From: Streptomyces griseochromogenes
GTDB lineage: Bacteria; Actinomycetota; Actinomycetes; Streptomycetales; Streptomycetaceae
Length of the DNA: 64,000 nt
Assembly (NCBI RefSeq): GCF_001542625.1
Contig: NZ_CP016279.1
Location: 8,928,001 to 8,992,000 of the forward strand
Reading direction: 5' to 3'
Under the pieces are notes generated by a model that ran no database searches, was not told the DNA's origin, and saw only the letters and a list, made by a program, of their open reading frames with translations. The position numbers were made by a program, and so were the translations under genes. Below are positions 1 through 64,000 of this stretch, piece by piece. Positions within the stretch are counted from its first letter, which is position 1. Every line of letters starts with the position of its first letter.

Positions 1-1
1 G

Positions 2-349
2 GTGTTCGCCGGGCGGCTCGGCAAGCAGGCCGGCGCGCTCGGCAGGCTCGCCACGGGCACGCCGTATCTCACGGCCCTGACCCAGCAGTTCCCGGAACCG
101 GCCCGGATCTCCGGCGACCACGAGCTGCTGCGCGCCGCCGCCGACACACCGGTCCAGCACGTGATCTACGACGACCTGCTGCGCGAGGTGGCCGGGATCC
201 CGGCCTGGCTGCTGACCGTCGGTGGCGGCCTGCTGCTGGTCGTCACGGCCGGGGCGCTGGTCGCCGTACGACACTCCCGGCGGCCGGTGATCCCGCCGCC
301 GCCCGTACAGGCCCCGCCGCCGCTGCCCCCGTCCACGCCGATCGGCTGA
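2..349 (+). CDS. C-terminal part of an unidentified membrane-anchored protein (cut by window edge)
   Basis: The reading frame is already open at the left edge, so the 5' end is probably missing, although a GTG sits at base 2. The visible 115 residues have a soluble part that would lie outside the membrane, one hydrophobic helix (from AWLLTVGG to GALVAV), a basic stop-transfer patch (RHSRR) and a short proline-rich tail. This is the usual C-terminal anchor of an exported protein. I do not recognise the family. The next gene starts about 70 bases downstream on the same strand with its own leader. Confidence 0.6.
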   Translation: MFAGRLGKQAGALGRLATGTPYLTALTQQFPEPARISGDHELLRAAADTPVQHVIYDDLLREVAGIPAWLLTVGGGLLLVVTAGALVAVRHSRRPVIPPPPVQAPPPLPPSTPIG

Positions 350-422
350 GACCATTCAAGGGGCAGCCTCAAAGAGCCTCGGGAAGAGACTTGAGCGGAC
401 ACTCGGGAAAGGCAGCAGGCGC

Positions 423-1094
423 ATGAGCGGGTCGCAGGTCTGGGACGACGTCGACTTCTACTTCAGCAGCCACCTCACTCCGGACGACGAAGTGCTTCAG
501 GCGGCCCTGCGCGACAGTGAGGCCGCCGGGCTGCCGCACATCGCCGTCACGGCCACCCAGGGCAAGTTCCTGCAGATGCTCGCCGAGATCCAGGGGGCCA
601 GGCACATCCTGGAGATCGGCACACTCGGCGGGTACAGCACGATCTGGCTGGGCCGCGCCCTGCCCGCCGACGGCAGACTGATCTCGCTGGAGTACGACGC
701 CAAGCACGCCGACGTGGCCACCCGCAACATCGCCCGGGCGGGCCTGGAGACGATCGTGGAGGTGCGGGTGGGCCCGGCCCTGGAGTCGCTGCCCAAGCTC
801 GCCGACGAGAACCCGGCCCCCTTCGACCTGGTCTTCATCGACGCCGACAAGGCCAACAACCCGCACTATGTGGAGTGGGCGCTCAGGCTCACCCGGGCGG
901 GCAGCCTCATCGTCCTGGACAACGTGGTGCGCGGCGGCCGGGTCGTCGACGCCGAAAGCGCCGACCCCGACATCGTCGGCATCCGCTCCGCCATCGAACT
1001 GATCGCCGCTCATCCGAGGCTGAGCGGCACGGCACTCCAGACGGTGGGCAGCAAGGGGTACGACGGCCTCGCGCTGGCCCGCGTGCTGGGCTGA
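423..1094 (+). CDS. SAM-dependent O-methyltransferase, class I (methyltransferase 3 family)
   Basis: This 223-residue protein has the length and motif order of the catechol/caffeoyl-CoA-type O-methyltransferases. These cytosolic, cation-dependent enzymes move a methyl group from SAM to a hydroxyl group. Motif I is EIGTLGGYST (SAM binding), an acidic residue ends the next strand (LEYDAKHAD), and FIDADKANN supplies the conserved metal/SAM Asp residues, followed by LIVLDNVVRGG. The ATG at 423 follows a purine-rich stretch (gggaaaggcagcagg). The substrate cannot be told from the sequence; this subgroup is widespread in Streptomyces outside biosynthetic clusters. It stands alone between an upstream membrane protein and a convergent FHA-like gene. 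Confidence 0.9.
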   Translation: MSGSQVWDDVDFYFSSHLTPDDEVLQAALRDSEAAGLPHIAVTATQGKFLQMLAEIQGARHILEIGTLGGYSTIWLGRALPADGRLISLEYDAKHADVATRNIARAGLETIVEVRVGPALESLPKLADENPAPFDLVFIDADKANNPHYVEWALRLTRAGSLIVLDNVVRGGRVVDAESADPDIVGIRSAIELIAAHPRLSGTALQTVGSKGYDGLALARVLG

Positions 1095-1112
1095 GCGCCC
1101 TGCCCGGGGGGC

Positions 1113-1505
1113 TCAAACCTCGTGGAAGAAGCCCACGTTGACGCTGCGCGGGGCGCTGCGGTCCTGGACGACGACCTCGCCCGAGCCGCCGCGCGGCAGC
1201 GCCACCGAGCCGCCGTAGGTCACGGTCTGCGCGTACTCGCCGACGATCAGCCGCACTTCGGCGGACGGCTCGGCCTGCGAGCCGCGCAGCCAGGTCAGCT
1301 GCCAGCCGCCCTCGGGGCCGCACAGGAACTCCAGGTGCACCCGGGAGACGAACAGCCAGTCCTCGGGTGTGACCAGCCGGCACACGGCCGCGTCCCGGCC
1401 CACGCGCAGCACGGCGCCCGGCTCGCTGGGCGCGTCGGCCATCGTCATGCCGGCCGTGGCGCCCGCGTCGGCCCCGGAGACGGTGGCCATGGTCAGTTCG
1501 AGCAC
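1113..1505 (-). CDS. Small FHA-domain-like protein
   Basis: A 130-residue protein that is almost entirely one FHA-like fold. It shows VGRDAAVCRLV (the GR of the phosphothreonine-binding loop), then the S-R-x-H signature in FVSRVHLEF, and later strands ending LPRGGSG. FHA domains bind phosphothreonine peptides, so a role as a signalling adaptor for Ser/Thr kinases is an inference. No second domain or membrane segment is visible. The GTG start at 1505 has a GGGGGA ribosome-binding sequence about 9 bases upstream. It is convergent with the methyltransferase gene and divergent from the DUF1992 gene. The FHA assignment rests on the short motifs only. Confidence 0.7.
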   Translation of the reverse strand: MLELTMATVSGADAGATAGMTMADAPSEPGAVLRVGRDAAVCRLVTPEDWLFVSRVHLEFLCGPEGGWQLTWLRGSQAEPSAEVRLIVGEYAQTVTYGGSVALPRGGSGEVVVQDRSAPRSVNVGFFHEV

Positions 1506-1639
1506 GTACGTTTCCCCCTGCAGCGTCTACGACGTCCGGGACGTCCTCGAGCGGAACGTCCTTGTGCGGCACGCCGGTTTGCCGCACCGCCGCCGAATGA
1601 TAAAACGCCCGGCCGGGCCGCGTCCGGCACAATGGGTTC

Positions 1640-2071
1640 ATGACCGAGCGAAAGCCACCGGGCCTCCCGTTCGAGTCCTGGGTCGACCATCAGATCCGTG
1701 ACGCGCAGCGGCGAGGTGAGTTCGACCGGCTGCCGGGCGCGGGCGAGCCGCTGCCCGAGGGGATCGACTCCACCTATGACGAACTGTGGTGGATCAAGCG
1801 GAAGATGGCCCGCGAGGGACTGTCGGTGCTGCCGCCGGCACTGGCGCTGCGCAAGGAGGCCGAGGACGCGCTCGCGGCGGCTCGTACGGCGCCCTCGGAG
1901 CGGATCGTCCGGAAGATCATCACCGAGATCAACGTGAAGATCCGCGACATGATGTTCAAGCCGCCGCCCGGCCCGCCGCTGGGCAAGAAGCCGTACGACG
2001 TCGAGGAGGTCGTACGGGAGTGGCGGGAGCGCAGGGCTGCCGCCGGGGATGCGCCCGAGTCAGAGGTGTAG
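1640..2071 (+). CDS. DUF1992 (DnaJ-C28-like) domain protein
   Basis: 143 residues. The first ~70 carry the DUF1992 signature: FESWVDHQIRDAQRRGEFD, then LPGAGEPLP and DELWWIKRKMAREGLSVLP. This domain is shared by bacterial YhdN-like proteins and human DNAJC28, and its biochemical role is unknown. The rest is helical and charged. A CACAAT hexamer lies 6 bases before the ATG, the spacing seen in leaderless Streptomyces promoters, so the transcript may start at the ATG. The 3' end overlaps the 3' end of the convergent gene at 2060-2512 by 12 bases. Confidence 0.85.
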   Translation: MTERKPPGLPFESWVDHQIRDAQRRGEFDRLPGAGEPLPEGIDSTYDELWWIKRKMAREGLSVLPPALALRKEAEDALAAARTAPSERIVRKIITEINVKIRDMMFKPPPGPPLGKKPYDVEEVVREWRERRAAAGDAPESEV

Positions 2072-2512
2072 CAGGCGTCCGGCCAGTTCCCGGTAGTCGC
2101 GCAGGGCCAGACGCAGGTGTTCGGTGTCGGTGTCGTCACCCTTCTGCCAGGACATGCGCAGGGTGCGGCGGCGCCGTGTCACGGCCTCGCCGAAGCGCGC
2201 GGCGATCTCCTCCAGGGCCCGGTCGGCCTCCTCGACGGCGGCCCGCGGCGCGTCCTGGAACCCGGCGGCCGTCCGTCCCAGCCGCGCCTCCCACCGCCGA
2301 GCCTCCTCGGGCGGGAGCAGCGGGGCACGCGGAATGCCGCCGGCCTCTCCGGTGGGCCCGGGCGGGGCCCAGCCGGGCGCGGAAGGCCAGGCGTCCGCCG
2401 CCGGGCCTTCCGTCGTCCGCGCCTCCCGCCCGGAGACCTCGCCCGGGGAGGGCACCCCGAGCCCGTCCTCCGGCATCGAGTCGTCCGCCTCGACGTCCCT
2501 GTCCTGTGGCAT
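2060..2512 (-). CDS. Hypothetical charged protein, actinobacterial
   Basis: I do not recognise this 150-residue protein. The N-terminal ~70 residues are acidic, proline-rich and probably disordered. The C-terminal half is predicted helical with heptad character (EEADRALEEIAARFGEAV, then TEHLRLALRDYRELAGRLL). The ATG at 2512 is preferred over a GTG at 2533 because a near-perfect AAGGAGG lies 7 bases before it. The last 12 bases overlap the DUF1992 gene tail-to-tail. No signal peptide or transmembrane segment is seen. Confidence 0.6.
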   Translation of the reverse strand: MPQDRDVEADDSMPEDGLGVPSPGEVSGREARTTEGPAADAWPSAPGWAPPGPTGEAGGIPRAPLLPPEEARRWEARLGRTAAGFQDAPRAAVEEADRALEEIAARFGEAVTRRRRTLRMSWQKGDDTDTEHLRLALRDYRELAGRLLHL

Positions 2513-2584
2513 GCTCAGGCCTCCTTCGGGCACCGGTTCTCCCTTCGCTCAGGGTGACCCGGAAGGCGAGCCGCAAAACGGATG

Positions 2585-2995
2585 TCAGTGGGTGAAACGG
2601 CGCAGTCCGGTCACCGACCAGACGGTCGCGATGCGTCCGTCCGCCACCTCGATCAGGTCGATGCCACTCAGTTCGCCGCCGTCCGGCCGCGTCACGTACC
2701 AGCGGCACGCGGCCTGCCCCAGCCCGCCGTCCACCAGCGGGGTCCCGTCGACGACGAACCGGTACCCGGGCTTTCGCACACGGAAGTCGGAGATGTAGGC
2801 GACGATGCCGGCCGGGCCGTGGATCTCGTCGGTGGCCGCACCCTCGGGGTCGTTGCCGAAGCGGATACGGAAACCGGGAGCGAGGAAGGCCTCCGGATCA
2901 TGGAAGTCGCCGTTCCACAGGGCGGTCCAGCGGTCGAAGAGGGCGCTGCCGGTGGCGGGGATGAGGGCGCCGGTCGTCAGGGGTGTCGTGGTCAT
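2585..2995 (-). CDS. SnoaL/NTF2-like protein
   Basis: 136 residues with the alpha+beta cone pattern of the NTF2-like superfamily: an N-terminal helix with FDRWTALWNG, then FLAPGFRIRFG, HGPAGIVAYISDFR, RFVVDGTPLVDGG, RWYVTRPDGG and the closing strand GRIATVWSVTG. Relatives include SnoaL-like cyclases and limonene-epoxide-hydrolase-type enzymes, but many members are of unknown function. The His/Asp pocket residues cannot be assigned safely here. The ATG has GGAGG about 8 bases upstream. The next gene downstream (WYL regulator, minus strand, upstream in coordinates of transcription) may control it. Confidence 0.75.
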   Translation of the reverse strand: MTTTPLTTGALIPATGSALFDRWTALWNGDFHDPEAFLAPGFRIRFGNDPEGAATDEIHGPAGIVAYISDFRVRKPGYRFVVDGTPLVDGGLGQAACRWYVTRPDGGELSGIDLIEVADGRIATVWSVTGLRRFTH

Positions 2996-3104
2996 GGCTG
3001 GTGCCTCCGTTGGAGATCGTCTGAAGGTCGTCCGAAGTCGTCACCGATCGGAACGGGCACCAGCCTCCGCCCCGTCCGCGACACCCCTCTGTCGGTGATT
3101 GCCG

Positions 3105-3824
3105 TCACATCCCCAGCTCGGCGAGGGGCACCACGTCCGAGCCCAGCGTGTCGAGCGCGGCCAGGTCGACGGGGCGGTGCGGGGCCCGCTCGTCCAGGGC
3201 CGTGACGGCGCGGACGCGGTCGAGGCGGAAGCCGCGGGGTGCCTGGCGCAGCCGGCACCAGGCGGCCAGGTACCAGTGCTCCGCACCGCCCAGGAACGCG
3301 AGCGGCTCGACCTCCCGGGCGGTGACGGCGCCCGCCGCGTCGACGTACTCCAGGCGCAGCACCCTCCCCGCCGACAGCGCCTCGCGCAGCGCGGCGGGCA
3401 CCACCGGCCCGGCCGGCCGCGCGGGGCGCGCGGCCGGTACGAGCAGCCCGACCCGCCCGGCCAGCTCCAAAGCCGCCCGCCGCTCCCGGCCGGGCATCAC
3501 GGCCAGCACCTTGTGCAGGGCGCTGCGCGCGTCGGCCGCGAACGGCGTCCCGGCGAGCGCGTGCAGCCCGACGGCCAGGGCGGTCGCCTCGGCCGGGGTG
3601 ATGGCCAGCGGCGGCAGGGTGCGCTCCTTGTCCAGGACGTACCCGCCGCTGCGGCCCGGCTCGGCGTGGATCGGCACCCCGGACTGCTGCAACGCCGCCA
3701 GGTCCCGCTCGACGGTACGGACGCTGACCTCGAAGCGCCGGGCCAGCGCGCGGGCGCTGCGGGGCCGGGGCGCGGCGGCGCGCAGCTCCTCGACCAGGGC
3801 GTAGAGACGGTCGGTTCGGTTCAC
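3105..3824 (-). CDS. WYL-domain transcriptional regulator (YafY-like)
   Basis: 239 residues. The N-terminal winged helix (HTH_11 type) reads TDRLYALVEELRA then SARALARRFEVSVRTVERDL with the wing GRSGGYVLD. The C-terminal part is a WYL domain: VLRLEYVDAAGA, the variant motif HWYLAAWCRLRQAPRGFRLDR, then VRAVTALDE. WYL proteins sense ligands or nucleic acids and act as repressors or activators. The GTG at 3824 is chosen because the frame upstream runs into the promoter of the divergent acetyltransferase. It points toward the SnoaL-like gene about 110 bases downstream of its stop, which is a likely target. Confidence 0.85.
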   Translation of the reverse strand: MNRTDRLYALVEELRAAAPRPRSARALARRFEVSVRTVERDLAALQQSGVPIHAEPGRSGGYVLDKERTLPPLAITPAEATALAVGLHALAGTPFAADARSALHKVLAVMPGRERRAALELAGRVGLLVPAARPARPAGPVVPAALREALSAGRVLRLEYVDAAGAVTAREVEPLAFLGGAEHWYLAAWCRLRQAPRGFRLDRVRAVTALDERAPHRPVDLAALDTLGSDVVPLAELGM

Positions 3825-3920
3825 GGCAGACAGTCTCGTGCGGACACCGGTGCCGGGCTCCCCGGAGGTCGCCCGAATTCGCTTGCGGAGAGCCCGCGGC
3901 CGCGCCCGAGAATGGCCGGC

Positions 3921-7583
<3,663 letters not shown>

Positions 7584-7628
7584 GCGGCGGGTGCGGCCGT
7601 GTGAAGCCGCCCGGCGCGGGAACCGGCC

Positions 7629-8285
7629 TCAGCCCAGGTGCAGCCGTACCGACCCGTCCGCCAGGGCCTCGACCCTCACCTGCGTGAGGTCTCGCACTAC
7701 GGCGTCCGGCCCGTGCGCCCCGGCCCGCGGCCCGACGCCCACGACCGTCATCCCCGCGGCGCGGCCGGCCGCGATGCCCACGCCGGAGTCCTCGAGGACG
7801 ACACAGTCCGCCGGATCGACCCCCAGCTCGGCGGCACCCTTCAGAAACCCCTCGGGGTCGGGCTTGCTCGCGCCGACCGACTCGGCCGTGATCCGCACCT
7901 CGGGGAGCGCCAGCCCGGCGGCGGTCATCCGCGCGGTGGACAGTGCGACGTCCGCGGAGGTCACCAGGGCGTGCGGAACGCCCTTCAGAGAGTCGAGGAA
8001 GGCCGCGGCGCCGGGCACCTCGACCACGCCGTCCATGTCGGCGGTCTCATCGGCGAGCATGCGGGCGTTGTCGGCGAGGTTCTGCTCCAGGGGCCGGTCG
8101 GGCAGCAGCACCGCCATCGAGGCGTGTCCCTGCCGCCCGTGGACGACCTTCATCACCTCGTCGCCGTCCAGCGCGTGCCGTCCGGCCCAGCGCCGCCAGA
8201 CGCGCTCGACCACGGCATCCGAGTTGACGAGGGTGCCGTCCATGTCGAGCAGGAGGGCGCGGGCGGTGAGGACGGTGGCCGGCAT
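7629..8285 (-). CDS. HAD-superfamily phosphatase (sugar-phosphatase-like, HAD-IA)
   Basis: 218 residues with all four HAD motifs: LLLDMDGTLVNSD (catalytic Asp pair), ALVTSADVALS (motif II Thr/Ser), a Lys in GASKPDPEGFLK (motif III) and CVVLEDSGVGIAAG (motif IV). A small helical cap lies after motif I (VVERVWRRWAGRHALDGDEV), typical of phosphoglycolate or sugar phosphatases such as YfbT. It would hydrolyse a phosphomonoester in the cytosol; the exact substrate is open. The ATG at 8285 is taken because residues encoded further upstream are low-complexity and non-conserved in character. It is convergent with the peptidoglycan-binding gene. Confidence 0.88.
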   Translation of the reverse strand: MPATVLTARALLLDMDGTLVNSDAVVERVWRRWAGRHALDGDEVMKVVHGRQGHASMAVLLPDRPLEQNLADNARMLADETADMDGVVEVPGAAAFLDSLKGVPHALVTSADVALSTARMTAAGLALPEVRITAESVGASKPDPEGFLKGAAELGVDPADCVVLEDSGVGIAAGRAAGMTVVGVGPRAGAHGPDAVVRDLTQVRVEALADGSVRLHLG

Positions 8286-8431
8286 CGGCAGCTCCAGTAA
8301 GCGAGGAACGGGACAAGGCGGCCCCGCCCGCCGGTCAGGGAAAACGGGCGGGAGCCACTTTGTTCCTCCACGGTACAAAACCTGTCCCGATCCCGCCACC
8401 ACCCGTCGCGAGGATTCACCGTCCGTTCAGC

Positions 8432-9013
8432 TCAGGCCGCCGCCGCCTCATACAGGCTCCACACCCCGAGCCCCAGCATCAGCAGGGCCGCGATCTGCGT
8501 GATCAGCCGCAGCGGCACCCGCTTCATCAGCGCCTTTCCGCCGACGATGCCGAGTCCGGCCACCGCCCACAGAGCGAGGACCGCGCCGAGACCGACGGAG
8601 ACCGGGTCGTCGTAACGGGCGGCGAGGTTGGCGGTCATGATCTGGGTGAGGTCACCGAACTCGGCGACGAGGATGAGCATGAAGCCCGTACCCGCGACCT
8701 TCCAGAAGGACTGGTCGGCGGGCTTCCTGATCTCCTCTTCGCCGTCGTCCCTCTTCATCAGCAGCACGGCGGCGCCGCCGAGGAAGAGGACACCGGTGAT
8801 CGCGTGCACGATCCGCTGCGGCAGCAGGGTCAGCACGCTGCCGGCCGCGACGGCGAGCACGACATGCAGCAGGAAGGCGGCGGCGACGCCCGCGAAGACG
8901 TACGAGGCGCGGTAGCGGGTGCCGAGGACGAGGCCGGCGAGCGCGGTCTTGTCCGGCACTTCGGCGAGGAAGACGACGCCGAAGACGAGCGCCGTCACGG
9001 TGATGCTGATCAA
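8432..9013 (-). CDS. TMEM165/GDT1 (UPF0016) family cation transporter, probably Mn2+ export
   Basis: 193 residues with six hydrophobic helices in two repeated halves. Each half carries the family E-x-x-D-(K/R/L)-T signature: FLAEVPDKTALAGL in the first and LVAEFGDLTQIMTANLA in the second. GDT1/MneA proteins move Mn2+ (or Ca2+) across membranes, and bacterial members protect against manganese excess. A yybP-ykoY riboswitch lies just upstream and strongly supports a Mn role. The start is TTG at 9013, with GAGGACC about 6 bases before it. A charged cytosolic loop (MKRDDGEEEIRKP) separates the halves. Confidence 0.92.
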   Translation of the reverse strand: MISITVTALVFGVVFLAEVPDKTALAGLVLGTRYRASYVFAGVAAAFLLHVVLAVAAGSVLTLLPQRIVHAITGVLFLGGAAVLLMKRDDGEEEIRKPADQSFWKVAGTGFMLILVAEFGDLTQIMTANLAARYDDPVSVGLGAVLALWAVAGLGIVGGKALMKRVPLRLITQIAALLMLGLGVWSLYEAAAA

Positions 9014-9089
9014 GGGTCCTCAATCGGTCGGGCTGCCCCGCCGAGAGTGCTGCACCTCACATGAGACACCTCGGCACGGCAGCACACTC

Positions 9090-9235
9090 GTCACCCGCGC
9101 CTTGGGGCACGGGCGTGCACTGCTTGCCGAAGGTCTCGCTGGGCGGTCCTCGCGGAATCCGCCTCCGGGCGCCGGCTCAGGCTGGCTGAGCAGTATGTCG
9201 ACGGTCCGGCGAAGAGCTACTCCCCTTCTGCGCGC
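9090..9235 (-). promoter_or_regulatory. yybP-ykoY manganese riboswitch
   Basis: Read on the minus strand, the leader of the GDT1-like gene holds the hallmark conserved pieces of the yybP-ykoY aptamer. AAGGGGAGTAGC (complement of 9216-9227) opens the motif, CCGTCGACAT follows in the first arm, and GCGAGACCTTCGGC (complement of 9126-9139) closes the second arm. The aptamer binds Mn2+ and commonly turns on GDT1/MntP-type exporters. The aptamer ends ~75-115 bases before the TTG start, leaving room for an expression platform. The exact 3' limit is uncertain. Confidence 0.85.
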
Positions 9236-9387
9236 TCCAGTGTACGGGACGTGAAGGTTCCGCTGCGGAGCTTGTCGTGTCATGAGCACGTCACTAAGTT
9301 CTTACCGAACGCTCACTTCACCGCAATACCGCGCCGCGAGCATTCCCTGGCTCGCGCCCAACACCCCCACCCCACAAGGGAGTTAGC

Positions 9388-10032
9388 ATGCCGAAGTTCT
9401 ACGCGCGTCGACACCTGAGCGTACTCGCCGGCGCCACTGCCCTGATAGCCTCCGCCGCCCTGTTCAACTCCCCGAGCGCCTCCGCCGCCCTGCCCACCCC
9501 GGTCAGCGGCGCCACCGCCCGCGGCTACCTCGCCCAGCTCACCGTGGCCACCGAGAACCGCACCGGCTACAGCCGCGACAAGTTCCCGACCTGGATCACC
9601 ATCTCGGGCACCTGCAACACCCGCGAGTGGATCCTCAAGCGGGACGGCTCGAACGTCGTCACCAACTCCGCCTGCACCGCCACCAGCGGCAGCTGGTACT
9701 CCCCGTACGACGGCGCCACCTGGACCTCGCCCTCCGACGTCGACATCGACCACCTCGTGCCGCTCGCCGAGGCCTGGGACTCCGGGGCGAGCAAGTGGAC
9801 CACCGCCCAGCGCCAGGCCTTCGCCAACGACGTCACCCGCCCCCAGCTCCTCGCGGTCACCGACAACGTGAACCAGGCCAAGGGCGACCAGGACCCGGCC
9901 ACCTGGGTCCCGTCCCGCTCCGCGTACCTCTGCACGTACGTCCGCGCCTGGGTCCAGGTGAAGTACTACTACAACCTCTCGGTCGACTCCGCGGAGAAGA
10001 CCGCGCTGACGAACGACCTGGCGCACTGCTGA
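9388..10032 (+). CDS. Secreted HNH-type nuclease (GmrSD C-terminal/DUF1524-like)
   Basis: 214 residues. A Sec signal peptide (basic MPKFYARRH, hydrophobic AGATALIASAALF, cleavage near ASA-AL) precedes one catalytic domain. The DHLVPLAEAWDSGA stretch carries the Asp-His pair of the DUF1524/HNH family, and NDVTRPQLLAVTDNVNQAKGD is the matching Asn-containing part of the finger. Two cysteine pairs (CNTREW/SACTA and YLCTYV/AHC) are likely disulfides, as expected outside the cell. It would degrade extracellular DNA. The ATG has AAGGGAG 7 bases upstream. The gene lies divergent from the riboswitch-controlled transporter. Confidence 0.85.
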   Translation: MPKFYARRHLSVLAGATALIASAALFNSPSASAALPTPVSGATARGYLAQLTVATENRTGYSRDKFPTWITISGTCNTREWILKRDGSNVVTNSACTATSGSWYSPYDGATWTSPSDVDIDHLVPLAEAWDSGASKWTTAQRQAFANDVTRPQLLAVTDNVNQAKGDQDPATWVPSRSAYLCTYVRAWVQVKYYYNLSVDSAEKTALTNDLAHC

Positions 10033-10033
10033 C

Positions 10034-10070
10034 GACGCCGCCGGGCCGTCCCTGAGCGGCCCGCCGTCGG
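10034..10070 (+). terminator. Imperfect GC-rich hairpin after the nuclease gene
   Basis: Just after the nuclease stop, GACGCCGCCGGGCCG can fold back on CGGCCCGCCGTC around a TCCCTGAG loop. There is one bulge and no clear T-run, as is common for Streptomyces terminators. Confidence 0.45.
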
Positions 10071-10269
10071 TGCCCCCGGGGCACGGCGCCGGCCGGACCC
10101 GGCCGCGGCGGCCTCCTCGGCGTGGCGGGACCGGCCGTTCACCCCCGGGAGCGGGCTGCCGCCGGGCCGCCGGCAGCACCGCGTCCGCCGCGACCTTCGC
10201 GCCGCGGGCATGACGGCCGCCAGGCGCGGCCCGCCGCGTGAGATGCGCGGCGGGACCGCCCAGGCGACT

Positions 10270-10720
10270 CGAAGAACACCCGGCCGAGCACACACCCCGG
10301 CCCGCCCCGCATCAGGAACCCACCGCGAGCCCGACGACCGTCCCCGGACGCCCCGACCAGACAGCGACCCGGCACCACCCGCCGCCTGAAATGCACGACG
10401 GGGCCCCGGAGGCAACTTGAACCGCTTCCGGCCGAACACGCACGCCGGTTCGCGTCCGAGCCACGGCCCACCCGGCTCCGCCGCGCAGCGACTACACCAG
10501 CCCGCACCGCATCAGAAACCCCACCGCGAGCACGACCCCTCCGGACGCCCCGACCAGACAGTGCCCCCACACCACCCGCCGCCTGAAATGCACGACGGGG
10601 CCCCGGAGGCAGCTTGGACAACTTCCGGCCGAGCGCACACCCCGGCCCGGTCGGCCCCGCCGCGCGGCCGCTACGCCGGCCTGCGGCGCATCAGGAAGCC
10701 CGCCGCGGCACCCGCCCCGA
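10270..10720. repeat. Imperfect tandem repeat, about 180-200 bp period, next to dedA 3' end
   Basis: The ~640-base gap between the nuclease gene and the dedA-like gene contains no convincing gene. It does contain two long imperfect copies of one unit. The anchor GCATCAG occurs at 10309 and 10509, and again at 10688 inside the 3' end of the dedA-like gene. A block of about 38 identical bases ending GGGGCCCCGGAGGCA occurs once in each full unit (starting near 10377 and 10574). CTTCCGGCCGA then repeats near 10425 and 10622. The array looks like duplicated and drifting copies of the sequence around the dedA stop codon. Confidence 0.75.
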
Positions 10721-11282
10721 ACAGTGCCGCCACCGACACGGCCGTGGCCAGCCAGGTGGCGCCCAGCCAGCGGGCGCCGAAGTAGCCGAGGGCGACGCTG
10801 TAGGCGGCCCAGGCCAGGCCCGCCAGGGCGGACCAGGGCACGAAGTCGCGGGCGCGGCGGTGTGCGGCGCCCGCGCACAGGGAGACGACCGAGCGGCCGG
10901 CCGGGGCGAAGCGCGCCAGGACGACCAGGGCGCCGCCGCCTCGGGACAGCGCCTCGCTGAGACGTTCCTGCGCGGTGGTCAGGCGGCGGGACCGGGCGAT
11001 CGCGCGGTCCAGTCGCTCCCCGCCCCGCCAGGCCAGGCGATAGGCCACCAGGTCACCGAGGACCGAGGCGGTCGCGGCCGAGAGGGTCAGGACGAGGATG
11101 TCCGGCACACCGTGCGGGAACCGCCCGCTCGCCGCACCGGAACCCGCCGCCGCGGCCGTGGCCGCCGTGATGACGAGCACTCCGCTCGGCAGCACCGGCA
11201 CGAACACATCGAGCAGCACCGACAGGGCCACCACGGCGTAGATCCATGGACCACCCGCCAGTGACCCCACGCTCTCCAACAC
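10671..11282 (-). CDS. DedA family membrane protein
   Basis: 203 residues with an N-terminal re-entrant segment and about four hydrophobic helices. The DedA/SNARE-associated domain is visible in VVALSVLLDVFVPVLPSGVL, SVLGDLVAYRLAWRGG (G-D-x-x-x-Y-x-x-G-like) and LARFAPAGRSVVSLCAGAA (the R-F-x-P-x-x-R motif). Family members are linked to membrane homeostasis and lipid-carrier flipping. The GTG at 11282 is chosen for the GGGGGAG 5 bases upstream. The 3' end (GFLMRRRPA) is adjacent to degenerate copies of itself in the neighbouring gap. The DoxX gene lies upstream on the same strand, separated by a strong hairpin. Confidence 0.85.
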   Translation of the reverse strand: MLESVGSLAGGPWIYAVVALSVLLDVFVPVLPSGVLVITAATAAAAGSGAASGRFPHGVPDILVLTLSAATASVLGDLVAYRLAWRGGERLDRAIARSRRLTTAQERLSEALSRGGGALVVLARFAPAGRSVVSLCAGAAHRRARDFVPWSALAGLAWAAYSVALGYFGARWLGATWLATAVSVAALFGAGAAAGFLMRRRPA

Positions 11283-11447
11283 GACATCTCCCCCGTGATT
11301 CCCCCGTTGTTCCCCCGATGACAGCCATACAGCGTACGCCGGGGGTGTGACAGAAGGTTCGTGGGGGGCACCTGTGTTCCACCGAGAGTGATCACATCGT
11401 TGCCTGTCCGGGCGGTGTCCGTGACCTTGGCGCGAGGGGCCCTGCAC

Positions 11448-11489
11448 GACGGCGCCCCTCCCCGCACAGCAGGGGAGGGGCGCCGTCGC
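11448..11489 (-). terminator. Strong hairpin terminator after the DoxX gene
   Basis: A perfect 17-bp inverted repeat (arm CGACGGCGCCCCTCCCC, loop gcacagca) starts 13 bases beyond the DoxX stop codon. It should end DoxX transcription before the dedA-like gene. Confidence 0.85.
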
Positions 11490-11501
11490 GTGGCGGATCG
11501 G

Positions 11502-11957
11502 TCAGGCCGCTATCGGGGCCCGGTCCGCGGCCGACTGCGGCGTCGCCGCCGTGCGCCGGGCGAAGAGGCGGTCCACGCCGAAGGCGCCGGAACCGGTGAA
11601 GACCAGCAGCAGGAACGCCCAGCTGAAGAGCGCCGACAGCTCGCCACCGTTCTGGATGGGCCACAGGGCGGCCTTCTGGTGGACGTCGAAGTACGCGTAG
11701 GCCATCGAGCCCGAGGCGACCAGCGCGGCAGCGCGGGTGCCGAGGCCGAGCAGGACGAGGCCGCCGGCGACCAGCTGGATCACGGCCGCGTACCAGCCGG
11801 GCCAGGTGCCGGACGGGATCGTGCCGCCGTTGGTGCCCATGGCGCCGCCGAGGACACCGAAGAGCGAGGCGGCGCCGTGCACGGCGAAGAGCAGGCCGAT
11901 GACGATGCGGAAGAGTCCGATGGCGTACGGCTGAGCGGAGTTGAGACGAGCGGTCAT
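11502..11957 (-). CDS. DoxX family membrane protein
   Basis: 151 residues with four transmembrane helices and the DoxX pattern: FRIVIGLLFAVHGAASLFG, a loop with GTWPGWYAAVIQLVAGGLVL, SGSMAYAYFDVHQKA and ELSALFSWAFLLLVFTGSGAFGVDRL. In mycobacteria DoxX works with SodA and SseA in a membrane oxidoreductase complex; many relatives are simply annotated as quinol-oxidase-like. The ATG at 11957 has GAGGAG 7-9 bases upstream. The promoter region carries a DmdR/DtxR-type iron box, which suggests iron control. It is monocistronic, ended by the hairpin at 11448-11489. Confidence 0.87.
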   Translation of the reverse strand: MTARLNSAQPYAIGLFRIVIGLLFAVHGAASLFGVLGGAMGTNGGTIPSGTWPGWYAAVIQLVAGGLVLLGLGTRAAALVASGSMAYAYFDVHQKAALWPIQNGGELSALFSWAFLLLVFTGSGAFGVDRLFARRTAATPQSAADRAPIAA

Positions 11958-12061
11958 GGGGGGATTTCTCCTCTTCGGTGTCGGCCCGGCCGGGCCGTCC
12001 GGCAGGGCCGGACACAGCGGTGCCGGGCCGGTCGTGGGGGCGGCGGTACCGAATGAGAGAC

Positions 12062-12093
12062 CCAGGTTAGGCGCACCTAATCAGTGCTTGCAA
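12062..12093 (-). promoter_or_regulatory. DmdR/IdeR-like iron box overlapping the DoxX promoter
   Basis: CCAGGTTAGGCGCACCTAA (12062-12080) agrees at about 15 of 19 positions with the actinobacterial iron-box consensus TTAGGTTAGGCTAACCTAA. On the minus strand it overlaps a promoter with -35 TTGCAA (12088-12093), an 18-base spacer and -10 TAACCT (12064-12069). An iron-loaded DmdR1 repressor bound here would block the DoxX gene starting at 11957. Confidence 0.65.
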
Positions 12094-12660
12094 GTTCAAC
12101 ATCTGGCCATGCTTCCGCCTGCGCGTGCGATTCCGCTTCGGCCGCGGCCGCACGTAGAACGGCTCGCGCCACCGCGTCGACGTCCGAAAGCGTGACCGAA
12201 TCCCCGCCTGGACGGGCGCCCGCGGCGGTCACCCATCGCACACCTTCCGTCGGCACGCCGAACGCGAACCGCCGTGTGTGCGGCCTGTCTTGACGGTCGA
12301 TCAGGCGATAGGGGCGCGGCGTCACATCCAGCCCTCCGGTCTCGTAACCGCCCACGGTGTGCGGCCGGCAGCCGCCGCCGCTCAGCAGTCCGGCGAGCAG
12401 GTCGTCAGTCCCGCGAGCAGGTCGTCCGCGGTCCGCCGCAGATCGGGTTCCGGAGGGCATGCCTCTATGAGAGTCGTCACACGGACCGCCGAGCCCAGCG
12501 CGTCCGGCGAGCGCGCCGCCCACGCCCCGCGCTCGGCGCGCACATCGAGGCGCGGGCCGAGCACCTCCCGTTGCGCAGGTCGCGCAGCACGTCCAGGGCC
12601 GCCTTCAGCGGGCCGCGCACAGGAAGCGGACGGTCCGCCTCATCATGCCCGCCGGGCAGT
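12077..12660 (-). pseudogene. Remnant of an FAD/NAD(P)-binding protein gene, frameshifted and truncated
   Basis: On the minus strand, pieces of one protein appear in successive frames. GPLKAALDVLRDLRN (12620-12570) comes first, then VLGPRLDVRAE to EPDLRRTADDLLAGL in another frame. A shift follows to DDLLAGLLSGGGCRPH, VTPRPYRLIDRQ and RRFAFGVPTEGVRWVTAAGA, ending at TAG 12077. I recognise the C-terminal half of a Streptomyces FAD/NAD(P)-binding protein of the NAD_binding_9 type, from memory. The second frame break coincides with a 20-base tandem duplication: GCGAGCAGGTCGTC at 12393 and 12413. The N-terminal nucleotide-binding half is absent and an internal stretch seems deleted. This is a relic, not a working gene. 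Confidence 0.6.
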
Positions 12661-12757
12661 GACCGGGAGGCGACACCCCGAACCCGGCCCGGACCAACCC
12701 CGGCCCGGCAGGCCCGAGTTGTCCGCCATGCCGGTCTCGGGTGCGTTCAGGGGACGT

Positions 12758-12997
12758 TCACGCGTCCAGCTCCGCCGCGCGCCCGGAGCGGCCCCGTACC
12801 TCCAGGTCCGCGAGCAGCTCGGCCGTGGCCTGGGCGACGGCCTCCACGGCCCGGTCGAACACCTCGCGGTTGTGGGCGGCGGGCGCCCGGAACCCCGAGA
12901 CCTTCCGCACGTACTGCAGCGCGGCGGCACGGATGTCGTCGTCGGTGGCCTCACCGGGCAGCACGGGCGGACGCAGCGTCTTGATACTCCGGCACAT
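12758..12997 (-). CDS. DUF2277 family small protein
   Basis: 79 residues that match the DUF2277 pattern: MCRSIKTLRPP at the start, DDDIRAAALQYVRKVSGFR in the middle, and AAHNREVFDRAVEAVAQAT before a helical end. Function is unknown. The conserved N-terminal cysteine and the invariant KTLRPP make the ATG at 12997 secure. It lies divergent from the ketopantoate-reductase-like gene with only ~90 bases between starts, so the two promoters face away from each other in that gap. The FAD-protein relic lies downstream. Confidence 0.88.
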   Translation of the reverse strand: MCRSIKTLRPPVLPGEATDDDIRAAALQYVRKVSGFRAPAAHNREVFDRAVEAVAQATAELLADLEVRGRSGRAAELDA

Positions 12998-13090
12998 GCC
13001 CCCAGTCTCACGCACACCGCCCGCCCCTGCGATGATCGCGCCGAAGGCGGCCACCGATTCCCGGGGCCGACCGACGAGAGGAACATCCTC

Positions 13091-13990
13091 ATGACCACCC
13101 GGCACACCGTCGCCGTTCTGGGCCCCGGCGGCACCGGCGGCCTCCTCGCCGCCCTCCTGTCCCGCTCCGGCCACCGCGTCATCTGCCTGGCCCGGGAAGC
13201 CACGGCCGACACCCTGCGCGGCACCGGCATCCAGGTCCGCAGCGGTCAGTTCGGCGAGTTCACGGCCCCCGTCGAGGCGGACACCGAGCTGCGCGAGCCC
13301 GTGGACGCCTGCCTGATCGCCGTCAAGCACACCGCCCTGGACGCCGCCCTCACCCGCGTTCCGCCCGCCGCCCTCGGCGACGCCCTCGTCGTACCGCTCC
13401 TGAACGGCGTCGAACACCCCGCGGCCCTGCGCGCCCGCTACGGCCGCGACCGCGTGGCCCCCGCCGTGATCCGCGTGGAGTCCACCCGTCTCGCCCCGGG
13501 CGTGATCGAACACGGCAGCCCCTTCACGGAGATGGACCTGACGGGCGACCCGGTCCCCCGCACCCGCCTCGAAGACCTGGCCGCCGTCCTCTCCGGCGCC
13601 GGCGTGACCACCCGGGTCCTCGGCGACGAGACGGCGGCCCTGTGGGCGAAGATGGCCTTCCTCGCTCCCTTCGCCCTGCTCACCACCCGCTACGGCCTCC
13701 CCCTCGGCGAAGCCCGCACCCGGCACCGCGAGGAACTGGAATCCCTGGTCGCCGAGACCGCCGCGGTCAGCCGTGCCTGCGGCGCCCCCGCGGACCCGGC
13801 CCAGGCCCTGTCCCGGTACGACGCCTTCCCGCCCTCCGCCAAGTCCTCCATGCAGCGCGACGCCGAGGCGGGCCGTCCGCTCGAACTCGACGCCATCGGC
13901 GGCGCGTTGCTGCGCGCGGCGGACCGGCACGGCGTGCCGGTGCCGGTGACGGCCCGCCTGGTGGGCGAACTGCGGGCCGCCGGCCACTGA
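13091..13990 (+). CDS. Ketopantoate reductase family oxidoreductase (PanE/ApbA-like)
   Basis: 299 residues. The N-terminal Rossmann fold begins VAVLGPGGTGGLLAALL (GxGGxGG), with LAREAT closing the NADP site and VDACLIAVKHTALDAAL as the next strand. The C-terminal helical domain has the family hallmarks ALWAKMAFLAPFALLT (catalytic Lys region) and AKSSMQRDAEAGRPLELDAI. PanE reduces ketopantoate to pantoate in the coenzyme A pathway, but actinobacteria have several paralogues with other 2-keto substrates, and no pan gene is nearby. The ATG at 13091 follows a GAGAGGAAC sequence. It is convergent with the small membrane protein at 14004. Confidence 0.88.
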   Translation: MTTRHTVAVLGPGGTGGLLAALLSRSGHRVICLAREATADTLRGTGIQVRSGQFGEFTAPVEADTELREPVDACLIAVKHTALDAALTRVPPAALGDALVVPLLNGVEHPAALRARYGRDRVAPAVIRVESTRLAPGVIEHGSPFTEMDLTGDPVPRTRLEDLAAVLSGAGVTTRVLGDETAALWAKMAFLAPFALLTTRYGLPLGEARTRHREELESLVAETAAVSRACGAPADPAQALSRYDAFPPSAKSSMQRDAEAGRPLELDAIGGALLRAADRHGVPVPVTARLVGELRAAGH

Positions 13991-14003
13991 GCCCCCCGTC
14001 GGC

Positions 14004-14375
14004 TCAGTGGGCCAGCAGCCACTGGGCCGACACCAGGTGCACCGCGGCGAGAGCGCCCGCGGTGATCAGCGTGCCGGTGTTGCGGCGGGCGGCGCCGATC
14101 GCGGCGTCGCCCAGCTGCGCCAGGCCCGCGACGATCAGTACGGGACCGAGGGAGCCCCAGGAACCCGCGGCGAGCAGCACCAGCACGACCAGGCTGAGCG
14201 GGACGGCCCGGACGGCGTAGGCGCGGGCGAAGAAGACGACCCCCGAGTTGACGGACTCGCCCGCCGCGAGCCCCAAGGCGGGCCGGGCGAGTCCGACGAC
14301 GCCGGAAACCCCCGAGACGAGCGCGACGAGCGCGTTGAGCAGGCCGATCACGATGTGCGCGGTCGAGACGGACAT
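14004..14375 (-). CDS. Small four-helix membrane protein
   Basis: About 123 residues with four hydrophobic segments (IVIGLLNALVALVSGVSGVV, VVFFARAYAVRAVPLSLV, GPVLIVAGLAQLGDAAIG, TLITAGALAAVHLVSAQW). It resembles DUF4267-like membrane proteins, but I cannot name a function. Three in-frame starts (GTG 14384, GTG 14381, ATG 14375) lie within ten bases. A GGAAGGG sits just upstream of them. It is divergent from a MarR gene, and the shared region holds a perfect operator-like palindrome at 14416-14438, so it is a probable target of that regulator. Confidence 0.7.
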   Translation of the reverse strand: MSVSTAHIVIGLLNALVALVSGVSGVVGLARPALGLAAGESVNSGVVFFARAYAVRAVPLSLVVLVLLAAGSWGSLGPVLIVAGLAQLGDAAIGAARRNTGTLITAGALAAVHLVSAQWLLAH

Positions 14376-14415
14376 GTCCACCACCAGCCCTTCCGGAACA
14401 TTCAGTCACTTCCAG

Positions 14416-14454
14416 AATCATTCTGATGCTGAATGATTACTCGGAAGGTACCAT
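14416..14454 (+). promoter_or_regulatory. MarR operator and leaderless promoter
   Basis: A perfect inverted repeat AATCATTC-(7)-GAATGATT (14416-14438) lies between the membrane protein gene and the MarR gene. It is followed by TACCAT (14449-14454), a -10 element 7 bases before the MarR ATG at 14462. The palindrome sits where RNA polymerase would bind, so autorepression is likely. Confidence 0.7.
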
Positions 14455-14461
14455 CCCCGGC

Positions 14462-14914
14462 ATGAATGAAGTCAAGGGCTCCGCGGGACTGCCGGGCACG
14501 CTGACGTTCCGACTCGGCACACTGGGCTCGGCCGTCGGCGACCGCTTCGCCGAGCGCATCGAGCGCCACGGCCTCAAGCCCAAGCACGTGGGCCTGCTGA
14601 CCGCCCTCGGCCAGGGGGCGTTCGCCTCGCAGCAGGACCTCGCGGGCCGCCTCGGGGTGGCCCCCAGCCTGGTGGTGTCCCTCGCCGACCACCTGGAGTC
14701 CCTCGACGCGGTGCGGCGGGTGCGCGACCCACGGGACCGCCGCCGCCAGGTGCTCACCCTCACCGACCGGGGTCACGAACTTCTGGCCACCTGCACGACC
14801 GAGGCCAGGGCCCTGGACGCCGAACTGACCGCCCACCTCGGCGAGCCCGAACGACAGGCGCTGTTCACGACCCTGGGCGGCCTGGCGGCCCGGGCGGGCC
14901 TGCCGACCGACTGA
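14462..14914 (+). CDS. MarR family transcriptional regulator
   Basis: 150 residues with the classic MarR winged helix. RHGLKPKHVGLLTALGQ comes first, then QQDLAGRLGVAPSLVVSLAD (recognition helix), then VRDPRDRRRQVLTLTDRGHE (wing with D-x-R-R motif). MarR dimers bind palindromes and are released by phenolics or oxidants. The ATG at 14462 fits the leaderless promoter at 14449; an in-frame ATG at 14426 would start inside the operator and is rejected. The divergent small membrane protein is its best candidate target. Confidence 0.9.
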   Translation: MNEVKGSAGLPGTLTFRLGTLGSAVGDRFAERIERHGLKPKHVGLLTALGQGAFASQQDLAGRLGVAPSLVVSLADHLESLDAVRRVRDPRDRRRQVLTLTDRGHELLATCTTEARALDAELTAHLGEPERQALFTTLGGLAARAGLPTD

Positions 14915-15029
14915 GGGGCCGGACCGGCGGAGCAGGCCTTCCCGTCAGCACCGAAGCCCGGCCCACCCGTTCGCGTGAACCCCACAGCCGAACTCGCCAC
15001 TCAAAATCGAACAGGCGTAGCATTGCCGC

Positions 15030-15374
15030 GTGGCTACGACCTATGAATTCCCCAGTGACCTCCTCGCCGGTCAGGAGGAGCTGCATCAGGTCCGGGCCGA
15101 GCTGTCGGCCCTGCTCAAGCGACTGCCCTGGTCGGTCGAGCCGATGGACGGTTTCCACGACGACAACGGCTGGCGCAAGGTGGAGCGGCCCGCCTCCCCC
15201 GGCTGGACGGCGGACGAGCAGGCCGAGGTGGAGAAGCTGCGGCGGCGGGAACACGAGCTGGCGGTGTTCGTCAGCGGCCACCGCTTCTGGGCCGAGGTCG
15301 CGTCGGCGGAGCGGGTCGGGGCCCGCATGAAGCTGAAGCAGGCCCACGAGGAGACGGCCGAGAAGAAGACGTGA
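15030..15374 (+). CDS. Conserved actinobacterial hypothetical protein
   Basis: 114 residues, mostly helical and charged. It begins with TYEFPSDLLAGQEELHQVRA, continues LLKRLPWSVEPMDGFHDDNG with tryptophans (also GWRKVERP and GWTADEQ), and ends in a lysine-rich helix. I do not recognise a function. A TAGCAT hexamer lies 6 bases before the GTG start, matching leaderless promoters. A perfect hairpin follows the stop, then an oppositely oriented tRNA-Val gene. Confidence 0.75.
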   Translation: MATTYEFPSDLLAGQEELHQVRAELSALLKRLPWSVEPMDGFHDDNGWRKVERPASPGWTADEQAEVEKLRRREHELAVFVSGHRFWAEVASAERVGARMKLKQAHEETAEKKT

Positions 15375-15379
15375 CACGA

Positions 15380-15409
15380 AAGCCCCCGACCGGCACCGGT
15401 CGGGGGCTT
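15380..15409. terminator. Bidirectional terminator hairpin
   Basis: AAGCCCCCGACCGG and its exact complement, separated by CA, form a 14-bp stem with A/T-rich flanks on both sides. It lies between the convergent hypothetical gene (stop 15374) and the minus-strand tRNA-Val, and can serve both. Confidence 0.85.
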
Positions 15410-15418
15410 CGCTTCTCC

Positions 15419-15493
<75 letters not shown>

Positions 15494-15685
15494 GTTGCCC
15501 GGACCATGCACCCAGGACGAGTCGACAGCCTACCTTGCCGGGGGCACTGCACCGCAAACCCGAACAGGCGGCCCCGCCCCCATGCGGGGGTTATCCCCAC
15601 CCCCGGTCCGGGAGCAGGCCGGATCACGTCCGCGGGCGTAGATCATTTACGGTCTCCACAGACCGATCTCAGGGGGATTTCCCGC

Positions 15686-16456
15686 ATGACCCTTCCCGTT
15701 CCCGTCCGCCCGGTCGCCGCCGGGCTGCTCGTCGGCGCACTCGTCGCCGGCGTCAGTGGCTGTGGCGCCTCCGCGGGCGACGACAAGCACCCGGACCACC
15801 GGTCCTTCGCGCTGCACGGCCGTACCCTCACGGTCGACTCGGACAACTCGGAGCTGGAGGTGGTCGCCGCCAAGGGGAACAAGGCCGGCACCGTCGAGGT
15901 GACCCGGTGGTTCCAGGGGTCCGTGATGGTCGGCAGCGGTCCCAAGGTGAGCTGGTCCTTCAACGACGACCGGCTGGTGCTGCGGGTGCACTGCTCGGGG
16001 TTCGTCGCCGACTGCTCGGCCCGGCACCGGATCGAGGTGCCGCGCGGGATCTCCGTCAAGGTCGACAACGCGAACGGCGACGTACGGGCGCACGGCTTCA
16101 CGGATCCGCTGGCCGTCACCACGAGCGAAGGAGATGTGCACGTCACCGACTCCGACGGGCCGCTGAACCTGGACTCCGACGACGGGTCGGTGCGCGCCGA
16201 GGCCTCCTCGCGACGGGTGCGGACCACCAGCAGCGAAGGGTCGGTGCACCTCGAACTGAGCGCCGTGCCCGACCGGGTGGACGCCGACAGTGACGACGGG
16301 GACGTGACCGTCGCGCTGCCCCGGGCCGCCTATCACCTCAGGACGGGGGCCGACGACGGGGCGGTGTCCGTGTCGGTGCCCCGCGACGGCAGGAGCGCGC
16401 ACGCCGTGTCCGCCCACTCCTCGGAAGGGAATGTGACGGTGCGCACGGCGAACTGA
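15686..16456 (+). CDS. Lipoprotein with DUF4097-type beta-repeat domain
   Basis: 256 residues. The N terminus is a lipoprotein signal (PVAAGLLVGALVAGVSGCGA) with lipobox V-S-G-C, so the mature protein would be attached to the outer face of the membrane. The remainder is a right-handed beta repeat of DUF4097 adhesin type. Recurrent units such as VDNANGDVRAHGF, TTSEGDVHVTDSDGPLNLDS and DSDDGDVTVAL carry the alternating D-S-D/S-E-G turn motifs. Function is unknown; related proteins often neighbour anti-sigma or PspC-type genes, which are not seen here. The ATG follows AGGGGGA by 9 bases. Confidence 0.82.
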   Translation: MTLPVPVRPVAAGLLVGALVAGVSGCGASAGDDKHPDHRSFALHGRTLTVDSDNSELEVVAAKGNKAGTVEVTRWFQGSVMVGSGPKVSWSFNDDRLVLRVHCSGFVADCSARHRIEVPRGISVKVDNANGDVRAHGFTDPLAVTTSEGDVHVTDSDGPLNLDSDDGSVRAEASSRRVRTTSSEGSVHLELSAVPDRVDADSDDGDVTVALPRAAYHLRTGADDGAVSVSVPRDGRSAHAVSAHSSEGNVTVRTAN

Positions 16457-16530
16457 CCGGCTCGTGTGTTCGTCCTGTACAGGTGGGAGAATGACTGCAC
16501 GCAGGGCGAACCACAGCACGGGAGAGGGAT

Positions 16531-17877
16531 GTGACGGCGACACCCCGAGGGGCCTCCGGTCCGGTCCGTGACACCCTCACCCTGATGATCCTGCCGGTGC
16601 TGGCCGCGCTGGCGCTGCCCGCCGCGTTCGCCGGCGGTGGCACCCGGCGCTGGTTCGGCGGACGGTCGGAGGGCCTGCGGGCCGAGGCGCAGGCCGCGAA
16701 GGACGCGGCGGCCGCCGCGTTCTACGAACTCGACACCGCTCAGCGCGACCTCAGGATCTCCGTCGAGACCATCACGGCGGTCGACGACTCCCCCGCCGCC
16801 CGGCGCGCGGTCGCCGACTTCGAGGCGCTGGGCCGGCGGATCGACGAGGTCAGCCGGCAGTACATCCAGGCCGTCGACGCCCATGACCTCGACCGGGACG
16901 ATCTGGAGGCCGGGGCTGCCGCCCGCGCGCGCGGCGAGTTGACCGCGGCCAAGGACGAACTGGTCCGGGTCAGGCAGGAGCTGGACCGTTTCGGCAGCTC
17001 GCTGGCGCCGCTGCTCGGCAAGGCCGAGACGCAGCTCGCCCGGGTCGCCCCCGCCGTGGAGCGGGCCCGGCAGGCGCTGCTGGGCGCGAGCAACGCCCTG
17101 GACGCGGCGCGGCAGACGGGCCTCGCGGCCGAGGATCTCGCCGCGCGCCTCGCCGCCCTCTCCCCCGAGCTGACGAAGCTGAACCAGGGCGCCGGCCGGC
17201 ACGGCGTGGCGCAGACGCTGGAGCGGGCCGAGCGGGTGCAGCGGGAGGCCGCGGCGATCCGGGCGGAGGCCGAGCGGCTGCCTCAGAAGGCGGCCGAGAT
17301 CGATCACCGGCTGGTGAGCCTGCGTACCCGCGCGCAGGCGCTGACGACCCGGGCGGGCCAGGTCGACCCGGTGCTGAGCGAGCTGCGGCGGCGGTTCGCG
17401 GCCGCCTGCTGGCAGGATCTGCAGCAGGTGCCCGCGCAGGCCACGGAGAACGTACGGCAGGCCGAGCTGAAGCTGCGCGAGGCCCGGACCGCCCGGGACG
17501 CCCAGCGCTGGGCGGACGCCACTTCACTGCTGTCGACCGTGCGGGCCCTGCTGAACAGCACCGACGAGGCGGTGTCGGCCGCCGGTGACCGGCTGAACCG
17601 GCTGAACACGGTGCAGAAGGACCCGCAGCAGGAGATCGAGCGGACCCGGTTCGCGATCCGGGACGCCCAGCGGCTGGCCATGACCGGGCGTACGGCCCCG
17701 GATCCGCGGCATGCGCGGCCGCTGGACGACGCGGTGGCCCGGCTGGAGCGGGCGGCCGGCACGCTGGAGGGCCGGCACCCCGACTACTGGCACTTTCTGA
17801 CCGAGACCGAGGCCGTGCGGCGGACGGCGGCCCGGGTGGTGGCACAGATCCGCGAGGAGCGCGGCGGCGTCCACTGA
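16531..17877 (+). CDS. Membrane-anchored long coiled-coil protein
   Basis: 448 residues. A single hydrophobic helix (LMILPVLAALALPAAFAGG) lies close to the N terminus. The remaining ~410 residues are almost continuous alpha-helix with Ala/Glu/Arg heptads, for example LRAEAQAAKDAAAAAFYELD, ERARQALLGASNALDAARQT and RAERVQREAAAIRAEAERL. It looks like a spectrin-like or TPM-associated coiled-coil scaffold at the membrane; no enzymatic motif is visible. The GTG start has GGAGAGGG 5 bases upstream. It follows the DUF4097 lipoprotein by 74 bases on the same strand, so a shared envelope role is possible. Confidence 0.75.
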   Translation: MTATPRGASGPVRDTLTLMILPVLAALALPAAFAGGGTRRWFGGRSEGLRAEAQAAKDAAAAAFYELDTAQRDLRISVETITAVDDSPAARRAVADFEALGRRIDEVSRQYIQAVDAHDLDRDDLEAGAAARARGELTAAKDELVRVRQELDRFGSSLAPLLGKAETQLARVAPAVERARQALLGASNALDAARQTGLAAEDLAARLAALSPELTKLNQGAGRHGVAQTLERAERVQREAAAIRAEAERLPQKAAEIDHRLVSLRTRAQALTTRAGQVDPVLSELRRRFAAACWQDLQQVPAQATENVRQAELKLREARTARDAQRWADATSLLSTVRALLNSTDEAVSAAGDRLNRLNTVQKDPQQEIERTRFAIRDAQRLAMTGRTAPDPRHARPLDDAVARLERAAGTLEGRHPDYWHFLTETEAVRRTAARVVAQIREERGGVH

Positions 17878-17955
17878 GCCGTTTGCCGCCGGTGCGTCCC
17901 GGGCGGATATTGGGACATACGTATGGCCTCCGCTGGCACACGTAAGGAGGCGGAT

Positions 17956-18462
17956 ATGGCCACACATTCAGTGCACCAGGAGACGCGGCGGCGGATCCGG
18001 CTCGACGATCATCTGCCCGTCGACCACCGCCTGAACACGGTCTACCGGATCGGGGCGGGCGTGATGGGCGCGTTCCTGGTCGTCTTCGGCATCTTCGGCG
18101 TCGTCGACCACATCGGCTTCTTCGACACCGGTGGGAACACCGTCGTCGGCCTGAACACGAACGGAACGCTCAGCGTCCTGTCGATCTGCGTGGGGCTGCT
18201 GCTGCTCGTCGGCATGGTGATCGGCGGGAACTTCGCCTCGACGCTGAACATGACCCTGGGGATCCTGTTCCTGCTCAGCGGATTCCTGAACCTGTCGCTG
18301 CTCGACTCGAAGTACAACTTCCTGGCCTTCAAGATCCAGAACGTTCTGTTCAGCTTCGTGGTCGGCCTGCTGCTGATGGTCTTCGGGATGTACGGAAGGG
18401 TCGGCTCGACCCTCCCGCACGACAACCCGTACTGGCGGGCCCGCCACCCCGACGCGTCATAG
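17956..18462 (+). CDS. DUF4383 four-helix membrane protein
   Basis: 168 residues with a polar, His-rich N terminus (DDHLPVDHRLNTVYRIGAG) followed by four transmembrane helices: VMGAFLVVFGIFGVVDHIG, TLSVLSICVGLLLLVGMVIG, MTLGILFLLSGFLNLSLL and IQNVLFSFVVGLLLMVFGMY. This is the DUF4383 pattern of actinobacterial membrane proteins; function is unknown. A full AAGGAGG lies 5 bases before the ATG at 17956, which rules out the longer in-frame start at 17923. It is convergent with the secreted amidase gene. Confidence 0.85.
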   Translation: MATHSVHQETRRRIRLDDHLPVDHRLNTVYRIGAGVMGAFLVVFGIFGVVDHIGFFDTGGNTVVGLNTNGTLSVLSICVGLLLLVGMVIGGNFASTLNMTLGILFLLSGFLNLSLLDSKYNFLAFKIQNVLFSFVVGLLLMVFGMYGRVGSTLPHDNPYWRARHPDAS

Positions 18463-18482
18463 GGGCGGCGGGACCGGCGGCA

Positions 18483-19658
18483 TCAGGTGCGGTAGGCGTA
18501 GAAGGCCGCGCCGGGGTACGACGCGACGAGGCTCGCCACCGACCGGTTGTAGGTGTTGGTGGAGTGGTACGTCACGTACGGCACGCCCTGCGGGCTGCGG
18601 TAGGTGACGATCATGGAGTGGTCCTTGGACCCGTCCCTGTTGAAGTCCATCTGGAGCACGTCACCGATGTCCAGCTGGTAGACGTTGGCGAGGCCGGTGA
18701 CGCGCTTGGAGGACAGGGCGAACCAGGAGAACTCGTTGACGCCGACGAACGAGTCCGACTGGATGTCGGCGTTGCCGAACCACTTGTGGAAGTCGTTCGT
18801 GTAGCCGGGTACGTGCTTCCAGCCGCCCGCCTTCAGGGTCTGGCTGACGAAGTTGGTGCAGTCGCCGCCGGCTCCCTGCCCGTTGTAGTCGGGGTAGTCG
18901 GGGTTGTAGTTGTTCCAGTACCTGGTCGCGTACGCCACCATGGCCTTGTAGTCGTAGGCGCCGGTGGTGGTGTTCTTCGGGCTCGCCGGCGCGGGCCACC
19001 TGGTGGCGGCGCGGAGCGCCTCGGGCGGGGCGTCGTCGGCGGGGCTGGCCTTCACGGAGACGGGCGGCTGCTTGGCCACCTGGTTCACCGCGATGTAGCC
19101 GTTGTCGGTGTCCCGGACGTCGGTCAGCTGCCAGTTGCCCTGCTGGTCGGCCCTGAAGGTCAGCTCGTGGTGGGCCTGGAAGCCGGTGGTCTTCGGCTCC
19201 TTGCCCCTGACCTTCTTGTAGGTCAGCGTCGTGGTCTCGGTGACGTCCGCCTTGGCGGTGCGGCCGGTCACCCGCGTCGCGTCCAGCGTGACCTTGGTGC
19301 TGCCGGCGCTGTACTTCTCGCCCAGCTTGGCGAGGCGGGACTTACGGCCGTGCAGTTCGGTCAGCGCCGAGCTCTCCTGGCGGGACTGCGACGCGGACAG
19401 CTTGACGTCGCCGGAGAAACCGGACGTGGCCCGCTTCCCGCCGCCCCCGTCCACCAGGGCGTCGGTGCGGTCGGTGAAGACCGCGTCGGCCAGCTTCTGG
19501 AAGGTCGCCTTGGTCGCGGCGTCCACCGTCGGGTCGTCGACGACCGCCGCGCCCGCGCTCCAGTTGGGCACCAGGGCGACTCCGGCGACGACAGAGGCGG
19601 CGGCCACCGTGACTATGCCGGCGCGACGCCTCTTACGGCTCAGTTTTCTAGATTTCAA
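18483..19658 (-). CDS. Secreted amidase-domain protein (Amidase_6)
   Basis: 391 residues. A long signal peptide (KRRRAGIVTVAAASVVAGVAL, cleavage near SAGA-AV) is followed by a ~200-residue N-terminal region of unknown fold. The C-terminal amidase domain has YDYKAMVAYATRYW, then GGDCTNFVSQTLKAGGW with the catalytic Cys. LDIGDVLQMDFNRDGSKDHS has the catalytic His, and TYHSTNTYNRS is the closing block. The papain-like fold suggests peptidase or amidase action on cell-wall peptides. Translation starts at TTG 19658 with GAGGGGAA 8 bases upstream. It is the most downstream gene of a minus-strand envelope group with the deacetylase-like and PBP-like genes, but 108 bases separate it from them. Confidence 0.85.
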   Translation of the reverse strand: MKSRKLSRKRRRAGIVTVAAASVVAGVALVPNWSAGAAVVDDPTVDAATKATFQKLADAVFTDRTDALVDGGGGKRATSGFSGDVKLSASQSRQESSALTELHGRKSRLAKLGEKYSAGSTKVTLDATRVTGRTAKADVTETTTLTYKKVRGKEPKTTGFQAHHELTFRADQQGNWQLTDVRDTDNGYIAVNQVAKQPPVSVKASPADDAPPEALRAATRWPAPASPKNTTTGAYDYKAMVAYATRYWNNYNPDYPDYNGQGAGGDCTNFVSQTLKAGGWKHVPGYTNDFHKWFGNADIQSDSFVGVNEFSWFALSSKRVTGLANVYQLDIGDVLQMDFNRDGSKDHSMIVTYRSPQGVPYVTYHSTNTYNRSVASLVASYPGAAFYAYRT

Positions 19659-19766
19659 TGATGTTCCCCTCTACACCGGTACACCTACCGGGGGAGGGCA
19701 TCTTCGCATGACATGTGTGGCTGTTGTGAAGGGGGTTGCACAAGTGGAACCGACGCCCCGCCGACG

Positions 19767-21098
19767 TCACTTGACGACTGCGGACCAATCGGGCGACTGG
19801 GCCGGATCGAGGGCGCGCAGCCGCTCCAGGGTCGCGGGCTTCTGTACATCGAGCCAGTCGGTCAGTTCCTTGAAGGAGACGCACTTGACGCCCTTCTTCG
19901 TGCACACGTTCTTGACGACCTGGTCGATGGACTTCATGTAGATGCCGCCGTTCCAGTCCTCGAAGTGGTTGCCGATGAACAGCGGCGCCCGGCTGCCGTA
20001 GTACACCCGGTTGAAGCCGGCCATGTACGAGTCGACGGTCTGCTGCTCCCACTCGGGGTACTTGGCCGGATCGCCCTTGGTCTCGCCGTCGGACTGGTTG
20101 TAGAGGAAGTTGAAGTCCATGGACAGGCCCTGGTACTTGCCGTTCTCGTACGGCAGCATCTGCAGCGGAAAGTCCCAGATGCCGTTCTTCTTCGCCGGCC
20201 ATATCTGGAAGTCGCCCGGTGAACTGGCGTCGTAGCGCCAGCCGTAGCCCTTGATGGCCTTCAGCAGGTTCGGCTGGCCCTCCAGGCAGGGCGCGCGGCC
20301 GCCGGTGACCTCTTTCTTGAAGTCGAAGGGCAGCGCCGGAATGTCCTTGAATCCGGTGTTGGTCTTCCAGTGCTCCACGAAGTCGTAGAACTGGTCGATC
20401 TCGCTCTTCCACTCCTCGACGCTCCAGTCGCCGCCGCCCTTCTTGCCGCAGAAGTGGCCGTTGAAGTGGGTGCCGATCTCGTTGCCGTCGTTGTAGGCCT
20501 CGCGCAGCTGCCCCAGCGTGGTGCGTATGTGGTCGTCGGTGGCGTAGTCGATCGCGGCGTCGCCCGGGGAGTGCATCGGGCCGTGGTACTGGGCCTTCTT
20601 GCTCTTGGGCAGCAGATAGATGCCGGTGAGGAAGAAGGTCATGTGGGCCTTGTACTCCTTGGCCATCTCCCGGTAGTGCGAGAAGAGATGGTCACTGCCC
20701 TCCAGCCCGCCGTCCCAGGAGAAGACGACGAACTGGGGCGGCTTCTCACCGGGTTTGAGCGGCTCGGGCTTCAGCTCCCCCTTCTGGGGCCCGGTGTAGG
20801 AGGTGGAGCCGTCACCGAGGATCTTCGTCTTGCCGTCCCACTTGGGTTCCTTGGCGGGCTTCGTCGCAGAGGTCTTGGGGCTGTCCTTGGCGGACGCGGC
20901 GGGTGTGGTGTCGTCCTGGTGGTTCAGCACCAGGAAGCCCGCGACCGCCGAGGCGACGGCGAGCAGAGCGGCCAGGGTCTGCAGCCCGAGGCGGCCGGGC
21001 CGACGGCGGTCTTTGACCCGGCGTCGACGGCCGGTACTCGGCTTGTTGTTCATGCGGGGCTCATTCTGCGAGGGGGGCGGGAAGTCGGTGCGGGGCAT
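19767..21098 (-). CDS. Polysaccharide deacetylase-like exported protein with altered NodB motif
   Basis: 443 residues. A very basic N terminus (GRRRRVKDRRRPGR) precedes a single helix (LGLQTLAALLAVASAVAGF) and a Lys/Thr/Pro stalk. The catalytic-type domain starts near PPQFVVFSWDGGLEG and continues HMTFFLTGIY, GNEIGTHFNGHF (H-x-x-x-H metal pair) and RAPCLEGQ. The canonical T-F-D-D-G is F-S-W-D-G here, so the first Asp, the usual catalytic base, is Trp. The substrate would be wall polysaccharide if active. The ATG at 21098 is 12 bases after the PBP-like stop; an internal ATG at 21053 is an alternative. The pair forms an operon. Confidence 0.8.
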   Translation of the reverse strand: MPRTDFPPPSQNEPRMNNKPSTGRRRRVKDRRRPGRLGLQTLAALLAVASAVAGFLVLNHQDDTTPAASAKDSPKTSATKPAKEPKWDGKTKILGDGSTSYTGPQKGELKPEPLKPGEKPPQFVVFSWDGGLEGSDHLFSHYREMAKEYKAHMTFFLTGIYLLPKSKKAQYHGPMHSPGDAAIDYATDDHIRTTLGQLREAYNDGNEIGTHFNGHFCGKKGGGDWSVEEWKSEIDQFYDFVEHWKTNTGFKDIPALPFDFKKEVTGGRAPCLEGQPNLLKAIKGYGWRYDASSPGDFQIWPAKKNGIWDFPLQMLPYENGKYQGLSMDFNFLYNQSDGETKGDPAKYPEWEQQTVDSYMAGFNRVYYGSRAPLFIGNHFEDWNGGIYMKSIDQVVKNVCTKKGVKCVSFKELTDWLDVQKPATLERLRALDPAQSPDWSAVVK

Positions 21099-21110
21099 GG
21101 GCCTCGGGGG

Positions 21111-23339
21111 TCAGCCGAGGCCCATGGCATGAGCCCAGATGCCGTACGGGACGTCGTCGGCGGACGTGCCGGCGAGGCCCTTGAGCGGCAGCGGTTCGAG
21201 GCTCTTGGCCAGGTCCATGCGGTAGACGACGACGGCGGTCGACACCGAGGCGGACGTGCCGGCGTACCAGGCGGCGGTGTCGTCCTCGGTGGTGCCCGCC
21301 TTGCCGGCCGCGGCCGGGCCGGACGCGGCCGCCGGGTGGGTGGTGCGCAGGGAGTCCGCGAGTGCCTGGGAGACGTCCTCGGCCACCTGGGCGCCGACCG
21401 CCCGCCGCGGGGCGGGGGTGCTCAGATGGACCGCCGCGCCGTTGCGGGTGATGCGGCGCACCGAGTACGGCTCGGTGTGCATGCCGGCGGCGGCGAACGT
21501 GGCGTACCCACTCGCCATCCGGATCGCGCTGGGCGTGGAGTTGCCCAGGGTCAGGGCGGGAACCTGCGGACCCATGCTGGAGTCGAGCAGGCCCGCCGCC
21601 ACCGCGGTCTCGCGCACCTTGTCCAGGCCCGTGTCCATGCCGAGCTGCATGAACGGCGTGTTCACCGACTGTGCGAGGGCCTTGCCCAGCGTGATCTGCC
21701 CGTAGGACTTGTTGCCGTCGTTGTGGGCGGTCACCTTCCGGCCGCTGCGGTCCCAGTAGGGGCCCTCGGGCGTGGTGACGGCGACGCCGTCGTCGCCGTC
21801 GTACACCGTCTCGGGCGTGACGGGCGTCGGAGGTCCGCCGCGGGTCTTGCGGACTCCGTGTTCCAGTCCGGCGGCGTAGTCGAACGGCAGGAACGCCGAG
21901 CCGGCCTGGACGGTGGCCGCGTTGGACTCGTTGTAGCCCTGCTTGCGGTGGTCGGGGCCACCGTAGACGGCGAGGATCCGGCCGTCGGCGGCGACCGAGG
22001 CGGCACCGTAGTGGGCGGTCTTCGCCGCGCCGGCGTGGCCCCGCTCCGCCTGCTTGCGGGCCTTGGTCACGGCGTCGGTCAGCGCCGTCTCCCGCTTGCG
22101 GTCGAAGGTCGTGTAGATCTGGTAGCCGCCGAGGTCGAAGTCCCGGTCGGAGATGTGGCCGGCCTTCTTGGCGTACTGCTGGGCCAGCTCCACCAGGTAG
22201 TCGCTCTGCTTACCGGTGTCGTAGACGCGCCCCGCCCTGAGCGGCTCGGGGAACGTCTTGTACCGGGCGCGCTGGGCCGGAGTCAGTTTGCCGATGTCGA
22301 CCATCCGGTCCAGGATCCAGGACCAGCGCGCGACGGCCCGCTTGTGATTGGCCGCACTGAGGGTGGGGTCGTAGAGCGCGGCGCCCTTGAGCATGGAGGC
22401 GAGCACTGCCGCCTCGCCGGCGTTGAGCTGACTGACGTCCTTGCCGTAGTAGGCCTGGGAGGCGCGCTGGATGCCGTAGGTGCCGCGGCCGAACCAGCTG
22501 GTGTTGAGGTAGCCCTCCAGGATGTCGTCCTTGCTCATCTTGTTGTCGAGCTTGAGGGAGATCATCGCCTCGGTGAACTTGCGGCCGAGGGTCTGGTTCT
22601 GGTTCAGGTAGACGTTCTTGACGTACTGCTGGGTGATGGTGGAACCGCCCTCGGTGTCCCCCTCCCCGATGGTCCGCCACACGGCGCGGCTGATGCCTTT
22701 GACGGAAATGCCGGGATCGGAGTAGAAGCTCGCGTTCTCCGCCGCGAGCACCGCCCAGCGGACCTGCTCGGGTATGTCCTTGAGGGGCATGTCCTGGCGC
22801 CGCACCCAGCCGGTACGGGCCATCGGCGTCCCGTCCGACCAGAAGTAGACGTTGTCCTGCTGGGTGGCGAAGGTGTTGAGGTTCTTCGGTATGTCCGTCA
22901 TCTCGTAGGCGACGACGAGGAACAGACCGAGCAGGACGAAGCCCGACAGCGTGGAGCCGAGCCACTGGCGCCAGGAGGGTATCCAGCGGCGCCAGCCGGT
23001 GCGGCCGGGGCGCGGGTACAGCGGCTTGAGCCGCCGGGCGTACGGGGCGAGCGGAGCCAGCCGCGGACCCGCGGTGGCCCGCAGGCGGTCGAGTGCCGCC
23101 GTGGCGGCGCCGGTGGCACGGCTGTGCACCGGCAGGCGGGCGCTGCGCCGCCGCTCGGCACGTCCGCCGGCGGCGGGTGGCTCCGGTGACGGGGGCACAC
23201 GCAATTGCATGGTGGCATCCGCACGGAGGGCGTCGACCCTCAGATGCAGGGTCTCGTCCGCCTTCGGTGGCTGCCGCTCCTCGGACCGGGCGCTGTCGTC
23301 GTCCTCGCGGCCGTCTGACCGCTGCCCTGACTCGGCCAA
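21111..23339 (-). CDS. Class A penicillin-binding-protein-like glycosyltransferase with aberrant transpeptidase motifs
   Basis: 742 residues: a disordered cytosolic N terminus, a helix (WLGSTLSGFVLLGLFLVVAY), a GT51 transglycosylase and a transpeptidase-like domain. GT51 motifs are intact: AAENASFYSDPGISVKG, GGSTITQQYVKNVYL and EGYLNTSWFGRGTYGIQRAS. In the transpeptidase part, the S-x-x-K box reads Ser481-Ala-Phe-Leu484 (AGSAFLPFDYAAGLE), so the general-base Lys is lost. S-x-N is present (AQSVNTPF), and K-T-G is K-A-G (GKAGTTEDD). It may polymerise glycan without crosslinking it. The start is TTG 23339 with GGGGAG 8 bases upstream; the frame upstream has no coding character. It is translated just ahead of the deacetylase-like gene. 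Confidence 0.87.
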   Translation of the reverse strand: MAESGQRSDGREDDDSARSEERQPPKADETLHLRVDALRADATMQLRVPPSPEPPAAGGRAERRRSARLPVHSRATGAATAALDRLRATAGPRLAPLAPYARRLKPLYPRPGRTGWRRWIPSWRQWLGSTLSGFVLLGLFLVVAYEMTDIPKNLNTFATQQDNVYFWSDGTPMARTGWVRRQDMPLKDIPEQVRWAVLAAENASFYSDPGISVKGISRAVWRTIGEGDTEGGSTITQQYVKNVYLNQNQTLGRKFTEAMISLKLDNKMSKDDILEGYLNTSWFGRGTYGIQRASQAYYGKDVSQLNAGEAAVLASMLKGAALYDPTLSAANHKRAVARWSWILDRMVDIGKLTPAQRARYKTFPEPLRAGRVYDTGKQSDYLVELAQQYAKKAGHISDRDFDLGGYQIYTTFDRKRETALTDAVTKARKQAERGHAGAAKTAHYGAASVAADGRILAVYGGPDHRKQGYNESNAATVQAGSAFLPFDYAAGLEHGVRKTRGGPPTPVTPETVYDGDDGVAVTTPEGPYWDRSGRKVTAHNDGNKSYGQITLGKALAQSVNTPFMQLGMDTGLDKVRETAVAAGLLDSSMGPQVPALTLGNSTPSAIRMASGYATFAAAGMHTEPYSVRRITRNGAAVHLSTPAPRRAVGAQVAEDVSQALADSLRTTHPAAASGPAAAGKAGTTEDDTAAWYAGTSASVSTAVVVYRMDLAKSLEPLPLKGLAGTSADDVPYGIWAHAMGLG

Positions 23340-23577
23340 GGCTGCGTCTCCCCTCGCAGTGGTGCTTGCGCGCGCGGTCAGACTCAGCAGAAGGACACGG
23401 CCGCGCTGGTGGGCGCGGCGCGATGGACCCCCCTCATCCCCCGGTCTTACGGCTCCTCGCGGTTCAGCCAAGCTATCAGCGATCTTTTCAAAATCTCCGC
23501 ACAAGTATCGGGCAGATCCGAACACTCATGAAACTTTGAACCGCTGTGAGCAGCGCCACTCCGGTTAACCTGTGCCT

Positions 23578-23784
23578 ATGCCTCGCTACGAGTACCGCTG
23601 CCGCACCTGCGGCGACACATTCGAACTCAGCCGTCCCATGGCGGAGTCCGCCGCCCCCGCGAGCTGCCCCGCGGGGCATGACGACACGGTGAAGCTGTTG
23701 TCGACGGTGGCCGTGGGGGGCTCGTCCACGGCCCCGGCCCCCGCCGGTGGGGGCGGGTGCTGTGGTGGAGGGTGCTGCGGCTGA
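23578..23784 (+). CDS. FmdB-type zinc-ribbon protein
   Basis: 68 residues. MPRYEYRCRTCGDTFELSRP is the FmdB zinc-ribbon opening, and the second metal pair comes from SCPAGHDDTVKLLSTVAVGG. The tail is Gly/Cys-rich (GGGGCCGGGCCG). FmdB-like regulators are named after a formamidase gene neighbour; most have no known role. The Cys-rich tail could bind additional metal. The ATG at 23578 is preceded at 6 bases by TAACCT, matching a leaderless promoter. It is divergent from the PBP-like gene. Confidence 0.87.
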   Translation: MPRYEYRCRTCGDTFELSRPMAESAAPASCPAGHDDTVKLLSTVAVGGSSTAPAPAGGGGCCGGGCCG

Positions 23785-23798
23785 TCAGAGCGGTGCGT

Positions 23799-24611
23799 TC
23801 AGGCGGGCTGCCGTGCCGCTCGTAGAAACTCCCGTAGGATCCGCTCCCCCGCCAGGACCCCACGCTCCGGCAGCGCGCTGATCTGCGGTGCGCTCCAGCC
23901 GGCGTCGGCCAGCTCGCCGTGTCCCGGGCGCCAGCCCTGGTCGGCGGCGAGCAGCAGGTCGGCGTCGAGCAGGGAGTCCCCGGCGGCCAGGATGAGCTCG
24001 GCGCCGGTGCGGCGGGCGACCTCGCGCACGGCCGCGCTCTTGGTGAGCGGCTTCGGGACGGCGTAGATCTTGCGGCCCTGGAGCGAGACCGTCCAGCCCC
24101 GGTTCTCCGCCCAGACCGCCAGCTCCTTCACCCAGTCCTCGGGCAGCAGCTCGCGTTCGACGACCAGATAGGCGAACAGGTCCTCGGCGACCCGGTGCTT
24201 GCGCACCCAGGCGGGGTCGGCGGAGCTCGACAGGTGCTCGCGGATCTCCTCCAGCGGCGCGCACTCGTCGGCGAGCCGCGCCAGCACCGAGGCGTGCCAG
24301 TCCTGGTCCGTGACGCCGTCGACCAGCAGATGCCCGCCGTTGGCGCAGATCGCGTACGCCGGCTGGGGTCCTGGCAGGTTGATGCGCTGGTACTGCTTGC
24401 GGGTGCGGGTCGTGGTCGGCGCGAAGACGGCCGCGTCGCCGACGTCGGTCAGCAGCTGGGCCGCGGTCTCCGTCAGGTAGGACAGCGGCTTGCTCTCGTG
24501 GACCTCGACACAGAGCAGCCGGGGCGCCCGCGCGTCCGGCATGGTCAGCGCCAGGGCCGCCGAGGAGTAGATCAGCGTGCGGTCGAGGTCGCTCGCCACC
24601 AGCACCGGCAT
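23799..24611 (-). CDS. HAD-superfamily hydrolase of the Ter biosynthetic module
   Basis: 270 residues. Motif I is VLVASDLDRTLIYSS (Asp-x-Asp), a long cap domain follows, Lys occurs in KIYAVPKPLTKSAAVREV, and motif IV is LILAAGDSLLDADLLLAAD. The layout resembles the Cof/sucrose-phosphatase (type C2 cap) group. The ATG overlaps the stop of the upstream phosphoribosyltransferase gene (ATGA), so the two are translationally coupled. In the Ter-associated modules described by Anantharaman, Iyer and Aravind, such HAD enzymes are predicted to dephosphorylate a nucleoside-like intermediate; the actual substrate is unknown. Confidence 0.85.
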   Translation of the reverse strand: MPVLVASDLDRTLIYSSAALALTMPDARAPRLLCVEVHESKPLSYLTETAAQLLTDVGDAAVFAPTTTRTRKQYQRINLPGPQPAYAICANGGHLLVDGVTDQDWHASVLARLADECAPLEEIREHLSSSADPAWVRKHRVAEDLFAYLVVERELLPEDWVKELAVWAENRGWTVSLQGRKIYAVPKPLTKSAAVREVARRTGAELILAAGDSLLDADLLLAADQGWRPGHGELADAGWSAPQISALPERGVLAGERILREFLRAARQPA

Positions 24612-27139
24612 CAGACGTTCACCGCCTTGCCGTCGGCGCCCGTGGCGCCCCGGGTGTACTTGGGGTGGATCAGCCCCACGCAGGTGTACGGCAACTCGCC
24701 GACCTCCTCCACCGGAACCCCTCTCTGCTCGGCCAGCAGCCGTACGTGGTCGAGGTCGGCGCCCGCGCCGGCCTTGGCCAAGATCTTCCACGGCACCCGG
24801 CGCAGCAGCACCCGGGTGGTCTCGCCGACGCCGGGCTTGACGAGGTTCACGTCGTGGATGCCGTACTCCTCGCTGATCCGCTCGACCGCCCGCCAGCCCG
24901 CCCAGGTCGGGGATCGGTCCTCGGCCATCAGCTCCTTGACCGCCGTGCCGACCGTACCGGCCACCTCCGGGAAACGGGCGGAGACGGCGTCGAGGAAGGC
25001 CACGGAGACATCGGCGCCGGCGAGTTCGCGGTAGAACTTGGCGCCGTGGAAGTCATGCGGGCCGACCAGGTCCGCGCGCAGGACCGTACGCGAAATCAGG
25101 CCGGAAACCGTCGAGTTGAGGCAGGCGGACGGGATGAGGAAGTCCTCGCGGGTGCCGTAGGTGCGCACGCAGGAGCCCGGGTCGGCGAGTACGGCGATCT
25201 CCGGGTCGAAGCCCGTGATGCCCTCCTTCGCCTCGAACTCCTCGACGGCCTGGGCGAGTTCGCGGGATATCGCGCCCTTTCCGGTCCAGCCGTCGACGAA
25301 GACGACGTCCCTCGGGTCGTGGTGGGCGGCGAGCCAGCGCAGCGCGTTGGCGTCGATGCCGCGGCCGCGGACGATCGAGACGGCGTAGTGCGGGAGGTCG
25401 AGGCCGTGCCGGAACTGGGCCCAGCGGCGCATGAGCACACCGACCGGGGTGCCCGCGCGGGCCAGGGAGACCAGCACCGGGCGCGGCGACCGCTCGGCGA
25501 TCACCGTCTCCGTCACCACGCCGACCGCCTGCGCGAGCCGGGCGGCCGAAGCGTCCAGGGCCGTGTGGAACAGATCCTGGTACTGCTCGCTCGGCTGGTA
25601 CTCCACCGGCAGCGACTCGGCGTAGTGCGCCCCGCCGCTCTGGATGGCCTCCTCCCGTTCCTCGGTCGGCGCCTCCAGGGTCACGTCCGAGAGGTCCTGC
25701 AGCAGCCAGCCGACCTCCTCGGGCGCGTACGAGGAGAAGGCGGGGCCGCGGAGGGGCTCGGGCAGCATGGCCGGCCTTTCGGAGAAGGAGCGGGGCTCGG
25801 GGACGTACGAGGGGACGACCACGAGCAGGACGTGCGGGGTGTGGGCCGCGAGACGGGCCGCCAGCCCGTCCGGGGCGTGCAGCAGGGGGGTGTCGGCGAC
25901 CGAGTCGACCACGGCGACGACGGCGTCGAAGCCGGCGCCCGCGACGTTGTAGGCGTAGCGCTCGCCGGGGCCGTCGGCCGGGTCGTCGTGGGCGGGGAAG
26001 GCCAGGCGGGTGCGTATCGCATAGCCCGGGTCGTCGACCGCGAGGACGGGCGAGCGCGTGGTGGTGGAGTAGCGCACCTCGGCGGGTATGAGCTGCTCCA
26101 GCTCGCGGGCCAGGCGCAGCGGGGCGTACATCAGCTCCTCGAAGCCGAGGACGAGGACGCGGCGGGCGCCGGTGGGCAGCGCGTCCGCTGTTCGAGCGGC
26201 CATCTGGGGCAGCGCGGCCTCCAGGCGGGCTCGGTGGGCGGGCGTGAAGCCGTGCCGGCCGCCGTCGGGGAGGCCTGGGGGCCAGTGGAGGTCGACCTTC
26301 ACGACTCTGCCCGACCGGTGCGCCCCCTCAGGGGCGCGGGGCGAGACGTCATGCGGCTCCGCCGCGCGGCCGGGACCAGCCACCACGGACCCGCAACCGG
26401 CCACCGGCGTATCGTCGGCGGACGCGTACCGCGCGACCAGCTCCTGCCCCTTCTCCAAGACGCCTTCCGGCAACCGCACAGTCCCGGACGCGGCGGCGAT
26501 GAGATCCACCCGCGCCCCGATCTCATCCGCGAACCGCTCCATCCGCGCGACGTCATCGGCGGAACGCATATCGACCAGGGCCACCACCACATACCGCCGC
26601 CGCGGATACCGTTCGTGCAGGTCACGGATGGTGTTGAGGACCGTGCTGCCCGTGGAGAACTCGTCGTCGACCAGGACCAGCGGACCGTCACCGGCCAGCA
26701 GAGCCGGGTCTTCCGGCAGCAAGAGGTGCGACGTGGCGTGGGAGTGCGACTCCTCGAAGCCGCCCGCCCGGGCGACCCCGGCCACCGGACGGCGCGTGGA
26801 GTGCAGGTACGGGGCGGGGCCCAGGCCGTCGGCCACCGAATGGCCCAGCCCCGTGGCGGTCTCCGCATAGCCGAGGACGACGGCCCGGGCGGCCTCCGCC
26901 TCGCCGAGCAGCGCGGCGACCCGGCGGCCCAGGCGGATTCCATGGCCGTAGACCACGGACGGCGACTGCGGCACGTGCTTGCCGAGCACGTTCGAGACCA
27001 GCAGATGGGCCCGCTTGGGGTTGCGGCGCAGCGCGAGCCCCAGCAGGGCCCTGAGCCCGTCGTCGCCCTCCAGTTCGACCCCGAGTCGCTCGGCGACCCA
27101 GCTGCCGGACCAGACCCCGTCGTTCACTGCGTGATTCAT
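24611..27139 (-). CDS. PRTase_2-TRSP-StiP/PRTase_1 fusion protein of the Ter module
   Basis: 842 residues. Residues ~30-235 form a phosphoribosyltransferase with the PRPP loop LVLVDDEFSTGST (154-166). Residues ~285-420 contain the TRSP domain (YSTTTRSPVLAVDDPGYAIR), known to follow PRTase_2. The C-terminal ~370 residues match the StiP/PRTase_1 family: FSSYAPEEVGWLLQDL, VLVSLARAGTPVGVLMRRW, DVVFVDGWTGKGAISREL and FLIPSACLNSTVSGLISRT. These parts are often separate genes; here they are one chain. Residues ~257-273 (RAAEPHDVSPRAPEG) come from an interspersed repeat lying in frame in the linker. The aldolase gene is 22 bases upstream and the HAD gene overlaps downstream, forming one operon. Confidence 0.88.
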   Translation of the reverse strand: MNHAVNDGVWSGSWVAERLGVELEGDDGLRALLGLALRRNPKRAHLLVSNVLGKHVPQSPSVVYGHGIRLGRRVAALLGEAEAARAVVLGYAETATGLGHSVADGLGPAPYLHSTRRPVAGVARAGGFEESHSHATSHLLLPEDPALLAGDGPLVLVDDEFSTGSTVLNTIRDLHERYPRRRYVVVALVDMRSADDVARMERFADEIGARVDLIAAASGTVRLPEGVLEKGQELVARYASADDTPVAGCGSVVAGPGRAAEPHDVSPRAPEGAHRSGRVVKVDLHWPPGLPDGGRHGFTPAHRARLEAALPQMAARTADALPTGARRVLVLGFEELMYAPLRLARELEQLIPAEVRYSTTTRSPVLAVDDPGYAIRTRLAFPAHDDPADGPGERYAYNVAGAGFDAVVAVVDSVADTPLLHAPDGLAARLAAHTPHVLLVVVPSYVPEPRSFSERPAMLPEPLRGPAFSSYAPEEVGWLLQDLSDVTLEAPTEEREEAIQSGGAHYAESLPVEYQPSEQYQDLFHTALDASAARLAQAVGVVTETVIAERSPRPVLVSLARAGTPVGVLMRRWAQFRHGLDLPHYAVSIVRGRGIDANALRWLAAHHDPRDVVFVDGWTGKGAISRELAQAVEEFEAKEGITGFDPEIAVLADPGSCVRTYGTREDFLIPSACLNSTVSGLISRTVLRADLVGPHDFHGAKFYRELAGADVSVAFLDAVSARFPEVAGTVGTAVKELMAEDRSPTWAGWRAVERISEEYGIHDVNLVKPGVGETTRVLLRRVPWKILAKAGAGADLDHVRLLAEQRGVPVEEVGELPYTCVGLIHPKYTRGATGADGKAVNV
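26321..26388 (-). repeat. Interspersed repeat copy inside a coding sequence
   Basis: This copy has the two parts of the repeat family seen at 29325, 48592, 51316 and 61350: a GGGGCGCGGGG block and an ATGCGGCTCCGCCGCG hairpin followed by a GACCAGCCAC block. It lies in frame within the fusion gene and encodes the linker peptide RAAEPHDVSPRAPEG. Confidence 0.7.
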
Positions 27140-27161
27140 GCGTTCCTTGGGTTGGGAAGGG

Positions 27162-28328
27162 TCAGCCGGGTATTCCGGCGGCGAGCAGCTCCACGAAGCC
27201 GACGTCCTCGCGCGCCACGCCGAACACCTCGGCGCGCAGCAGGGTCCGCTCGGCCCACGCTCGGTGCGGCTTCACTTCGTTCATCTTGTTCGTGTAGGCC
27301 GACCGGAGTACACCCCCGCCGCCGCGTTCCGGTCTCAGGATGTCCTGGGCGTCGCTGAACTCCTCGTGGCTGACCACGGACAGCGCGTGCACGGGCAGGA
27401 CATGGGAGGGGTGGATGCAGGTCTTGCCGAGCAGGCCGTTGGCCTGGTCAAGGGAGATCTCCCGCAGCAGCCCGTCCATCGCGTGCTCGATGAGCTTCTC
27501 GCGCAGCGCCACGGCCTGTACCTCGAGGAACGGGCTCTGCCGCAGCTGCGGTTTGAACATGCGCTCCGGGACCCGGAAGTACTCCCACACCGGCCCGGTC
27601 ACGGTGAACCCGGTGCCGTCGGCCCGGCCCAGCATGTTGACCACGTCGGCGATCACGGAAGCGACTATCTGCACGTCGTACGCGGTCATGTCGGGGGCCC
27701 GGCGCAGGCCGTAGGAGGAGCAGAAGTCGGTGACGCCCAGGCGCAGCGCGAGGACCCGGTCGCGGTACTTGTCGACCGCGCGGAAAATGCCTTCCAGCGT
27801 GTCCACCCGGGACTCGCGGTACAGCAGCTCGGGCGACTCCAGGACCGGCATGGCGAAGAGCCTGCGCCCGCTCTGGTTCTCCGCCGCGGTCAGGGCCTCC
27901 AGGAAGAAGATCCCCCGCTCCTCGGTGAACTTGGGCATGACGAAGCCGGACAGCAGCCGTACGGAGGCGCCGAGGCGCCGTACGAGGTCGGGGATCTGCT
28001 CGGGGGCGCGCACCCGGATGAAGAGCAGCGGCAGCTCCGCCCCCGCTCGGGAGTCGAGGTCGGCGAACTGCCGGACCAGGTTCTCCTCGCCCTCCACGAC
28101 GTCGGCGTCGTCGATCGAGTCCTCCAGGCACAGCACCATCGAGACCACGCCGTTGCCGGCCTGCTTGACGATGTCGTCGGCGAGCCTCGGCCGGGTCGCC
28201 GGGCTGTAGAGCGTGGCGCCCAGGGCCGCGGAGAGCAGCCGGGCCGGGGAGTCGGCGGTGAAGGCGCACGGCTCCTGATGGAAAAGGCGCTGCCGCACCT
28301 CGGGGGCGATATGCCCGAAATGACGCAT
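27162..28328 (-). CDS. HpcH/HpaI aldolase / citrate-lyase-beta family protein of the Ter module
   Basis: 388 residues with the TIM-barrel pattern of CitE/HpcH enzymes. Recognisable pieces are LGATLYSPATRPRLADDIVK, VVSMVLCLEDSIDDADV (acidic metal ligand), LLFIRVRAPEQI, GFVMPKFT, LFAMPVLESPELLYRE (Glu ligand) and LRLGVTDFCSSYGLRR. They cleave or form C-C bonds on acyl-CoA or 2-keto acids. In Ter-linked modules the family accompanies PRTase and HAD genes, and is predicted to act in making a nucleoside-like metabolite. The ATG at 28328 has a GAGGAG 5 bases upstream. It is first in a three-gene operon and divergent from the TerD-PQ gene. Confidence 0.87.
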   Translation of the reverse strand: MRHFGHIAPEVRQRLFHQEPCAFTADSPARLLSAALGATLYSPATRPRLADDIVKQAGNGVVSMVLCLEDSIDDADVVEGEENLVRQFADLDSRAGAELPLLFIRVRAPEQIPDLVRRLGASVRLLSGFVMPKFTEERGIFFLEALTAAENQSGRRLFAMPVLESPELLYRESRVDTLEGIFRAVDKYRDRVLALRLGVTDFCSSYGLRRAPDMTAYDVQIVASVIADVVNMLGRADGTGFTVTGPVWEYFRVPERMFKPQLRQSPFLEVQAVALREKLIEHAMDGLLREISLDQANGLLGKTCIHPSHVLPVHALSVVSHEEFSDAQDILRPERGGGGVLRSAYTNKMNEVKPHRAWAERTLLRAEVFGVAREDVGFVELLAAGIPG

Positions 28329-28502
28329 AGGACTCCTCAGTGCGCAAGCCGAGCTGGGGATTCGGTAAAGGGTGGCCGGTAATAGTACGTAGGGGCCCAT
28401 GTCGGGGGTTCCCCCCGGGCGTGAATTTCCGGTAACTCGCCCGTGTAGGCACCAACACCCCCCGCATTGTCGTGGCCAGGACGGAGAAGGCAGGATGACG
28501 GC

Positions 28503-29312
28503 ATGACGCACGCGATGCTGAAGGGGTCCAACGTCCCGCTGGAAGCCACCACGGTGCGCGCCGTGCTGCGCTGGACACCCGGGCAGGGAGTCCCGGACGT
28601 GGACGCCTCGGCGCTGCTGCTGGGTCCTGACGGCCGGGTACGCTCCGACGAGGACTTCGTCTTCTACAACCAGCCCCGGCATCCGTCCGGCAAGGTCTGG
28701 CGCCTCGGCAAGAAGCGGATCACCGAGGGGCTCACCGACACGATCCAGTCAGATCTCGCGGGGGTCGAGCCGGAGGTGGGCCGCATCCTGCTGGTGGCCT
28801 CCGCCGACGGTGTCTCCTTCGACCGCGTCCCGGCGCTGTGCATCTTCCTGTACGACGCGGCCGTCGCCGACTCCGAACCGCTGGCCCACTTCGAGATCAA
28901 GCCGGAGACGGGTGCGGAGACCGCGCTGATCTGCGGCGAGCTGTACCGGCGCGGGGAGGGCTGGAAGTTCCGCGCGCTCGGCGAGGGCTACTCCAACGGT
29001 CTGAAGGGTCTCGCCACGGACTTCGGCATCTCGGTCGACGAGTCGGAGTCGGAGCCGGAGCAGGAGGAGCCGCACCAGCCCCTGCCCGAGACCACGTCCC
29101 AGCCCCTGCCTCCCGAGCAGCCGACGACCGTCCCGCCCCAGGCGGCGTACGGCTATCCCCAGCCGGCCTCGCCCCAGCAGCCGACCTACGGCTACCCGCA
29201 GCCGACGAGCCAGCCCGCCTACGGCTATCCCCAGCCCCAGCCGGCCCTGGCGGCGCCCCTGGACCCCGGCTTCCGCCTGCCGCCCCAAGGGCCACAATTC
29301 ATCGGGCGCTAG
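28503..29312 (+). CDS. TerD-domain protein with Pro/Gln/Tyr-rich repeat tail
   Basis: 269 residues. Residues 1-180 are a TerD domain: [35 protein letters not shown] (Ca2+-binding acidic loop), [33 protein letters not shown] and [14 protein letters not shown]. An acidic linker ([12 protein letters not shown]) leads to a tail with repeated YGYPQP units, probably disordered. TerD folds are Ca2+-binding modules of membrane-associated stress complexes. The ATG at 28503 is chosen because the TerD domain starts there; GGAGAAGG lies upstream. It is the only plus-strand gene of the Ter group and shares its promoter region with the aldolase operon. Confidence 0.9.
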
Positions 29313-29324
29313 GGAAAGCCGACC

Positions 29325-29390
29325 CGGGGGCGCGGGGCGATACATCATGCGGTTCCGCCGCGCGGGCGCGACGAGCCACGGCGGACCGGC
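29325..29390 (+). repeat. Interspersed intergenic repeat copy
   Basis: GGGGGCGCGGGG then CATCATGCGGTTCCGCCGCG and GGGCGCGACGAGCCAC follow the TerD-PQ stop codon. The arrangement matches the other copies in the window. The GCGG-TTCC-GCCGC portion can form a small hairpin. Confidence 0.7.
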
Positions 29391-29429
29391 ACCCGCACAC
29401 GCACACGCAAGCTCCGAGCCAGAGAGCGC

Positions 29430-30164
29430 CTACTTCTCCGCCTTCGACTTGTAACCGCGTCCCCAGGACAGCCCCCACCCGTACAGCCGGTCCAGCTCGC
29501 CCTGGAAGCCGTACACGAACTTCACCTCGCGCCGGACCACCAGCTCGCCCCTGACGTTCTCGATCATCACGACCGCGCACGAGCGCGCCTGCGGATGCCG
29601 CTCGTCCAGGCCTATCGCGATACGGGGGCCGTTGCTGGGGTAGAGCGTCACGATCGCGTGCGTGCGGTCGAAGGCCGGCGTCTGGTCGTAGATGTACACG
29701 AAGACCAGCAGGCGCTTGATCGCGTCCCGGTGGTCCAGGTTGACGTACATCGTCTCGCCGGACGCCGATCCGAACCGGTCGTCCCCGCTGAGCTTGATGT
29801 ACGGCGGTGCGTTGACGTCGCCCAGATAGCCGCCGAGCGGCTGGACGACCCCCTTCGTGCCGTCGGACAGCTCGTACAGGCAGCCCAGGTCGAGGTCGAC
29901 GTTGACCATGCTCTGCCCGTGCCCCAGCACTTCCGGCGGCTTGAGCGCCTTGAAGGGGTGCCGGAAGAGACTCGTGCGCTCGTTGGTGTCGAAGTCGGAG
30001 GTGCGCATCCGCCAGGTCAGGTTGATGCGCAGATGGCCGGTGGCCGCGTCCTGCTTGGTGAGTGACACCTGCTGGTGCCGCCTGGTCAGCTCGATCGCGT
30101 TGGTCGCGGCGCTGCCCGAGTCGAAGTCGGCCCGAGCGCCCAGCAGCCCGTCGAAGAATCCCAT
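29430..30164 (-). CDS. TerA-like tellurium-resistance family protein
   Basis: 244 residues. It begins MGFFDGLLGA and shows the TerA/TerD-like beta-sandwich pieces LRINLTWRMRTSDFDT, MVNVDLDLGCLYELSDGT (the DLDLG acidic motif), YIKLSGDDRFG, RLLVFVYIYDQTPAFD and RSCAVVMIENVRGELVVRR, ending in an aromatic block LDRLYGWGLSWGRGYKS. TerA proteins act with TerD paralogues and the TerC membrane protein; the molecular task is unsettled. A perfect terminator hairpin sits between this gene and the upstream DUF475 gene, so it should have its own promoter in 30165-30194 or depend on read-through. Confidence 0.85.
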   Translation of the reverse strand: MGFFDGLLGARADFDSGSAATNAIELTRRHQQVSLTKQDAATGHLRINLTWRMRTSDFDTNERTSLFRHPFKALKPPEVLGHGQSMVNVDLDLGCLYELSDGTKGVVQPLGGYLGDVNAPPYIKLSGDDRFGSASGETMYVNLDHRDAIKRLLVFVYIYDQTPAFDRTHAIVTLYPSNGPRIAIGLDERHPQARSCAVVMIENVRGELVVRREVKFVYGFQGELDRLYGWGLSWGRGYKSKAEK

Positions 30165-30194
30165 TCCCGCCCCCAGGTACTCATATCAACGCCT

Positions 30195-30223
30195 CGGGGC
30201 GGCCGACCACGTCGGCCGCCCCG
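30195..30223 (-). terminator. Hairpin between the DUF475 and TerA-like genes
   Basis: A perfect 13-bp stem (CGGGGCGGCCGAC, loop CAC) lies 85 bases beyond the DUF475 stop and 31 bases before the TerA-like start codon. It is a good terminator or attenuator for transcription coming from DUF475. Confidence 0.75.
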
Positions 30224-30308
30224 AACAGAGCGTTCCTCACCGAACGGGGTACCACACCCCGCCGCGTCCCTGATCTTGCCCGTAGGGGGCCGCAGGGGAG
30301 GCCGGAGG

Positions 30309-31454
30309 TCAGACTCCGGACGAGATCTCGGCCTTCTCGTCCGAGCCCGCCTCTCCTTCCGCGGCCGCGAGGACGCGGTTGCGGCGGACGGAGGACCAGA
30401 AGGACCAGGCGATCAGGACGACGCCGACGAGACCGGTGATGACCTCGTGGATCTCGTACTGGATGGTGACCATGAGGATCACGGCCAGGGCGCCGATCGC
30501 GTAGTGGGCGCCGTGCTCCAGGTAGACGTAGTCGTCGAGGGTGCCCTGGCGGACCAGGTAGACGGTGAGCGAACGGACGTACATCGCGCCGATGCCCAGG
30601 CCCAGCGCCATCAGGACGATGTCGTTGGTGATGGCGAAGGCGCCGATCACGCCGTCGAAGGAGAAGGACGCGTCCAGGACCTCCAGGTAGAGGAACATGA
30701 AGAACGCGGCCTGACCGGCCAGGAGCACCGCGGAGCGCTGCTTGCCGCTGCGGGCGGCCTCTTCCTCCTCCTCGTGCTCGCGTTCCTCCTCTTCCTCCAG
30801 CCGGTCCTCGAAGTAGCCGGAGAGACCGCCGACGATCATGTATGTGATCAGGCCGGCGATGCCGGCGATCAGGACCGTCTGGCCCTTGTCCACATGGGCG
30901 CCGCCGTGCTGGTGGGCGTGGGTGGCGAAGGTGAAGGAGGTGATCAGCAGGACGACCAGGGAGATGCAGACCGACAGCATGTCGACCTTGCCGAGCTTGG
31001 CCAGGGGCCGCTCGATCCAGCGCAGCCACTGGATGTCCCGGTCCTCGAAAATGAAGTCGAGGAAGATCATCAGCAGGAACATGCCACCGAAGGCGGCGAT
31101 CGCCGGGTGGGCGTCGGTGACCAGCTGCTGGTAGCGGTCCTTGTTGTTGAGAGCGAGGTCGACGGCCTCGATCGGGCCCATCTTGGCGGTGATCGCGACG
31201 ATGACGACGGGGAAGACCAGCCGCATGCCGAACACCGCGATGAGCACGCCGACCGTGAGGAAGATCTTCTGCCAGAAGGCATTCATCTTCTTCAGGACTC
31301 CGGCGTTGACCACCGCGTTGTCGAACGACAGCGAGATCTCGAGGACGGAGAGGATCGCCACGATGCCGAAGGCCTCCCACCCCCCGTAGAAGACCGCAGC
31401 GACCAGACCGACCGCGGTAACCGCGAACGACCAGCCGAAGGTTTTGAGAAGCAC
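30309..31454 (-). CDS. DUF475 (TerC-like) integral membrane protein
   Basis: 381 residues with about nine transmembrane helices. The TerC-superfamily signature appears twice: AILSVLEISLSFDNAVVNAG in the first half and LYLEVLDASFSFDGVIGAFA in the second. The acidic residues within the helices suggest metal binding or transport. A long loop of Glu/Arg (EDRLEEEEEREHEEEEEAAR) and a His-rich piece (ATHAHQHGGAHVD) separate the halves. It is the likely membrane partner of the TerD and TerA-like proteins here. The GTG at 31454 has only a weak GGGGTAG upstream. It lies 161 bases downstream of a TerD gene. Confidence 0.9.
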   Translation of the reverse strand: MLLKTFGWSFAVTAVGLVAAVFYGGWEAFGIVAILSVLEISLSFDNAVVNAGVLKKMNAFWQKIFLTVGVLIAVFGMRLVFPVVIVAITAKMGPIEAVDLALNNKDRYQQLVTDAHPAIAAFGGMFLLMIFLDFIFEDRDIQWLRWIERPLAKLGKVDMLSVCISLVVLLITSFTFATHAHQHGGAHVDKGQTVLIAGIAGLITYMIVGGLSGYFEDRLEEEEEREHEEEEEAARSGKQRSAVLLAGQAAFFMFLYLEVLDASFSFDGVIGAFAITNDIVLMALGLGIGAMYVRSLTVYLVRQGTLDDYVYLEHGAHYAIGALAVILMVTIQYEIHEVITGLVGVVLIAWSFWSSVRRNRVLAAAEGEAGSDEKAEISSGV

Positions 31455-31615
31455 TGGCTACCCCATCGTGTTGGTACGGGTCTCCCCCGTGCCGTACTCA
31501 GCTTTGCGAAACGTTGACCACGAGTGTAGAGGGGCACCCCGTAAGGGACTGCAGCCAGGGCGACCTGCGGGGAAAAGCCACAGATCGCGCTGGTCAGCGT
31601 CCCTTGACCCCGGTT

Positions 31616-32194
31616 TCAGGAAACGTTGACCCCGAAGTCCAGGGCGATGCCCCGCAGCCCGGAGGCGTAGCCCTGGCCCACCGCCCGGAACTTCCATTCA
31701 CCCTGGTAGCGGTAGAGCTCGCCGAAGATCATGGCCGTTTCGGTGCTGGCATCCTCGCTGAGGTCGTAGCGGGCGAGCTCCTGGCCGTCGGCCTGGTTGA
31801 CCACACGGATGAACGCGTTGGAGACCTGGCCGAAAGTCTGGCCGCGCTCGTCGGCCATATGGATGGAGACGGGGAAGATGATCTTCTCGCAGGTGGCCGG
31901 CACCTTCAGCAGGTCCACCAGGATCGACTCGTCGTCGCCCTCGCCCTCACCGGTGAGGTTGTCACCGGTGTGCTCCACCGAGCCGTCCGGGCTCTTGAGC
32001 TGGTTGTAGAACACGAACCACTCATCACCCATGACCCGGTTCCCCGCGCCGCACAGCAGGGCGCTGGCGTCCAGGTCGAAGGGGGCGCCGGTGGTCGAGC
32101 GCGCGTCCCAGCCGAGCCCGATCGTGACGTTGGTGAGGTTCGGTGCGGCTTTGGAGAGGGAGACATTGCCTCCCTTGGCGAGCGTGACGCCCAT
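31616..32194 (-). CDS. terD: TerD family protein (second tandem copy)
   Basis: 192 residues, a single canonical TerD domain: [40 protein letters not shown] (first acidic Ca2+ loop), [28 protein letters not shown] (second acidic loop), [20 protein letters not shown] and [15 protein letters not shown]. TerD binds Ca2+ and supports resistance to tellurite, phage and other stress; in Streptomyces several paralogues affect development. It is highly similar to the adjacent copy at 32294-32869, so a tandem duplication is clear. A 14-bp hairpin lies in the 99-base gap between the two. Confidence 0.93.
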
Positions 32195-32235
32195 ATCGAT
32201 GGTCCTCCCCTAGTGGTGCTTCCCTGGTTTCCTGC

Positions 32236-32274
32236 ACGTCCGGCGCCGCCCGTAAACGGTGCGGCGCCGGACGT
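32236..32274 (-). terminator. Hairpin between the two tandem terD genes
   Basis: ACGTCCGGCGCCGC and its exact complement flank CCGTAAACGGT, which can extend the stem by CCGT/ACGG. It lies 20 bases past the upstream terD stop and may act as a terminator or attenuator. Confidence 0.75.
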
Positions 32275-32293
32275 CGGGTGGAGCTGTCAGGTG

Positions 32294-32869
32294 TCAGACA
32301 TTGACGCCGAAGTCCTGCGCGATGCCGCGCAGGCCCGAGGCATAGCCCTGCCCGATGGCACGGAACTTCCACTCCGCGCCGTTCCGGTACAGCTCGCCGA
32401 AGACCATCGCGGTCTCGGTGGAGGCGTCCTCGCTCAGGTCGTAGCGGGCGATCTCCTGCTCGCCCGCCTGGTTGACGACGCGGATGAACGCGTTGCGGAC
32501 CTGACCGAAGGACTGCTGGCGGTTCTCGGCGTCGTAGATCGACACCGGGAACACGATCTTGTCGACGTCGGCCGGGACAGCGGCCAGGTTGACCTTGATC
32601 TGCTCGTCGTCGCCCTCGCCCTCACCGGTGATGTTGTCGCCGGTGTGCTCGACCGAGCCGTCGGGGCTCTTGAGGTTGTTGAAGAAGACGAAGTGCTGGT
32701 CGCTCGCGACCTTGCCGGAGTTGTTCAGCAGCAGCGCGCTGGCGTCGAGGTCGAAGTCGGTGCCGGTCGTGGTACGCACGTCCCACCCCAGACCGACGAT
32801 GACCGCGGTCAGGCCCGGGGCCTCCTTCGTCAGCGATACGTTGCCGCCCTTGCTGAGGCTGACTCCCAC
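32294..32869 (-). CDS. terD: TerD family protein (first tandem copy)
   Basis: 191 residues, again one complete TerD domain: [89 protein letters not shown] and [15 protein letters not shown]. Both acidic loops for Ca2+ are kept. The GTG start at 32869 is set by GGAGGACCC right before it. Longer in-frame starts would run into the upstream non-coding region. It is the first gene of the minus-strand terD-terD-DUF475 run. The promoter probably lies within 32870-33000. Confidence 0.93.
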
Positions 32870-33008
32870 GGGTCCTCCATGTGGTGTCCAGGGGCGGGGA
32901 GCCCCGTCGTGCTTCGGATATGGGATCAACGTGCCGATCCTAGTGACGGGTTCCCGCACCCGCAGACCCTGGACCCGGTGAATCACAGGTGTCGGCCGGC
33001 GGGCCCGG

Positions 33009-33467
33009 TCACAGGGTGTCGAGCGCCTTCACGTAGTCGTTCAGGTCACGGGCGTCCGGCAGGCCGTTGATCACGGTCCACCGCACGACGCCCTCCTTGT
33101 CGATGATGAAGGTGCCCCGGACGGCGCAGCCCTTGTCCTCGTCGAAGACGCCGTAGGCGCGCGAGACGTTGCCGTGCGGCCAGAAGTCGCTCAGCAGCGG
33201 GTACTCGAGACCCTCCTGCTCGGCGAAGACGCGCAGGGTGTGGATGGAGTCGTTGGAGACGGCGAGCAGCTGGGTGTCGCGGTCCGAGAACTTCGGCAGG
33301 TTGTCGCGCAGCTCGCACAGCTCGCCGGTGCACACGCCGGTGAAGGCGAAGGGGTAGAAGAGCAGCACCACGTTCTTCTCGCCGCGGAAGTCGGCGAGCT
33401 TCACGGTGCGGCCGTGGTTGTCCTTGAGCTCGAAGTCGGGCGCCTTGTCGCCGACCTGGATCGCCAT
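33009..33467 (-). CDS. Thiol peroxidase of the AhpE/PrxQ type
   Basis: 152 residues with a thioredoxin-like fold: [72 protein letters not shown] and [16 protein letters not shown]. The peroxidatic Cys sits in FTGVCTGE, and a second Cys five residues later (C-T-G-E-L-C) matches the resolving position of PrxQ/Bcp. The overall sequence resembles mycobacterial AhpE. It would reduce peroxides in the cytosol. The ATG at 33467 has GAAGGG 10 bases upstream. It is placed between the Ter group and the DUF3052 gene on the same strand. Confidence 0.9.
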
Positions 33468-33566
33468 CGTCGTGCATCCCTTCGGTGGGCTGATCGGGTG
33501 AGAGCACACAAACGCTCGGAACCACCCTACGCAGCGATCACCGCGGGTCCACCGCAGGCTTCCGGA

Positions 33567-33588
33567 CGGGCCGGGTACTCCCGGCCCG
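33567..33588 (-). terminator. Hairpin after the DUF3052 gene
   Basis: CGGGCCGGG and its complement around TACT form a perfect 9-bp stem 36 bases past the DUF3052 stop. It separates that gene from the peroxiredoxin gene. Confidence 0.65.
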
Positions 33589-33623
33589 CCCGCCGCCCCT
33601 GGGACGAGGCGGTTTGCCGCTCG

Positions 33624-34064
33624 TTACTTCTTGCCGGACTTCGCGGCCTTCGGCGTCGCCAGACGCGAGCCACTCCAGTCCTTGCCGACGCTGACGCTCT
33701 TGGACGCGGTGAGGCCGGCGGTCGTCGCGGCTTCCGAGATGTCGCTCGGCTCCACGTACCCCGTACGGCCGGTCTTCGGCGTGAGGAGCAGGATGGCGCC
33801 GCCCTCTTCGATGTAGGTGGTGGCATCCACCAGTACATCGGTCAGGTCGCCGTCCTCGTCACGGAACCACAGCACGACGGCGTCGGCCACATCGTCGTAG
33901 TCCTCGTCCATGAGGTCGCTCTCGATGGCTTCCTCGATGGCCTCGCGAAGCTCCTGATCGACGTCGTCGTCGTAGCCGATCTCCTGGACCACCTGCCCGG
34001 GCTGGAACCCCAGCCTGGCGGCAGGGTTCGTCCGCTCCTCCGCGTGGTCCGCGGTCGCGCTCAC
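33624..34064 (-). CDS. DUF3052 family protein
   Basis: 146 residues: ARLGFQPGQVVQEIGYDDDV opens the domain, followed by a strongly acidic stretch (EAIEESDLMDEDYDDVADAV broken by hydrophobics), VVLWFRDEDGDLTDVLVDA and GGAILLLTPKTGRTGYVEP. DUF3052 is an actinobacterial family that usually sits beside aceE, as here. The role is unknown; a link to the pyruvate dehydrogenase is only suggested by this position. The GTG start at 34064 has AGGAGG 7 bases upstream. It is divergent from aceE. Confidence 0.85.
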   Translation of the reverse strand: MSATADHAEERTNPAARLGFQPGQVVQEIGYDDDVDQELREAIEEAIESDLMDEDYDDVADAVVLWFRDEDGDLTDVLVDATTYIEEGGAILLLTPKTGRTGYVEPSDISEAATTAGLTASKSVSVGKDWSGSRLATPKAAKSGKK

Positions 34065-34479
34065 GGGTTGCCTCCTGATCATGTCTTGATGAGTATCTCA
34101 GCCACGCGCGTGCGCGAAGCATTGGCCGTAGTCCACACGGGCGGGACGGATCGCGCAAGTACCCGGCCGTCCAGACCGCCGAAACGGTGACGATCCCGGC
34201 CGTGTCGTCGCAACTCCTGGCACCGTATCCCGATTCATCGTGACCCACATCACACCGATGTGCCCGCTTTGCGTGATTTGGAATCATCAGCGAATACGGC
34301 CGTCGAACAACTTTGCCATGCCCGTCACACCCCGGGCGTATCGTTGCGTTTTGACCGGACCCGGCTTTCGGTTACCCCACGGTAGAGATGACGTGGGCCC
34401 TCCCTAGGTACACGATGGGGAACGGTGTAGGCACGAGCGAAAAGTCAAAAAAGCGCCCCTCTGACAGGTAAGGAACAGC
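34065..34479. other. Divergent intergenic region between the DUF3052 gene and aceE
   Basis: This 415-base stretch holds no gene. It is less GC-rich than its surroundings near aceE (AAAAGTCAAAAAAGCG at about 34440-34455) and must contain both divergent promoters. TTGACC near 34352 is a possible -35 toward aceE, but no convincing -10 lies at the right distance. I saw no clear operator palindrome. Confidence 0.6.
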
Positions 34480-37227
34480 GTGGCTTCCGGATCCGATCGC
34501 AATCCGATCATCATTGGCGGCCTTCCGAGTCAGGTTCCTGACTTCGATCCCGAAGAAACCCAGGAGTGGCTCGACTCCCTCGACGCCGCCGTGGACGAGC
34601 GCGGCCGGGAGCGGGCCCGCTATCTCATGCTGCGCCTGATCGAGCGGGCCCGCGAGAAGCGTGTGGCCGTGCCCGAGATGCGTAGCACGGACTACGTCAA
34701 CACGATCCCCACCAAGAGCGAGCCGTTCTTCCCCGGCAACGAGGAGATCGAGCGCAGGATCCTCAACGCGACCCGCTGGAACGCGGCCGTGATGGTCTCG
34801 CGCGCCCAGCGCCCCGGCATCGGAGTCGGCGGCCACATCGCCACCTTCGCCTCCTCCGCCTCCCTCTACGACGTGGGCTTCAACCACTTCTTCCGCGGCA
34901 AGGACGAGGGCGACGGCGGCGACCAGGTCTTCTTCCAGGGCCACGCCTCCCCGGGCATCTACGCCCGCGCGTACCTGCTCGACCGGCTCACCGAGCAGCA
35001 GCTCGACGGCTTCCGCCAGGAGAAGTCGAAGTACCCGAACGGGCTGTCCAGCTACCCGCACCCGCGCTCGATGCCGGACTTCTGGGAGTTCCCGACGGTC
35101 TCCATGGGTCTCGGCCCGCTCGGCGCGATCTACCAGGCGCGGATGAACCGCTACATGCAGGCGCGCGGCATCGCCGACACCTCGAAATCGCATGTGTGGG
35201 CGTTCCTCGGCGACGGCGAGATGGACGAGCCGGAGTCGCTCGGCCAGTTGTCCATCGCCGCCCGCGAGGGTCTGGACAACCTGACCTTCGTCGTCAACTG
35301 CAACCTCCAGCGGCTCGACGGCCCGGTGCGCGGCAACGGCAAGATCATCCAGGAGCTGGAGTCGGTCTTCCGGGGCGCCGGCTGGAACGTGATCAAGCTG
35401 ATCTGGGACCGCACCTGGGACCCGCTGCTCGCCCAGGACCGCGACGGCGTCCTGGTCAACAAGATGAACACGACCCCGGACGGCCAGTTCCAGACGTACG
35501 CCACCGAGTCCGGCGCCTACATCCGCGACCACTTCTTCGGCGACGACCTCAGGCTGCGCGCGATGGTCGAGAACATGACCGACGACCAGATCCTGCACCT
35601 GGGCCGCGGCGGCCATGACCACCGCAAGATCTACGCGGCGTTCAAGGCGGCCAAGGAGCACAGGGGCCAGCCGACGGTCATCCTGGCCAAGACCATCAAG
35701 GGCTGGACCCTGGGCCCGAACTTCGAGGGCCGCAACGCCACGCACCAGATGAAGAAGCTGACGGTCGACGACCTCAAGCGCTTCCGGGACCGTCTGCACC
35801 TGCCGATCTCCGACAAGGACCTGGAGTCCGGCCTGCCGCCGTACTACCACCCGGGCCGCGACACGGAGGAGATCCAGTACATGCACGACATGCGCAAGGC
35901 GTGCGGCGGGTACGTCCCGACCCGCGTCGTGCGCTCCCAGCCGCTCGCGCTGCCGGACGACAAGACCTACGCGACCGTGAAGAAGGGCACGGGCCAGCAG
36001 TCCATCGCCACGACGATGGCCTTTGTGCGCCTCCTCAAGGACCTCATGCGGGACAAGGAGATCGGCAGGCGGTTCGTGCTGATCGCGCCGGACGAGTACC
36101 GCACGTTCGGCATGGACTCCTTCTTCCCGAGCGCGAAGATCTACAACCCGCTCGGCCAGCAGTACGAGGCGGTCGACCGCGATCTGCTGCTCGCGTACAA
36201 GGAGTCGCCGACCGGCCAGATGCTGCACGACGGCATCTCGGAGGCGGGCTGCACGGCCTCGCTGATCGCGGCCGGATCCGCCTACGCCACGCACGGCGAG
36301 CCGCTGATCCCGGTCTACGTCTTCTACTCGATGTTCGGTTTCCAGCGCACGGGTGACCAGTTCTGGCAGATGGCCGACCAGCTGTCGCGCGGCTTCGTCC
36401 TGGGCGCGACCGCGGGCCGTACCACCCTGACCGGTGAGGGACTGCAGCACGCGGACGGCCACTCGCAGCTGCTCGCCTCGACCAACCCGGCGTGCGTGGC
36501 CTACGACCCGGCGTACGCCTACGAGATCGCGCACATCGTGCAGGACGGCCTGCGCCGGATGTACGGCGGCGACGCCGAGCACCCGCACGGCGAGGACGTC
36601 TTCTACTACCTGACCGTCTACAACGAGCCCATCCAGCACCCGGCCGAGCCGGCCGGCGTGGACGTCGAGGGCATCCTCAAGGGCATCCACCGCATCAGCG
36701 CGGGCACGGGCGGCGCGGTCCCGGCGCAGATCATGGCGTCCGGTGTCGCGGTGCCGTGGGCACTTCAGGCCCAGCGGCTGCTCGCCGAGGAGTGGAACGT
36801 GAAGGCCGACGTGTGGTCGGCGACCTCCTGGAACGAGCTGCGGCGCGAGGCCGTGGCCGTGGAGGAGCACAATCTGCTGCATCCGGAGGAGGAGCAGCGG
36901 GTGCCGTACGTGACGCAGAAACTGAGCGGCGCCGAGGGTCCGTTCGTCGCCGTGTCCGACTGGATGCGGTCGGTCCCGGACCAGATCGCGCGGTGGGTGC
37001 CGGGCACGTACCAGTCGCTCGGCGCGGACGGCTTCGGCTTCGCCGACACCCGGGGTGCGGCCCGCCGCTTCTTCCACATCGACGCCCAGTCGATCGTGGT
37101 GGCGGTGCTGACCGAGCTGGCCCGTGAGGGCAAGCTCGACCGGTCCGTGCTGAAGCAGGCCATCGACCGGTACCAGCTGCTGGACGTCTCGGCGGCGGAT
37201 CCGGGGGCGGCCGGCGGCGACGCCTAG
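34480..37227 (+). CDS. aceE: Pyruvate dehydrogenase E1 component, homodimeric type
   Basis: 915 residues, the length of the homodimeric AceE family. It decarboxylates pyruvate using thiamine diphosphate and passes the acetyl group to the E2 lipoyl arm, feeding acetyl-CoA. The TPP site is [15 protein letters not shown] (G-D-G) through [17 protein letters not shown]. Other landmarks are [39 protein letters not shown], and [20 protein letters not shown]. The GTG start follows AAGGA by 5 bases. E2 and E3 genes are not in the window. A terminator hairpin follows. Acetyl-CoA supply fits the fatty acid synthase genes 7 kb away, though they are not co-transcribed. Confidence 0.97.
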
Positions 37228-37243
37228 GAGCCGGCGCAGTCGG

Positions 37244-37290
37244 CGTAAGGGCGACGGGGCTCAGGCCTCCGTCGCCCTTACGGTTTCTTT
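37244..37290 (+). terminator. Rho-independent terminator after aceE
   Basis: CGTAAGGGCGACGG pairs exactly with CCGTCGCCCTTACG around an 11-base loop. It is followed by GTTTCTTT, a real T-run that is rare in this genome. It starts 17 bases after the aceE stop. Confidence 0.9.
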
Positions 37291-37301
37291 ACGATGTCGT
37301 C

Positions 37302-38054
37302 ATGAAGGGCATGCGGGATCGGTTCACACAGGAACGCTGGGAACGGCTCAGCCAGCGGCCCCTGTTGGCGCTCGCCGTGGCCTTCGCCGTCGCCTACGCG
37401 GTGCCGATCGTGGACGGTTCGGCGGGGTATTCCCTGACGTCCGCGTGCACGATCGTGGAATGGGTGGTGTGGGGGGCGTTCGCGGCCGACTACCTCGTAC
37501 GACTGGCTCTCGCGCCCCGGCGCAGGGAGTTCGTGCGCACGCACTGGCCCGATCTGTGCGCGGTGGTGCTGCCGGTGCTCCAGCCGCTGCGGTTGCTGCG
37601 GATGGTGTCCACGCTGCTGCTGGTGGGGCGGCGGGCCCGGATGGCTCCGCAGATCCGGCTGACGACGTATGTCGTGGGGGCGGTGATCGGGCTGCTGATG
37701 TTCGGATCGCTCGCGGTGCTGTCGGTGGAACGGCAGTCGCCGAACGGGAACATCCGGACGCTGGGTGATGCCTTGTGGTGGTCGTTCACGACGATGACGA
37801 CCGTGGGGTACGGGGATCATGCGCCGACGACCGGGCTGGGGCGGATGATCGCGGTGGGGCTGATGCTCGCCGGGATCGCCCTGCTGGGTGTGGTGACGGC
37901 GAACATCGCGGCCTGGTTCATCTCCCGGTTCGAGAAGGACGATGTGGAGGAGCGGCGGCAGACGGAGGCGATCGCTTCTCTGACCGAGGAGGTTCGGTTG
38001 CTGCGGGCCGAGGTGGCCCGGCTGGCCAGGGAGCGGGAGGAGCAGCGGAGTTGA
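37302..38054 (+). CDS. Voltage-gated-like potassium channel
   Basis: 250 residues with the layout of small Kv-type bacterial channels: several N-terminal helices (LLALAVAFAVAYAVPIV, IVEWVVWGAFAADYLVRLAL), an arginine-bearing segment like S4 (LRLLRMVSTLLLVGRRARM), and the pore. The pore helix and filter read ALWWSFTTMTTVGYGDHAPT, with the potassium signature T-V-G-Y-G-D, and the inner helix is MLAGIALLGVVTANIAAWFI. A cytosolic coiled coil (SLTEEVRLLRAEVARLARER) ends the protein. It should pass K+ across the membrane. The ATG lies only 12 bases after the aceE terminator; a leaderless or short leader is likely. Confidence 0.92.
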   Translation: MKGMRDRFTQERWERLSQRPLLALAVAFAVAYAVPIVDGSAGYSLTSACTIVEWVVWGAFAADYLVRLALAPRRREFVRTHWPDLCAVVLPVLQPLRLLRMVSTLLLVGRRARMAPQIRLTTYVVGAVIGLLMFGSLAVLSVERQSPNGNIRTLGDALWWSFTTMTTVGYGDHAPTTGLGRMIAVGLMLAGIALLGVVTANIAAWFISRFEKDDVEERRQTEAIASLTEEVRLLRAEVARLAREREEQRS

Positions 38055-38334
38055 GGGGCACCGGCGGAAGCACGAGTGCCCGCAGCCGAAAGCGGCCCCT
38101 CGTTTCTTCGGCGCCCCCGCGGACGCGGCCACGCTGCCCCCCTCCAGCAGCGCGGGCCGTCATCTCGCGGTCCTCCCATGTCCTGCGGAGGACTTGACCC
38201 ACTGTGACTCGCGGCGCTCGTCGAGGGCGAGGAATCTTTAGCGGAGTCACCCTGATAGGCGAACTCCGCACGGACGGGCCCTCAGATGTGGCCCCGTCGT
38301 GTCGACGGTGGCCTGACCAGCTCGTGCGAGGCTA

Positions 38335-38390
38335 GTGACAGTCACTGGCAATTGACAGACGAATTCATACGTCAGTGACTGACATATGAT
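38335..38390 (+). promoter_or_regulatory. Paired palindromes and promoter-like elements before a small gene
   Basis: GTGACaGTCAC (38335-38345) and GTCAGTgACTGAC (38371-38383) are two related palindromes built on the half-site AGTCACTG/CAGTGACT. Between them lies a perfect -35 TTGACA (38352-38357). TATGAT (38385-38390) overlaps the start of the small gene. The arrangement looks like a regulated promoter, but spacing is unconventional. The rest of the 330-base gap upstream (38055-38334) shows nothing I can name. Confidence 0.5.
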
Positions 38391-38586
38391 GGAAACACTG
38401 CGTGACCGCAAGGACGCCGATCCGCGGCCGCGACCGGCCGTGGTCGTCCTCGGCGGGGTGATGAGGGTCCGCGAGCGGCGGTGGACCGCCGGCGACGGCT
38501 TCGGCCTGGAGGCGATCCGCGCGCTCACGGCGTCGCGCCTCGATCAGGTGGGTTCGGCGCTCATGGGCAACTGGCGCGCGGAGTGA
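38386..38586 (+). CDS. Possible small orphan protein
   Basis: 66 residues starting MMETLRDRKDADPRPRP, with a hydrophobic strand VVVLGGVMRVRERRW and a helical end (EAIRALTASRLDQVGSALMG). No family is recognised. Support comes from the unusually AT-rich, palindrome-bearing region directly upstream and from codon usage compatible with the genome. There is no separate ribosome-binding site, because the palindrome abuts the start. It could be a small regulator, or a chance frame in a decayed region. Confidence 0.35.
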   Translation: MMETLRDRKDADPRPRPAVVVLGGVMRVRERRWTAGDGFGLEAIRALTASRLDQVGSALMGNWRAE

Positions 38587-38678
38587 GATGGTTCACGCGC
38601 TGTTCGGTGCCTCACGAAACGTGATACCTGTCACTCAGTTACCGCGAGACCCTCTCGTTCTCCTAGTGTGTCCTCCCA

Positions 38679-39896
38679 GTGACTTCCTTCGACACCTCCC
38701 CGCAACTCAACGTCTGGCGCGCGCTGCTCGCGCTGGGCGTGGTGTTCGTGATGCTCGCGACCACCGGCTGGACCGCCCTGCGCACCCACCGGGAGTCGAC
38801 CGCCCTGCAGGCCTCGCTGGCCGAGTGGGACCACGGCAGCATCCACGGCCACCACCTGCCGGCCCCCCACAGCTCGCCGGCCCGGCTCGCCGGCTTCTTC
38901 GCCTCGCTCACCCCGCACGAGCGCGACCGTCTCACCCACCGCTATCCCCTCGCGGTCGGCAACATGAACGGCGCCCCCGTCTCCCTGCGCTACCGCGCCA
39001 ACCGCGTCGCGATGGACCAGGCGCGCAAGGTCGAGAAGAAGCGGATGCACGACAGCCGGCTCAGCGCGGCCGGCCAGCAGGACGCGGGCCGCCGGATGCA
39101 CCGCTACGAGGCGCTGATGCAGCCCGGCAGGCAGATCCTCGCCTTCGACCCCGAGGGCTCGGGCCGGATCGCCGAGGTGTTCGGGAACCTCGGCACGGCC
39201 GAACGGATCTCCGTCGTCGTCCCCGGCGTCGACACCGATCTGCTCACCTTCCAGAAGACGAACCGCAAGTACAGCGCCACGGTCGGCATGGCCGAGGCCC
39301 TGTACGCGGCCGAGCGGGCGCAGAGCCCCTCGACGCGTACGGCCGTGATCGCCTGGGCCGACTACACCGCGCCCGACGGGCTCGGCGTGGACGCGGCCAC
39401 GGGGCTGCGCGCCGCCGAGGGCGCCGTACGCCTGAACGCGCTGCTCGACGCCCTGCCCGGGCGGGCACCGGTGTCGATGTTCTGCCACAGCTACGGCTCG
39501 GTGGTCTGCGGGGTCGCCGCGCACGACATGCCCCGCCGGGTGGCCGACATAGCGGTGGCCGCGAGCCCTGGCATGCGCGTCCCCAAGGCCTCCCATCTGG
39601 GCACGTCGGCCCGGGTGTGGGCGATGCGGGACGCCACCGACTGGGTGCAGGACGTGCCGTACCTGGAGGTCGGCGGGCTCGGACACGGCGCCGACCCGGT
39701 GTCCCCGGCGTTCGGCGCACGGGTGCTGTCGGCGCGGGACGCTCAGGGCCACGCCGGCTATTTCCAGCCGGGCACGGACAGCCTGCGCAACCTCGCCGAC
39801 GTCGGGGTGGGCGCGTACGACGAGGTGACATGCGCCCATGACAACGACGCCTGCCTGGCGGGTCTGCCCGGCATGACGACGGCCGGACGCGCGTAG
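38679..39896 (+). CDS. Alpha/beta hydrolase, DUF1023 (Abhydrolase_8) family
   Basis: 405 residues. One N-terminal helix (RALLALGVVFVMLATTGWT) acts as signal or anchor, so the enzyme is probably extracytoplasmic. The DUF1023 domain shows ILAFDPEGSGRIAEVFGNLG, RISVVVPGVDTDLLTF, TAVIAWADYTAPDG and the nucleophile elbow VSMFCHSYGSVVCG (S-Y-G-S). A conserved acidic residue comes in WAMRDATDWVQDVP, and the late HGADP stretch may supply the His. The substrate is unknown; family members include putative lipases. GTG 38679 is the start that keeps the whole helix. It is preceded by TAGTGT, a possible -10. It is upstream of the DUF4429 gene on the same strand. Confidence 0.85.
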   Translation: MTSFDTSPQLNVWRALLALGVVFVMLATTGWTALRTHRESTALQASLAEWDHGSIHGHHLPAPHSSPARLAGFFASLTPHERDRLTHRYPLAVGNMNGAPVSLRYRANRVAMDQARKVEKKRMHDSRLSAAGQQDAGRRMHRYEALMQPGRQILAFDPEGSGRIAEVFGNLGTAERISVVVPGVDTDLLTFQKTNRKYSATVGMAEALYAAERAQSPSTRTAVIAWADYTAPDGLGVDAATGLRAAEGAVRLNALLDALPGRAPVSMFCHSYGSVVCGVAAHDMPRRVADIAVAASPGMRVPKASHLGTSARVWAMRDATDWVQDVPYLEVGGLGHGADPVSPAFGARVLSARDAQGHAGYFQPGTDSLRNLADVGVGAYDEVTCAHDNDACLAGLPGMTTAGRA

Positions 39897-39962
39897 AAAC
39901 AGCAGGAAGTGCGGTCTGCGCGGGTGGCGACGGAGGAGCACGTGCCGCATACGATGAGCCGC

Positions 39963-40817
39963 ATGGGTGACGTACTGGCGGGTTTTCATGCCGTCTGGGA
40001 GTTCGAGTCCGACTCCGTGCTCATCCGTTACGAACGGGGGATTCGGACACCGAAGCTGTTCCAGGCGCTGGGCGAACGGCGGATCCCGCTGTCCGCGCTG
40101 GAGGAGGTGACCCTCACCACGGGCAAGCGCGGGACGGTCGCCCTGCGGCTGCTGCCGCGTCCAGGCGCCGATCCGCTGATGGAGGCGGCGGCCGGTCAGC
40201 TGCGCGAGGGCTTCGACCCGTACCGGCTGGTGCTGCCGGCCGAGCGGTCGACGCTCGCCGAGCGCCTCGCCGACGAGCTGAAGGGACTGCTGGCCGAGTC
40301 CGAGTCCGGGCCCGCCGACCGGTACCTGGTGGCCGCGCCCGAGGCGCCCCTCCAGTTCAAGGCGTACGACGGGAAGGCTTCCTTCGACGGCACGTCGGTG
40401 CAGTTCCGGTGGTCCTGGACGGGGGCGTCCACGACGAAGTGGAAGGCCGGGGACCAGAGTTTCGCGGTCGCCGACCTCAGCGGGGTGGAATGGCGCGCGC
40501 CGGAGAGCCCGCAAGGACATCTGCGTCTGCTGCGGCGCTCCGCCGACTCGGCAGAGTCCGCGCAGCCCGACCAGGATCCGGCGGCGGTGGTCTTCGGGCG
40601 GGGGTACGGACCGGTGCACGAGTCGTTGCCGTTCGCCGCGGCCGTGCTGGCCGCGGTGCGGACCAGGGGGCCGGTACCGGTGGTACCGGCCCCGGCGCGG
40701 CGGGATCCCGCGGACATCGCCGAGCGGATCCGGCATCTCGGGGAGCTTCATCAGGCCGGGTTGGTGACCGATGAGGAATTCTCTTCCAAGAAGGCGGAGT
40801 TGCTGGCCGAGCTTTGA
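39963..40817 (+). CDS. DUF4429 protein with C-terminal SHOCT helix
   Basis: 284 residues. Two DUF4429 (PH-like) repeats can be seen. The first runs from GFHAVWEFESDSVLIRYERG to a Glu/Val strand EEVTLTTGKRGTVALRLLP. The second starts LQFKAYDGKASFDGTSVQF and ends VEWRAPESPQGHLRLLRR. The C terminus is a SHOCT motif: IAERIRHLGELHQAGLVTDE then EFSSKKAELLAEL. SHOCT often marks oligomerising proteins. The ATG at 39963 is preferred over 39954 because TACGAT lies exactly 7 bases upstream, matching leaderless promoters. It is convergent with the MerR gene. Confidence 0.87.
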   Translation: MGDVLAGFHAVWEFESDSVLIRYERGIRTPKLFQALGERRIPLSALEEVTLTTGKRGTVALRLLPRPGADPLMEAAAGQLREGFDPYRLVLPAERSTLAERLADELKGLLAESESGPADRYLVAAPEAPLQFKAYDGKASFDGTSVQFRWSWTGASTTKWKAGDQSFAVADLSGVEWRAPESPQGHLRLLRRSADSAESAQPDQDPAAVVFGRGYGPVHESLPFAAAVLAAVRTRGPVPVVPAPARRDPADIAERIRHLGELHQAGLVTDEEFSSKKAELLAEL

Positions 40818-40833
40818 CGGCTGGGCGGGGGTG

Positions 40834-41289
40834 TCACCGCTCCTTGGCGTAGAAGCTGATCTTTCTGTCCAGGACGGACAGGGTGTCGTGCAGTTCCGCG
40901 ATCCTGGCCAGAACATCCCGGCGAGTCGACTCCAGGAGTTCCTGGCGCTCCGCGTACGTGCTCTCGCCCTCCCTCACCAGTTCCGCGTACCGGACCATGT
41001 CCGCCACCGGCATGCCGGTCAGTCGGAGCTTGGTCACGAAGTCCAGCCAGTCCAAGTCGCGGTTGCTGTAGCGGCGCTGGCCGGTGTGGGAGCGGTCGAC
41101 GTGCGGCATCAGGCCGATCCGTTCGTACCAGCGCAGCGTGTGCGCGGTCAGGCCGGTGAAGGCGACGACCTCGCTGATCGTGTATCGGTCCTGACCGTCG
41201 GGGCGGGGATGGCGTCGGGGCGGGGCGGAGCAGATGTCGACGCGGGTCGCGTGCGCGGTGTCCGATGGCGTGGTCTGCATGACCGTCAT
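40834..41289 (-). CDS. MerR family transcriptional regulator
   Basis: 151 residues: an N-terminal tail of ~35 residues, then the MerR winged helix YTISEVVAFTGLTAHTLRWY, ERIGLMPHVDRSHTGQRRYS and DLDWLDFVTKLRLTGMPVAD, followed by the dimer coiled coil (ELLESTRRDVLARIAELHDTL). There is no Cys-based metal site, so it is closer to the organic/redox-type MerR proteins. The ATG at 41289 lies 6 bases after its own -10, so translation is probably leaderless. It is divergent from an acetyltransferase gene with a perfect MerR operator between them, so it likely regulates both. Confidence 0.92.
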   Translation of the reverse strand: MTVMQTTPSDTAHATRVDICSAPPRRHPRPDGQDRYTISEVVAFTGLTAHTLRWYERIGLMPHVDRSHTGQRRYSNRDLDWLDFVTKLRLTGMPVADMVRYAELVREGESTYAERQELLESTRRDVLARIAELHDTLSVLDRKISFYAKER

Positions 41290-41295
41290 GCCCCC

Positions 41296-41326
41296 ACGCT
41301 ATGGCCTTCGAGTGCACTCGAAGCAA
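41296..41326 (-). promoter_or_regulatory. MerR-type operator in a 19-bp-spaced promoter
   Basis: The 18-base palindrome CTTCGAGTGCACTCGAAG (41306-41323) sits within a minus-strand promoter. Its -35 is TTGCTT (complement of 41321-41326), the spacer is 19 bases, and the -10 is TAGCGT (complement of 41296-41301). An over-long spacer with an internal palindrome is the hallmark of MerR-activated promoters. Confidence 0.85.
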
Positions 41327-41386
41327 GCGGAACCCGGTAAGAAATCCGCGCGACGGGACGCGGAGCGGGTGGTTAGCGTGCGGCGC

Positions 41387-41863
41387 ATGAGTCTTGCACG
41401 CCGGGCCGTGCCCGAGGATGCCGCCGAAGTGCTGCGGCTGCGCCAGGTCATGATCGATTCTCTGTGGAGTGCGGGGGGTGCGGGCTCGACCGACTGGCAC
41501 GCCGAGTCCCTGCCGACGCTGCGGGAGCGGCTCTCCGAGGCCGACGGGGACTTCGCGGCCTTCGTCGTCGACGATCCCGGGCGGCCGGGGACGCTCGCCG
41601 CGCTCGCGGCGGGGACGGCGGAGTACCGCATCGGGAAGGCCGGCAATCCGCACGGGCGGGTCGGGCACGTCTTCAGCGTCGCGACCGACCCGGACGCCCG
41701 GCGGCGGGGGTACGCGCGCGCGTGCATGGAGGAGCTGCTGGGCTGGTTCCGGGAGCGGGGCACGGGACACGTGCTGCTGAACGCCTCGCCGGAGGCCGAG
41801 CCGCTGTACGCCGCCCTCGGGTTCACGCGCGACCCCGACCCGTCGATGCGGCTGCTGCTGTGA
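41387..41863 (+). CDS. GNAT family N-acetyltransferase
   Basis: 158 residues: RRAVPEDAAEVLRLRQVMID at the N terminus, VGHVFSVATDPDARRRGYA (acetyl-CoA loop with R-R-x-G-Y-A), ACMEELLGWFRERGTGHVLL and LYAALGFTRDPDPSM. It would acetylate a small molecule or an antibiotic-like amine; the substrate is unknown. The ATG at 41387 has TAGCGT 7 bases upstream, giving a leaderless promoter identical in -10 sequence to that of the divergent MerR gene. Shared control by MerR is therefore likely. It is followed after 19 bases by the serine hydrolase gene. Confidence 0.88.
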   Translation: MSLARRAVPEDAAEVLRLRQVMIDSLWSAGGAGSTDWHAESLPTLRERLSEADGDFAAFVVDDPGRPGTLAALAAGTAEYRIGKAGNPHGRVGHVFSVATDPDARRRGYARACMEELLGWFRERGTGHVLLNASPEAEPLYAALGFTRDPDPSMRLLL

Positions 41864-41882
41864 GCCGCATAGGCTCGGCACC

Positions 41883-42704
41883 ATGTCGTTGAACAGCTTG
41901 GCGTCGATCGAGAACTGGCCCGTCCCCACCGCCGCGGCGGGTGTCGTCCGGGCCGACGGGACCGTCCTCGGGACCCGTGGCCCCGTCGGGCACCGTTTTC
42001 CGCTGGCCTCGGTGACCAAGCCGCTGGCGGCGTACGCGGCGCTGGTCGCCTACGAGGAGGGTGCCGTCGAGCTGGACGAACCGGCCGGGCCGCCCGGGTC
42101 TACCGTGCGGCATCTGCTCGCGCACACCTCCGGGCTGGCCTTCGACGAGCACCGGGTGACGGCGCCCCCCGGGGAGCGGCGGCTGTACTCCAACGCCGGG
42201 TTCGAGCAGCTCGGCGATCACATCGCCAAGGCGACGGACATCGAGTTCGCCGAGTATCTGCGGCAGGCCGTGCTGGAGCCGCTGGGGATGACGTCGACGT
42301 CGCTGGAGGGCTCGCCGGCGAAGGACGGTGTGTCGACGGTGGAGGATCTGCTGCGGTTCGCGGCGGAGGTGCAGGCGCCGCGGCTGCTGGATCCGCGGAC
42401 GGTGGCCGAGGCGATGACGGTGCAGTATCCGGGGACGAAGGGTGTGCTGCCCGGGTACGGTCACCAGAATCCGAACGACTGGGGGCTGGGGTTCGAGATC
42501 CGGGACTCCAAGTCGCCGCACTGGACAGGGAGTTCTTCGTCACCGCGGACGTTCGGGCACTTCGGGCAGTCCGGTACGTTCGTGTGGATCGATCCGGATA
42601 CGGGGGTCGCGGGCGTGGCGCTGACGGACCGGGCGTTCGGGCCGTGGGCGGTCGAGGCGTGGCCGGTGTTCACGGATGCGGTGCTCGCGGAGCTGCGGGG
42701 CTGA
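41883..42704 (+). CDS. Beta-lactamase-fold serine hydrolase (class C/esterase type)
   Basis: 273 residues. The S-x-x-K nucleophile motif is FPLASVTKPLAAYAAL, the Y-x-N motif is ERRLYSNAGFEQLGDHI, and the third box is HFGQSGTFVWIDP in place of K-T-G. There is no signal peptide, so it is probably a cytosolic esterase, peptidase or amidase, not a secreted beta-lactamase. TAGGCT stands 7 bases before the ATG, so it has its own leaderless promoter in addition to any read-through from the acetyltransferase gene. Its 3' end is followed by a short GC-rich inverted repeat. Confidence 0.88.
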   Translation: MSLNSLASIENWPVPTAAAGVVRADGTVLGTRGPVGHRFPLASVTKPLAAYAALVAYEEGAVELDEPAGPPGSTVRHLLAHTSGLAFDEHRVTAPPGERRLYSNAGFEQLGDHIAKATDIEFAEYLRQAVLEPLGMTSTSLEGSPAKDGVSTVEDLLRFAAEVQAPRLLDPRTVAEAMTVQYPGTKGVLPGYGHQNPNDWGLGFEIRDSKSPHWTGSSSSPRTFGHFGQSGTFVWIDPDTGVAGVALTDRAFGPWAVEAWPVFTDAVLAELRG

Positions 42705-42750
42705 GCTCGGCCGCGCCCCGAAGGGGCCCGCAGCCGGAAGACGGTCGTGG

Positions 42751-43404
42751 CTACCGGACCATCTCCCACAGCAGCACCTCAGCCGCCGTGACCCCCACCC
42801 CCTCCACACCCTCCGCCCCCGTGATCCGTGCCGCATCCCCGGGACCCAGCGTCTCCCCCGCCACACTGATCTCCCCGTGGACCACGTGTGCGTACACGTA
42901 CGCCGCGTCCGGGATCGCCGTGCGTTCCCCCGCGGCCAGGCGGCGTACGTGGAGCATCGCGCCCGCGCCGGGGACGGCGTACGGGGTGGAGTCGGCGATG
43001 CCGTGGACGATCTCGTAGGACGGGTCGCCGCCCGGTTCCAGGGGCGCCAGCCACATCTGGACGAAGGTCAGCGGCACCGGCGCGTCGTTGCGTTCCACAT
43101 GCCGGACGCCCGCCGCCGCGCTCAGATGCTGGACGTCTCCGGGGCGGACCCGGGTCTCGTGGCCCGTGGAGTCGCGGTGGGTCAGCTCGCCCTCGACGAC
43201 CCAGGTGACGATCTCGGTGTGGCTGTGCGGATGCTCGTCGAAGCCGGCGCCGGGCGCCAGCCGCTCCTCGTTGCAGGCGATCACCGCGCCGAAACGCAGG
43301 TTCTCGGGGTCGTAGTGCGGGCCGAAGGAGAAGGCGTGGCGGGTGTCGATCCCGGCCTCCGGGTCCCCTCCGCGGTAGCGCTCGCCGGCGCGCCGTACGT
43401 CCAT
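42751..43404 (-). CDS. Pirin family protein
   Basis: 217 residues with the bicupin pirin layout: DTRHAFSFGPHYDPENLRFG, then FDEHPHSHTEIVTWVVEGEL, which supplies the His-x-His...Glu metal ligands. VRPGDVQHLSAAAGVRHVE and FVQMWLAPLEPGG follow. The second cupin is weaker (YVYAHVVHGEISVAGE). Pirins bind Fe and may act as quercetinase-like dioxygenases or as redox-sensitive regulators; in Streptomyces a pirin influences acyl-CoA metabolism. The ATG at 43404 is chosen; a GTG at 43428 is possible. It is divergent from fasR. Confidence 0.9.
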   Translation of the reverse strand: MDVRRAGERYRGGDPEAGIDTRHAFSFGPHYDPENLRFGAVIACNEERLAPGAGFDEHPHSHTEIVTWVVEGELTHRDSTGHETRVRPGDVQHLSAAAGVRHVERNDAPVPLTFVQMWLAPLEPGGDPSYEIVHGIADSTPYAVPGAGAMLHVRRLAAGERTAIPDAAYVYAHVVHGEISVAGETLGPGDAARITGAEGVEGVGVTAAEVLLWEMVR

Positions 43405-43478
43405 CACGGGCACCACCGTAGACCTCACCCCCCGACCCGGCGACGCGCGCTCCCGTCCGTATAAGGCAGTCTTGTCCC

Positions 43479-44684
43479 GTGCCCGAACCCGAATCCCACC
43501 CCAGCGAACCCGCAGGACAGCGCGTCCACCCGCACTCCGCGACCCTCAAGCGGCTCGAGAAGTCGTCCGGGAGCCTCGCCGCGCAGGCCATCGCGCGCAT
43601 GGACGAGACCCTGTCGTGGTACCGGGCCATGCCCCCGGAGAACCGTTCCTGGATCGGGCTCGTGGCCCAGGCGGGCATCGCCGCCTTCACCGAATGGTTC
43701 CGGCACCCGGACGCGCCCCAGGCGATCTCCACGGACGTCTTCGGGACGGCGCCCCGCGAGCTGACCCGGGCCATCACACTGCGGCAGACAGTGGAGATGG
43801 TGCGGACCACCATCGAGGTCATGGAGAGCGCGATCGACGAGGTCGCGGCTCCCGGGGACGAGAGCGTGCTGCGCGAGGCCCTGCTCGTGTACGCGCGGGA
43901 GATCGCCTTCGCCACCGCCCAGGTCTACGCCCAGGCCGCCGAGGCACGCGGTGCCTGGGACGCGCGGCTGGAGTCGCTGGTCGTCAACGCCGTGCTCAGC
44001 GGGGAGGCGGACGAGGGGGCGGTGAGCCGGGCCGCCGCGCTCGGGTGGAACTCGCCGGAGCATGTGTGCGTCGTGCTCGGGACCGCGCCCGACGGGGACA
44101 GCGAGCTGACCGTCGAGGCCATCCGGCGGGCCTCCCGGCACGCCAAGCTCCAGGTGCTCACGGGGGTGCTCGGGGACCGGCTCGTCGTCATCGCCGGCGG
44201 CAGCGCGAATCCGCTCGCCGTCGCCAAGTCGCTGATCGGGCCGTTCGCGGCCGGACCGGTCGTCGCCGGTCCCGTCGTACCCGATCTGCTGGCCGCGACC
44301 CGGTCCGCGCAGGCCGCCGCCGCGGGGCTCAAGGCGTGTTCCGCCTGGCAGGACGCGCCGCGGCCGGTGCTGGCGGACGATCTGCTGCCGGAGCGGGCCA
44401 TCGCGGGCGATCCGAGCGCCCGCGAGCAGTTGGTGGAGGAGATCTACAGACCGCTGGAGGAGGCGGGCTCGGCGCTCCTGGAGACCCTGAGTGTGTACCT
44501 GGAGCAGGCGAGCAGCCTCGAAGGCGCGGCCCGGATGCTCTTCGTTCACCCGAACACCGTGCGCTACCGGCTCCGACGTGTGACAGACGTCACCGGCTGG
44601 TCGCCGTCGGATGTACGATCCGCGTTCACACTGCGAATCGCGCTGATCCTGGGGCGTCTGGCCGATGGAGACCCCCAACTCTAG
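43479..44684 (+). CDS. fasR: FasR, PucR/CdaR-type transcriptional activator of fatty acid synthesis
   Basis: 401 residues. The N-terminal ~300 residues are a sensor with a RsbRD-like helical part (LAAQAIARMDETLSWYRAMP) and a GGDEF-like CdaR middle region. The C terminus holds the PucR-type HTH: TLSVYLEQASSLEGAARMLF then VHPNTVRYRLRRVTDVTGWS. In S. coelicolor the gene at this place directly before fabD encodes FasR, which activates the fabD-fabH-acpP-fabF operon; it is needed for membrane lipid growth. The GTG at 43479 is the family start in this context. A near-palindrome between its stop and fabD (44686-44708) is a good binding-site candidate. Confidence 0.9.
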   Translation: MPEPESHPSEPAGQRVHPHSATLKRLEKSSGSLAAQAIARMDETLSWYRAMPPENRSWIGLVAQAGIAAFTEWFRHPDAPQAISTDVFGTAPRELTRAITLRQTVEMVRTTIEVMESAIDEVAAPGDESVLREALLVYAREIAFATAQVYAQAAEARGAWDARLESLVVNAVLSGEADEGAVSRAAALGWNSPEHVCVVLGTAPDGDSELTVEAIRRASRHAKLQVLTGVLGDRLVVIAGGSANPLAVAKSLIGPFAAGPVVAGPVVPDLLAATRSAQAAAAGLKACSAWQDAPRPVLADDLLPERAIAGDPSAREQLVEEIYRPLEEAGSALLETLSVYLEQASSLEGAARMLFVHPNTVRYRLRRVTDVTGWSPSDVRSAFTLRIALILGRLADGDPQL

Positions 44685-44685
44685 G

Positions 44686-44708
44686 CTTTTGTTGGGTGCC
44701 CACAAAAG
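44686..44708 (+). promoter_or_regulatory. Near-perfect palindrome upstream of fabD (candidate FasR operator)
   Basis: CTTTTGTTGGG-TG-CCCACAAAAG is an inverted repeat with one unpaired T, placed immediately after the fasR stop codon and 66 bases before the fabD start. FasR is known to bind upstream of fabD in S. coelicolor. This is the only strong dyad in the region. It is less likely to be a terminator because no T-run follows. Confidence 0.6.
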
Positions 44709-44773
44709 GCCCCCGCGTTCTTCGTCCCTGTCCTCACGGGCGGCCGTGGCCGTCCCCAAGAGAGAGTGTGAGA

Positions 44774-45745
44774 GTGCTCGTACTCGTCGCTCCCGGCCAG
44801 GGCGCCCAGACGCCCGGCTTCCTGACCCCCTGGCTCGACCTCCCCGGTGCCGCCGACCGCGTCGCCGCGTGGTCGGACGCCATCGGACTGGACCTGATCC
44901 ACTACGGCACCCAGGCCGACGCGGACGCCATCCGGGACACCGCGGTGGCCCAGCCGCTGCTGGTCGCCGCCGGGATTCTGTCCACCGCGGCACTCGGTGC
45001 CTACTCATTTGCCGCTGACGCGACGGGCACCGAGATCACTCCGGGCGCCGTCGCCGGTCACAGCGTCGGCGAGTTCACCGCCGCCGCGGTCTCGGGCGTG
45101 CTGGACGACACCGCCGCGCTCGGTCTGGTCCGCAAGCGGGGACTGGCCATGGCCGACGCCGCCGCGATCACCGAGACCGGTATGGCGGCGCTGCTCGGCG
45201 GCGACCCCGAGGTCTCCGTCGCGCACCTGGAGAAGCTGGGCCTGACCCCGGCGAACATCAACGGCGCCGGCCAGATCGTCGCCGCGGGAACGCTGGAGCA
45301 GCTCGCCGCGCTGGCCGAGGACAAGCCCGAGGGCGTCCGCAAGGTCGTCCCGCTGAAGGTCGCCGGGGCCTTCCACACCCAGCACATGGCCCCCGCCGTC
45401 GAGGCCCTGGCCAAGGCCGCCGTGGAGCTCACGCCGGCCGACCCGCGGTTCACCTACGTCTCCAACAAGGACGGCAGGACCGTCGCCACCGGCGCCGAGG
45501 TCCTCGACCGGCTGGTCGGCCAGGTCGCCAACCCCGTGCGCTGGGACCTGTGCATGGAGACCTTCCAGGAGCTGGGTGTCACCACGCTCATCGAGGTGTG
45601 CCCGGGCGGCACGCTGACCGGCCTGGCCAAGCGCGCCATGCCCGGCGTCAAGTGGCTGGCGCTGAAGACCCCTGACGACCTCGACGCTGCCCGCGAGCTC
45701 ATCGCCGAGGCGTCGACTCCTGCCGCTGACGCGGCGGGCGCCTGA
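44774..45745 (+). CDS. fabD: Malonyl-CoA:ACP transacylase
   Basis: 323 residues. FabD moves malonyl from CoA to the holo-ACP serine. The opening LVLVAPGQGAQTPGFL carries the Q-G-A-Q oxyanion motif. The nucleophile elbow is AVAGHSVGEFTAAAVSGVL (G-H-S-x-G-E), and the catalytic His occurs in VAGAFHTQHMAPAVE. GTG 44774 is chosen because the family starts right at LVLVAPG; GTG 44768 is possible. AAGAGAG lies upstream. It is first in the fab operon, with fabH following after 17 bases. Confidence 0.95.
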   Translation: MLVLVAPGQGAQTPGFLTPWLDLPGAADRVAAWSDAIGLDLIHYGTQADADAIRDTAVAQPLLVAAGILSTAALGAYSFAADATGTEITPGAVAGHSVGEFTAAAVSGVLDDTAALGLVRKRGLAMADAAAITETGMAALLGGDPEVSVAHLEKLGLTPANINGAGQIVAAGTLEQLAALAEDKPEGVRKVVPLKVAGAFHTQHMAPAVEALAKAAVELTPADPRFTYVSNKDGRTVATGAEVLDRLVGQVANPVRWDLCMETFQELGVTTLIEVCPGGTLTGLAKRAMPGVKWLALKTPDDLDAARELIAEASTPAADAAGA

Positions 45746-45762
45746 CGAAGGAGCCCCAGAGC

Positions 45763-46794
45763 ATGTCGAAGATCAGGCCCGGCAAGGGCGCGCCGTACGC
45801 GCGCATCCTCGGCGTCGGCGGCTACCGGCCGACCCGCGTCGTGCCCAACGAGGTGATCCTCGAGAAGATCGACTCGTCCGACGAGTGGATCCGTTCGCGT
45901 TCCGGCATCGAGACCCGGCACTGGGCGGGCCCCGAGGAGACGGTCGCCGCGATGGCCATCGAGGCCTCCGGCAAGGCGATCGCCGACGCGGGCATCGACG
46001 CCGAGCAGATCGGCGCCGTGGTCGTCTCGACCGTCTCGCACTTCAGCCAGACCCCGGCCGTCGCCACCGAGATCGCCGACAAGCTCGGCACGAACAAGGC
46101 CGCCGCCTTCGACATCTCGGCGGGCTGCGCGGGCTTCGGCTACGGCCTGACCCTCGCCAAGGGCATGGTGGTGGAAGGTTCCGCCGAGTACGTGCTCGTG
46201 ATCGGCGTGGAGCGGCTGAGCGACCTGACCGACCTGGAGGACCGGGCGACGGCCTTCCTGTTCGGCGACGGCGCCGGCGCGGTCGTGGTCGGCCCCTCGA
46301 AGGAGCCCGCGATCGGCCCGACCGTGTGGGGCTCCGAGGGCGACAAGTCCGAGACCATCAAGCAGACCGTGTCGTGGGACCGGTTCCGGATCGGTGACCT
46401 GTCCGGGCTGCCCGTCGACAGCGAGGGCAACGTCAAGTTCCCCGCGATCACGCAGGAGGGCCAGGCGGTCTTCCGCTGGGCCGTGTTCGAGATGGCGAAG
46501 GTCGCACAGCAGGCGCTGGACGCGGCCGGGATCACCCCGGACGACCTGGACGTCTTCATTCCGCACCAGGCCAATGTGCGGATCATCGACTCGATGGTGA
46601 AGACGCTGAAGCTGCCGGAGCATGTCACGGTCGCCCGGGACATCCGCACCACCGGCAACACCTCGGCCGCCTCGATTCCGCTCGCGATGGAGCGGCTTCT
46701 GGCGACCGGTGAGGCGAAGAGCGGCGACACCGCACTCGTCATCGGATTCGGGGCGGGTCTCGTCTACGCCGCCACGGTCGTTACCCTCCCCTAG
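45763..46794 (+). CDS. fabH: Beta-ketoacyl-ACP synthase III (initiation condensing enzyme)
   Basis: 343 residues. FabH condenses an acyl-CoA starter with malonyl-ACP; in streptomycetes the preferred starters are branched (isobutyryl-CoA and similar). The catalytic triad is visible: Cys in AFDISAGCAGFGYGL, His in FIPHQANVRIIDSMV, Asn in TTGNTSAASIPLAM. The C-terminal block IGFGAGLVYAATVV is standard. The ATG at 45763 has GAAGGAG upstream. It follows fabD by 17 bases and is co-transcribed with it. Confidence 0.96.
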   Translation: MSKIRPGKGAPYARILGVGGYRPTRVVPNEVILEKIDSSDEWIRSRSGIETRHWAGPEETVAAMAIEASGKAIADAGIDAEQIGAVVVSTVSHFSQTPAVATEIADKLGTNKAAAFDISAGCAGFGYGLTLAKGMVVEGSAEYVLVIGVERLSDLTDLEDRATAFLFGDGAGAVVVGPSKEPAIGPTVWGSEGDKSETIKQTVSWDRFRIGDLSGLPVDSEGNVKFPAITQEGQAVFRWAVFEMAKVAQQALDAAGITPDDLDVFIPHQANVRIIDSMVKTLKLPEHVTVARDIRTTGNTSAASIPLAMERLLATGEAKSGDTALVIGFGAGLVYAATVVTLP

Positions 46795-46898
46795 GCACTC
46801 CGTGCCGGGTCATGTGATCCGGTGCGGACGCCGCACCGCCTGCCGCGCTCGCGGTGGGCGCCGTTAAACCGTCTGGAATCTAAGAAGGAGCGCCTGAC

Positions 46899-47147
46899 AT
46901 GGCCGCCACTCAGGAAGAGATTGTCGCCGGTCTCGCCGAGATCGTGAACGAGATCGCCGGGATCCCCGTTGAGGACGTCCAGCTGGACAAGTCCTTCACC
47001 GACGACCTGGACGTCGACTCGCTGTCCATGGTCGAGGTCGTCGTCGCCGCCGAGGAGCGCTTCGACGTGAAGATCCCGGACGAGGACGTCAAGAACCTGA
47101 AGTCCGTCGGCGACGCCACCGACTACATCCTCAAGCACCAGGCCTGA
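46899..47147 (+). CDS. acpP: Acyl carrier protein
   Basis: 82 residues, acidic and helical. The phosphopantetheine attachment motif is DDLDVDSLSMVEVVVAAEER, with Ser in D-S-L. Helix I is VAGLAEIVNEIAGIPVEDVQ, and the end is SVGDATDYILKHQA. It carries growing acyl chains between FabD, FabH and FabF. The AAGGAG 8 bases before the ATG is one of the strongest ribosome-binding sites in the window, as expected for an abundant protein. It lies 104 bases downstream of fabH. Confidence 0.96.
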   Translation: MAATQEEIVAGLAEIVNEIAGIPVEDVQLDKSFTDDLDVDSLSMVEVVVAAEERFDVKIPDEDVKNLKSVGDATDYILKHQA

Positions 47148-47233
47148 GCCACCCCTTAGGCCTTCAGGCTGCAAGGCCCCGCCACCCGGCGGTGGCGCCG
47201 TAGATTCCCGCATCCGTTGGAGAAAGAATTCCC

Positions 47234-48496
47234 GTGAGCCCGACCAATCGCACCGTGGTCGTCACCGGTATCGGCGCAACCACACCGCTGGGTGGCGACG
47301 CAGCTTCGTTCTGGGAGGCCCTCGTCGCCGGCAAGTCCGGTGTCAGCCTTCTCGAGCAGGAATGGGCGGCGGACCTGCCGGTCCGCATCGCCGCACAGAT
47401 CGCCGTCGAGCCGGGCGAGATCATCCCCCGGCCGCAGGCCCGCAAGCTGGACCGGTCCGCGCAGTTCGCGCTGCTCGCCGCTCAGGAAGCCTGGAAGGAC
47501 GCCGGTTTCACCGCCAAGGCCGGTGAGGACGCGTCCGTGAACCCCGACCGTCTGGGTGCGGTCATCGCCTCCGGCATCGGTGGCGTGACCACGCTCCTGG
47601 ACCAGTACGACATCCTCAAGGAGAAGGGCGTACGCCGCGTCTCCCCGCACACCGTGCCGATGCTGATGCCCAACTCCCCGGCGGCCAACGTCGGTATCGA
47701 GCTGGGTGCCCGCGCCGGTGTGCACACCCCGGTCTCGGCCTGCGCCTCGGGCGCGGAGGCCATCGGGTACGCGATCGAGATGATCCGCACCGGGCGTGCG
47801 GACGTGGTCGTGGCCGGTGGTACCGAGGCCGCCATCCACCCGCTGCCGATCGCCGCGTTCGGCAACATGATGGCGATGTCCAAGAACAACGACGATCCCC
47901 AGGGCGCCTCGCGTCCCTATGACGCCGGCCGTGACGGCTTCGTGCTCGGCGAGGGCGCCGGTGTGATCGTCCTGGAGTCCGAGGAGCACGCGAAGGCTCG
48001 CGGTGCCCGGATCTACGTGGAGGCGGTCGGCCAGGGCATCTCCGCCGACAGCCACCACATCACGCAGCCGGAGCCGTCGGGCAACGGCATCGCGCACGCG
48101 CTGCAGAACCTGCTGGACAACACCGATCTGAAGCCGGCCGAGATCGTGCACGTGAACGCTCACGCCACGTCGACGCCGCAGGGTGACGTCGCTGAGATCA
48201 AGGCGCTGCGCAAGGTGTTCGGCGATGATGTCGATCACATGGCGATCTCCGCGACGAAGTCGATGACCGGTCACCTGCTCGGTGGTGCCGGTGGTATCGA
48301 GACCGTCGCGTCGATCCTGGCGCTCGTGAACCGTACGGCGCCGCCGACGATCAACGTGTCCGACCTCGATCCTGAGGTCAACGCGGACGTGGTCGTCGGT
48401 GAGGCCCGTCAGCTGCCCGAGGGGCGCATCGCCGTGCTGAACGATTCGTTCGGGTTCGGTGGGCACAACGTGGTGCTGGCGTTCCGGACGATCTGA
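47234..48496 (+). CDS. fabF: Beta-ketoacyl-ACP synthase II (elongation condensing enzyme)
   Basis: 420 residues. It elongates acyl-ACP with malonyl-ACP. The active-site Cys is in HTPVSACASGAEAIGYAI, the first His in VNAHATSTPQGDVAEIKAL, Lys in ISATKSMTGHLLGGAGGIE which also holds the second His, and FGGHNVVL closes the protein. It starts VVVTGIGATTPLGGDAASFW. The GTG start is preceded by GGAGAAAG. It is the last gene of the operon, followed by a perfect 15-bp hairpin at 48511-48546. No fabG, fabA/Z or fabI is in the cluster; in Streptomyces these map elsewhere. Confidence 0.96.
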   Translation: MSPTNRTVVVTGIGATTPLGGDAASFWEALVAGKSGVSLLEQEWAADLPVRIAAQIAVEPGEIIPRPQARKLDRSAQFALLAAQEAWKDAGFTAKAGEDASVNPDRLGAVIASGIGGVTTLLDQYDILKEKGVRRVSPHTVPMLMPNSPAANVGIELGARAGVHTPVSACASGAEAIGYAIEMIRTGRADVVVAGGTEAAIHPLPIAAFGNMMAMSKNNDDPQGASRPYDAGRDGFVLGEGAGVIVLESEEHAKARGARIYVEAVGQGISADSHHITQPEPSGNGIAHALQNLLDNTDLKPAEIVHVNAHATSTPQGDVAEIKALRKVFGDDVDHMAISATKSMTGHLLGGAGGIETVASILALVNRTAPPTINVSDLDPEVNADVVVGEARQLPEGRIAVLNDSFGFGGHNVVLAFRTI

Positions 48497-48510
48497 GTCC
48501 TGAGACTCTG

Positions 48511-48546
48511 AACGGCCCCCTCTCCTGTGGTGGAGAGGGGGCCGTT
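48511..48546 (+). terminator. Terminator of the fab operon
   Basis: AACGGCCCCCTCTCC pairs perfectly with its complement around TGTGGT, 15 bases past the fabF stop. It is a very stable stem, although followed by only a weak T-containing stretch. Confidence 0.92.
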
Positions 48547-48591
48547 CGCCGTCGGGGGTTCCGCTTCGTTGCCGGGAATGCGTCCGTTCGG

Positions 48592-48647
48592 GCTGGTCGC
48601 GCCCACGCGGCGGAGCCGCATATCGATGGAGCCTCGCGCCCCTTGAG
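48592..48647 (-). repeat. Interspersed intergenic repeat copy (inverted)
   Basis: On the minus strand this reads AAGGGGCGCGAGG, then ATATGCGGCTCCGCCGCG and TGGGCGCGACCAGCC. It is another copy of the repeat found at 26321, 29325, 51316 and 61350. Confidence 0.7.
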
Positions 48648-48669
48648 GTCGGCTGCCCTTGAGCGTGCC

Positions 48670-49164
48670 TCAGACCACCTGGTGGAGCCAGCGCACCGGG
48701 GCGCCCTCGCCCGCGTAGCGGAAAGGCTCCAGTTCGTCGTCCCACGGCTTGCCGAGGAGCTTGGACAGTTCGGCTTCCAGGTCGGTCTCGCCGCGCTGGC
48801 TGCGCTGCAGGGCGGCGCGCAGGCGGTCCTCGGGGATGAGGATGTCGCCGTGGATGCCGGTGACGGCGTGGAAGATGCCCAGGTCGGGGGTGCAGCTGTA
48901 GCGCTCGCCCTCGGCGGTGGGGACGGGCTCCGCGGTGACTTCGAAGCGGAGCAGGTGCCAGCCGCGCAGGGCGGAGGCGAGCTTGGAGGCCGTGCCGACC
49001 TCGCCCTGCCAGGAGAACTCCGAGCGCCAGGTGCCGGGGGCCGCGGGCTGCCGGATCCAGTCCAGGCTGACGCGCGTGCCGAGCACCCCGGCGACGGCCC
49101 ACTCGACGTGCGGGCACAGCGCGCGCGGCGCGGAGTGCACGTACAGAACTCCACGTGTCGTCAC
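48670..49164 (-). CDS. DUF3145 family protein
   Basis: 164 residues: TTRGVLYVHSAPRALCPHVE at the N terminus with conserved His and Cys, GTWRSEFSWQGEVGTASKLA, YSCTPDLGIFHAVTGIHGD and the tryptophan-rich end GKPWDDELEPFRYAGEGAP. DUF3145 is restricted to actinobacteria and is regularly found right after fabF, as here. The function is unknown; the convergent position argues against co-transcription with fab genes. The GTG at 49164 has GGAGG 5 bases upstream, which overrides longer frame extensions. Confidence 0.88.
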   Translation of the reverse strand: MTTRGVLYVHSAPRALCPHVEWAVAGVLGTRVSLDWIRQPAAPGTWRSEFSWQGEVGTASKLASALRGWHLLRFEVTAEPVPTAEGERYSCTPDLGIFHAVTGIHGDILIPEDRLRAALQRSQRGETDLEAELSKLLGKPWDDELEPFRYAGEGAPVRWLHQVV

Positions 49165-49420
49165 CGGAACCTCCGGGCAGAGCGGGACACCTTGCGGACT
49201 GGCTGGGCGGCAGTGGCACGACGGCCGCGTTGATGGCGAGGCTACCCTGCGGCGGCGCAAGGAGTGTGACGTACCGTCTGTCCCAGTGCCAGGAAACCCC
49301 CGCCATTCACCCAGGGGGACGCTTGTACGGGTGTGAGCCGTTCCATCGAGCCGGGCCGGGAACTCTCGCGCGTTGTTATGGGAGGGAGCAGTGCACCGTC
49401 GAGCGAGGGGATCAGCAGGG

Positions 49421-50320
49421 ATGCGGAAGCGAAGGCACCGTGCGCGAGCAGCCCTTGCCGTGGTGGTGACGGCCGTGCTGGCGACCGCGGGCTGTGACGC
49501 CTTCGGCGGGGGTGGCGGCGACGGGCCGGACTCCGGGGCGAACGCGTCGCGTTCCGCGGCGAAGCCCGCGCCGGTGTGGAACCGCAGCCCGGACTCGATC
49601 GCCGCGGTCGGTGACTCCATCACGCGCGGCTTCGACGCCTGCACGGTGCTCTCCGACTGTCCCGAGGTGTCGTGGGCCACGGGCAGCGACGCCAAGGTGG
49701 ACAGCCTGGCGGTGCGGCTGCTCGGGGTGACGGGGGCGGCGCAGCGCAGCTGGAACTACGCGGTGACCGGGGCCCGGATGTCCGACCTGCCGGAGCAGAT
49801 GGCGCAGGCGACCACGCGCAGCCCGGAGTTGGTCACGGTGATGGCCGGGGCGAACGACGCGTGCCGTTCGTCGGCGCGGGCGATGACCTCGGTGGCCTCC
49901 TTCCGCTCGGACTTCGAGGAGGCGATGAGCACGCTGCGCTCGGCGCTGCCGAAGACGCAGGTGTACGTGGCGAGCGTGCCGAATCTGAGACGGCTGTGGT
50001 CCGCGGGCCGGGAGAATCCGCTGGGCAAGCAGGTGTGGAAGCTGGGGATCTGCCCGTCGATGCTGCGTGACGCGGACGACCTCACCCGTGCGGCCACCCA
50101 GCGCCGGGACAAGGTGCAGCAGCGGGTGGAGGCCTACAACGCGGTACTGAAGGAGGTGTGCGCCAAGGACCGCCGCTGCCGCTTCGACGGGAACGCCGTC
50201 TTCGACTACAGCTTCGACACGGAGCAGCTCAGCCACTGGGACTGGTTCCACCCGAGCCGGAAGGGCCAGGCCAGGCTCGCCGAGATCGCCTACCGTACGG
50301 TCACCGCGCAGAAGCCGTGA
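49421..50320 (+). CDS. SGNH/GDSL-type hydrolase lipoprotein
   Basis: 299 residues. A basic N terminus (MRKRRHRARA) and hydrophobic run end in a lipobox (VLATAGCDAF), so it is a membrane-attached extracellular lipoprotein. The SGNH blocks are SIAAVGDSITRGFDACT (catalytic Ser), a Gly in NYAVTGARMSDLP, VTVMAGANDAC (block III Asn) and HWDWFHPSRKGQARLAEIA (block V with Asp/His). It would hydrolyse an ester, such as a lipid or an acetylated sugar. Four cysteines may form disulfides. The ATG at 49421 has a GCAGGG directly upstream. The aldose epimerase gene follows after 15 bases but has its own promoter. Confidence 0.9.
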   Translation: MRKRRHRARAALAVVVTAVLATAGCDAFGGGGGDGPDSGANASRSAAKPAPVWNRSPDSIAAVGDSITRGFDACTVLSDCPEVSWATGSDAKVDSLAVRLLGVTGAAQRSWNYAVTGARMSDLPEQMAQATTRSPELVTVMAGANDACRSSARAMTSVASFRSDFEEAMSTLRSALPKTQVYVASVPNLRRLWSAGRENPLGKQVWKLGICPSMLRDADDLTRAATQRRDKVQQRVEAYNAVLKEVCAKDRRCRFDGNAVFDYSFDTEQLSHWDWFHPSRKGQARLAEIAYRTVTAQKP

Positions 50321-50335
50321 CCTAGGGTTTCCCAC

Positions 50336-51307
50336 ATGAGCGAACTTTTCGGGACGCTTCCCGACGGCACCCCGGTGCACCGCTGGACCCTGAAGCGGGC
50401 CGGAGTGCGGGTGCGCGTGCTGTCGTACGGCGGGATCGTGCAGTCGGTCGAGGTCCCGGACCGGGAGGGGCGCACGGCGGACGTGGTGCTGGGGTTTCCC
50501 GGGCTCGACGGCTATCTGGAGCATCCGGAGCCGTATCTGGGCGCTCTGGTCGGCCGGTACGCCAACCGCATCGCGGGCGGCCGCTTCCCGCTGGACGGCC
50601 GGACGTACGCGCTGACGCGCAACAGCGAGCCCAACTCGCTGCACGGCGGTGAGCGGGGCTTCGACAAGCGGGTGTGGGAGGTCGAGCCGGTCGAGCACGG
50701 CGTACGCCTGACCCGGGTCAGCCCGCACGGCGAGGAGGGCTTCCCGGGCCGGCTGGAGGTGACGGCCGTCTACACGCTGGAGGAGTCCGGCGCGCTGCGG
50801 ATCTCCTACGAGGCGGTCACGGACGCGCCGACCGTGGTCAACCTCACCCACCACGCGTACTGGAATCTGCGCGGTGCCGGTCACGCCGACGGGCACGAGC
50901 TGCGACTCGCCGCCTCCCGGTACACCCCGGTGGACGCGGACCTGATCCCCACCGGAGCCCTGGCGGACGTGACCGGCTCCCGCTTCGACTTCCGTACGGC
51001 CGACGAGGTCGGCTCCGGCTACGACCACAACTTCGTCCTGGACAAGGGCGTGACCGCCGCTCCGCAGGAGGTCGCCGAACTCCACGACCCGGCCTCCGGG
51101 CGTACGCTGACGGTGTCGACGACCGAGCCGGGCCTCCAGCTCTACACCGCCGACCACCTCAGCGCCCCCTTCGCCCCGGGCGACGGCATCGCCCTGGAGA
51201 CCCAGCACTTCCCTGACTCCCCGAACCGTCCGGAGTTCCCGAGCACGGTGCTACGGCCGGGCGAGGTCTTCGGCTCGGAGACCCTGTACGCCTTCTCGAC
51301 ACGCTGA
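50336..51307 (+). CDS. galM: Aldose 1-epimerase (mutarotase)
   Basis: 323 residues. It interconverts alpha and beta anomers of aldoses such as galactose or glucose. Signature pieces are GALVGRYANRIAGGRF, NSLHGGERGFDKRVW (catalytic His), VVNLTHHAYWNLRGAG (second His) and YTADHLSAPFAPG, with the catalytic Glu in the C-terminal GIALETQHFPDSPNRP. No signal peptide is present, so it is cytosolic. TAGGGT lies exactly 7 bases before the ATG, a leaderless promoter. No gal genes are adjacent; the GH3 glucosidase 1.2 kb away releases sugars that would need this step. Confidence 0.93.
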   Translation: MSELFGTLPDGTPVHRWTLKRAGVRVRVLSYGGIVQSVEVPDREGRTADVVLGFPGLDGYLEHPEPYLGALVGRYANRIAGGRFPLDGRTYALTRNSEPNSLHGGERGFDKRVWEVEPVEHGVRLTRVSPHGEEGFPGRLEVTAVYTLEESGALRISYEAVTDAPTVVNLTHHAYWNLRGAGHADGHELRLAASRYTPVDADLIPTGALADVTGSRFDFRTADEVGSGYDHNFVLDKGVTAAPQEVAELHDPASGRTLTVSTTEPGLQLYTADHLSAPFAPGDGIALETQHFPDSPNRPEFPSTVLRPGEVFGSETLYAFSTR

Positions 51308-51315
51308 GCCGCAAC

Positions 51316-51385
51316 CCCCTGAAGGGGCGCGGGGCTGTGTCTGATGTGCGGCTACCGCCGCGTGGGCGCGACCAGCCACCACGAT
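51316..51385 (+). repeat. Interspersed intergenic repeat copy
   Basis: CCCCTGAAGGGGCGCGGGG (with an internal CCCCT/AGGGG hairpin) is followed by GATGTGCGGCTACCGCCGCG and TGGGCGCGACCAGCCACC. It directly follows the epimerase gene and is the most complete copy of this repeat in the window. Confidence 0.75.
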
Positions 51386-51407
51386 CCGGCGGACGGCCGA
51401 CGCCCCC

Positions 51408-52331
51408 TCACGCCTCCCCCCTCATCCGCTTCGCCGCCTTTCCCAGCATGGCCATCGCACCGCCGCAGATCAGCAGCGTGCCGCCGCCCGCCGCGATCCC
51501 GGTCAGATCGCCGCCCTTGATACCCTCGCCGGTCACCGTGGTGGCCAGCGCGAAGATGATCGAGTACAGGCTGCGGCCCACCTTCGCGCCGGCCGGGATC
51601 ACCTGGAGCAGCTGGGGGATGGTGGTCGCGGCGGCCAGAGCCATGCCGAAGGGCAGGGCCGCGGCGAGCGTCAGGGCGCCGAAGCCCAGGGAGTTGCCGT
51701 ACGCGCCCCAGCCGGCGCCCTTGTAGAGCAGATAGCCGGTCGCGGCGAGGGACAGCAGGACGAGCAGGCCGTTCAGGTAGGCGGCCTGTGTGGCCGCCTT
51801 GCGGGCGCCGGGCAGATGCGCGGCCGGAGAGCGCCAGGCGTCCGCGGTGATCAGCCGCAGCTGCCGCTTGAGGGCCTGCATCCGCAGCAGGGAGAAGACG
51901 CCGAAGGCGAGCAGGGCCAGTCCGGCGAGCGCGCCGGCGAAGCCGACGGGGCTGTGGGTGATGCCGTAGTGGACGCCGCCGAAGGTGAGCGGGATGCCGA
52001 GCACGAGGCCGTACGCCATGGGCTTGGACCTCTGCTGGATCTTCAGCACCAGGTCGCGCTGGTCCGGGGTGAGGTTCGGGTCCAGCCGCATCCGGCCCTC
52101 GCCGAGGTGTTGGGCGGGAGGCGGGGGCTGGTGGGGGGCCGGCTGCTGATGGGGGTTGTACGGGTGGGGCGGGTACGGCTGCTGGGCCTGGTGGGGCGGG
52201 TACGGCTGGTAGCCCTGCTGCGGCGGGTACGGCTGCTGGTACGGGGCCTGCTGGTACGGCGGCTGCTGCCCGTAGGGACCCGGCTGCTGCCCGTACGGTC
52301 CTTGCTGCTGTGGCTGCTGCCCTGGATACAT
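51408..52331 (-). CDS. Membrane protein with N-terminal Tyr/Pro/Gln-rich repeats
   Basis: 307 residues. The first ~75 residues are low-complexity (repeats of PYGQQP, PYQQ and PYPP) and cytosolic in appearance. A short soluble part follows (MRLDPNLTPDQRDLVLKIQQ). After it come four or five hydrophobic segments: GLVLGIPLTFGGVHYG, GALAGLALLAFGVFSLL, GLLVLLSLAATGYLLYKG, LGFGALTLAAALPFGMALAA and GIAAGGGTLLICGGAMAML. No function is recognised. The PYGQQ-type N termini occur in many actinobacterial membrane proteins and may mediate assembly. The ATG at 52331 marks the repeat start. It is ~130 bases past the stop of the upstream GH3 gene. Confidence 0.75.
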   Translation of the reverse strand: MYPGQQPQQQGPYGQQPGPYGQQPPYQQAPYQQPYPPQQGYQPYPPHQAQQPYPPHPYNPHQQPAPHQPPPPAQHLGEGRMRLDPNLTPDQRDLVLKIQQRSKPMAYGLVLGIPLTFGGVHYGITHSPVGFAGALAGLALLAFGVFSLLRMQALKRQLRLITADAWRSPAAHLPGARKAATQAAYLNGLLVLLSLAATGYLLYKGAGWGAYGNSLGFGALTLAAALPFGMALAAATTIPQLLQVIPAGAKVGRSLYSIIFALATTVTGEGIKGGDLTGIAAGGGTLLICGGAMAMLGKAAKRMRGEA

Positions 52332-52464
52332 GGTGTCTCTCCCCCGTGCCCGAAATTTCCGGTGTTCGCGGCCCGGGAGTCTGCCACATCCGGCGGGACG
52401 CGATGAGCCCCGGCCCAGGGGTCAGGTCCCGGACCGGGGCTGTTCGTGGGGGACTTGTCCCGGA

Positions 52465-54906
52465 TCAGACGTTAATCGGCACGGCCAGCCTGCGGTCGGC
52501 GATCGAGCGTCCCGCCGTGATCTCGTACGAACCCTTCACAAACGCCCACGACTTCGCCGTCTCGTCCCAGACCTCGAAGGTGCGCCGGGGCAGTTCGACG
52601 GTCACCTCGACGCTCTCGCCCGGCCCGGCCTGCGCGCCCGCGAAGCCGGCCAGCCAGCGGGCCGGTCGGTGGGTGCCGGGCTCGGCCGGAGCGACGTAGA
52701 CCTGGACGACCTCGCGGCCGGCCCGCTCGCCGGTGTTGCGGAGGCGGACGCGCGCGGTGGTGCCGTCCAGTTGCAGGGACTCATAGGTCCAGTCGGTGTA
52801 GCCGAGGCCGTGTCCGAAGGGGTACGACGGGGTGCGGCCGGCCCGATCCCAGGCGCGGTAGCCGATGAAGACGCCCTCGGTGTAGGACAGTTCGCCCTCG
52901 GCGGGCGTGACCTGGGAGACCGGGGCATCGGCGAGGGAGCCCCAGGTGGTGGGGAGCCGGCCGCCGGGCTCGTGGGCGCCGGTCAGGACGTCGGCGAGGG
53001 CGGCCCCGCCCTCCTGGCCGGGGAACCAGCTGAGCAGAACGGCGGCGACCTGGTCCCGCCAGGGCAGTTCGACCGGGGAGCCGGAGTTGACGACCACGAC
53101 GGTGTTCGGGTTGGCGGCGGCGACGGCCCGGACCAGGTCGTCCTGGCGGCCGGGCAGGCGCAGGTCCGTGCGGTCGAAGCCCTCGGACTCGACGCGGTCG
53201 GTGGTGGCGACCACGACGACGGCCGTGTCGGCGTTCCGGGCCGCCTCGACGGCCTCGGAGATCAGCTCGTCGGGGTCGCGCCGCGGGGCGGAGTGGGCGA
53301 GGGCGAAGGCGATGACCTTCATGGGGATGTCGTCCGGGAGCTGGACGACATGGGTGAGGGAGACGTCGACCGGCCGGCCGGCGGTGAGTTCGACCTCTGC
53401 GCGGGGGACGGGGGCACCGAAGAAGGCCTCGAAGGGATCCTCCTTGCCGGGGCGCTGGGCCTCGTCGAAGTACGGGGTGCCGTCGACGGTCAGCGTGAAG
53501 GCACCCATGCCCTTGATGCCGAAGGTGTGCGGGCCGGACTCACGGGGAGTGAAGGTGCCGGTCAGTTCGACGGTGTGGAGCGTGTCGTGGGTGACGCCGT
53601 CGGGGAGGTCCGAACCCATCCACTGGATCAGGCCGCCCGGGGCGGACCGGGTGCCGATGACGGTTCCCTCGGCGTCGCGGCAGACCGCTTCGAGTGCGAA
53701 TCCCCGGGCGGCGACGGCGAGTTCGGTGGCCGGGTCGGCGCCGACGGTGTAGGTGAGGGTGCCCTCGGGGAGCGCGGCGGTGAGGCCGTCCAGCGGGGAG
53801 ACGATCCGGGCCGGGAAGACGGTGGCCGAGCCGCCGCCGAGGACGCGGGCGTCGCGGGCCGCGGCGCCGATCAGGGCCACGGTGCCGTTCGGTTTCAGGG
53901 GCAGGGCGGCGTTCTCGTTGCGGACGAGGACGAGGGAGCGGCGGGCGATCTCGCGGGCGAGGGCCTCGCCGTCTACGGGCGCGGGTGGTTCGGCCACGAC
54001 GGGTTCGGCACCGTCGAGGATCCCGACGCGGGCGGCGAGCCGCAGCACGCGCCGTACGGCCGCGTCGACGGCGGTCTCGGCGACCTCGCCGTCCCGGACG
54101 GCCTGGGCGAGGGCCGCGCCGTAGACGGTCCTCGGCCCGGGCATGGCCACGTCCAGACCGCCGCCGATGGCACCGACCGTGTCCCGGGCGGCCATCCAGT
54201 CGGAGACGTTGATGCCGTCGAAGCCCCACTCGCCCCGCAGGACTTCGTCGACCAGATGGTGGTGCTCGGTCATCGTCGTGCCGTTGACCTTGTTGTAGGC
54301 GGTCATGATGCCCCAGGGGCGGGCCTTTTCGACGATCGCCTCGAACGGGGCCAGGTACAGCTCGCGCAGGGCGCGTTCGCAGACCAGGTTGTCCACGGTG
54401 AAGCGGTCGGTCTCGGCGTCGTTGGCGACGAAGTGCTTGACGGTGGTGCCGACGCCGCCGGACTGGACGCCGATGACATAACCGGCGCCGATCGCGCCCG
54501 TCAGACACGGGTCCTCGCTGTAGGCCTCGAAGTGGCGGCCGCCCAGCGGGGAGCGGTGCAGGTTGACGGTGGGGGCGAGCAGGACGTGCACGCCCTTGCG
54601 GCGGGCCTCCTGGGCGAGCAGTCCGCCTGCGCGGCGGGCGAGTTCCGGGTCCCAGGCGGCGGCGAGCGCGGTCGGCGAGGGCAGGGCGACGGACGGATCG
54701 TCGGCGGTCCAGCGCACGCCCCGCACGCCGATCGGGCCGTCCGACATGACGAGGGACTTCAGGCCGATCTCGGGCAGGGCGGGCAGGGTCCACATGTCCT
54801 GTCCGGCCAGCAGCCGCGCCTTGGCGTCGAGACCGAGCCGCCCGAGGGCCGCTTCCACGACCGCCTCGCGGGCCTCGTCCGCACGCGCCTTGTCCGTCAC
54901 CGCCAC
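52465..54906 (-). CDS. Glycoside hydrolase family 3 beta-glucosidase with PA14 insert
   Basis: 813 residues in the order GH3 N-terminal barrel, GH3 C-terminal domain interrupted by a PA14 domain, and fibronectin-III-like end. The nucleophile Asp is in GFDGINVSDWMAARDT, and the substrate site includes KHFVANDAETDR. The PA14 insert is seen at FTPRESGPHTFGIKGMGAFT, the candidate acid/base region at TDRVESEGFDRTDL, and the Fn3-like part at GREVVQVYVAP. No signal peptide is present, so the enzyme is intracellular and would split imported oligosaccharides. GTG 54906 has AGGAGG 7 bases upstream. A TetR gene is divergent, with a candidate operator at 54958-54975. Confidence 0.93.
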   Translation of the reverse strand: MAVTDKARADEAREAVVEAALGRLGLDAKARLLAGQDMWTLPALPEIGLKSLVMSDGPIGVRGVRWTADDPSVALPSPTALAAAWDPELARRAGGLLAQEARRKGVHVLLAPTVNLHRSPLGGRHFEAYSEDPCLTGAIGAGYVIGVQSGGVGTTVKHFVANDAETDRFTVDNLVCERALRELYLAPFEAIVEKARPWGIMTAYNKVNGTTMTEHHHLVDEVLRGEWGFDGINVSDWMAARDTVGAIGGGLDVAMPGPRTVYGAALAQAVRDGEVAETAVDAAVRRVLRLAARVGILDGAEPVVAEPPAPVDGEALAREIARRSLVLVRNENAALPLKPNGTVALIGAAARDARVLGGGSATVFPARIVSPLDGLTAALPEGTLTYTVGADPATELAVAARGFALEAVCRDAEGTVIGTRSAPGGLIQWMGSDLPDGVTHDTLHTVELTGTFTPRESGPHTFGIKGMGAFTLTVDGTPYFDEAQRPGKEDPFEAFFGAPVPRAEVELTAGRPVDVSLTHVVQLPDDIPMKVIAFALAHSAPRRDPDELISEAVEAARNADTAVVVVATTDRVESEGFDRTDLRLPGRQDDLVRAVAAANPNTVVVVNSGSPVELPWRDQVAAVLLSWFPGQEGGAALADVLTGAHEPGGRLPTTWGSLADAPVSQVTPAEGELSYTEGVFIGYRAWDRAGRTPSYPFGHGLGYTDWTYESLQLDGTTARVRLRNTGERAGREVVQVYVAPAEPGTHRPARWLAGFAGAQAGPGESVEVTVELPRRTFEVWDETAKSWAFVKGSYEITAGRSIADRRLAVPINV

Positions 54907-54957
54907 GGCGGTACCTCCTCGTCGAAGTCCCTTGGGTGCCTCCTCATCCTGCATCCA

Positions 54958-54975
54958 CTACCTGTAGATCGGTAG
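54958..54975 (+). promoter_or_regulatory. Candidate TetR operator between GH3 and TetR genes
   Basis: CTACC-TGTAGATC-GGTAG is a perfect 5-bp inverted repeat; the arms CTACCnnnnnnnnGGTAG resemble TetR/FadR-type sites in actinobacteria. It lies 52 bases before the GH3 start and 55 bases before the TetR start. Confidence 0.55.
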
Positions 54976-55029
54976 GTTTTGTTATCCTGCCGTTATATTC
55001 GGCCGAGAGGGATGTCGTACGGTGACGTC

Positions 55030-55593
55030 ATGAACGCGAGGGTCAGGAGCGAGGAGCGGCGCGCGGAGATCGTCGGGGCGGCCCTGGAGGTGATCGCCGA
55101 GCGGGGCTACCGGGGGGCGAGCCTGGCCGCCGTGGCCGAGCGGGTCGGGCTGACCCAGCAGGGGCTGCTGCACCACTTCCCCACCAAGGAGGCCCTGCTG
55201 GTGGCGGTGCTGCGGGAGCGGGACCGGTGGGACGCGGTGCCGGACACGCGGTGGCGGGTCGATCTGCTGGCCTCGCTGGTCGAGTACAACGCGATGCGCC
55301 CGGCCATCATCCAGACCTTCTCGGCGCTGCTCGGCGAGAGCGTGACGGAGGGGCACCCGGCCCGCGCCTACTTCACCGAGCGTTATGCCCAGGTCCGCGA
55401 GACGATGACGGACGCCCTGCGCGCGGAGTACGGCGACGTGCTGCCGGGCGGGCTCACGCCCGAGCGCACCGCACCGCTGCTGATCGCCGTGATGGACGGA
55501 CTGCAGTACCAGTGGCTCCTCGACCCGGCGTCGGTCGACATGCCGGGCGCGTTCCGCGACTTCCTGCGGCTGCTGGGCGAGCCGGTGGACTGA
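55030..55593 (+). CDS. TetR family transcriptional regulator
   Basis: 187 residues. The N-terminal HTH is RRAEIVGAALEVIAERGYRG, then ASLAAVAERVGLTQQGLLHH and FPTKEALLVAVL. The C-terminal ligand domain is of the TetR_C_6 type (LLASLVEYNAMRPAIIQTFS, then LIAVMDGLQYQWLLDP). It is divergent from the GH3 glucosidase gene, the most likely target, with the ligand possibly a sugar. ATG 55030 is taken; an in-frame ATG at 55012 directly abuts GAGAGGG and could be used. The small DUF2568 gene is convergent, with only three bases between stop codons. Confidence 0.9.
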   Translation: MNARVRSEERRAEIVGAALEVIAERGYRGASLAAVAERVGLTQQGLLHHFPTKEALLVAVLRERDRWDAVPDTRWRVDLLASLVEYNAMRPAIIQTFSALLGESVTEGHPARAYFTERYAQVRETMTDALRAEYGDVLPGGLTPERTAPLLIAVMDGLQYQWLLDPASVDMPGAFRDFLRLLGEPVD

Positions 55594-55596
55594 GGG

Positions 55597-55944
55597 TCAC
55601 TGGTCCCAGGCGTGGGCGAGGGCCTTGCTGATCACGCCGACGGTGGCGAAGACGGCCGCGCAGGCGTGTGCCCCGGCCGCGTACAGCGCCAGGGCGCCCG
55701 CGCCGAACCAGAGCGCTTCGAAGGCGAAACGGGCCGCGCCCCGCACCTTGAACCTGGCTCGCGGGGACCCGAACAGCCCCCACAGCCGGCCGAGGGCGCC
55801 CGCCCCGAGGAAGCCGATCAGGAGGCCGACCGTGCCGCCCCGGGCGAACCCCAGGTAGCAGACGGATCCGAGCACGCCGAGTTCCAGCAGGAACACGACG
55901 CCGAGGTTCACGGCCTTCGCTGTCTTCACGCGCGGCAGTATCAC
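55597..55944 (-). CDS. DUF2568 small membrane protein
   Basis: 115 residues with four hydrophobic helices: NLGVVFLLELGVLGSVCYLG, GLLIGFLGAGALGRLWGLFG, FAFEALWFGAGALALYAAG and ACAAVFATVGVISKALA. The central GSPRARFKVRGAARF loop is typical of DUF2568. The function is unknown. The GTG at 55944 overlaps the stop of the RidA remnant (GTGA), which suggests that it was once translationally coupled to that gene; GTG 55929 is an alternative start. Because its former upstream partner is truncated, its current promoter is unclear. Confidence 0.8.
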   Translation of the reverse strand: MILPRVKTAKAVNLGVVFLLELGVLGSVCYLGFARGGTVGLLIGFLGAGALGRLWGLFGSPRARFKVRGAARFAFEALWFGAGALALYAAGAHACAAVFATVGVISKALAHAWDQ

Positions 55945-56095
55945 CTGCCCGCCGCCACCGCCGCCACGATTTCCACCTCCACCAGAGCCTCCGGACGAAA
56001 CAGCCGCGGCACCTCGAAGGTCATGCTCGTCGGCGGGGTGCCGGTCAGGAACTGCCGTCCGACGGAGCCGTATTCCCCGAGCCGGGTGATGTCGG
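55941..56095 (-). pseudogene. 3' fragment of a RidA (YjgF) family gene
   Basis: Only the last ~50 residues survive: SDITRLGEYGSVGRQFLTGT then PPTSMTFEVPRLFRPEALVE and VEIVAAVAAGR before the stop. This matches the C-terminal end of RidA imine/enamine deaminases (the P-x-S/T-x-x-E-V and P-E-A-L-V-E-I-E pattern). The N-terminal two thirds are absent, and the sequence runs directly into a truncated LysR gene on the other strand. The fragment has no start codon or promoter. Confidence 0.8.
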
Positions 56096-56967
56096 AGGTC
56101 GCCCGCGCCGGCTCGTTCACGGTGGCCGCGCGGGCACTGGGCTGGACCCAGTCGGCGGTGTCCCGGCAGGTCGCCTCGCTGGAGTCGGCACTCGGCGGCG
56201 GGCCGCTGTTCGACCGGCTGCCGCGCGGGGTGCGGCTGACGGAGGCAGGCCGGGCACTGGTGCCGTACGCGGAGGCCGTCGCGGAGTCGCTGCACGGTGC
56301 CGTCCCGCGACCTCGCGGCGCTGCGGGAAGTGGCGGGCGGGCGGCTGCGGTTCGGGGCGTTCGCCACGGCCGACGCGGCCCTCGTCCCGCACGCCCTGGC
56401 CGCGTTCCGCACCCGGCACCCCGCCGTCCGGGTCGAGCGCGAGGAGGGGCTCACGCCCGGCCTGCTGGACCGGCCGGCCGCCGGACATCTGGACCTGGCG
56501 GTGGTCTCCACGACGGGCCGCGCCCCACTGGAGGCCCACGACCTGCACCACCTGCTGGACGAGCCGCTGTACGTCGTCGCCGCCGCCCACCCGCTGGCCG
56601 GCGCGCGCGGGGTACGGCTCTCCCAGTTCGCCGACGCCGACTGGATCTCCGGCGACTCACGGCCCGAGGGCACCCTGCTGGACGCCGCCCTGCGGGAGGG
56701 GTTCCGGCCGCGTGTGGCGCATGTGGTCGCCGAATGGACCGCCAAGCAGGGCTATGTGGCCGCGGGGCTCGGCGTGACCCAGGTGCCGGGGCTGGCCGCC
56801 GCGTCGGTACGCCCGGACGTCGTCCTGCTTCGGCTGCACGACGAGGAGGCCCCGGCGCGGGCGGTGTACGCGGCGACCGTGCGGGGCGGTCGCCGTCGGC
56901 GGCGACCGGGGCGTTCCTCGCGGTGCTGCGCGAGGAGGCGGTACGGCTCATTCGCACCATGGCGTAG
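56089..56967 (+). pseudogene. Frameshifted, 5'-truncated LysR family regulator gene
   Basis: The reading starts in the middle of the LysR helix-turn-helix: MSEVARAGSFTVAARALGWT, QSAVSRQVASLESAL. The first dozen family residues (the usual L-x-x-L-x-x-F/L) are missing. Near 56300 the frame slips: AVAESLHGAV continues as RDLAALREVAGGRLRFGAF in the +1 frame. The effector domain follows in good order (HPAVRVEREEGLTPGLLD, HHLLDEPLYVVAAAHPLAG). Near 56885 it slips again, back to TGAFLAVLREEAVRLIRTMA and the TAG at 56965. Two frameshifts plus the truncation mean it is not functional unless the frameshifts are sequencing errors. Confidence 0.8.
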
Positions 56968-57041
56968 ACCACACTCCTCACGCGATACTTCCGGCGCCCC
57001 CGCACCACGCGCCCCAACGCGACGAAAGGACCCGAACCGCC

Positions 57042-58346
57042 TTGACCTGTCTCCGTTTACGGACCGCCCTGCTCGGCATGGCCCTGCTGACCGGCCTGTC
57101 GGCACCGGCGACGCCGGCCTCCGCCGCTCCGGCGGCCCTCTCCCCCACCGCCGAGGAACAACGGCTCGACCGGGCCGTACCGCAGGAGATCCTCGCCCGA
57201 TCCGGATTCGCCGATGTGGCACCGGAGTTCACCCGCGAGCTGGCGGGCGCCCGCTCGTACGCGCAGGCCCGCCGCATCGTCGTACGCGAGGGGTCCGCGC
57301 TGTGGCGACGGGCCGTGGACCGGGCACAGGGGCGGGGTCCGGCGGAATCAAGACCGCGCGGAGCGCTTCCTCGGAAGGGTGGTGGTGAGCGACGGGCGGA
57401 CCTCAGCCGGGACGACGACCGGCCCCTGTACTGGGCGCGGCTCGGGATGACCCGGGAAGTGCGCGTCTGGGAGCCGGAGTTCGCCCTCACCGACACCCAG
57501 CGCTCGGCCCTGCTGGACCAGCTGGAGCGCGCCTCGCGCGGCCAGACCGACATCCGCTACCCCCGCAAGGGGCACCTCAGGCGCGTCCTGCTCACCGGGT
57601 TCGACCCCTTCACCCTGGACCGGGACATCCGTATCTCCAACCCGTCCGGGGCGAGCGCGCTCGCGCTCGACGGCACGGTGATCGAGACGGCCGGGGGTCC
57701 TGCCCGCGTGGAGACGGTGGTGTTCCCCGTGCGCTGGCAGGACTTCGCCGAAGGCACCGTCGAGCGGACGCTGCGGCCGTATCTGCCCCAGGTCGATCTG
57801 TTCACCACCGTGAGCCAGGGCCGGATCGGGCGCTTCGACGTCGAGCGCACCAACGGGGCCTGGCGGGGCGGCTTCCCCGACAACGACAACGTCTCCCGCA
57901 CCGAGACCGTCCCCGTCACGGATCCGGCCACACAGCCCCAGTGGACGACGACGACCCTGCCGTACGCCGCCATCACGGCCGCGGACACGGGCCGCTTCCC
58001 CGTGTACGACCACACGGAGGTGACCGAGATCCCCGCGGGCGGCACCGACCCTGTCGTACGGCCGGACGGCCCGACCCCCGGCTCGACGGCCCGGGCCGGG
58101 GGCGGCGGGGACTACCTCTCCAACGAGATCGCCTACCGCGCGACCCTGCTGCGGGACCGGCTCGGTCTGCACGACACCCTGCCGGGCGGCCATGTGCACA
58201 CACCCGTCCTGCAGTTCGGCGCGGGCAACACCGACCCGGCCACGGGGACGGTGAGCGACCCCGAGTTCGTCCGCAACCGGCTGGACATCATCGACCAGGT
58301 GCGGGCGATCGTGAGGGTGGCGGCCGAGGCCGCCTTCAGGAAGTGA
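57042..58346 (+). CDS. Secreted pyroglutamyl-peptidase-I-like protein, catalytic Cys not found
   Basis: 434 residues. A signal peptide (RTALLGMALLTGLSAPATPA, cleavage near ASA-AP) is followed by an N-terminal region of ~160 residues and a peptidase C15-like domain. That domain begins RRVLLTGFDPFTLDRDIRIS, with NPSGASALALDG. Further pieces are VETVVFPVRWQDFAEGTVER, LFTTVSQGRIGRFDVER and GGDYLSNEIAYRATLLRDRL. HVHTPVLQFG holds the conserved His. In true pyroglutamyl peptidases a Cys follows the Ser-Asn block (S-N-x-x-x-x-x-C-N); here that position has no Cys. The TTG start at 57042 has GAAAGGA upstream. The last 11 bases overlap the convergent EI24-like gene. Confidence 0.8.
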   Translation: MTCLRLRTALLGMALLTGLSAPATPASAAPAALSPTAEEQRLDRAVPQEILARSGFADVAPEFTRELAGARSYAQARRIVVREGSALWRRAVDRAQGRGPAESRPRGALPRKGGGERRADLSRDDDRPLYWARLGMTREVRVWEPEFALTDTQRSALLDQLERASRGQTDIRYPRKGHLRRVLLTGFDPFTLDRDIRISNPSGASALALDGTVIETAGGPARVETVVFPVRWQDFAEGTVERTLRPYLPQVDLFTTVSQGRIGRFDVERTNGAWRGGFPDNDNVSRTETVPVTDPATQPQWTTTTLPYAAITAADTGRFPVYDHTEVTEIPAGGTDPVVRPDGPTPGSTARAGGGGDYLSNEIAYRATLLRDRLGLHDTLPGGHVHTPVLQFGAGNTDPATGTVSDPEFVRNRLDIIDQVRAIVRVAAEAAFRK

Positions 58347-59127
58347 CCCGCTGCTCGTCCTCGGCGTCCTCCTCCGCCGCGCTCTCCTCGCCCAGCAGGT
58401 CACGGGCGAGGAGCGTGGCGCCCGCGACCGCGCCCGGCATCAGGAACACGGCGACGAACGGGACCAGGAAGGCCAGCCCGAGGGGTGTGCCGAACCCCCA
58501 GACCAGACTCTTGCGGGAGCGGAGCAGCGCGAGGCGGGCACGGAGGTCGACGCCGCGGCGCTGGAGGGCGACGGCGGTCAGCTCCTCGGTGAGGAAGAAC
58601 CCGGTGACGAAGAAGCCGATCACCGGGACGGCCGTCTGGCCGACGAAGGGCAGGAACCCGAGGGCGAAGAGCAGCACACCCCACAGGGCGGCCCGGACCA
58701 GGACGCGCAGGCTGTCGCGGGCGGAGATCCACAGCTCGCGCCAGAGCGGCAGGCCCGACCGGGGCGCCGTGTCGTCGGGTGAGACGTCCTCGTCGACCTT
58801 CTCCGACAGGTTCTCGTAGAAGGGCTGGCCGATCAGCAGGGTGACGGCCGTGAAGGTGAGCACGGCCAGCAGCAGGCCGAGTGCGAAGAGGACGGCCGTG
58901 AGGAAGCCGCGGAACAGGCCCCGCCAGGGGCTCGTCCAGTGGTCCGCGAACGGAGTCGCCCAGGAGACGGCGTCCTCGCCCCACACCGCGAGCGCGACCA
59001 GCGCCGCCGCGTACAGGACCAGCGCGATCAGGCCGGGCAGCAGGCCGAAGCCGTACACACGGCCGTGGCGGCCCACCCACCGCTGGCCCTTCAGGAGATA
59101 ACCGAAGCCCACCCCGAGATCGCGCAT
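58336..59127 (-). CDS. EI24/CysZ-like membrane protein
   Basis: 263 residues with the EI24 domain: an N-terminal amphipathic segment (GVGFGYLLKGQRWVGRHGRV), YGFGLLPGLIALVLYAAALV, FLTAVLFALGLLLAVLTFTA with LIGQPFYENLSEKVDE (the P-x-x-E motif). WGVLLFALGFLPFVGQTAVP, FFVTGFFLTEELTAVALQRR and GFGTPLGLAFLVPFVAVFLM follow. CysZ relatives help sulfate uptake, while other EI24 proteins have unknown functions, so a sulfate role is only a possibility. No cys gene is nearby. The acidic C terminus (GEESAAEEDAEDEQ) is cytosolic. It ends inside the 3' end of the convergent pyroglutamyl-peptidase-like gene. Confidence 0.85.
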   Translation of the reverse strand: MRDLGVGFGYLLKGQRWVGRHGRVYGFGLLPGLIALVLYAAALVALAVWGEDAVSWATPFADHWTSPWRGLFRGFLTAVLFALGLLLAVLTFTAVTLLIGQPFYENLSEKVDEDVSPDDTAPRSGLPLWRELWISARDSLRVLVRAALWGVLLFALGFLPFVGQTAVPVIGFFVTGFFLTEELTAVALQRRGVDLRARLALLRSRKSLVWGFGTPLGLAFLVPFVAVFLMPGAVAGATLLARDLLGEESAAEEDAEDEQRVTS

Positions 59128-59155
59128 GGCGAAAACTTTACCCGGCGACCGGACC

Positions 59156-59593
59156 TCAGGATTCGACCATCCGGCGCAGCAGGTCCCGCAGGGAGCCGCG
59201 CTCCTCGGCGGTGAGACCGGCGAGGGGTTCGCGGGCGAAGCGCAGACCCTCGCGGAGATCGCGGGCGACCCCGAGGCCCTCGTCGGTGGCGACGGCCAGC
59301 TTCACCCGGCGGTCGGCGGGGTCGGGACGGCGCTCGACCAGGCCGCGGGTCTCCAGGCGGTCCACGATCCCGGTCACGTTCGACGGCTCGCACTTCAGCT
59401 TCTGCGCCAGCTTGCGCATCGGCAGCGGTTCCAGCGACAGCATGCTGAGCAGGCGCGCCTGCGGGCCGGTCAGCGCGTGCTCGCCCGCCGCGAGCTCGTA
59501 GTCCGCGTAGAAGCGGGCCACGACGTCACCGATCAGTTCGAGGACCTCCATGGTCACGGGGTCCGGGCGGCGGGACTTCTCTGGGGTGGACAT
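59156..59593 (-). CDS. MarR family transcriptional regulator
   Basis: 145 residues: TGPQARLLSMLSLEPLPMRK, LAQKLKCEPSNVTGIVDRLE (recognition helix) and RRPDPADRRVKLAVATDEG (wing with D-R-R). A Cys lies just before the recognition helix, but the N-terminal sensing Cys of OhrR is absent, so it is not a typical OhrR despite the ohr gene 1.2 kb away. ATG 59593 is the family-like start. It is divergent from the MDR oxidoreductase gene. Two operator-like palindromes lie between them, and similar MarR-oxidoreductase pairs are self-regulating and inducible. Confidence 0.9.
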   Translation of the reverse strand: MSTPEKSRRPDPVTMEVLELIGDVVARFYADYELAAGEHALTGPQARLLSMLSLEPLPMRKLAQKLKCEPSNVTGIVDRLETRGLVERRPDPADRRVKLAVATDEGLGVARDLREGLRFAREPLAGLTAEERGSLRDLLRRMVES

Positions 59594-59615
59594 GCGCTCC
59601 AGGATAACGCGTTAC

Positions 59616-59661
59616 TTGACATTCTGAAATATTCAGGGGCATGGTTGTTTCAGGTACTGAA
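59616..59661 (+). promoter_or_regulatory. Paired MarR operators and promoter between the regulator and oxidoreductase genes
   Basis: CTGAA-ATA-TTCAG (59624-59636) and TTCAG-GTA-CTGAA (59649-59661) are two perfect palindromes made of the same half-sites in opposite order, centred 25 bases apart. A consensus -35 TTGACA (59616-59621) directly precedes the first, so the site lies in the promoter spacer. Confidence 0.75.
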
Positions 59662-59684
59662 GTAAATCTCGGAAAGGCACCGTC

Positions 59685-60713
<1,029 letters not shown>

Positions 60714-60819
60714 CCGGCCCGGGACTTCTGCCGGCTTTCCGGTATGCGGTAACTTCTTTCCGAAATCCGCCGTCGATCGTGGGCGCGAGTCACGGCGGAC
60801 CTAGGAGGAAGACAACCGC

Positions 60820-61239
60820 ATGCCGATCCAGCAGTCCGAGGTCCTCTACACCGCCGTCGCCACCGCCGAGAACGGCCGCGACGGGCGCGTCGCCACCGAT
60901 GACGGGAAGCTCGACGTCGTCGTGAACCCGCCCAAGGAGATGGGCGGCAGCGGCGCCGGCACCAACCCCGAGCAGCTGTTCGCCGCCGGGTACAGCGCCT
61001 GCTTCCAGGGCGCGCTCGGCGTCGTCGCCCGCCAGGAGGGCGCCGATGTCTCCGGCTCGACCGTCACCGCGAAGGTCGGGATCGGTAAGAACGAGGAGGG
61101 GTTCGGGATCATCGTGGAGATCTCCGCGCGGATCCCGAACGTCGATGAGGCCGCCGCGCGGGACCTTGTCGAGAAGGCGCACCAGGTGTGCCCCTACTCG
61201 AAGGCGACTCGGGGCAACATCACCGTGACGCTGGTCTGA
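60820..61239 (+). CDS. ohr: Organic hydroperoxide resistance protein (Ohr/OsmC family)
   Basis: 139 residues. The two redox cysteines are in FAAGYSACFQGALGVVARQE and EKAHQVCPYSKATRGNITV, and the Ohr-type N terminus is EVLYTAVATAENGRDGRV. The loop PPKEMGGSGAGTNPEQLFAA is characteristic of Ohr rather than OsmC. It detoxifies organic peroxides using lipoyl-dependent reduction in the cytosol. The ATG has CTAGGAGGAAG, a strong ribosome-binding site, 8 bases upstream. The upstream MDR reductase and MarR gene suggest a reactive-carbonyl/peroxide stress group. A hairpin with a T-run follows. Confidence 0.95.
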   Translation: MPIQQSEVLYTAVATAENGRDGRVATDDGKLDVVVNPPKEMGGSGAGTNPEQLFAAGYSACFQGALGVVARQEGADVSGSTVTAKVGIGKNEEGFGIIVEISARIPNVDEAAARDLVEKAHQVCPYSKATRGNITVTLV

Positions 61240-61259
61240 GGACCGTCGTTGCGCAGGGC

Positions 61260-61300
61260 GGCAGCCGCATCCTTGGACGTGGGGTGCGGCTGTCGTCTTT
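61260..61300 (+). terminator. Hairpin with T-rich tail after ohr
   Basis: GGCAGCCGCATCC can pair with GGTGCGGCTGTC (one bulge) around TTGGACGTGG. It is followed by GTCTTT. It starts 21 bases after the ohr stop. Confidence 0.7.
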
Positions 61301-61349
61301 CCGGATCGGTCGCGTCCGCCGGGTGCGGTTCGGTTCGTGGTGCGGGTGG

Positions 61350-61414
61350 TCGCGGGTCGCTCGCGCCCACGCGGCGGAGCCGCATGTCGGCACAGCCCCG
61401 CGCCCCTTGGGGCG
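61350..61414 (-). repeat. Interspersed intergenic repeat copy (inverted)
   Basis: On the minus strand it reads CCCCAAGGGGCGCGGGG, then GACATGCGGCTCCGCCGCG and TGGGCGCGAGCGACC. It lies between ohr and the esterase-like gene, again at the end of a transcription unit. Confidence 0.72.
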
Positions 61415-61421
61415 TTGGCGC

Positions 61422-62582
61422 TCAGGGCGTCGACAGGGCTGCCCTGTGTACCGCTCTCGCCAGCCGGTTGTTCTCCGGTGCCGCTCCTCCCGGGAACGCG
61501 AAGCGGCGGCGGGTGTAGCCGTACGCGAGGCCGCTGTGGGGGTCCGCGAAGGCCTGGGAGCCGGCTGCGCCGCTGTGGCCGATGGCGGTGGCGCCCAGGA
61601 AGGGATGCCAGGCGTCGGACGTGGCCTGGAAGCCGAGGCCGTAGGCTCTGTGGGCACGGGCCACCAGGTCGTACCCGACGGAGTGCAGCTGGCCGAACTC
61701 GGCGACCGTGTCCTCCTTCAGCAGCGGGGCCTTGCCGTCGACCTCGCTGATCACCGCCGCGTACATCCCGGCCAGCCCGCGCGCCGAGGCGACGCCGCCC
61801 ACCGAGGCCGGGCCCTTGGCGCGGACCGCGCGCTCGTTCGGCAGCGAATCCAGCAGTGTCGGCTCGGCCGCGTGCCGGTTGAAGGCGATGGACGCGAGCG
61901 TGTGCGGTCCGGACGGCTGCGCGGCCAGCAGCTCGGACTGCTCGGGCGTCGGCAGCATCGGCTGCGTAGTGCGAAAGCGCGGCTCCCGGGAGGCCGGCAG
62001 GCCCAGGTAGAACTCCAGGCCGTACGGGGCGCGGACCCGCTCCTCGTACAGCTCCTGGATCGTACGGCCCGTCGCGCGCCGGACGATCTCACCGGTGAGC
62101 GCGCCGATCACCAGGGCGTGGTAGCCGAAGGCGATACCGGGGCGCCAGAACGGCCGCTGGTCGGCGAGGCGTTCGGCGAGGGCCCGGTCGTCGGCCATCT
62201 CCGCCGGGCTGAACCCGGTGTCGGTGCCGACCAGGCCCGCGCGGTGCGCGAGCAGGTCGCGCAGGGTCAGCGAACCCTTGCCCTCGGCGCCGAACTCCGG
62301 CCAGTAGTAGGTGACTTTGCGGTCCAGCTCCAGCGTGCCGTCCTGCACCAGCAGGGCCACGACGAGGTGGGCGGCGCCCTTCGTGGACGAGAACACGCCG
62401 TACAGCGACTCCCCGTCGACACCCTCGCCCGCCCACAGGTCCACGACCCGGCGGCCGTGGACGTAGGCGCACAACTGTCCCTCGTAGTCGTCCCGTTCCT
62501 CCGCGAGGAACGCGGCGAACTCCTCGCGCACCGCTTCGAAACCCTCGCCGACCGTGCCGTGGACGGTGATCCCCTGCGTCAT
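61422..62582 (-). CDS. Beta-lactamase-fold serine hydrolase (family VIII esterase/EstB-like)
   Basis: 386 residues. The S-x-x-K motif is YGVFSSTKGAAHLVVALLVQ, and the partner motif is FGYHALVIGALTGEIVRRA (Tyr in Y-x-x). WPEFGAEGKGSLTLRDLLAH, SVGGVASARGLAGMYAAVIS and TAIGHSGAAGSQAFADP (third box G-H-S-G-A-A-G) follow. No signal peptide is visible. These enzymes hydrolyse short-chain esters and sometimes beta-lactams. The ATG at 62582 begins the conserved VHGTVGEGFEAVREEFAAF segment, and GAGGAG lies upstream. The gene ends next to a repeat copy. The 260-base gap after its start shows no other gene. Confidence 0.9.
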   Translation of the reverse strand: MTQGITVHGTVGEGFEAVREEFAAFLAEERDDYEGQLCAYVHGRRVVDLWAGEGVDGESLYGVFSSTKGAAHLVVALLVQDGTLELDRKVTYYWPEFGAEGKGSLTLRDLLAHRAGLVGTDTGFSPAEMADDRALAERLADQRPFWRPGIAFGYHALVIGALTGEIVRRATGRTIQELYEERVRAPYGLEFYLGLPASREPRFRTTQPMLPTPEQSELLAAQPSGPHTLASIAFNRHAAEPTLLDSLPNERAVRAKGPASVGGVASARGLAGMYAAVISEVDGKAPLLKEDTVAEFGQLHSVGYDLVARAHRAYGLGFQATSDAWHPFLGATAIGHSGAAGSQAFADPHSGLAYGYTRRRFAFPGGAAPENNRLARAVHRAALSTP

Positions 62583-62842
62583 CCGTACTCCTCAACCGAG
62601 CCGCTGTTCGCCGCTCCCTCTGTACACAACGCCCTTTCCGCCGCCGGGCGTTCCCGAGATCGGTACGGCGAGGTGTGCCCGTTCGACTCAACCGTCTCTC
62701 CGGCCGGTCGGTGTCAGCGATACCCCGGATGGCGGAGGGCATGGGGTGGTACGGGGGCATGCGGGGGGCTCAGGCGCGAGCGAGCGGCGCCCTCGGGCCG
62801 CTCAACCGGCCCGGAACGCTCCACGGCGACCCGGCAGCGCCC

Positions 62843-63853
62843 TTACGTGCACCACCACAGGAACTGCTTGCACGTCTTCGTCGGCGACGGCTGCGGCGCC
62901 GGGTTCGAGGTCGTCGGCTTCGAGGTCGGGGTGGGCGTCGGCCGGGAGGTCGCCGGGGCGGTGGGGGCCGAGGTGCCCGCGCCCGAGCCCGTCGTGGCGG
63001 ACTGCCCGGCCTTGTCGGTGGCCTTGGCGGACGGGGACTCGGACGCCTTGTCCTTCGGGGACTCGGAGGCGGAGGCCGACGCGTCCGGGGAGGCGGAGGC
63101 CGCCGGTCCGGCCCCGGTGCCCGAGGTGTCGTCGAGGGGGGCCGCCGCCGGGTCCGGGGAGGCGGACGAGGTGCCGCCGTCCACCGACTCGCCGCCGGAC
63201 GCGGCCGGCTTGCCGCCGGAGAAGGGGGCATCCATGCCGAGTTCGGCGAAACTGAGCCCGCCGGCCGCCAGGACGAAGCCCGCGGCGATCAGCACGGTAC
63301 GGCGCCGGCGGCGCCGGTGCGCGGCCGCCTTGCGGTCACGACGGCTGGCGTCGGCCGTCTCGGGCCCTTCGGCCGTCTCGCCCCTGCCGGATGCGCCGCC
63401 GCGGCCGCGCGACTGGCGCCGGGAGGCCCGGCCGCCGGGCTCGGCCGCGGCCGCGCGGTCGTGCCGGTCGGCGACCTCGCCCTCGCCCTCGCCCTCGTCC
63501 TCACCCTCGCCCGCGTACGCGTCGTACTCGTCGCGATCGGGGTGGTCGTCGTAGCCGTCCGGGTCGGGGTGAGGCTGCGGGTCCGTGCCGAGGCCCGTGA
63601 ACTCGCCCGAGTGCTCGGGGGCCGCGTAGTAGGCGGGCTGGGCGGGCTGGGCGGGCAGGCCCGCGAGGCCGGCGTACGGGTCGCCGGACGGACCGGTGAA
63701 GGCTTCCTGTACGTACGGACCCGCCATCGCGCCCGCGTATCCGTGCGCGGCGGGCGCGTCGGCGCGCGCGGCGACAGACTGGGCCGGCGCGCCGCACCCC
63801 GGGCAGGCCAGGGCGCCGTTGAGGTGCCGTTGGCACGGGTGGCAGAAGTCCAT
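62843..63853 (-). CDS. SCO2400-family membrane protein with zinc ribbon and Ser/Ala/Pro stalk
   Basis: 336 residues. It opens MDFCHPCQRHLNGALACPGC, a four-Cys zinc-ribbon. A disordered acidic/aromatic region follows (YDDHPDRDEYDAYAGEGEDE), then an Arg-rich stretch, one helix (TVLIAAGFVLAAGGLSFAEL) and a long Ser/Ala/Pro/Thr-rich extracytoplasmic stalk. The end is a short CKQFLWWCT motif with two Cys and two Trp that could form a disulfide loop. It matches, from memory, the family named after S. coelicolor SCO2400, whose function is unknown. The topology recalls the peptidoglycan-binding protein at 6618-7583. ATG 63853 is fixed by the ribbon. Confidence 0.82.
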   Translation of the reverse strand: MDFCHPCQRHLNGALACPGCGAPAQSVAARADAPAAHGYAGAMAGPYVQEAFTGPSGDPYAGLAGLPAQPAQPAYYAAPEHSGEFTGLGTDPQPHPDPDGYDDHPDRDEYDAYAGEGEDEGEGEGEVADRHDRAAAAEPGGRASRRQSRGRGGASGRGETAEGPETADASRRDRKAAAHRRRRRRTVLIAAGFVLAAGGLSFAELGMDAPFSGGKPAASGGESVDGGTSSASPDPAAAPLDDTSGTGAGPAASASPDASASASESPKDKASESPSAKATDKAGQSATTGSGAGTSAPTAPATSRPTPTPTSKPTTSNPAPQPSPTKTCKQFLWWCT

Positions 63854-63969
63854 GACGCCGGAAGACTAGATTCCCCTCCGGTCACGTTCCTAGGCGCCCC
63901 TGTGAAGGTTTCGTGCGGGAGCGAAAAGGTTCTCGAAAGTCTTGCCGAAACCGTTACCCGTTCGACCCA

Positions 63970-63999
63970 TTGACACCCCCACCGCCCCCTCCTTACTGT
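63970..63999 (+). promoter_or_regulatory. Consensus vegetative promoter pointing out of the window
   Basis: TTGACA (63970-63975), an 18-base spacer and TACTGT (63994-63999) form a near-ideal HrdB-type promoter. The preceding ~70 bases are relatively AT-rich, with GAAAGTCTTGCCGAAACCG around 63935, which resembles operators of LacI-type sugar regulators; that part is a weak guess. The gene it drives lies beyond the window. Confidence 0.7.
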
Positions 64000-64000
64000 C

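Follow-up and report, generated by a model that had tools for sequence, protein, structure and literature searches.

What system does a tight run of three enzyme genes beside a group of ter genes in a soil Streptomyces represent, and what might it make? The run lies on the minus strand of a 64,000-nucleotide stretch of the Streptomyces griseochromogenes genome (the window, in whose coordinates all positions are given) and reads lyase, fused enzyme, HAD phosphatase. The evidence at the locus comprises which genes are present and in what order, the fusion, the folds predicted for the proteins, catalytic motifs that are conserved, and a conserved, dedicated promoter-like element. The genes, with the domains of the fused enzyme, are:

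27162..28328, minus strand: C-C bond lyase, HpcH/CitE-like TIM barrel, 388 aa, first gene of the operon (PF15617, C-C_Bond_Lyase, E 5.2e-121)
24611..27139, minus strand: fused enzyme, PRTase_2-TRSP-StiP-PELOTA_1, 842 aa (Pfam, AlphaFold model, fold matches)
27046-26483, minus strand: PRTase_2 domain, residues 32-219 (Pfam E 9.8e-68)
26266-25880, minus strand: TRSP domain, residues 292-420 (Pfam E 2.9e-40)
25735-24983, minus strand: StiP/PRTase-like domain, residues 469-719 (Pfam E 7.4e-107)
24904-24665, minus strand: PELOTA/L7Ae-like domain, residues 746-825 (Pfam PELOTA_1, E 1e-34)
23799..24611, minus strand: HAD-fold phosphatase, 270 aa (match to structure 6cj0, conserved motifs)

The initial annotation described these genes as one operon with overlapping or 22-base junctions, and this is borne out: 22 bases separate the lyase from the fusion, and the fusion overlaps the HAD gene by 1 base, the HAD ATG at 24611 lying over the fusion stop. 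The lyase starts at the ATG at 28328, which is conserved among relatives; the listed 506-aa open reading frame is over-long. The proposed PRTase_2-TRSP-StiP fusion is indeed a single open reading frame with all three Pfam domains, although the fourth domain, PELOTA_1, of a putatively RNA-binding type (PELOTA/L7Ae), had been missed. The fusion would hold PRTase_2-TRSP and StiP-PELOTA, elsewhere encoded as adjacent separate subunits, at a 1:1 ratio, and it may allow channelling of an intermediate.

The adjoining ter genes are:

28503..29312, plus strand: TerD-domain protein with a Pro/Gln-rich tail (TerD-PQ), divergent (PF02342, E 6.1e-43)
29430..30164, minus strand: TerA C-terminal-like protein (weak TerD match, E 0.0096)
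30309..31454, minus strand: DUF475/TerC-family membrane protein (PF04332, E 1.5e-140; PF03741, E 7e-20)
31616..32194, minus strand: TerD protein (PF02342, E 2.7e-83)
32294..32986, minus strand: TerD protein (PF02342, E 8.1e-88, from residue 42; true start likely near 32869)

Domain and sequence matches agree with the earlier assignment of these genes as TerD-PQ, TerA-like, DUF475/TerC-like and two tandem TerD genes, and Pfam recovers PRTase_2, TRSP, StiP and TerD at the locus. The product of the divergent gene is the counterpart of the N-terminal portion of TerA in enterobacteria, and that of 29430..30164 matches the C-terminal part of TerA (110 bits for Klebsiella, 136 bits for Pseudomonas), so that the name TerA-like is right. 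The start proposed at 32869 for the upstream tandem TerD gene is likely as well, with the TerD match beginning at residue 42 of the longer reading frame. The names TerD and TerC, together with the tellurite resistance that terZ-F give in Klebsiella (PMC8115787), might suggest that the operon serves direct tellurite detoxification. This is very unlikely, considering that terZ-F suffice, whereas the biosynthetic cluster is located on the other strand and is left without an assigned role in the available portion of PMC8115787.

The locus is near-constant in the genus and is therefore not unusual for this genome, whereas the description of the system as poorly understood stands. The arrangement exceeds what chance would give. 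PRTase_2 is found in 146 of 150 same-genus genomes, its own included. All 20 twelve-kb loci picked from these genomes show the order DUF475, TerA-like, TerD-PQ (divergent), lyase, PRTase_2-TRSP-StiP-PELOTA, HAD, and both preceding TerD genes were found in 17 of them. The anticipated association with ter genes in other genomes extends to other phyla. In a wider set of 80 loci, HAD is present in 46, the lyase in 51 and TerD in 43 (26, 30 and 30, respectively, of the 42 loci with full flanks); the set is therefore loose, with truncated contigs and profile sensitivity contributing to the partial counts. Among 72,556 plasmid records, 2,567 contain relatives of StiP. As Ter systems have been connected with phage resistance and the jumbo phage ME3 has PRTase, HAD and StiP genes, the module could be imagined to make an anti-phage nucleotide signal; we regard this as unlikely because a locus kept in 146 of 150 genomes is unlike a defence island, and PADLOC returns no match for seven of the eight proteins tried and a weak one (E 0.00017) for the coiled-coil protein described below.

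Anantharaman, Iyer and Aravind reportedly proposed, in 2012, a Ter-linked module that makes a "nucleoside-like metabolite". The members of that set (PRTase_2-TRSP, StiP-PELOTA, lyase, HAD and the linkage to TerD/TerC) are all present here; the initial annotation had already linked the family set to this proposal. The operon is the Ter-associated biosynthetic module of this proposal, not a new system, and its membership is secure. It was also correctly stated that the chemistry is undemonstrated: no demonstration for the module was found in the literature searched. The form in the window is a variant in that two of the enzyme genes are joined into one, ATP-grasp is unlinked and a coiled-coil partner lies about 6 kb off:

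16531..17877, plus strand: coiled-coil (EzrA-like) partner gene, about 6 kb from the operon and outside the interval 23799..32869

A Pfam scan of the operon neighbours detects no ATP-grasp; the best PF15632 (ATP-grasp) match in the genome is at 3.43 Mb, 5.5 Mb from the operon, and three weak ones lie elsewhere. A linked ATP-grasp is found in 16 of the 80 scanned loci and is present in Klebsiella and Pseudomonas; since its presence varies across the family, the window module is kept as a variant. The coiled-coil gene appears to belong to the module: its homologue directly precedes the lyase in all five f3/Mycolicibacterium loci examined, it is present in 149 of 150 same-genus genomes, and it lies no more than about 10.2 kb from the operon in 54 of the 55 genomes where this is comparable. 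The first gene of the f3/Mycolicibacterium operons was considered as an ATP-grasp and rejected, as Pfam shows none in three such proteins, which group with the coiled-coil protein of the window.

The Pfam name of PF11202 and many NCBI names make StiP a cysteine protease, which would turn the operon into a stress proteolysis system. Among 95 StiP rows (92 distinct), however, there is no invariant Cys (at the best column, 86 rows carry Cys and the remaining nine Ile, Leu or Ala), and a structure comparison of the predicted model yields a PRTase-like plus an L7Ae-like fold. On these grounds the protease was rejected, and we consider it extremely improbable. The accessible part of PMC5571608 also describes, for the Ter operon, a PRTase that ends in a PELOTA/L7Ae domain, and it counts Pfam "PRTase_1" and PELOTA_1 10 times each. 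The former PRTase_1 is probably StiP, and in view of this description the domain may have been renamed as a protease at a later time. Judging by the predicted structure, StiP looks like a PRTase-like protein rather than a protease.

The best-scoring structural match of the StiP model is CriT of Bcs3, a ribofuranosyltransferase with a PRTase-like fold whose product is dephosphorylated by the HAD protein CrpP, according to the portion of PMC10299916 available. CriT leads PyrR by a small margin (11.1 and 10.0 versus 9.5, rows within 1 being tied), and the CriT-aligned range extends into the L7Ae-like part. Foldseek with StiP gives no match at E<=0.001, and CriT is absent among the 50 matches listed; hhalign of StiP against PRTase_2 profiles gives a probability of 0.7%, no support for homology; a StiP profile search of PDB sequences retrieves matches of L7Ae type, a few matches due to chance, and no PRTase. 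StiP lacks the canonical DD...TGxT loop and has instead DGW-x-GKG, invariant in the 95 rows, and is therefore called PRTase-like, not a canonical type I phosphoribosyltransferase. The same non-canonical loop would suit a PyrR-like RNA-binding regulator on a PRTase fold that senses PRPP or a nucleotide and leaves catalysis to PRTase_2 alone, as would the L7Ae-like domain with its conserved ETTR...RR stretch and the 13 PyrR entries among the best 50 structure matches listed, about as many as HGPRT-type entries. We consider this possible but rather unlikely: R561, R591, D616, K621 and further polar positions in the putative pocket are kept in 95 of 95 rows, more than a degenerate sensor needs, and CriT also has no DD motif, yet is active (PMC10299916, in part).

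The AlphaFold model of the fused enzyme has a pLDDT of 89.7 and a pTM of 0.73. The PRTase_2 domain combines the PRPP loop [DE]DE..TG.T with the PRTase fold, as expected of a type I phosphoribosyltransferase. TRSP resembles a degenerate duplicate of the PRTase_2 core, an observation that is new here; a PRPP-synthetase-like tandem for PRTase_2-TRSP is not found among the structure matches listed. The lyase matches acyl-CoA, malyl-CoA and citrate lyase structures, with E69, D70, R105, R107, E164 and D201 each kept in 92 of 93 rows. The HAD protein has no Pfam match over the cut-off and matches the trehalose phosphatase structure 6cj0 (E 2.1e-11); its motifs I, III and IV (D8, D10, T12, K191, G211, D212, D216) are kept in 70 of 70 rows.

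Upstream of the operon lies a candidate promoter:

28380..28412, minus strand: ECF-like promoter GGAAC-N18-CGTACTATTA, 51 bases upstream of the lyase ATG

The pattern GGAAC-N17/18-CGTACKATTA has a single exact match in the 10.76-Mb genome, the window site; 124 of 150 same-genus genomes have exactly one site and the other 26 have zero. All 124 sites are located upstream of this operon; in 123 of 123 positions compared, the site is upstream of PRTase_2 and on its strand. This one-per-genome, putatively ECF-type promoter is new here. No sigma-70 promoters were found in 21000-34500, and an Rfam search gives tRNA as the sole match. Going by gene order, the neighbours of sco2368 presumably correspond to window genes. 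This TerD gene is a reported sigma-E target. Sigma-E control of the operon was rejected: the conserved -35 element fits, but the -10 CGTAC is unlike the sigma-E sites, mostly CGTCT/CGTCC, in the portion of PMC6767563 available. GGAAC-N16/18-CGTCT has one match in the window, at 55860, away from the operon (0.4 expected).

The operon probably makes a ribose-bearing small molecule, most likely a riboside freed of its phosphate and sensed by TerD proteins, with chemistry that we infer as follows. An ECF-type sigma factor responding to a stress signal would turn the operon on, and the lyase would supply an acyl acceptor or trim it. Ribose-5-phosphate would be moved from PRPP onto an acceptor by the APRT-like PRTase_2 and by the PyrR/CriT-like StiP, for which catalysis is predicted, and the HAD enzyme would take off the 5-phosphate, as CrpP does after CriT. 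TerD proteins would bind the riboside, which would serve as a signal or protectant and be coupled to the DUF475/TerC membrane protein and to a coiled-coil scaffold, and the L7Ae-like tail might tie StiP to RNA or a ribonucleotide ligand. The chances of the whole scheme (a Ter module running ECF-induced ribosyl transfer from PRPP, HAD dephosphorylation and a TerD-bound riboside) we put at about even. We consider it unlikely that the fused enzyme works as a ribosylation machine tethered to RNA, in which a CriT-like StiP held on structured RNA by the L7Ae-like domain would, with the APRT-like domain, HAD and lyase, ribosylate an RNA-bound or otherwise new acceptor (giving an O- or C-riboside rather than a nucleoside of the ordinary kind) under a sigma factor with a single site per genome at this promoter stringency.

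Ter stress systems are widespread, and the module is near-constant in a genetically tractable genus. The candidate promoter points to how the operon can be switched on, the fusion tells which two enzymes act together, and the CriT/CrpP precedent suggests a specific reaction that can be assayed, transfer from PRPP followed by dephosphorylation. The "cysteine protease" label on many database records looks wrong.

Among known systems, the Ter biosynthetic module of Klebsiella pK2044 likewise has PRTase_2-TRSP, StiP-PELOTA, lyase and HAD beside TerD/TerC/TerA, but its genes are separate, ATP-grasp comes first, and TerB, TerY and PP2C are nearby; in the window, two genes are fused, the order is lyase-fusion-HAD, ATP-grasp is unlinked, TerA is split in two genes, and there are a coiled-coil partner and an own candidate promoter. 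Plasmid pJCM12272 of Mycolicibacterium alvei shares the order lyase, PRTase_2-TRSP, StiP-PELOTA, HAD, TerD, with DUF475 nearby, but PRTase_2-TRSP and StiP are encoded by two genes that overlap, and the coiled-coil gene precedes the lyase. PyrR binds RNA through its own PRTase domain, whereas StiP has a separate L7Ae-like domain. Compared with CriT/CrpP, as far as PMC10299916 is available, CriT differs in its capsule polymer substrate and helical bundles where StiP has the L7Ae-like domain, and the window HAD protein departs from the CrpP pairing in resembling trehalose phosphatase in sequence; the likeness to StiP and HAD, at the level of folds, is a PRTase-like fold without a DD motif followed by a HAD step.

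The ter locus of Streptomyces griseochromogenes, in a high-GC genome of 10.76 Mb on one contig (71% GC in the window), is a genuine and conserved version, with fused genes, of a known module with a predicted biochemistry. Pfam searches identify all the families named in the initial annotation, and the fused PRTase_2-TRSP-StiP protein additionally carries PELOTA_1. The features discussed here are:

16531-17877, plus strand: coiled-coil gene, matched by three proteins of the type encoded before the lyase in Mycolicibacterium and in f3, a family other than that of the window, with E-values of 3.8e-21, 1.2e-21 and 4.8e-17
start 24611, minus strand: HAD gene
start 28328, minus strand: lyase gene
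28380-28412, minus strand: ECF-like promoter motif, a pattern match upstream of the lyase gene
start 28503, strand opposite to the lyase: TerD-PQ gene

The lyase and TerD-PQ starts diverge, 174 bp apart. According to Pfam, the locus is flanked by a PBP gene (21111-23525) on one side and by peroxiredoxin, DUF3052 and pyruvate dehydrogenase genes on the other. The core gene order is identical in 20 of 20 same-genus loci picked by hand.

PRTase_2 is found in 146 of the 150 same-genus genomes (own genome counted), the four negative ones being assemblies of 550-1380 contigs, and the full-length fused protein finds a match in 191 of 200 family genomes. Across the phylum, StiP matches come from 18 of 296 genomes (17 above the cut-off), in 6 of 192 genera. 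An ATPgrasp_Ter protein (E 1.1e-33) is encoded at 3428656-3429030 of the same contig, remote from the operon; it could supply the operon's missing ATP-grasp step in trans.

At least 77 family matches, the window's among them, are single and near-full-length (hand count; one of the 77 has an internal stop), and the remaining family matches listed are partial, many of them starting close to the disordered linker at residues 245-263. Of the 30 loci that score best (L002-L031), two stop at contig ends; a single open frame encodes the fusion in 25 of the 28 assessable, and in L015, L017 and L026 it is split; it is likewise split in L068, from a same-genus genome outside this set. In the f3 family, two genomes of a single genus carry the fused form; in two further genera of that family, and in Mycolicibacterium, the halves are split. 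In the genome collection, none of the best 80 of 589 confirmed loci is fused, but these were ranked by how closely they resemble a Lachnospiraceae-type query and do not amount to a census; their titles are mostly Clostridia, with a few just "bacterium" and one Treponema. Both halves are present in 75 of the 80 and adjacent in 74, the lyase lying between them in the remaining one (L132).

Several individual loci show other arrangements. In L065 (4743/4747) and L067 (6243/6247), both of the same genus, one in-frame stop parts the PRTase_2-TRSP frame from the StiP frame, reflecting either natural fission or a read error. In Allobaculum mucilyticum (L116:6827-9004), the lyase and PRTase_2-TRSP share a single open frame, perhaps a second kind of fusion within the module. 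MT836648 (L054), labelled Bacteriophage sp., encodes a StiP that shares 82% identity with a protein from a Lachnospiraceae MAG, so that this entry may be bacterial and not phage.

A comparison of the upstream DNA of 24 loci reveals a conserved block. The 55 sequences tried (54 loci, certain of which share a genome, and the window) yield 41 distinct rows; 10 loci have no row (several end early upstream, L164 and L170 do not), and the remainder duplicate a row. The rows were picked with CGTAC[TG]AT[TA]A, which by itself makes these bases constant; the picking does not account for the conservation of GGAAC, of the A preceding CGTAC, of CCGGCC or of an upstream GTTACC...TTCA. The pattern GGAAC-N17/18-CGTACKATTA gives a single match in each of 124 of the 150 same-genus genomes and none in 26 (PRTase_2 present in 22, absent in 4), against one match in total for the reversed control. 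All 123 motif positions compared share the operon's strand and precede PRTase_2 by 1.3-2.4 kb, which is where the lyase begins (distances use low coordinates, and minus-strand values include the PRTase_2 domain itself); the window's motif sits likewise upstream at the lyase start. Only the full motif is diagnostic, because ACGTACTATTACCGG with up to two mismatches matches the own genome no more often than its reversed control (4 vs 5). From the -35 GGAAC and the spacing we infer a putative ECF sigma factor promoter; the same conservation might possibly mark an operator instead.

Three papers bear on regulation in relatives. The TerD gene sco2368 is a sigma-E target whose product increases with vancomycin (PMC6767563), the SCO2367-68 proteins are placed in a cluster distinguishing S. 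lividans from S. coelicolor (PMC7244524), and sco2364, taken by gene order as the TerD-PQ counterpart, has a conserved antisense RNA on the opposite strand (PMC3765725). These reports may point to stress of the envelope or at growth arrest.

Four f3 loci and a Mycolicibacterium plasmid have, directly before the lyase, a gene whose product is of the same family as the window's coiled-coil protein (346 aa annotated; open frames 400-448 aa). No Pfam family is detected in the three such proteins scanned, nor above the cut-off in the 16531-17877 product, which has an EzrA-like match below it. The gene is present in 149 of 150 same-genus genomes. Among G001-G060 of these, G047 lacks it and four carry it on a contig other than that of PRTase_2; in 54 of the 55 comparable genomes, a hand comparison puts it no more than about 10.2 kb from PRTase_2, the exception being G011. 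Because coiled coils match easily, its link to the operon rests on position. Between this gene and the operon lie the PBP gene, a gene for a 443-aa protein that matches nothing in Pfam at E 0.001, and an Amidase_6 gene (18483-23525, minus strand), possibly an envelope-stress neighborhood.

In the lyase alignment (rows about 200-250 residues long), E69, D70, R105, R107, E164 and D201 are kept in 92 of 93 rows; the structures that it resembles most are those of acyl-CoA, malyl-CoA and citrate lyases (E-values between 1.5e-4 and 4.4e-3). In the HAD alignment, D8, D10, T12, K191, G211, D212 and D216 are invariant in all 70 rows, and T67, which we take to be the likely motif II, is kept in 68.

No published mention of the likeness of StiP to the ribofuranosyltransferase CriT was found in the open-licence literature, nor, without name-targeted searches, of TRSP being a copy of a PRTase, of a promoter occurring once per genome or of the coiled-coil partner; such absence proves little. 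PMC7824862 restates the 2012 proposal of a nucleoside or nucleotide signal made by PRTases and HAD enzymes, with TerB/TerD as possible sensors and TerC acting at the membrane, and PMC5571608 attributes the PRTase-PELOTA/L7Ae link to the Ter authors; thus, both the reading of StiP as a PRTase and that of PELOTA as L7Ae-like precede this analysis. Compared with the known systems, TerA of Klebsiella and Pseudomonas is a single protein whose two parts match TerD-PQ and the product of the gene at 29430 in the window.
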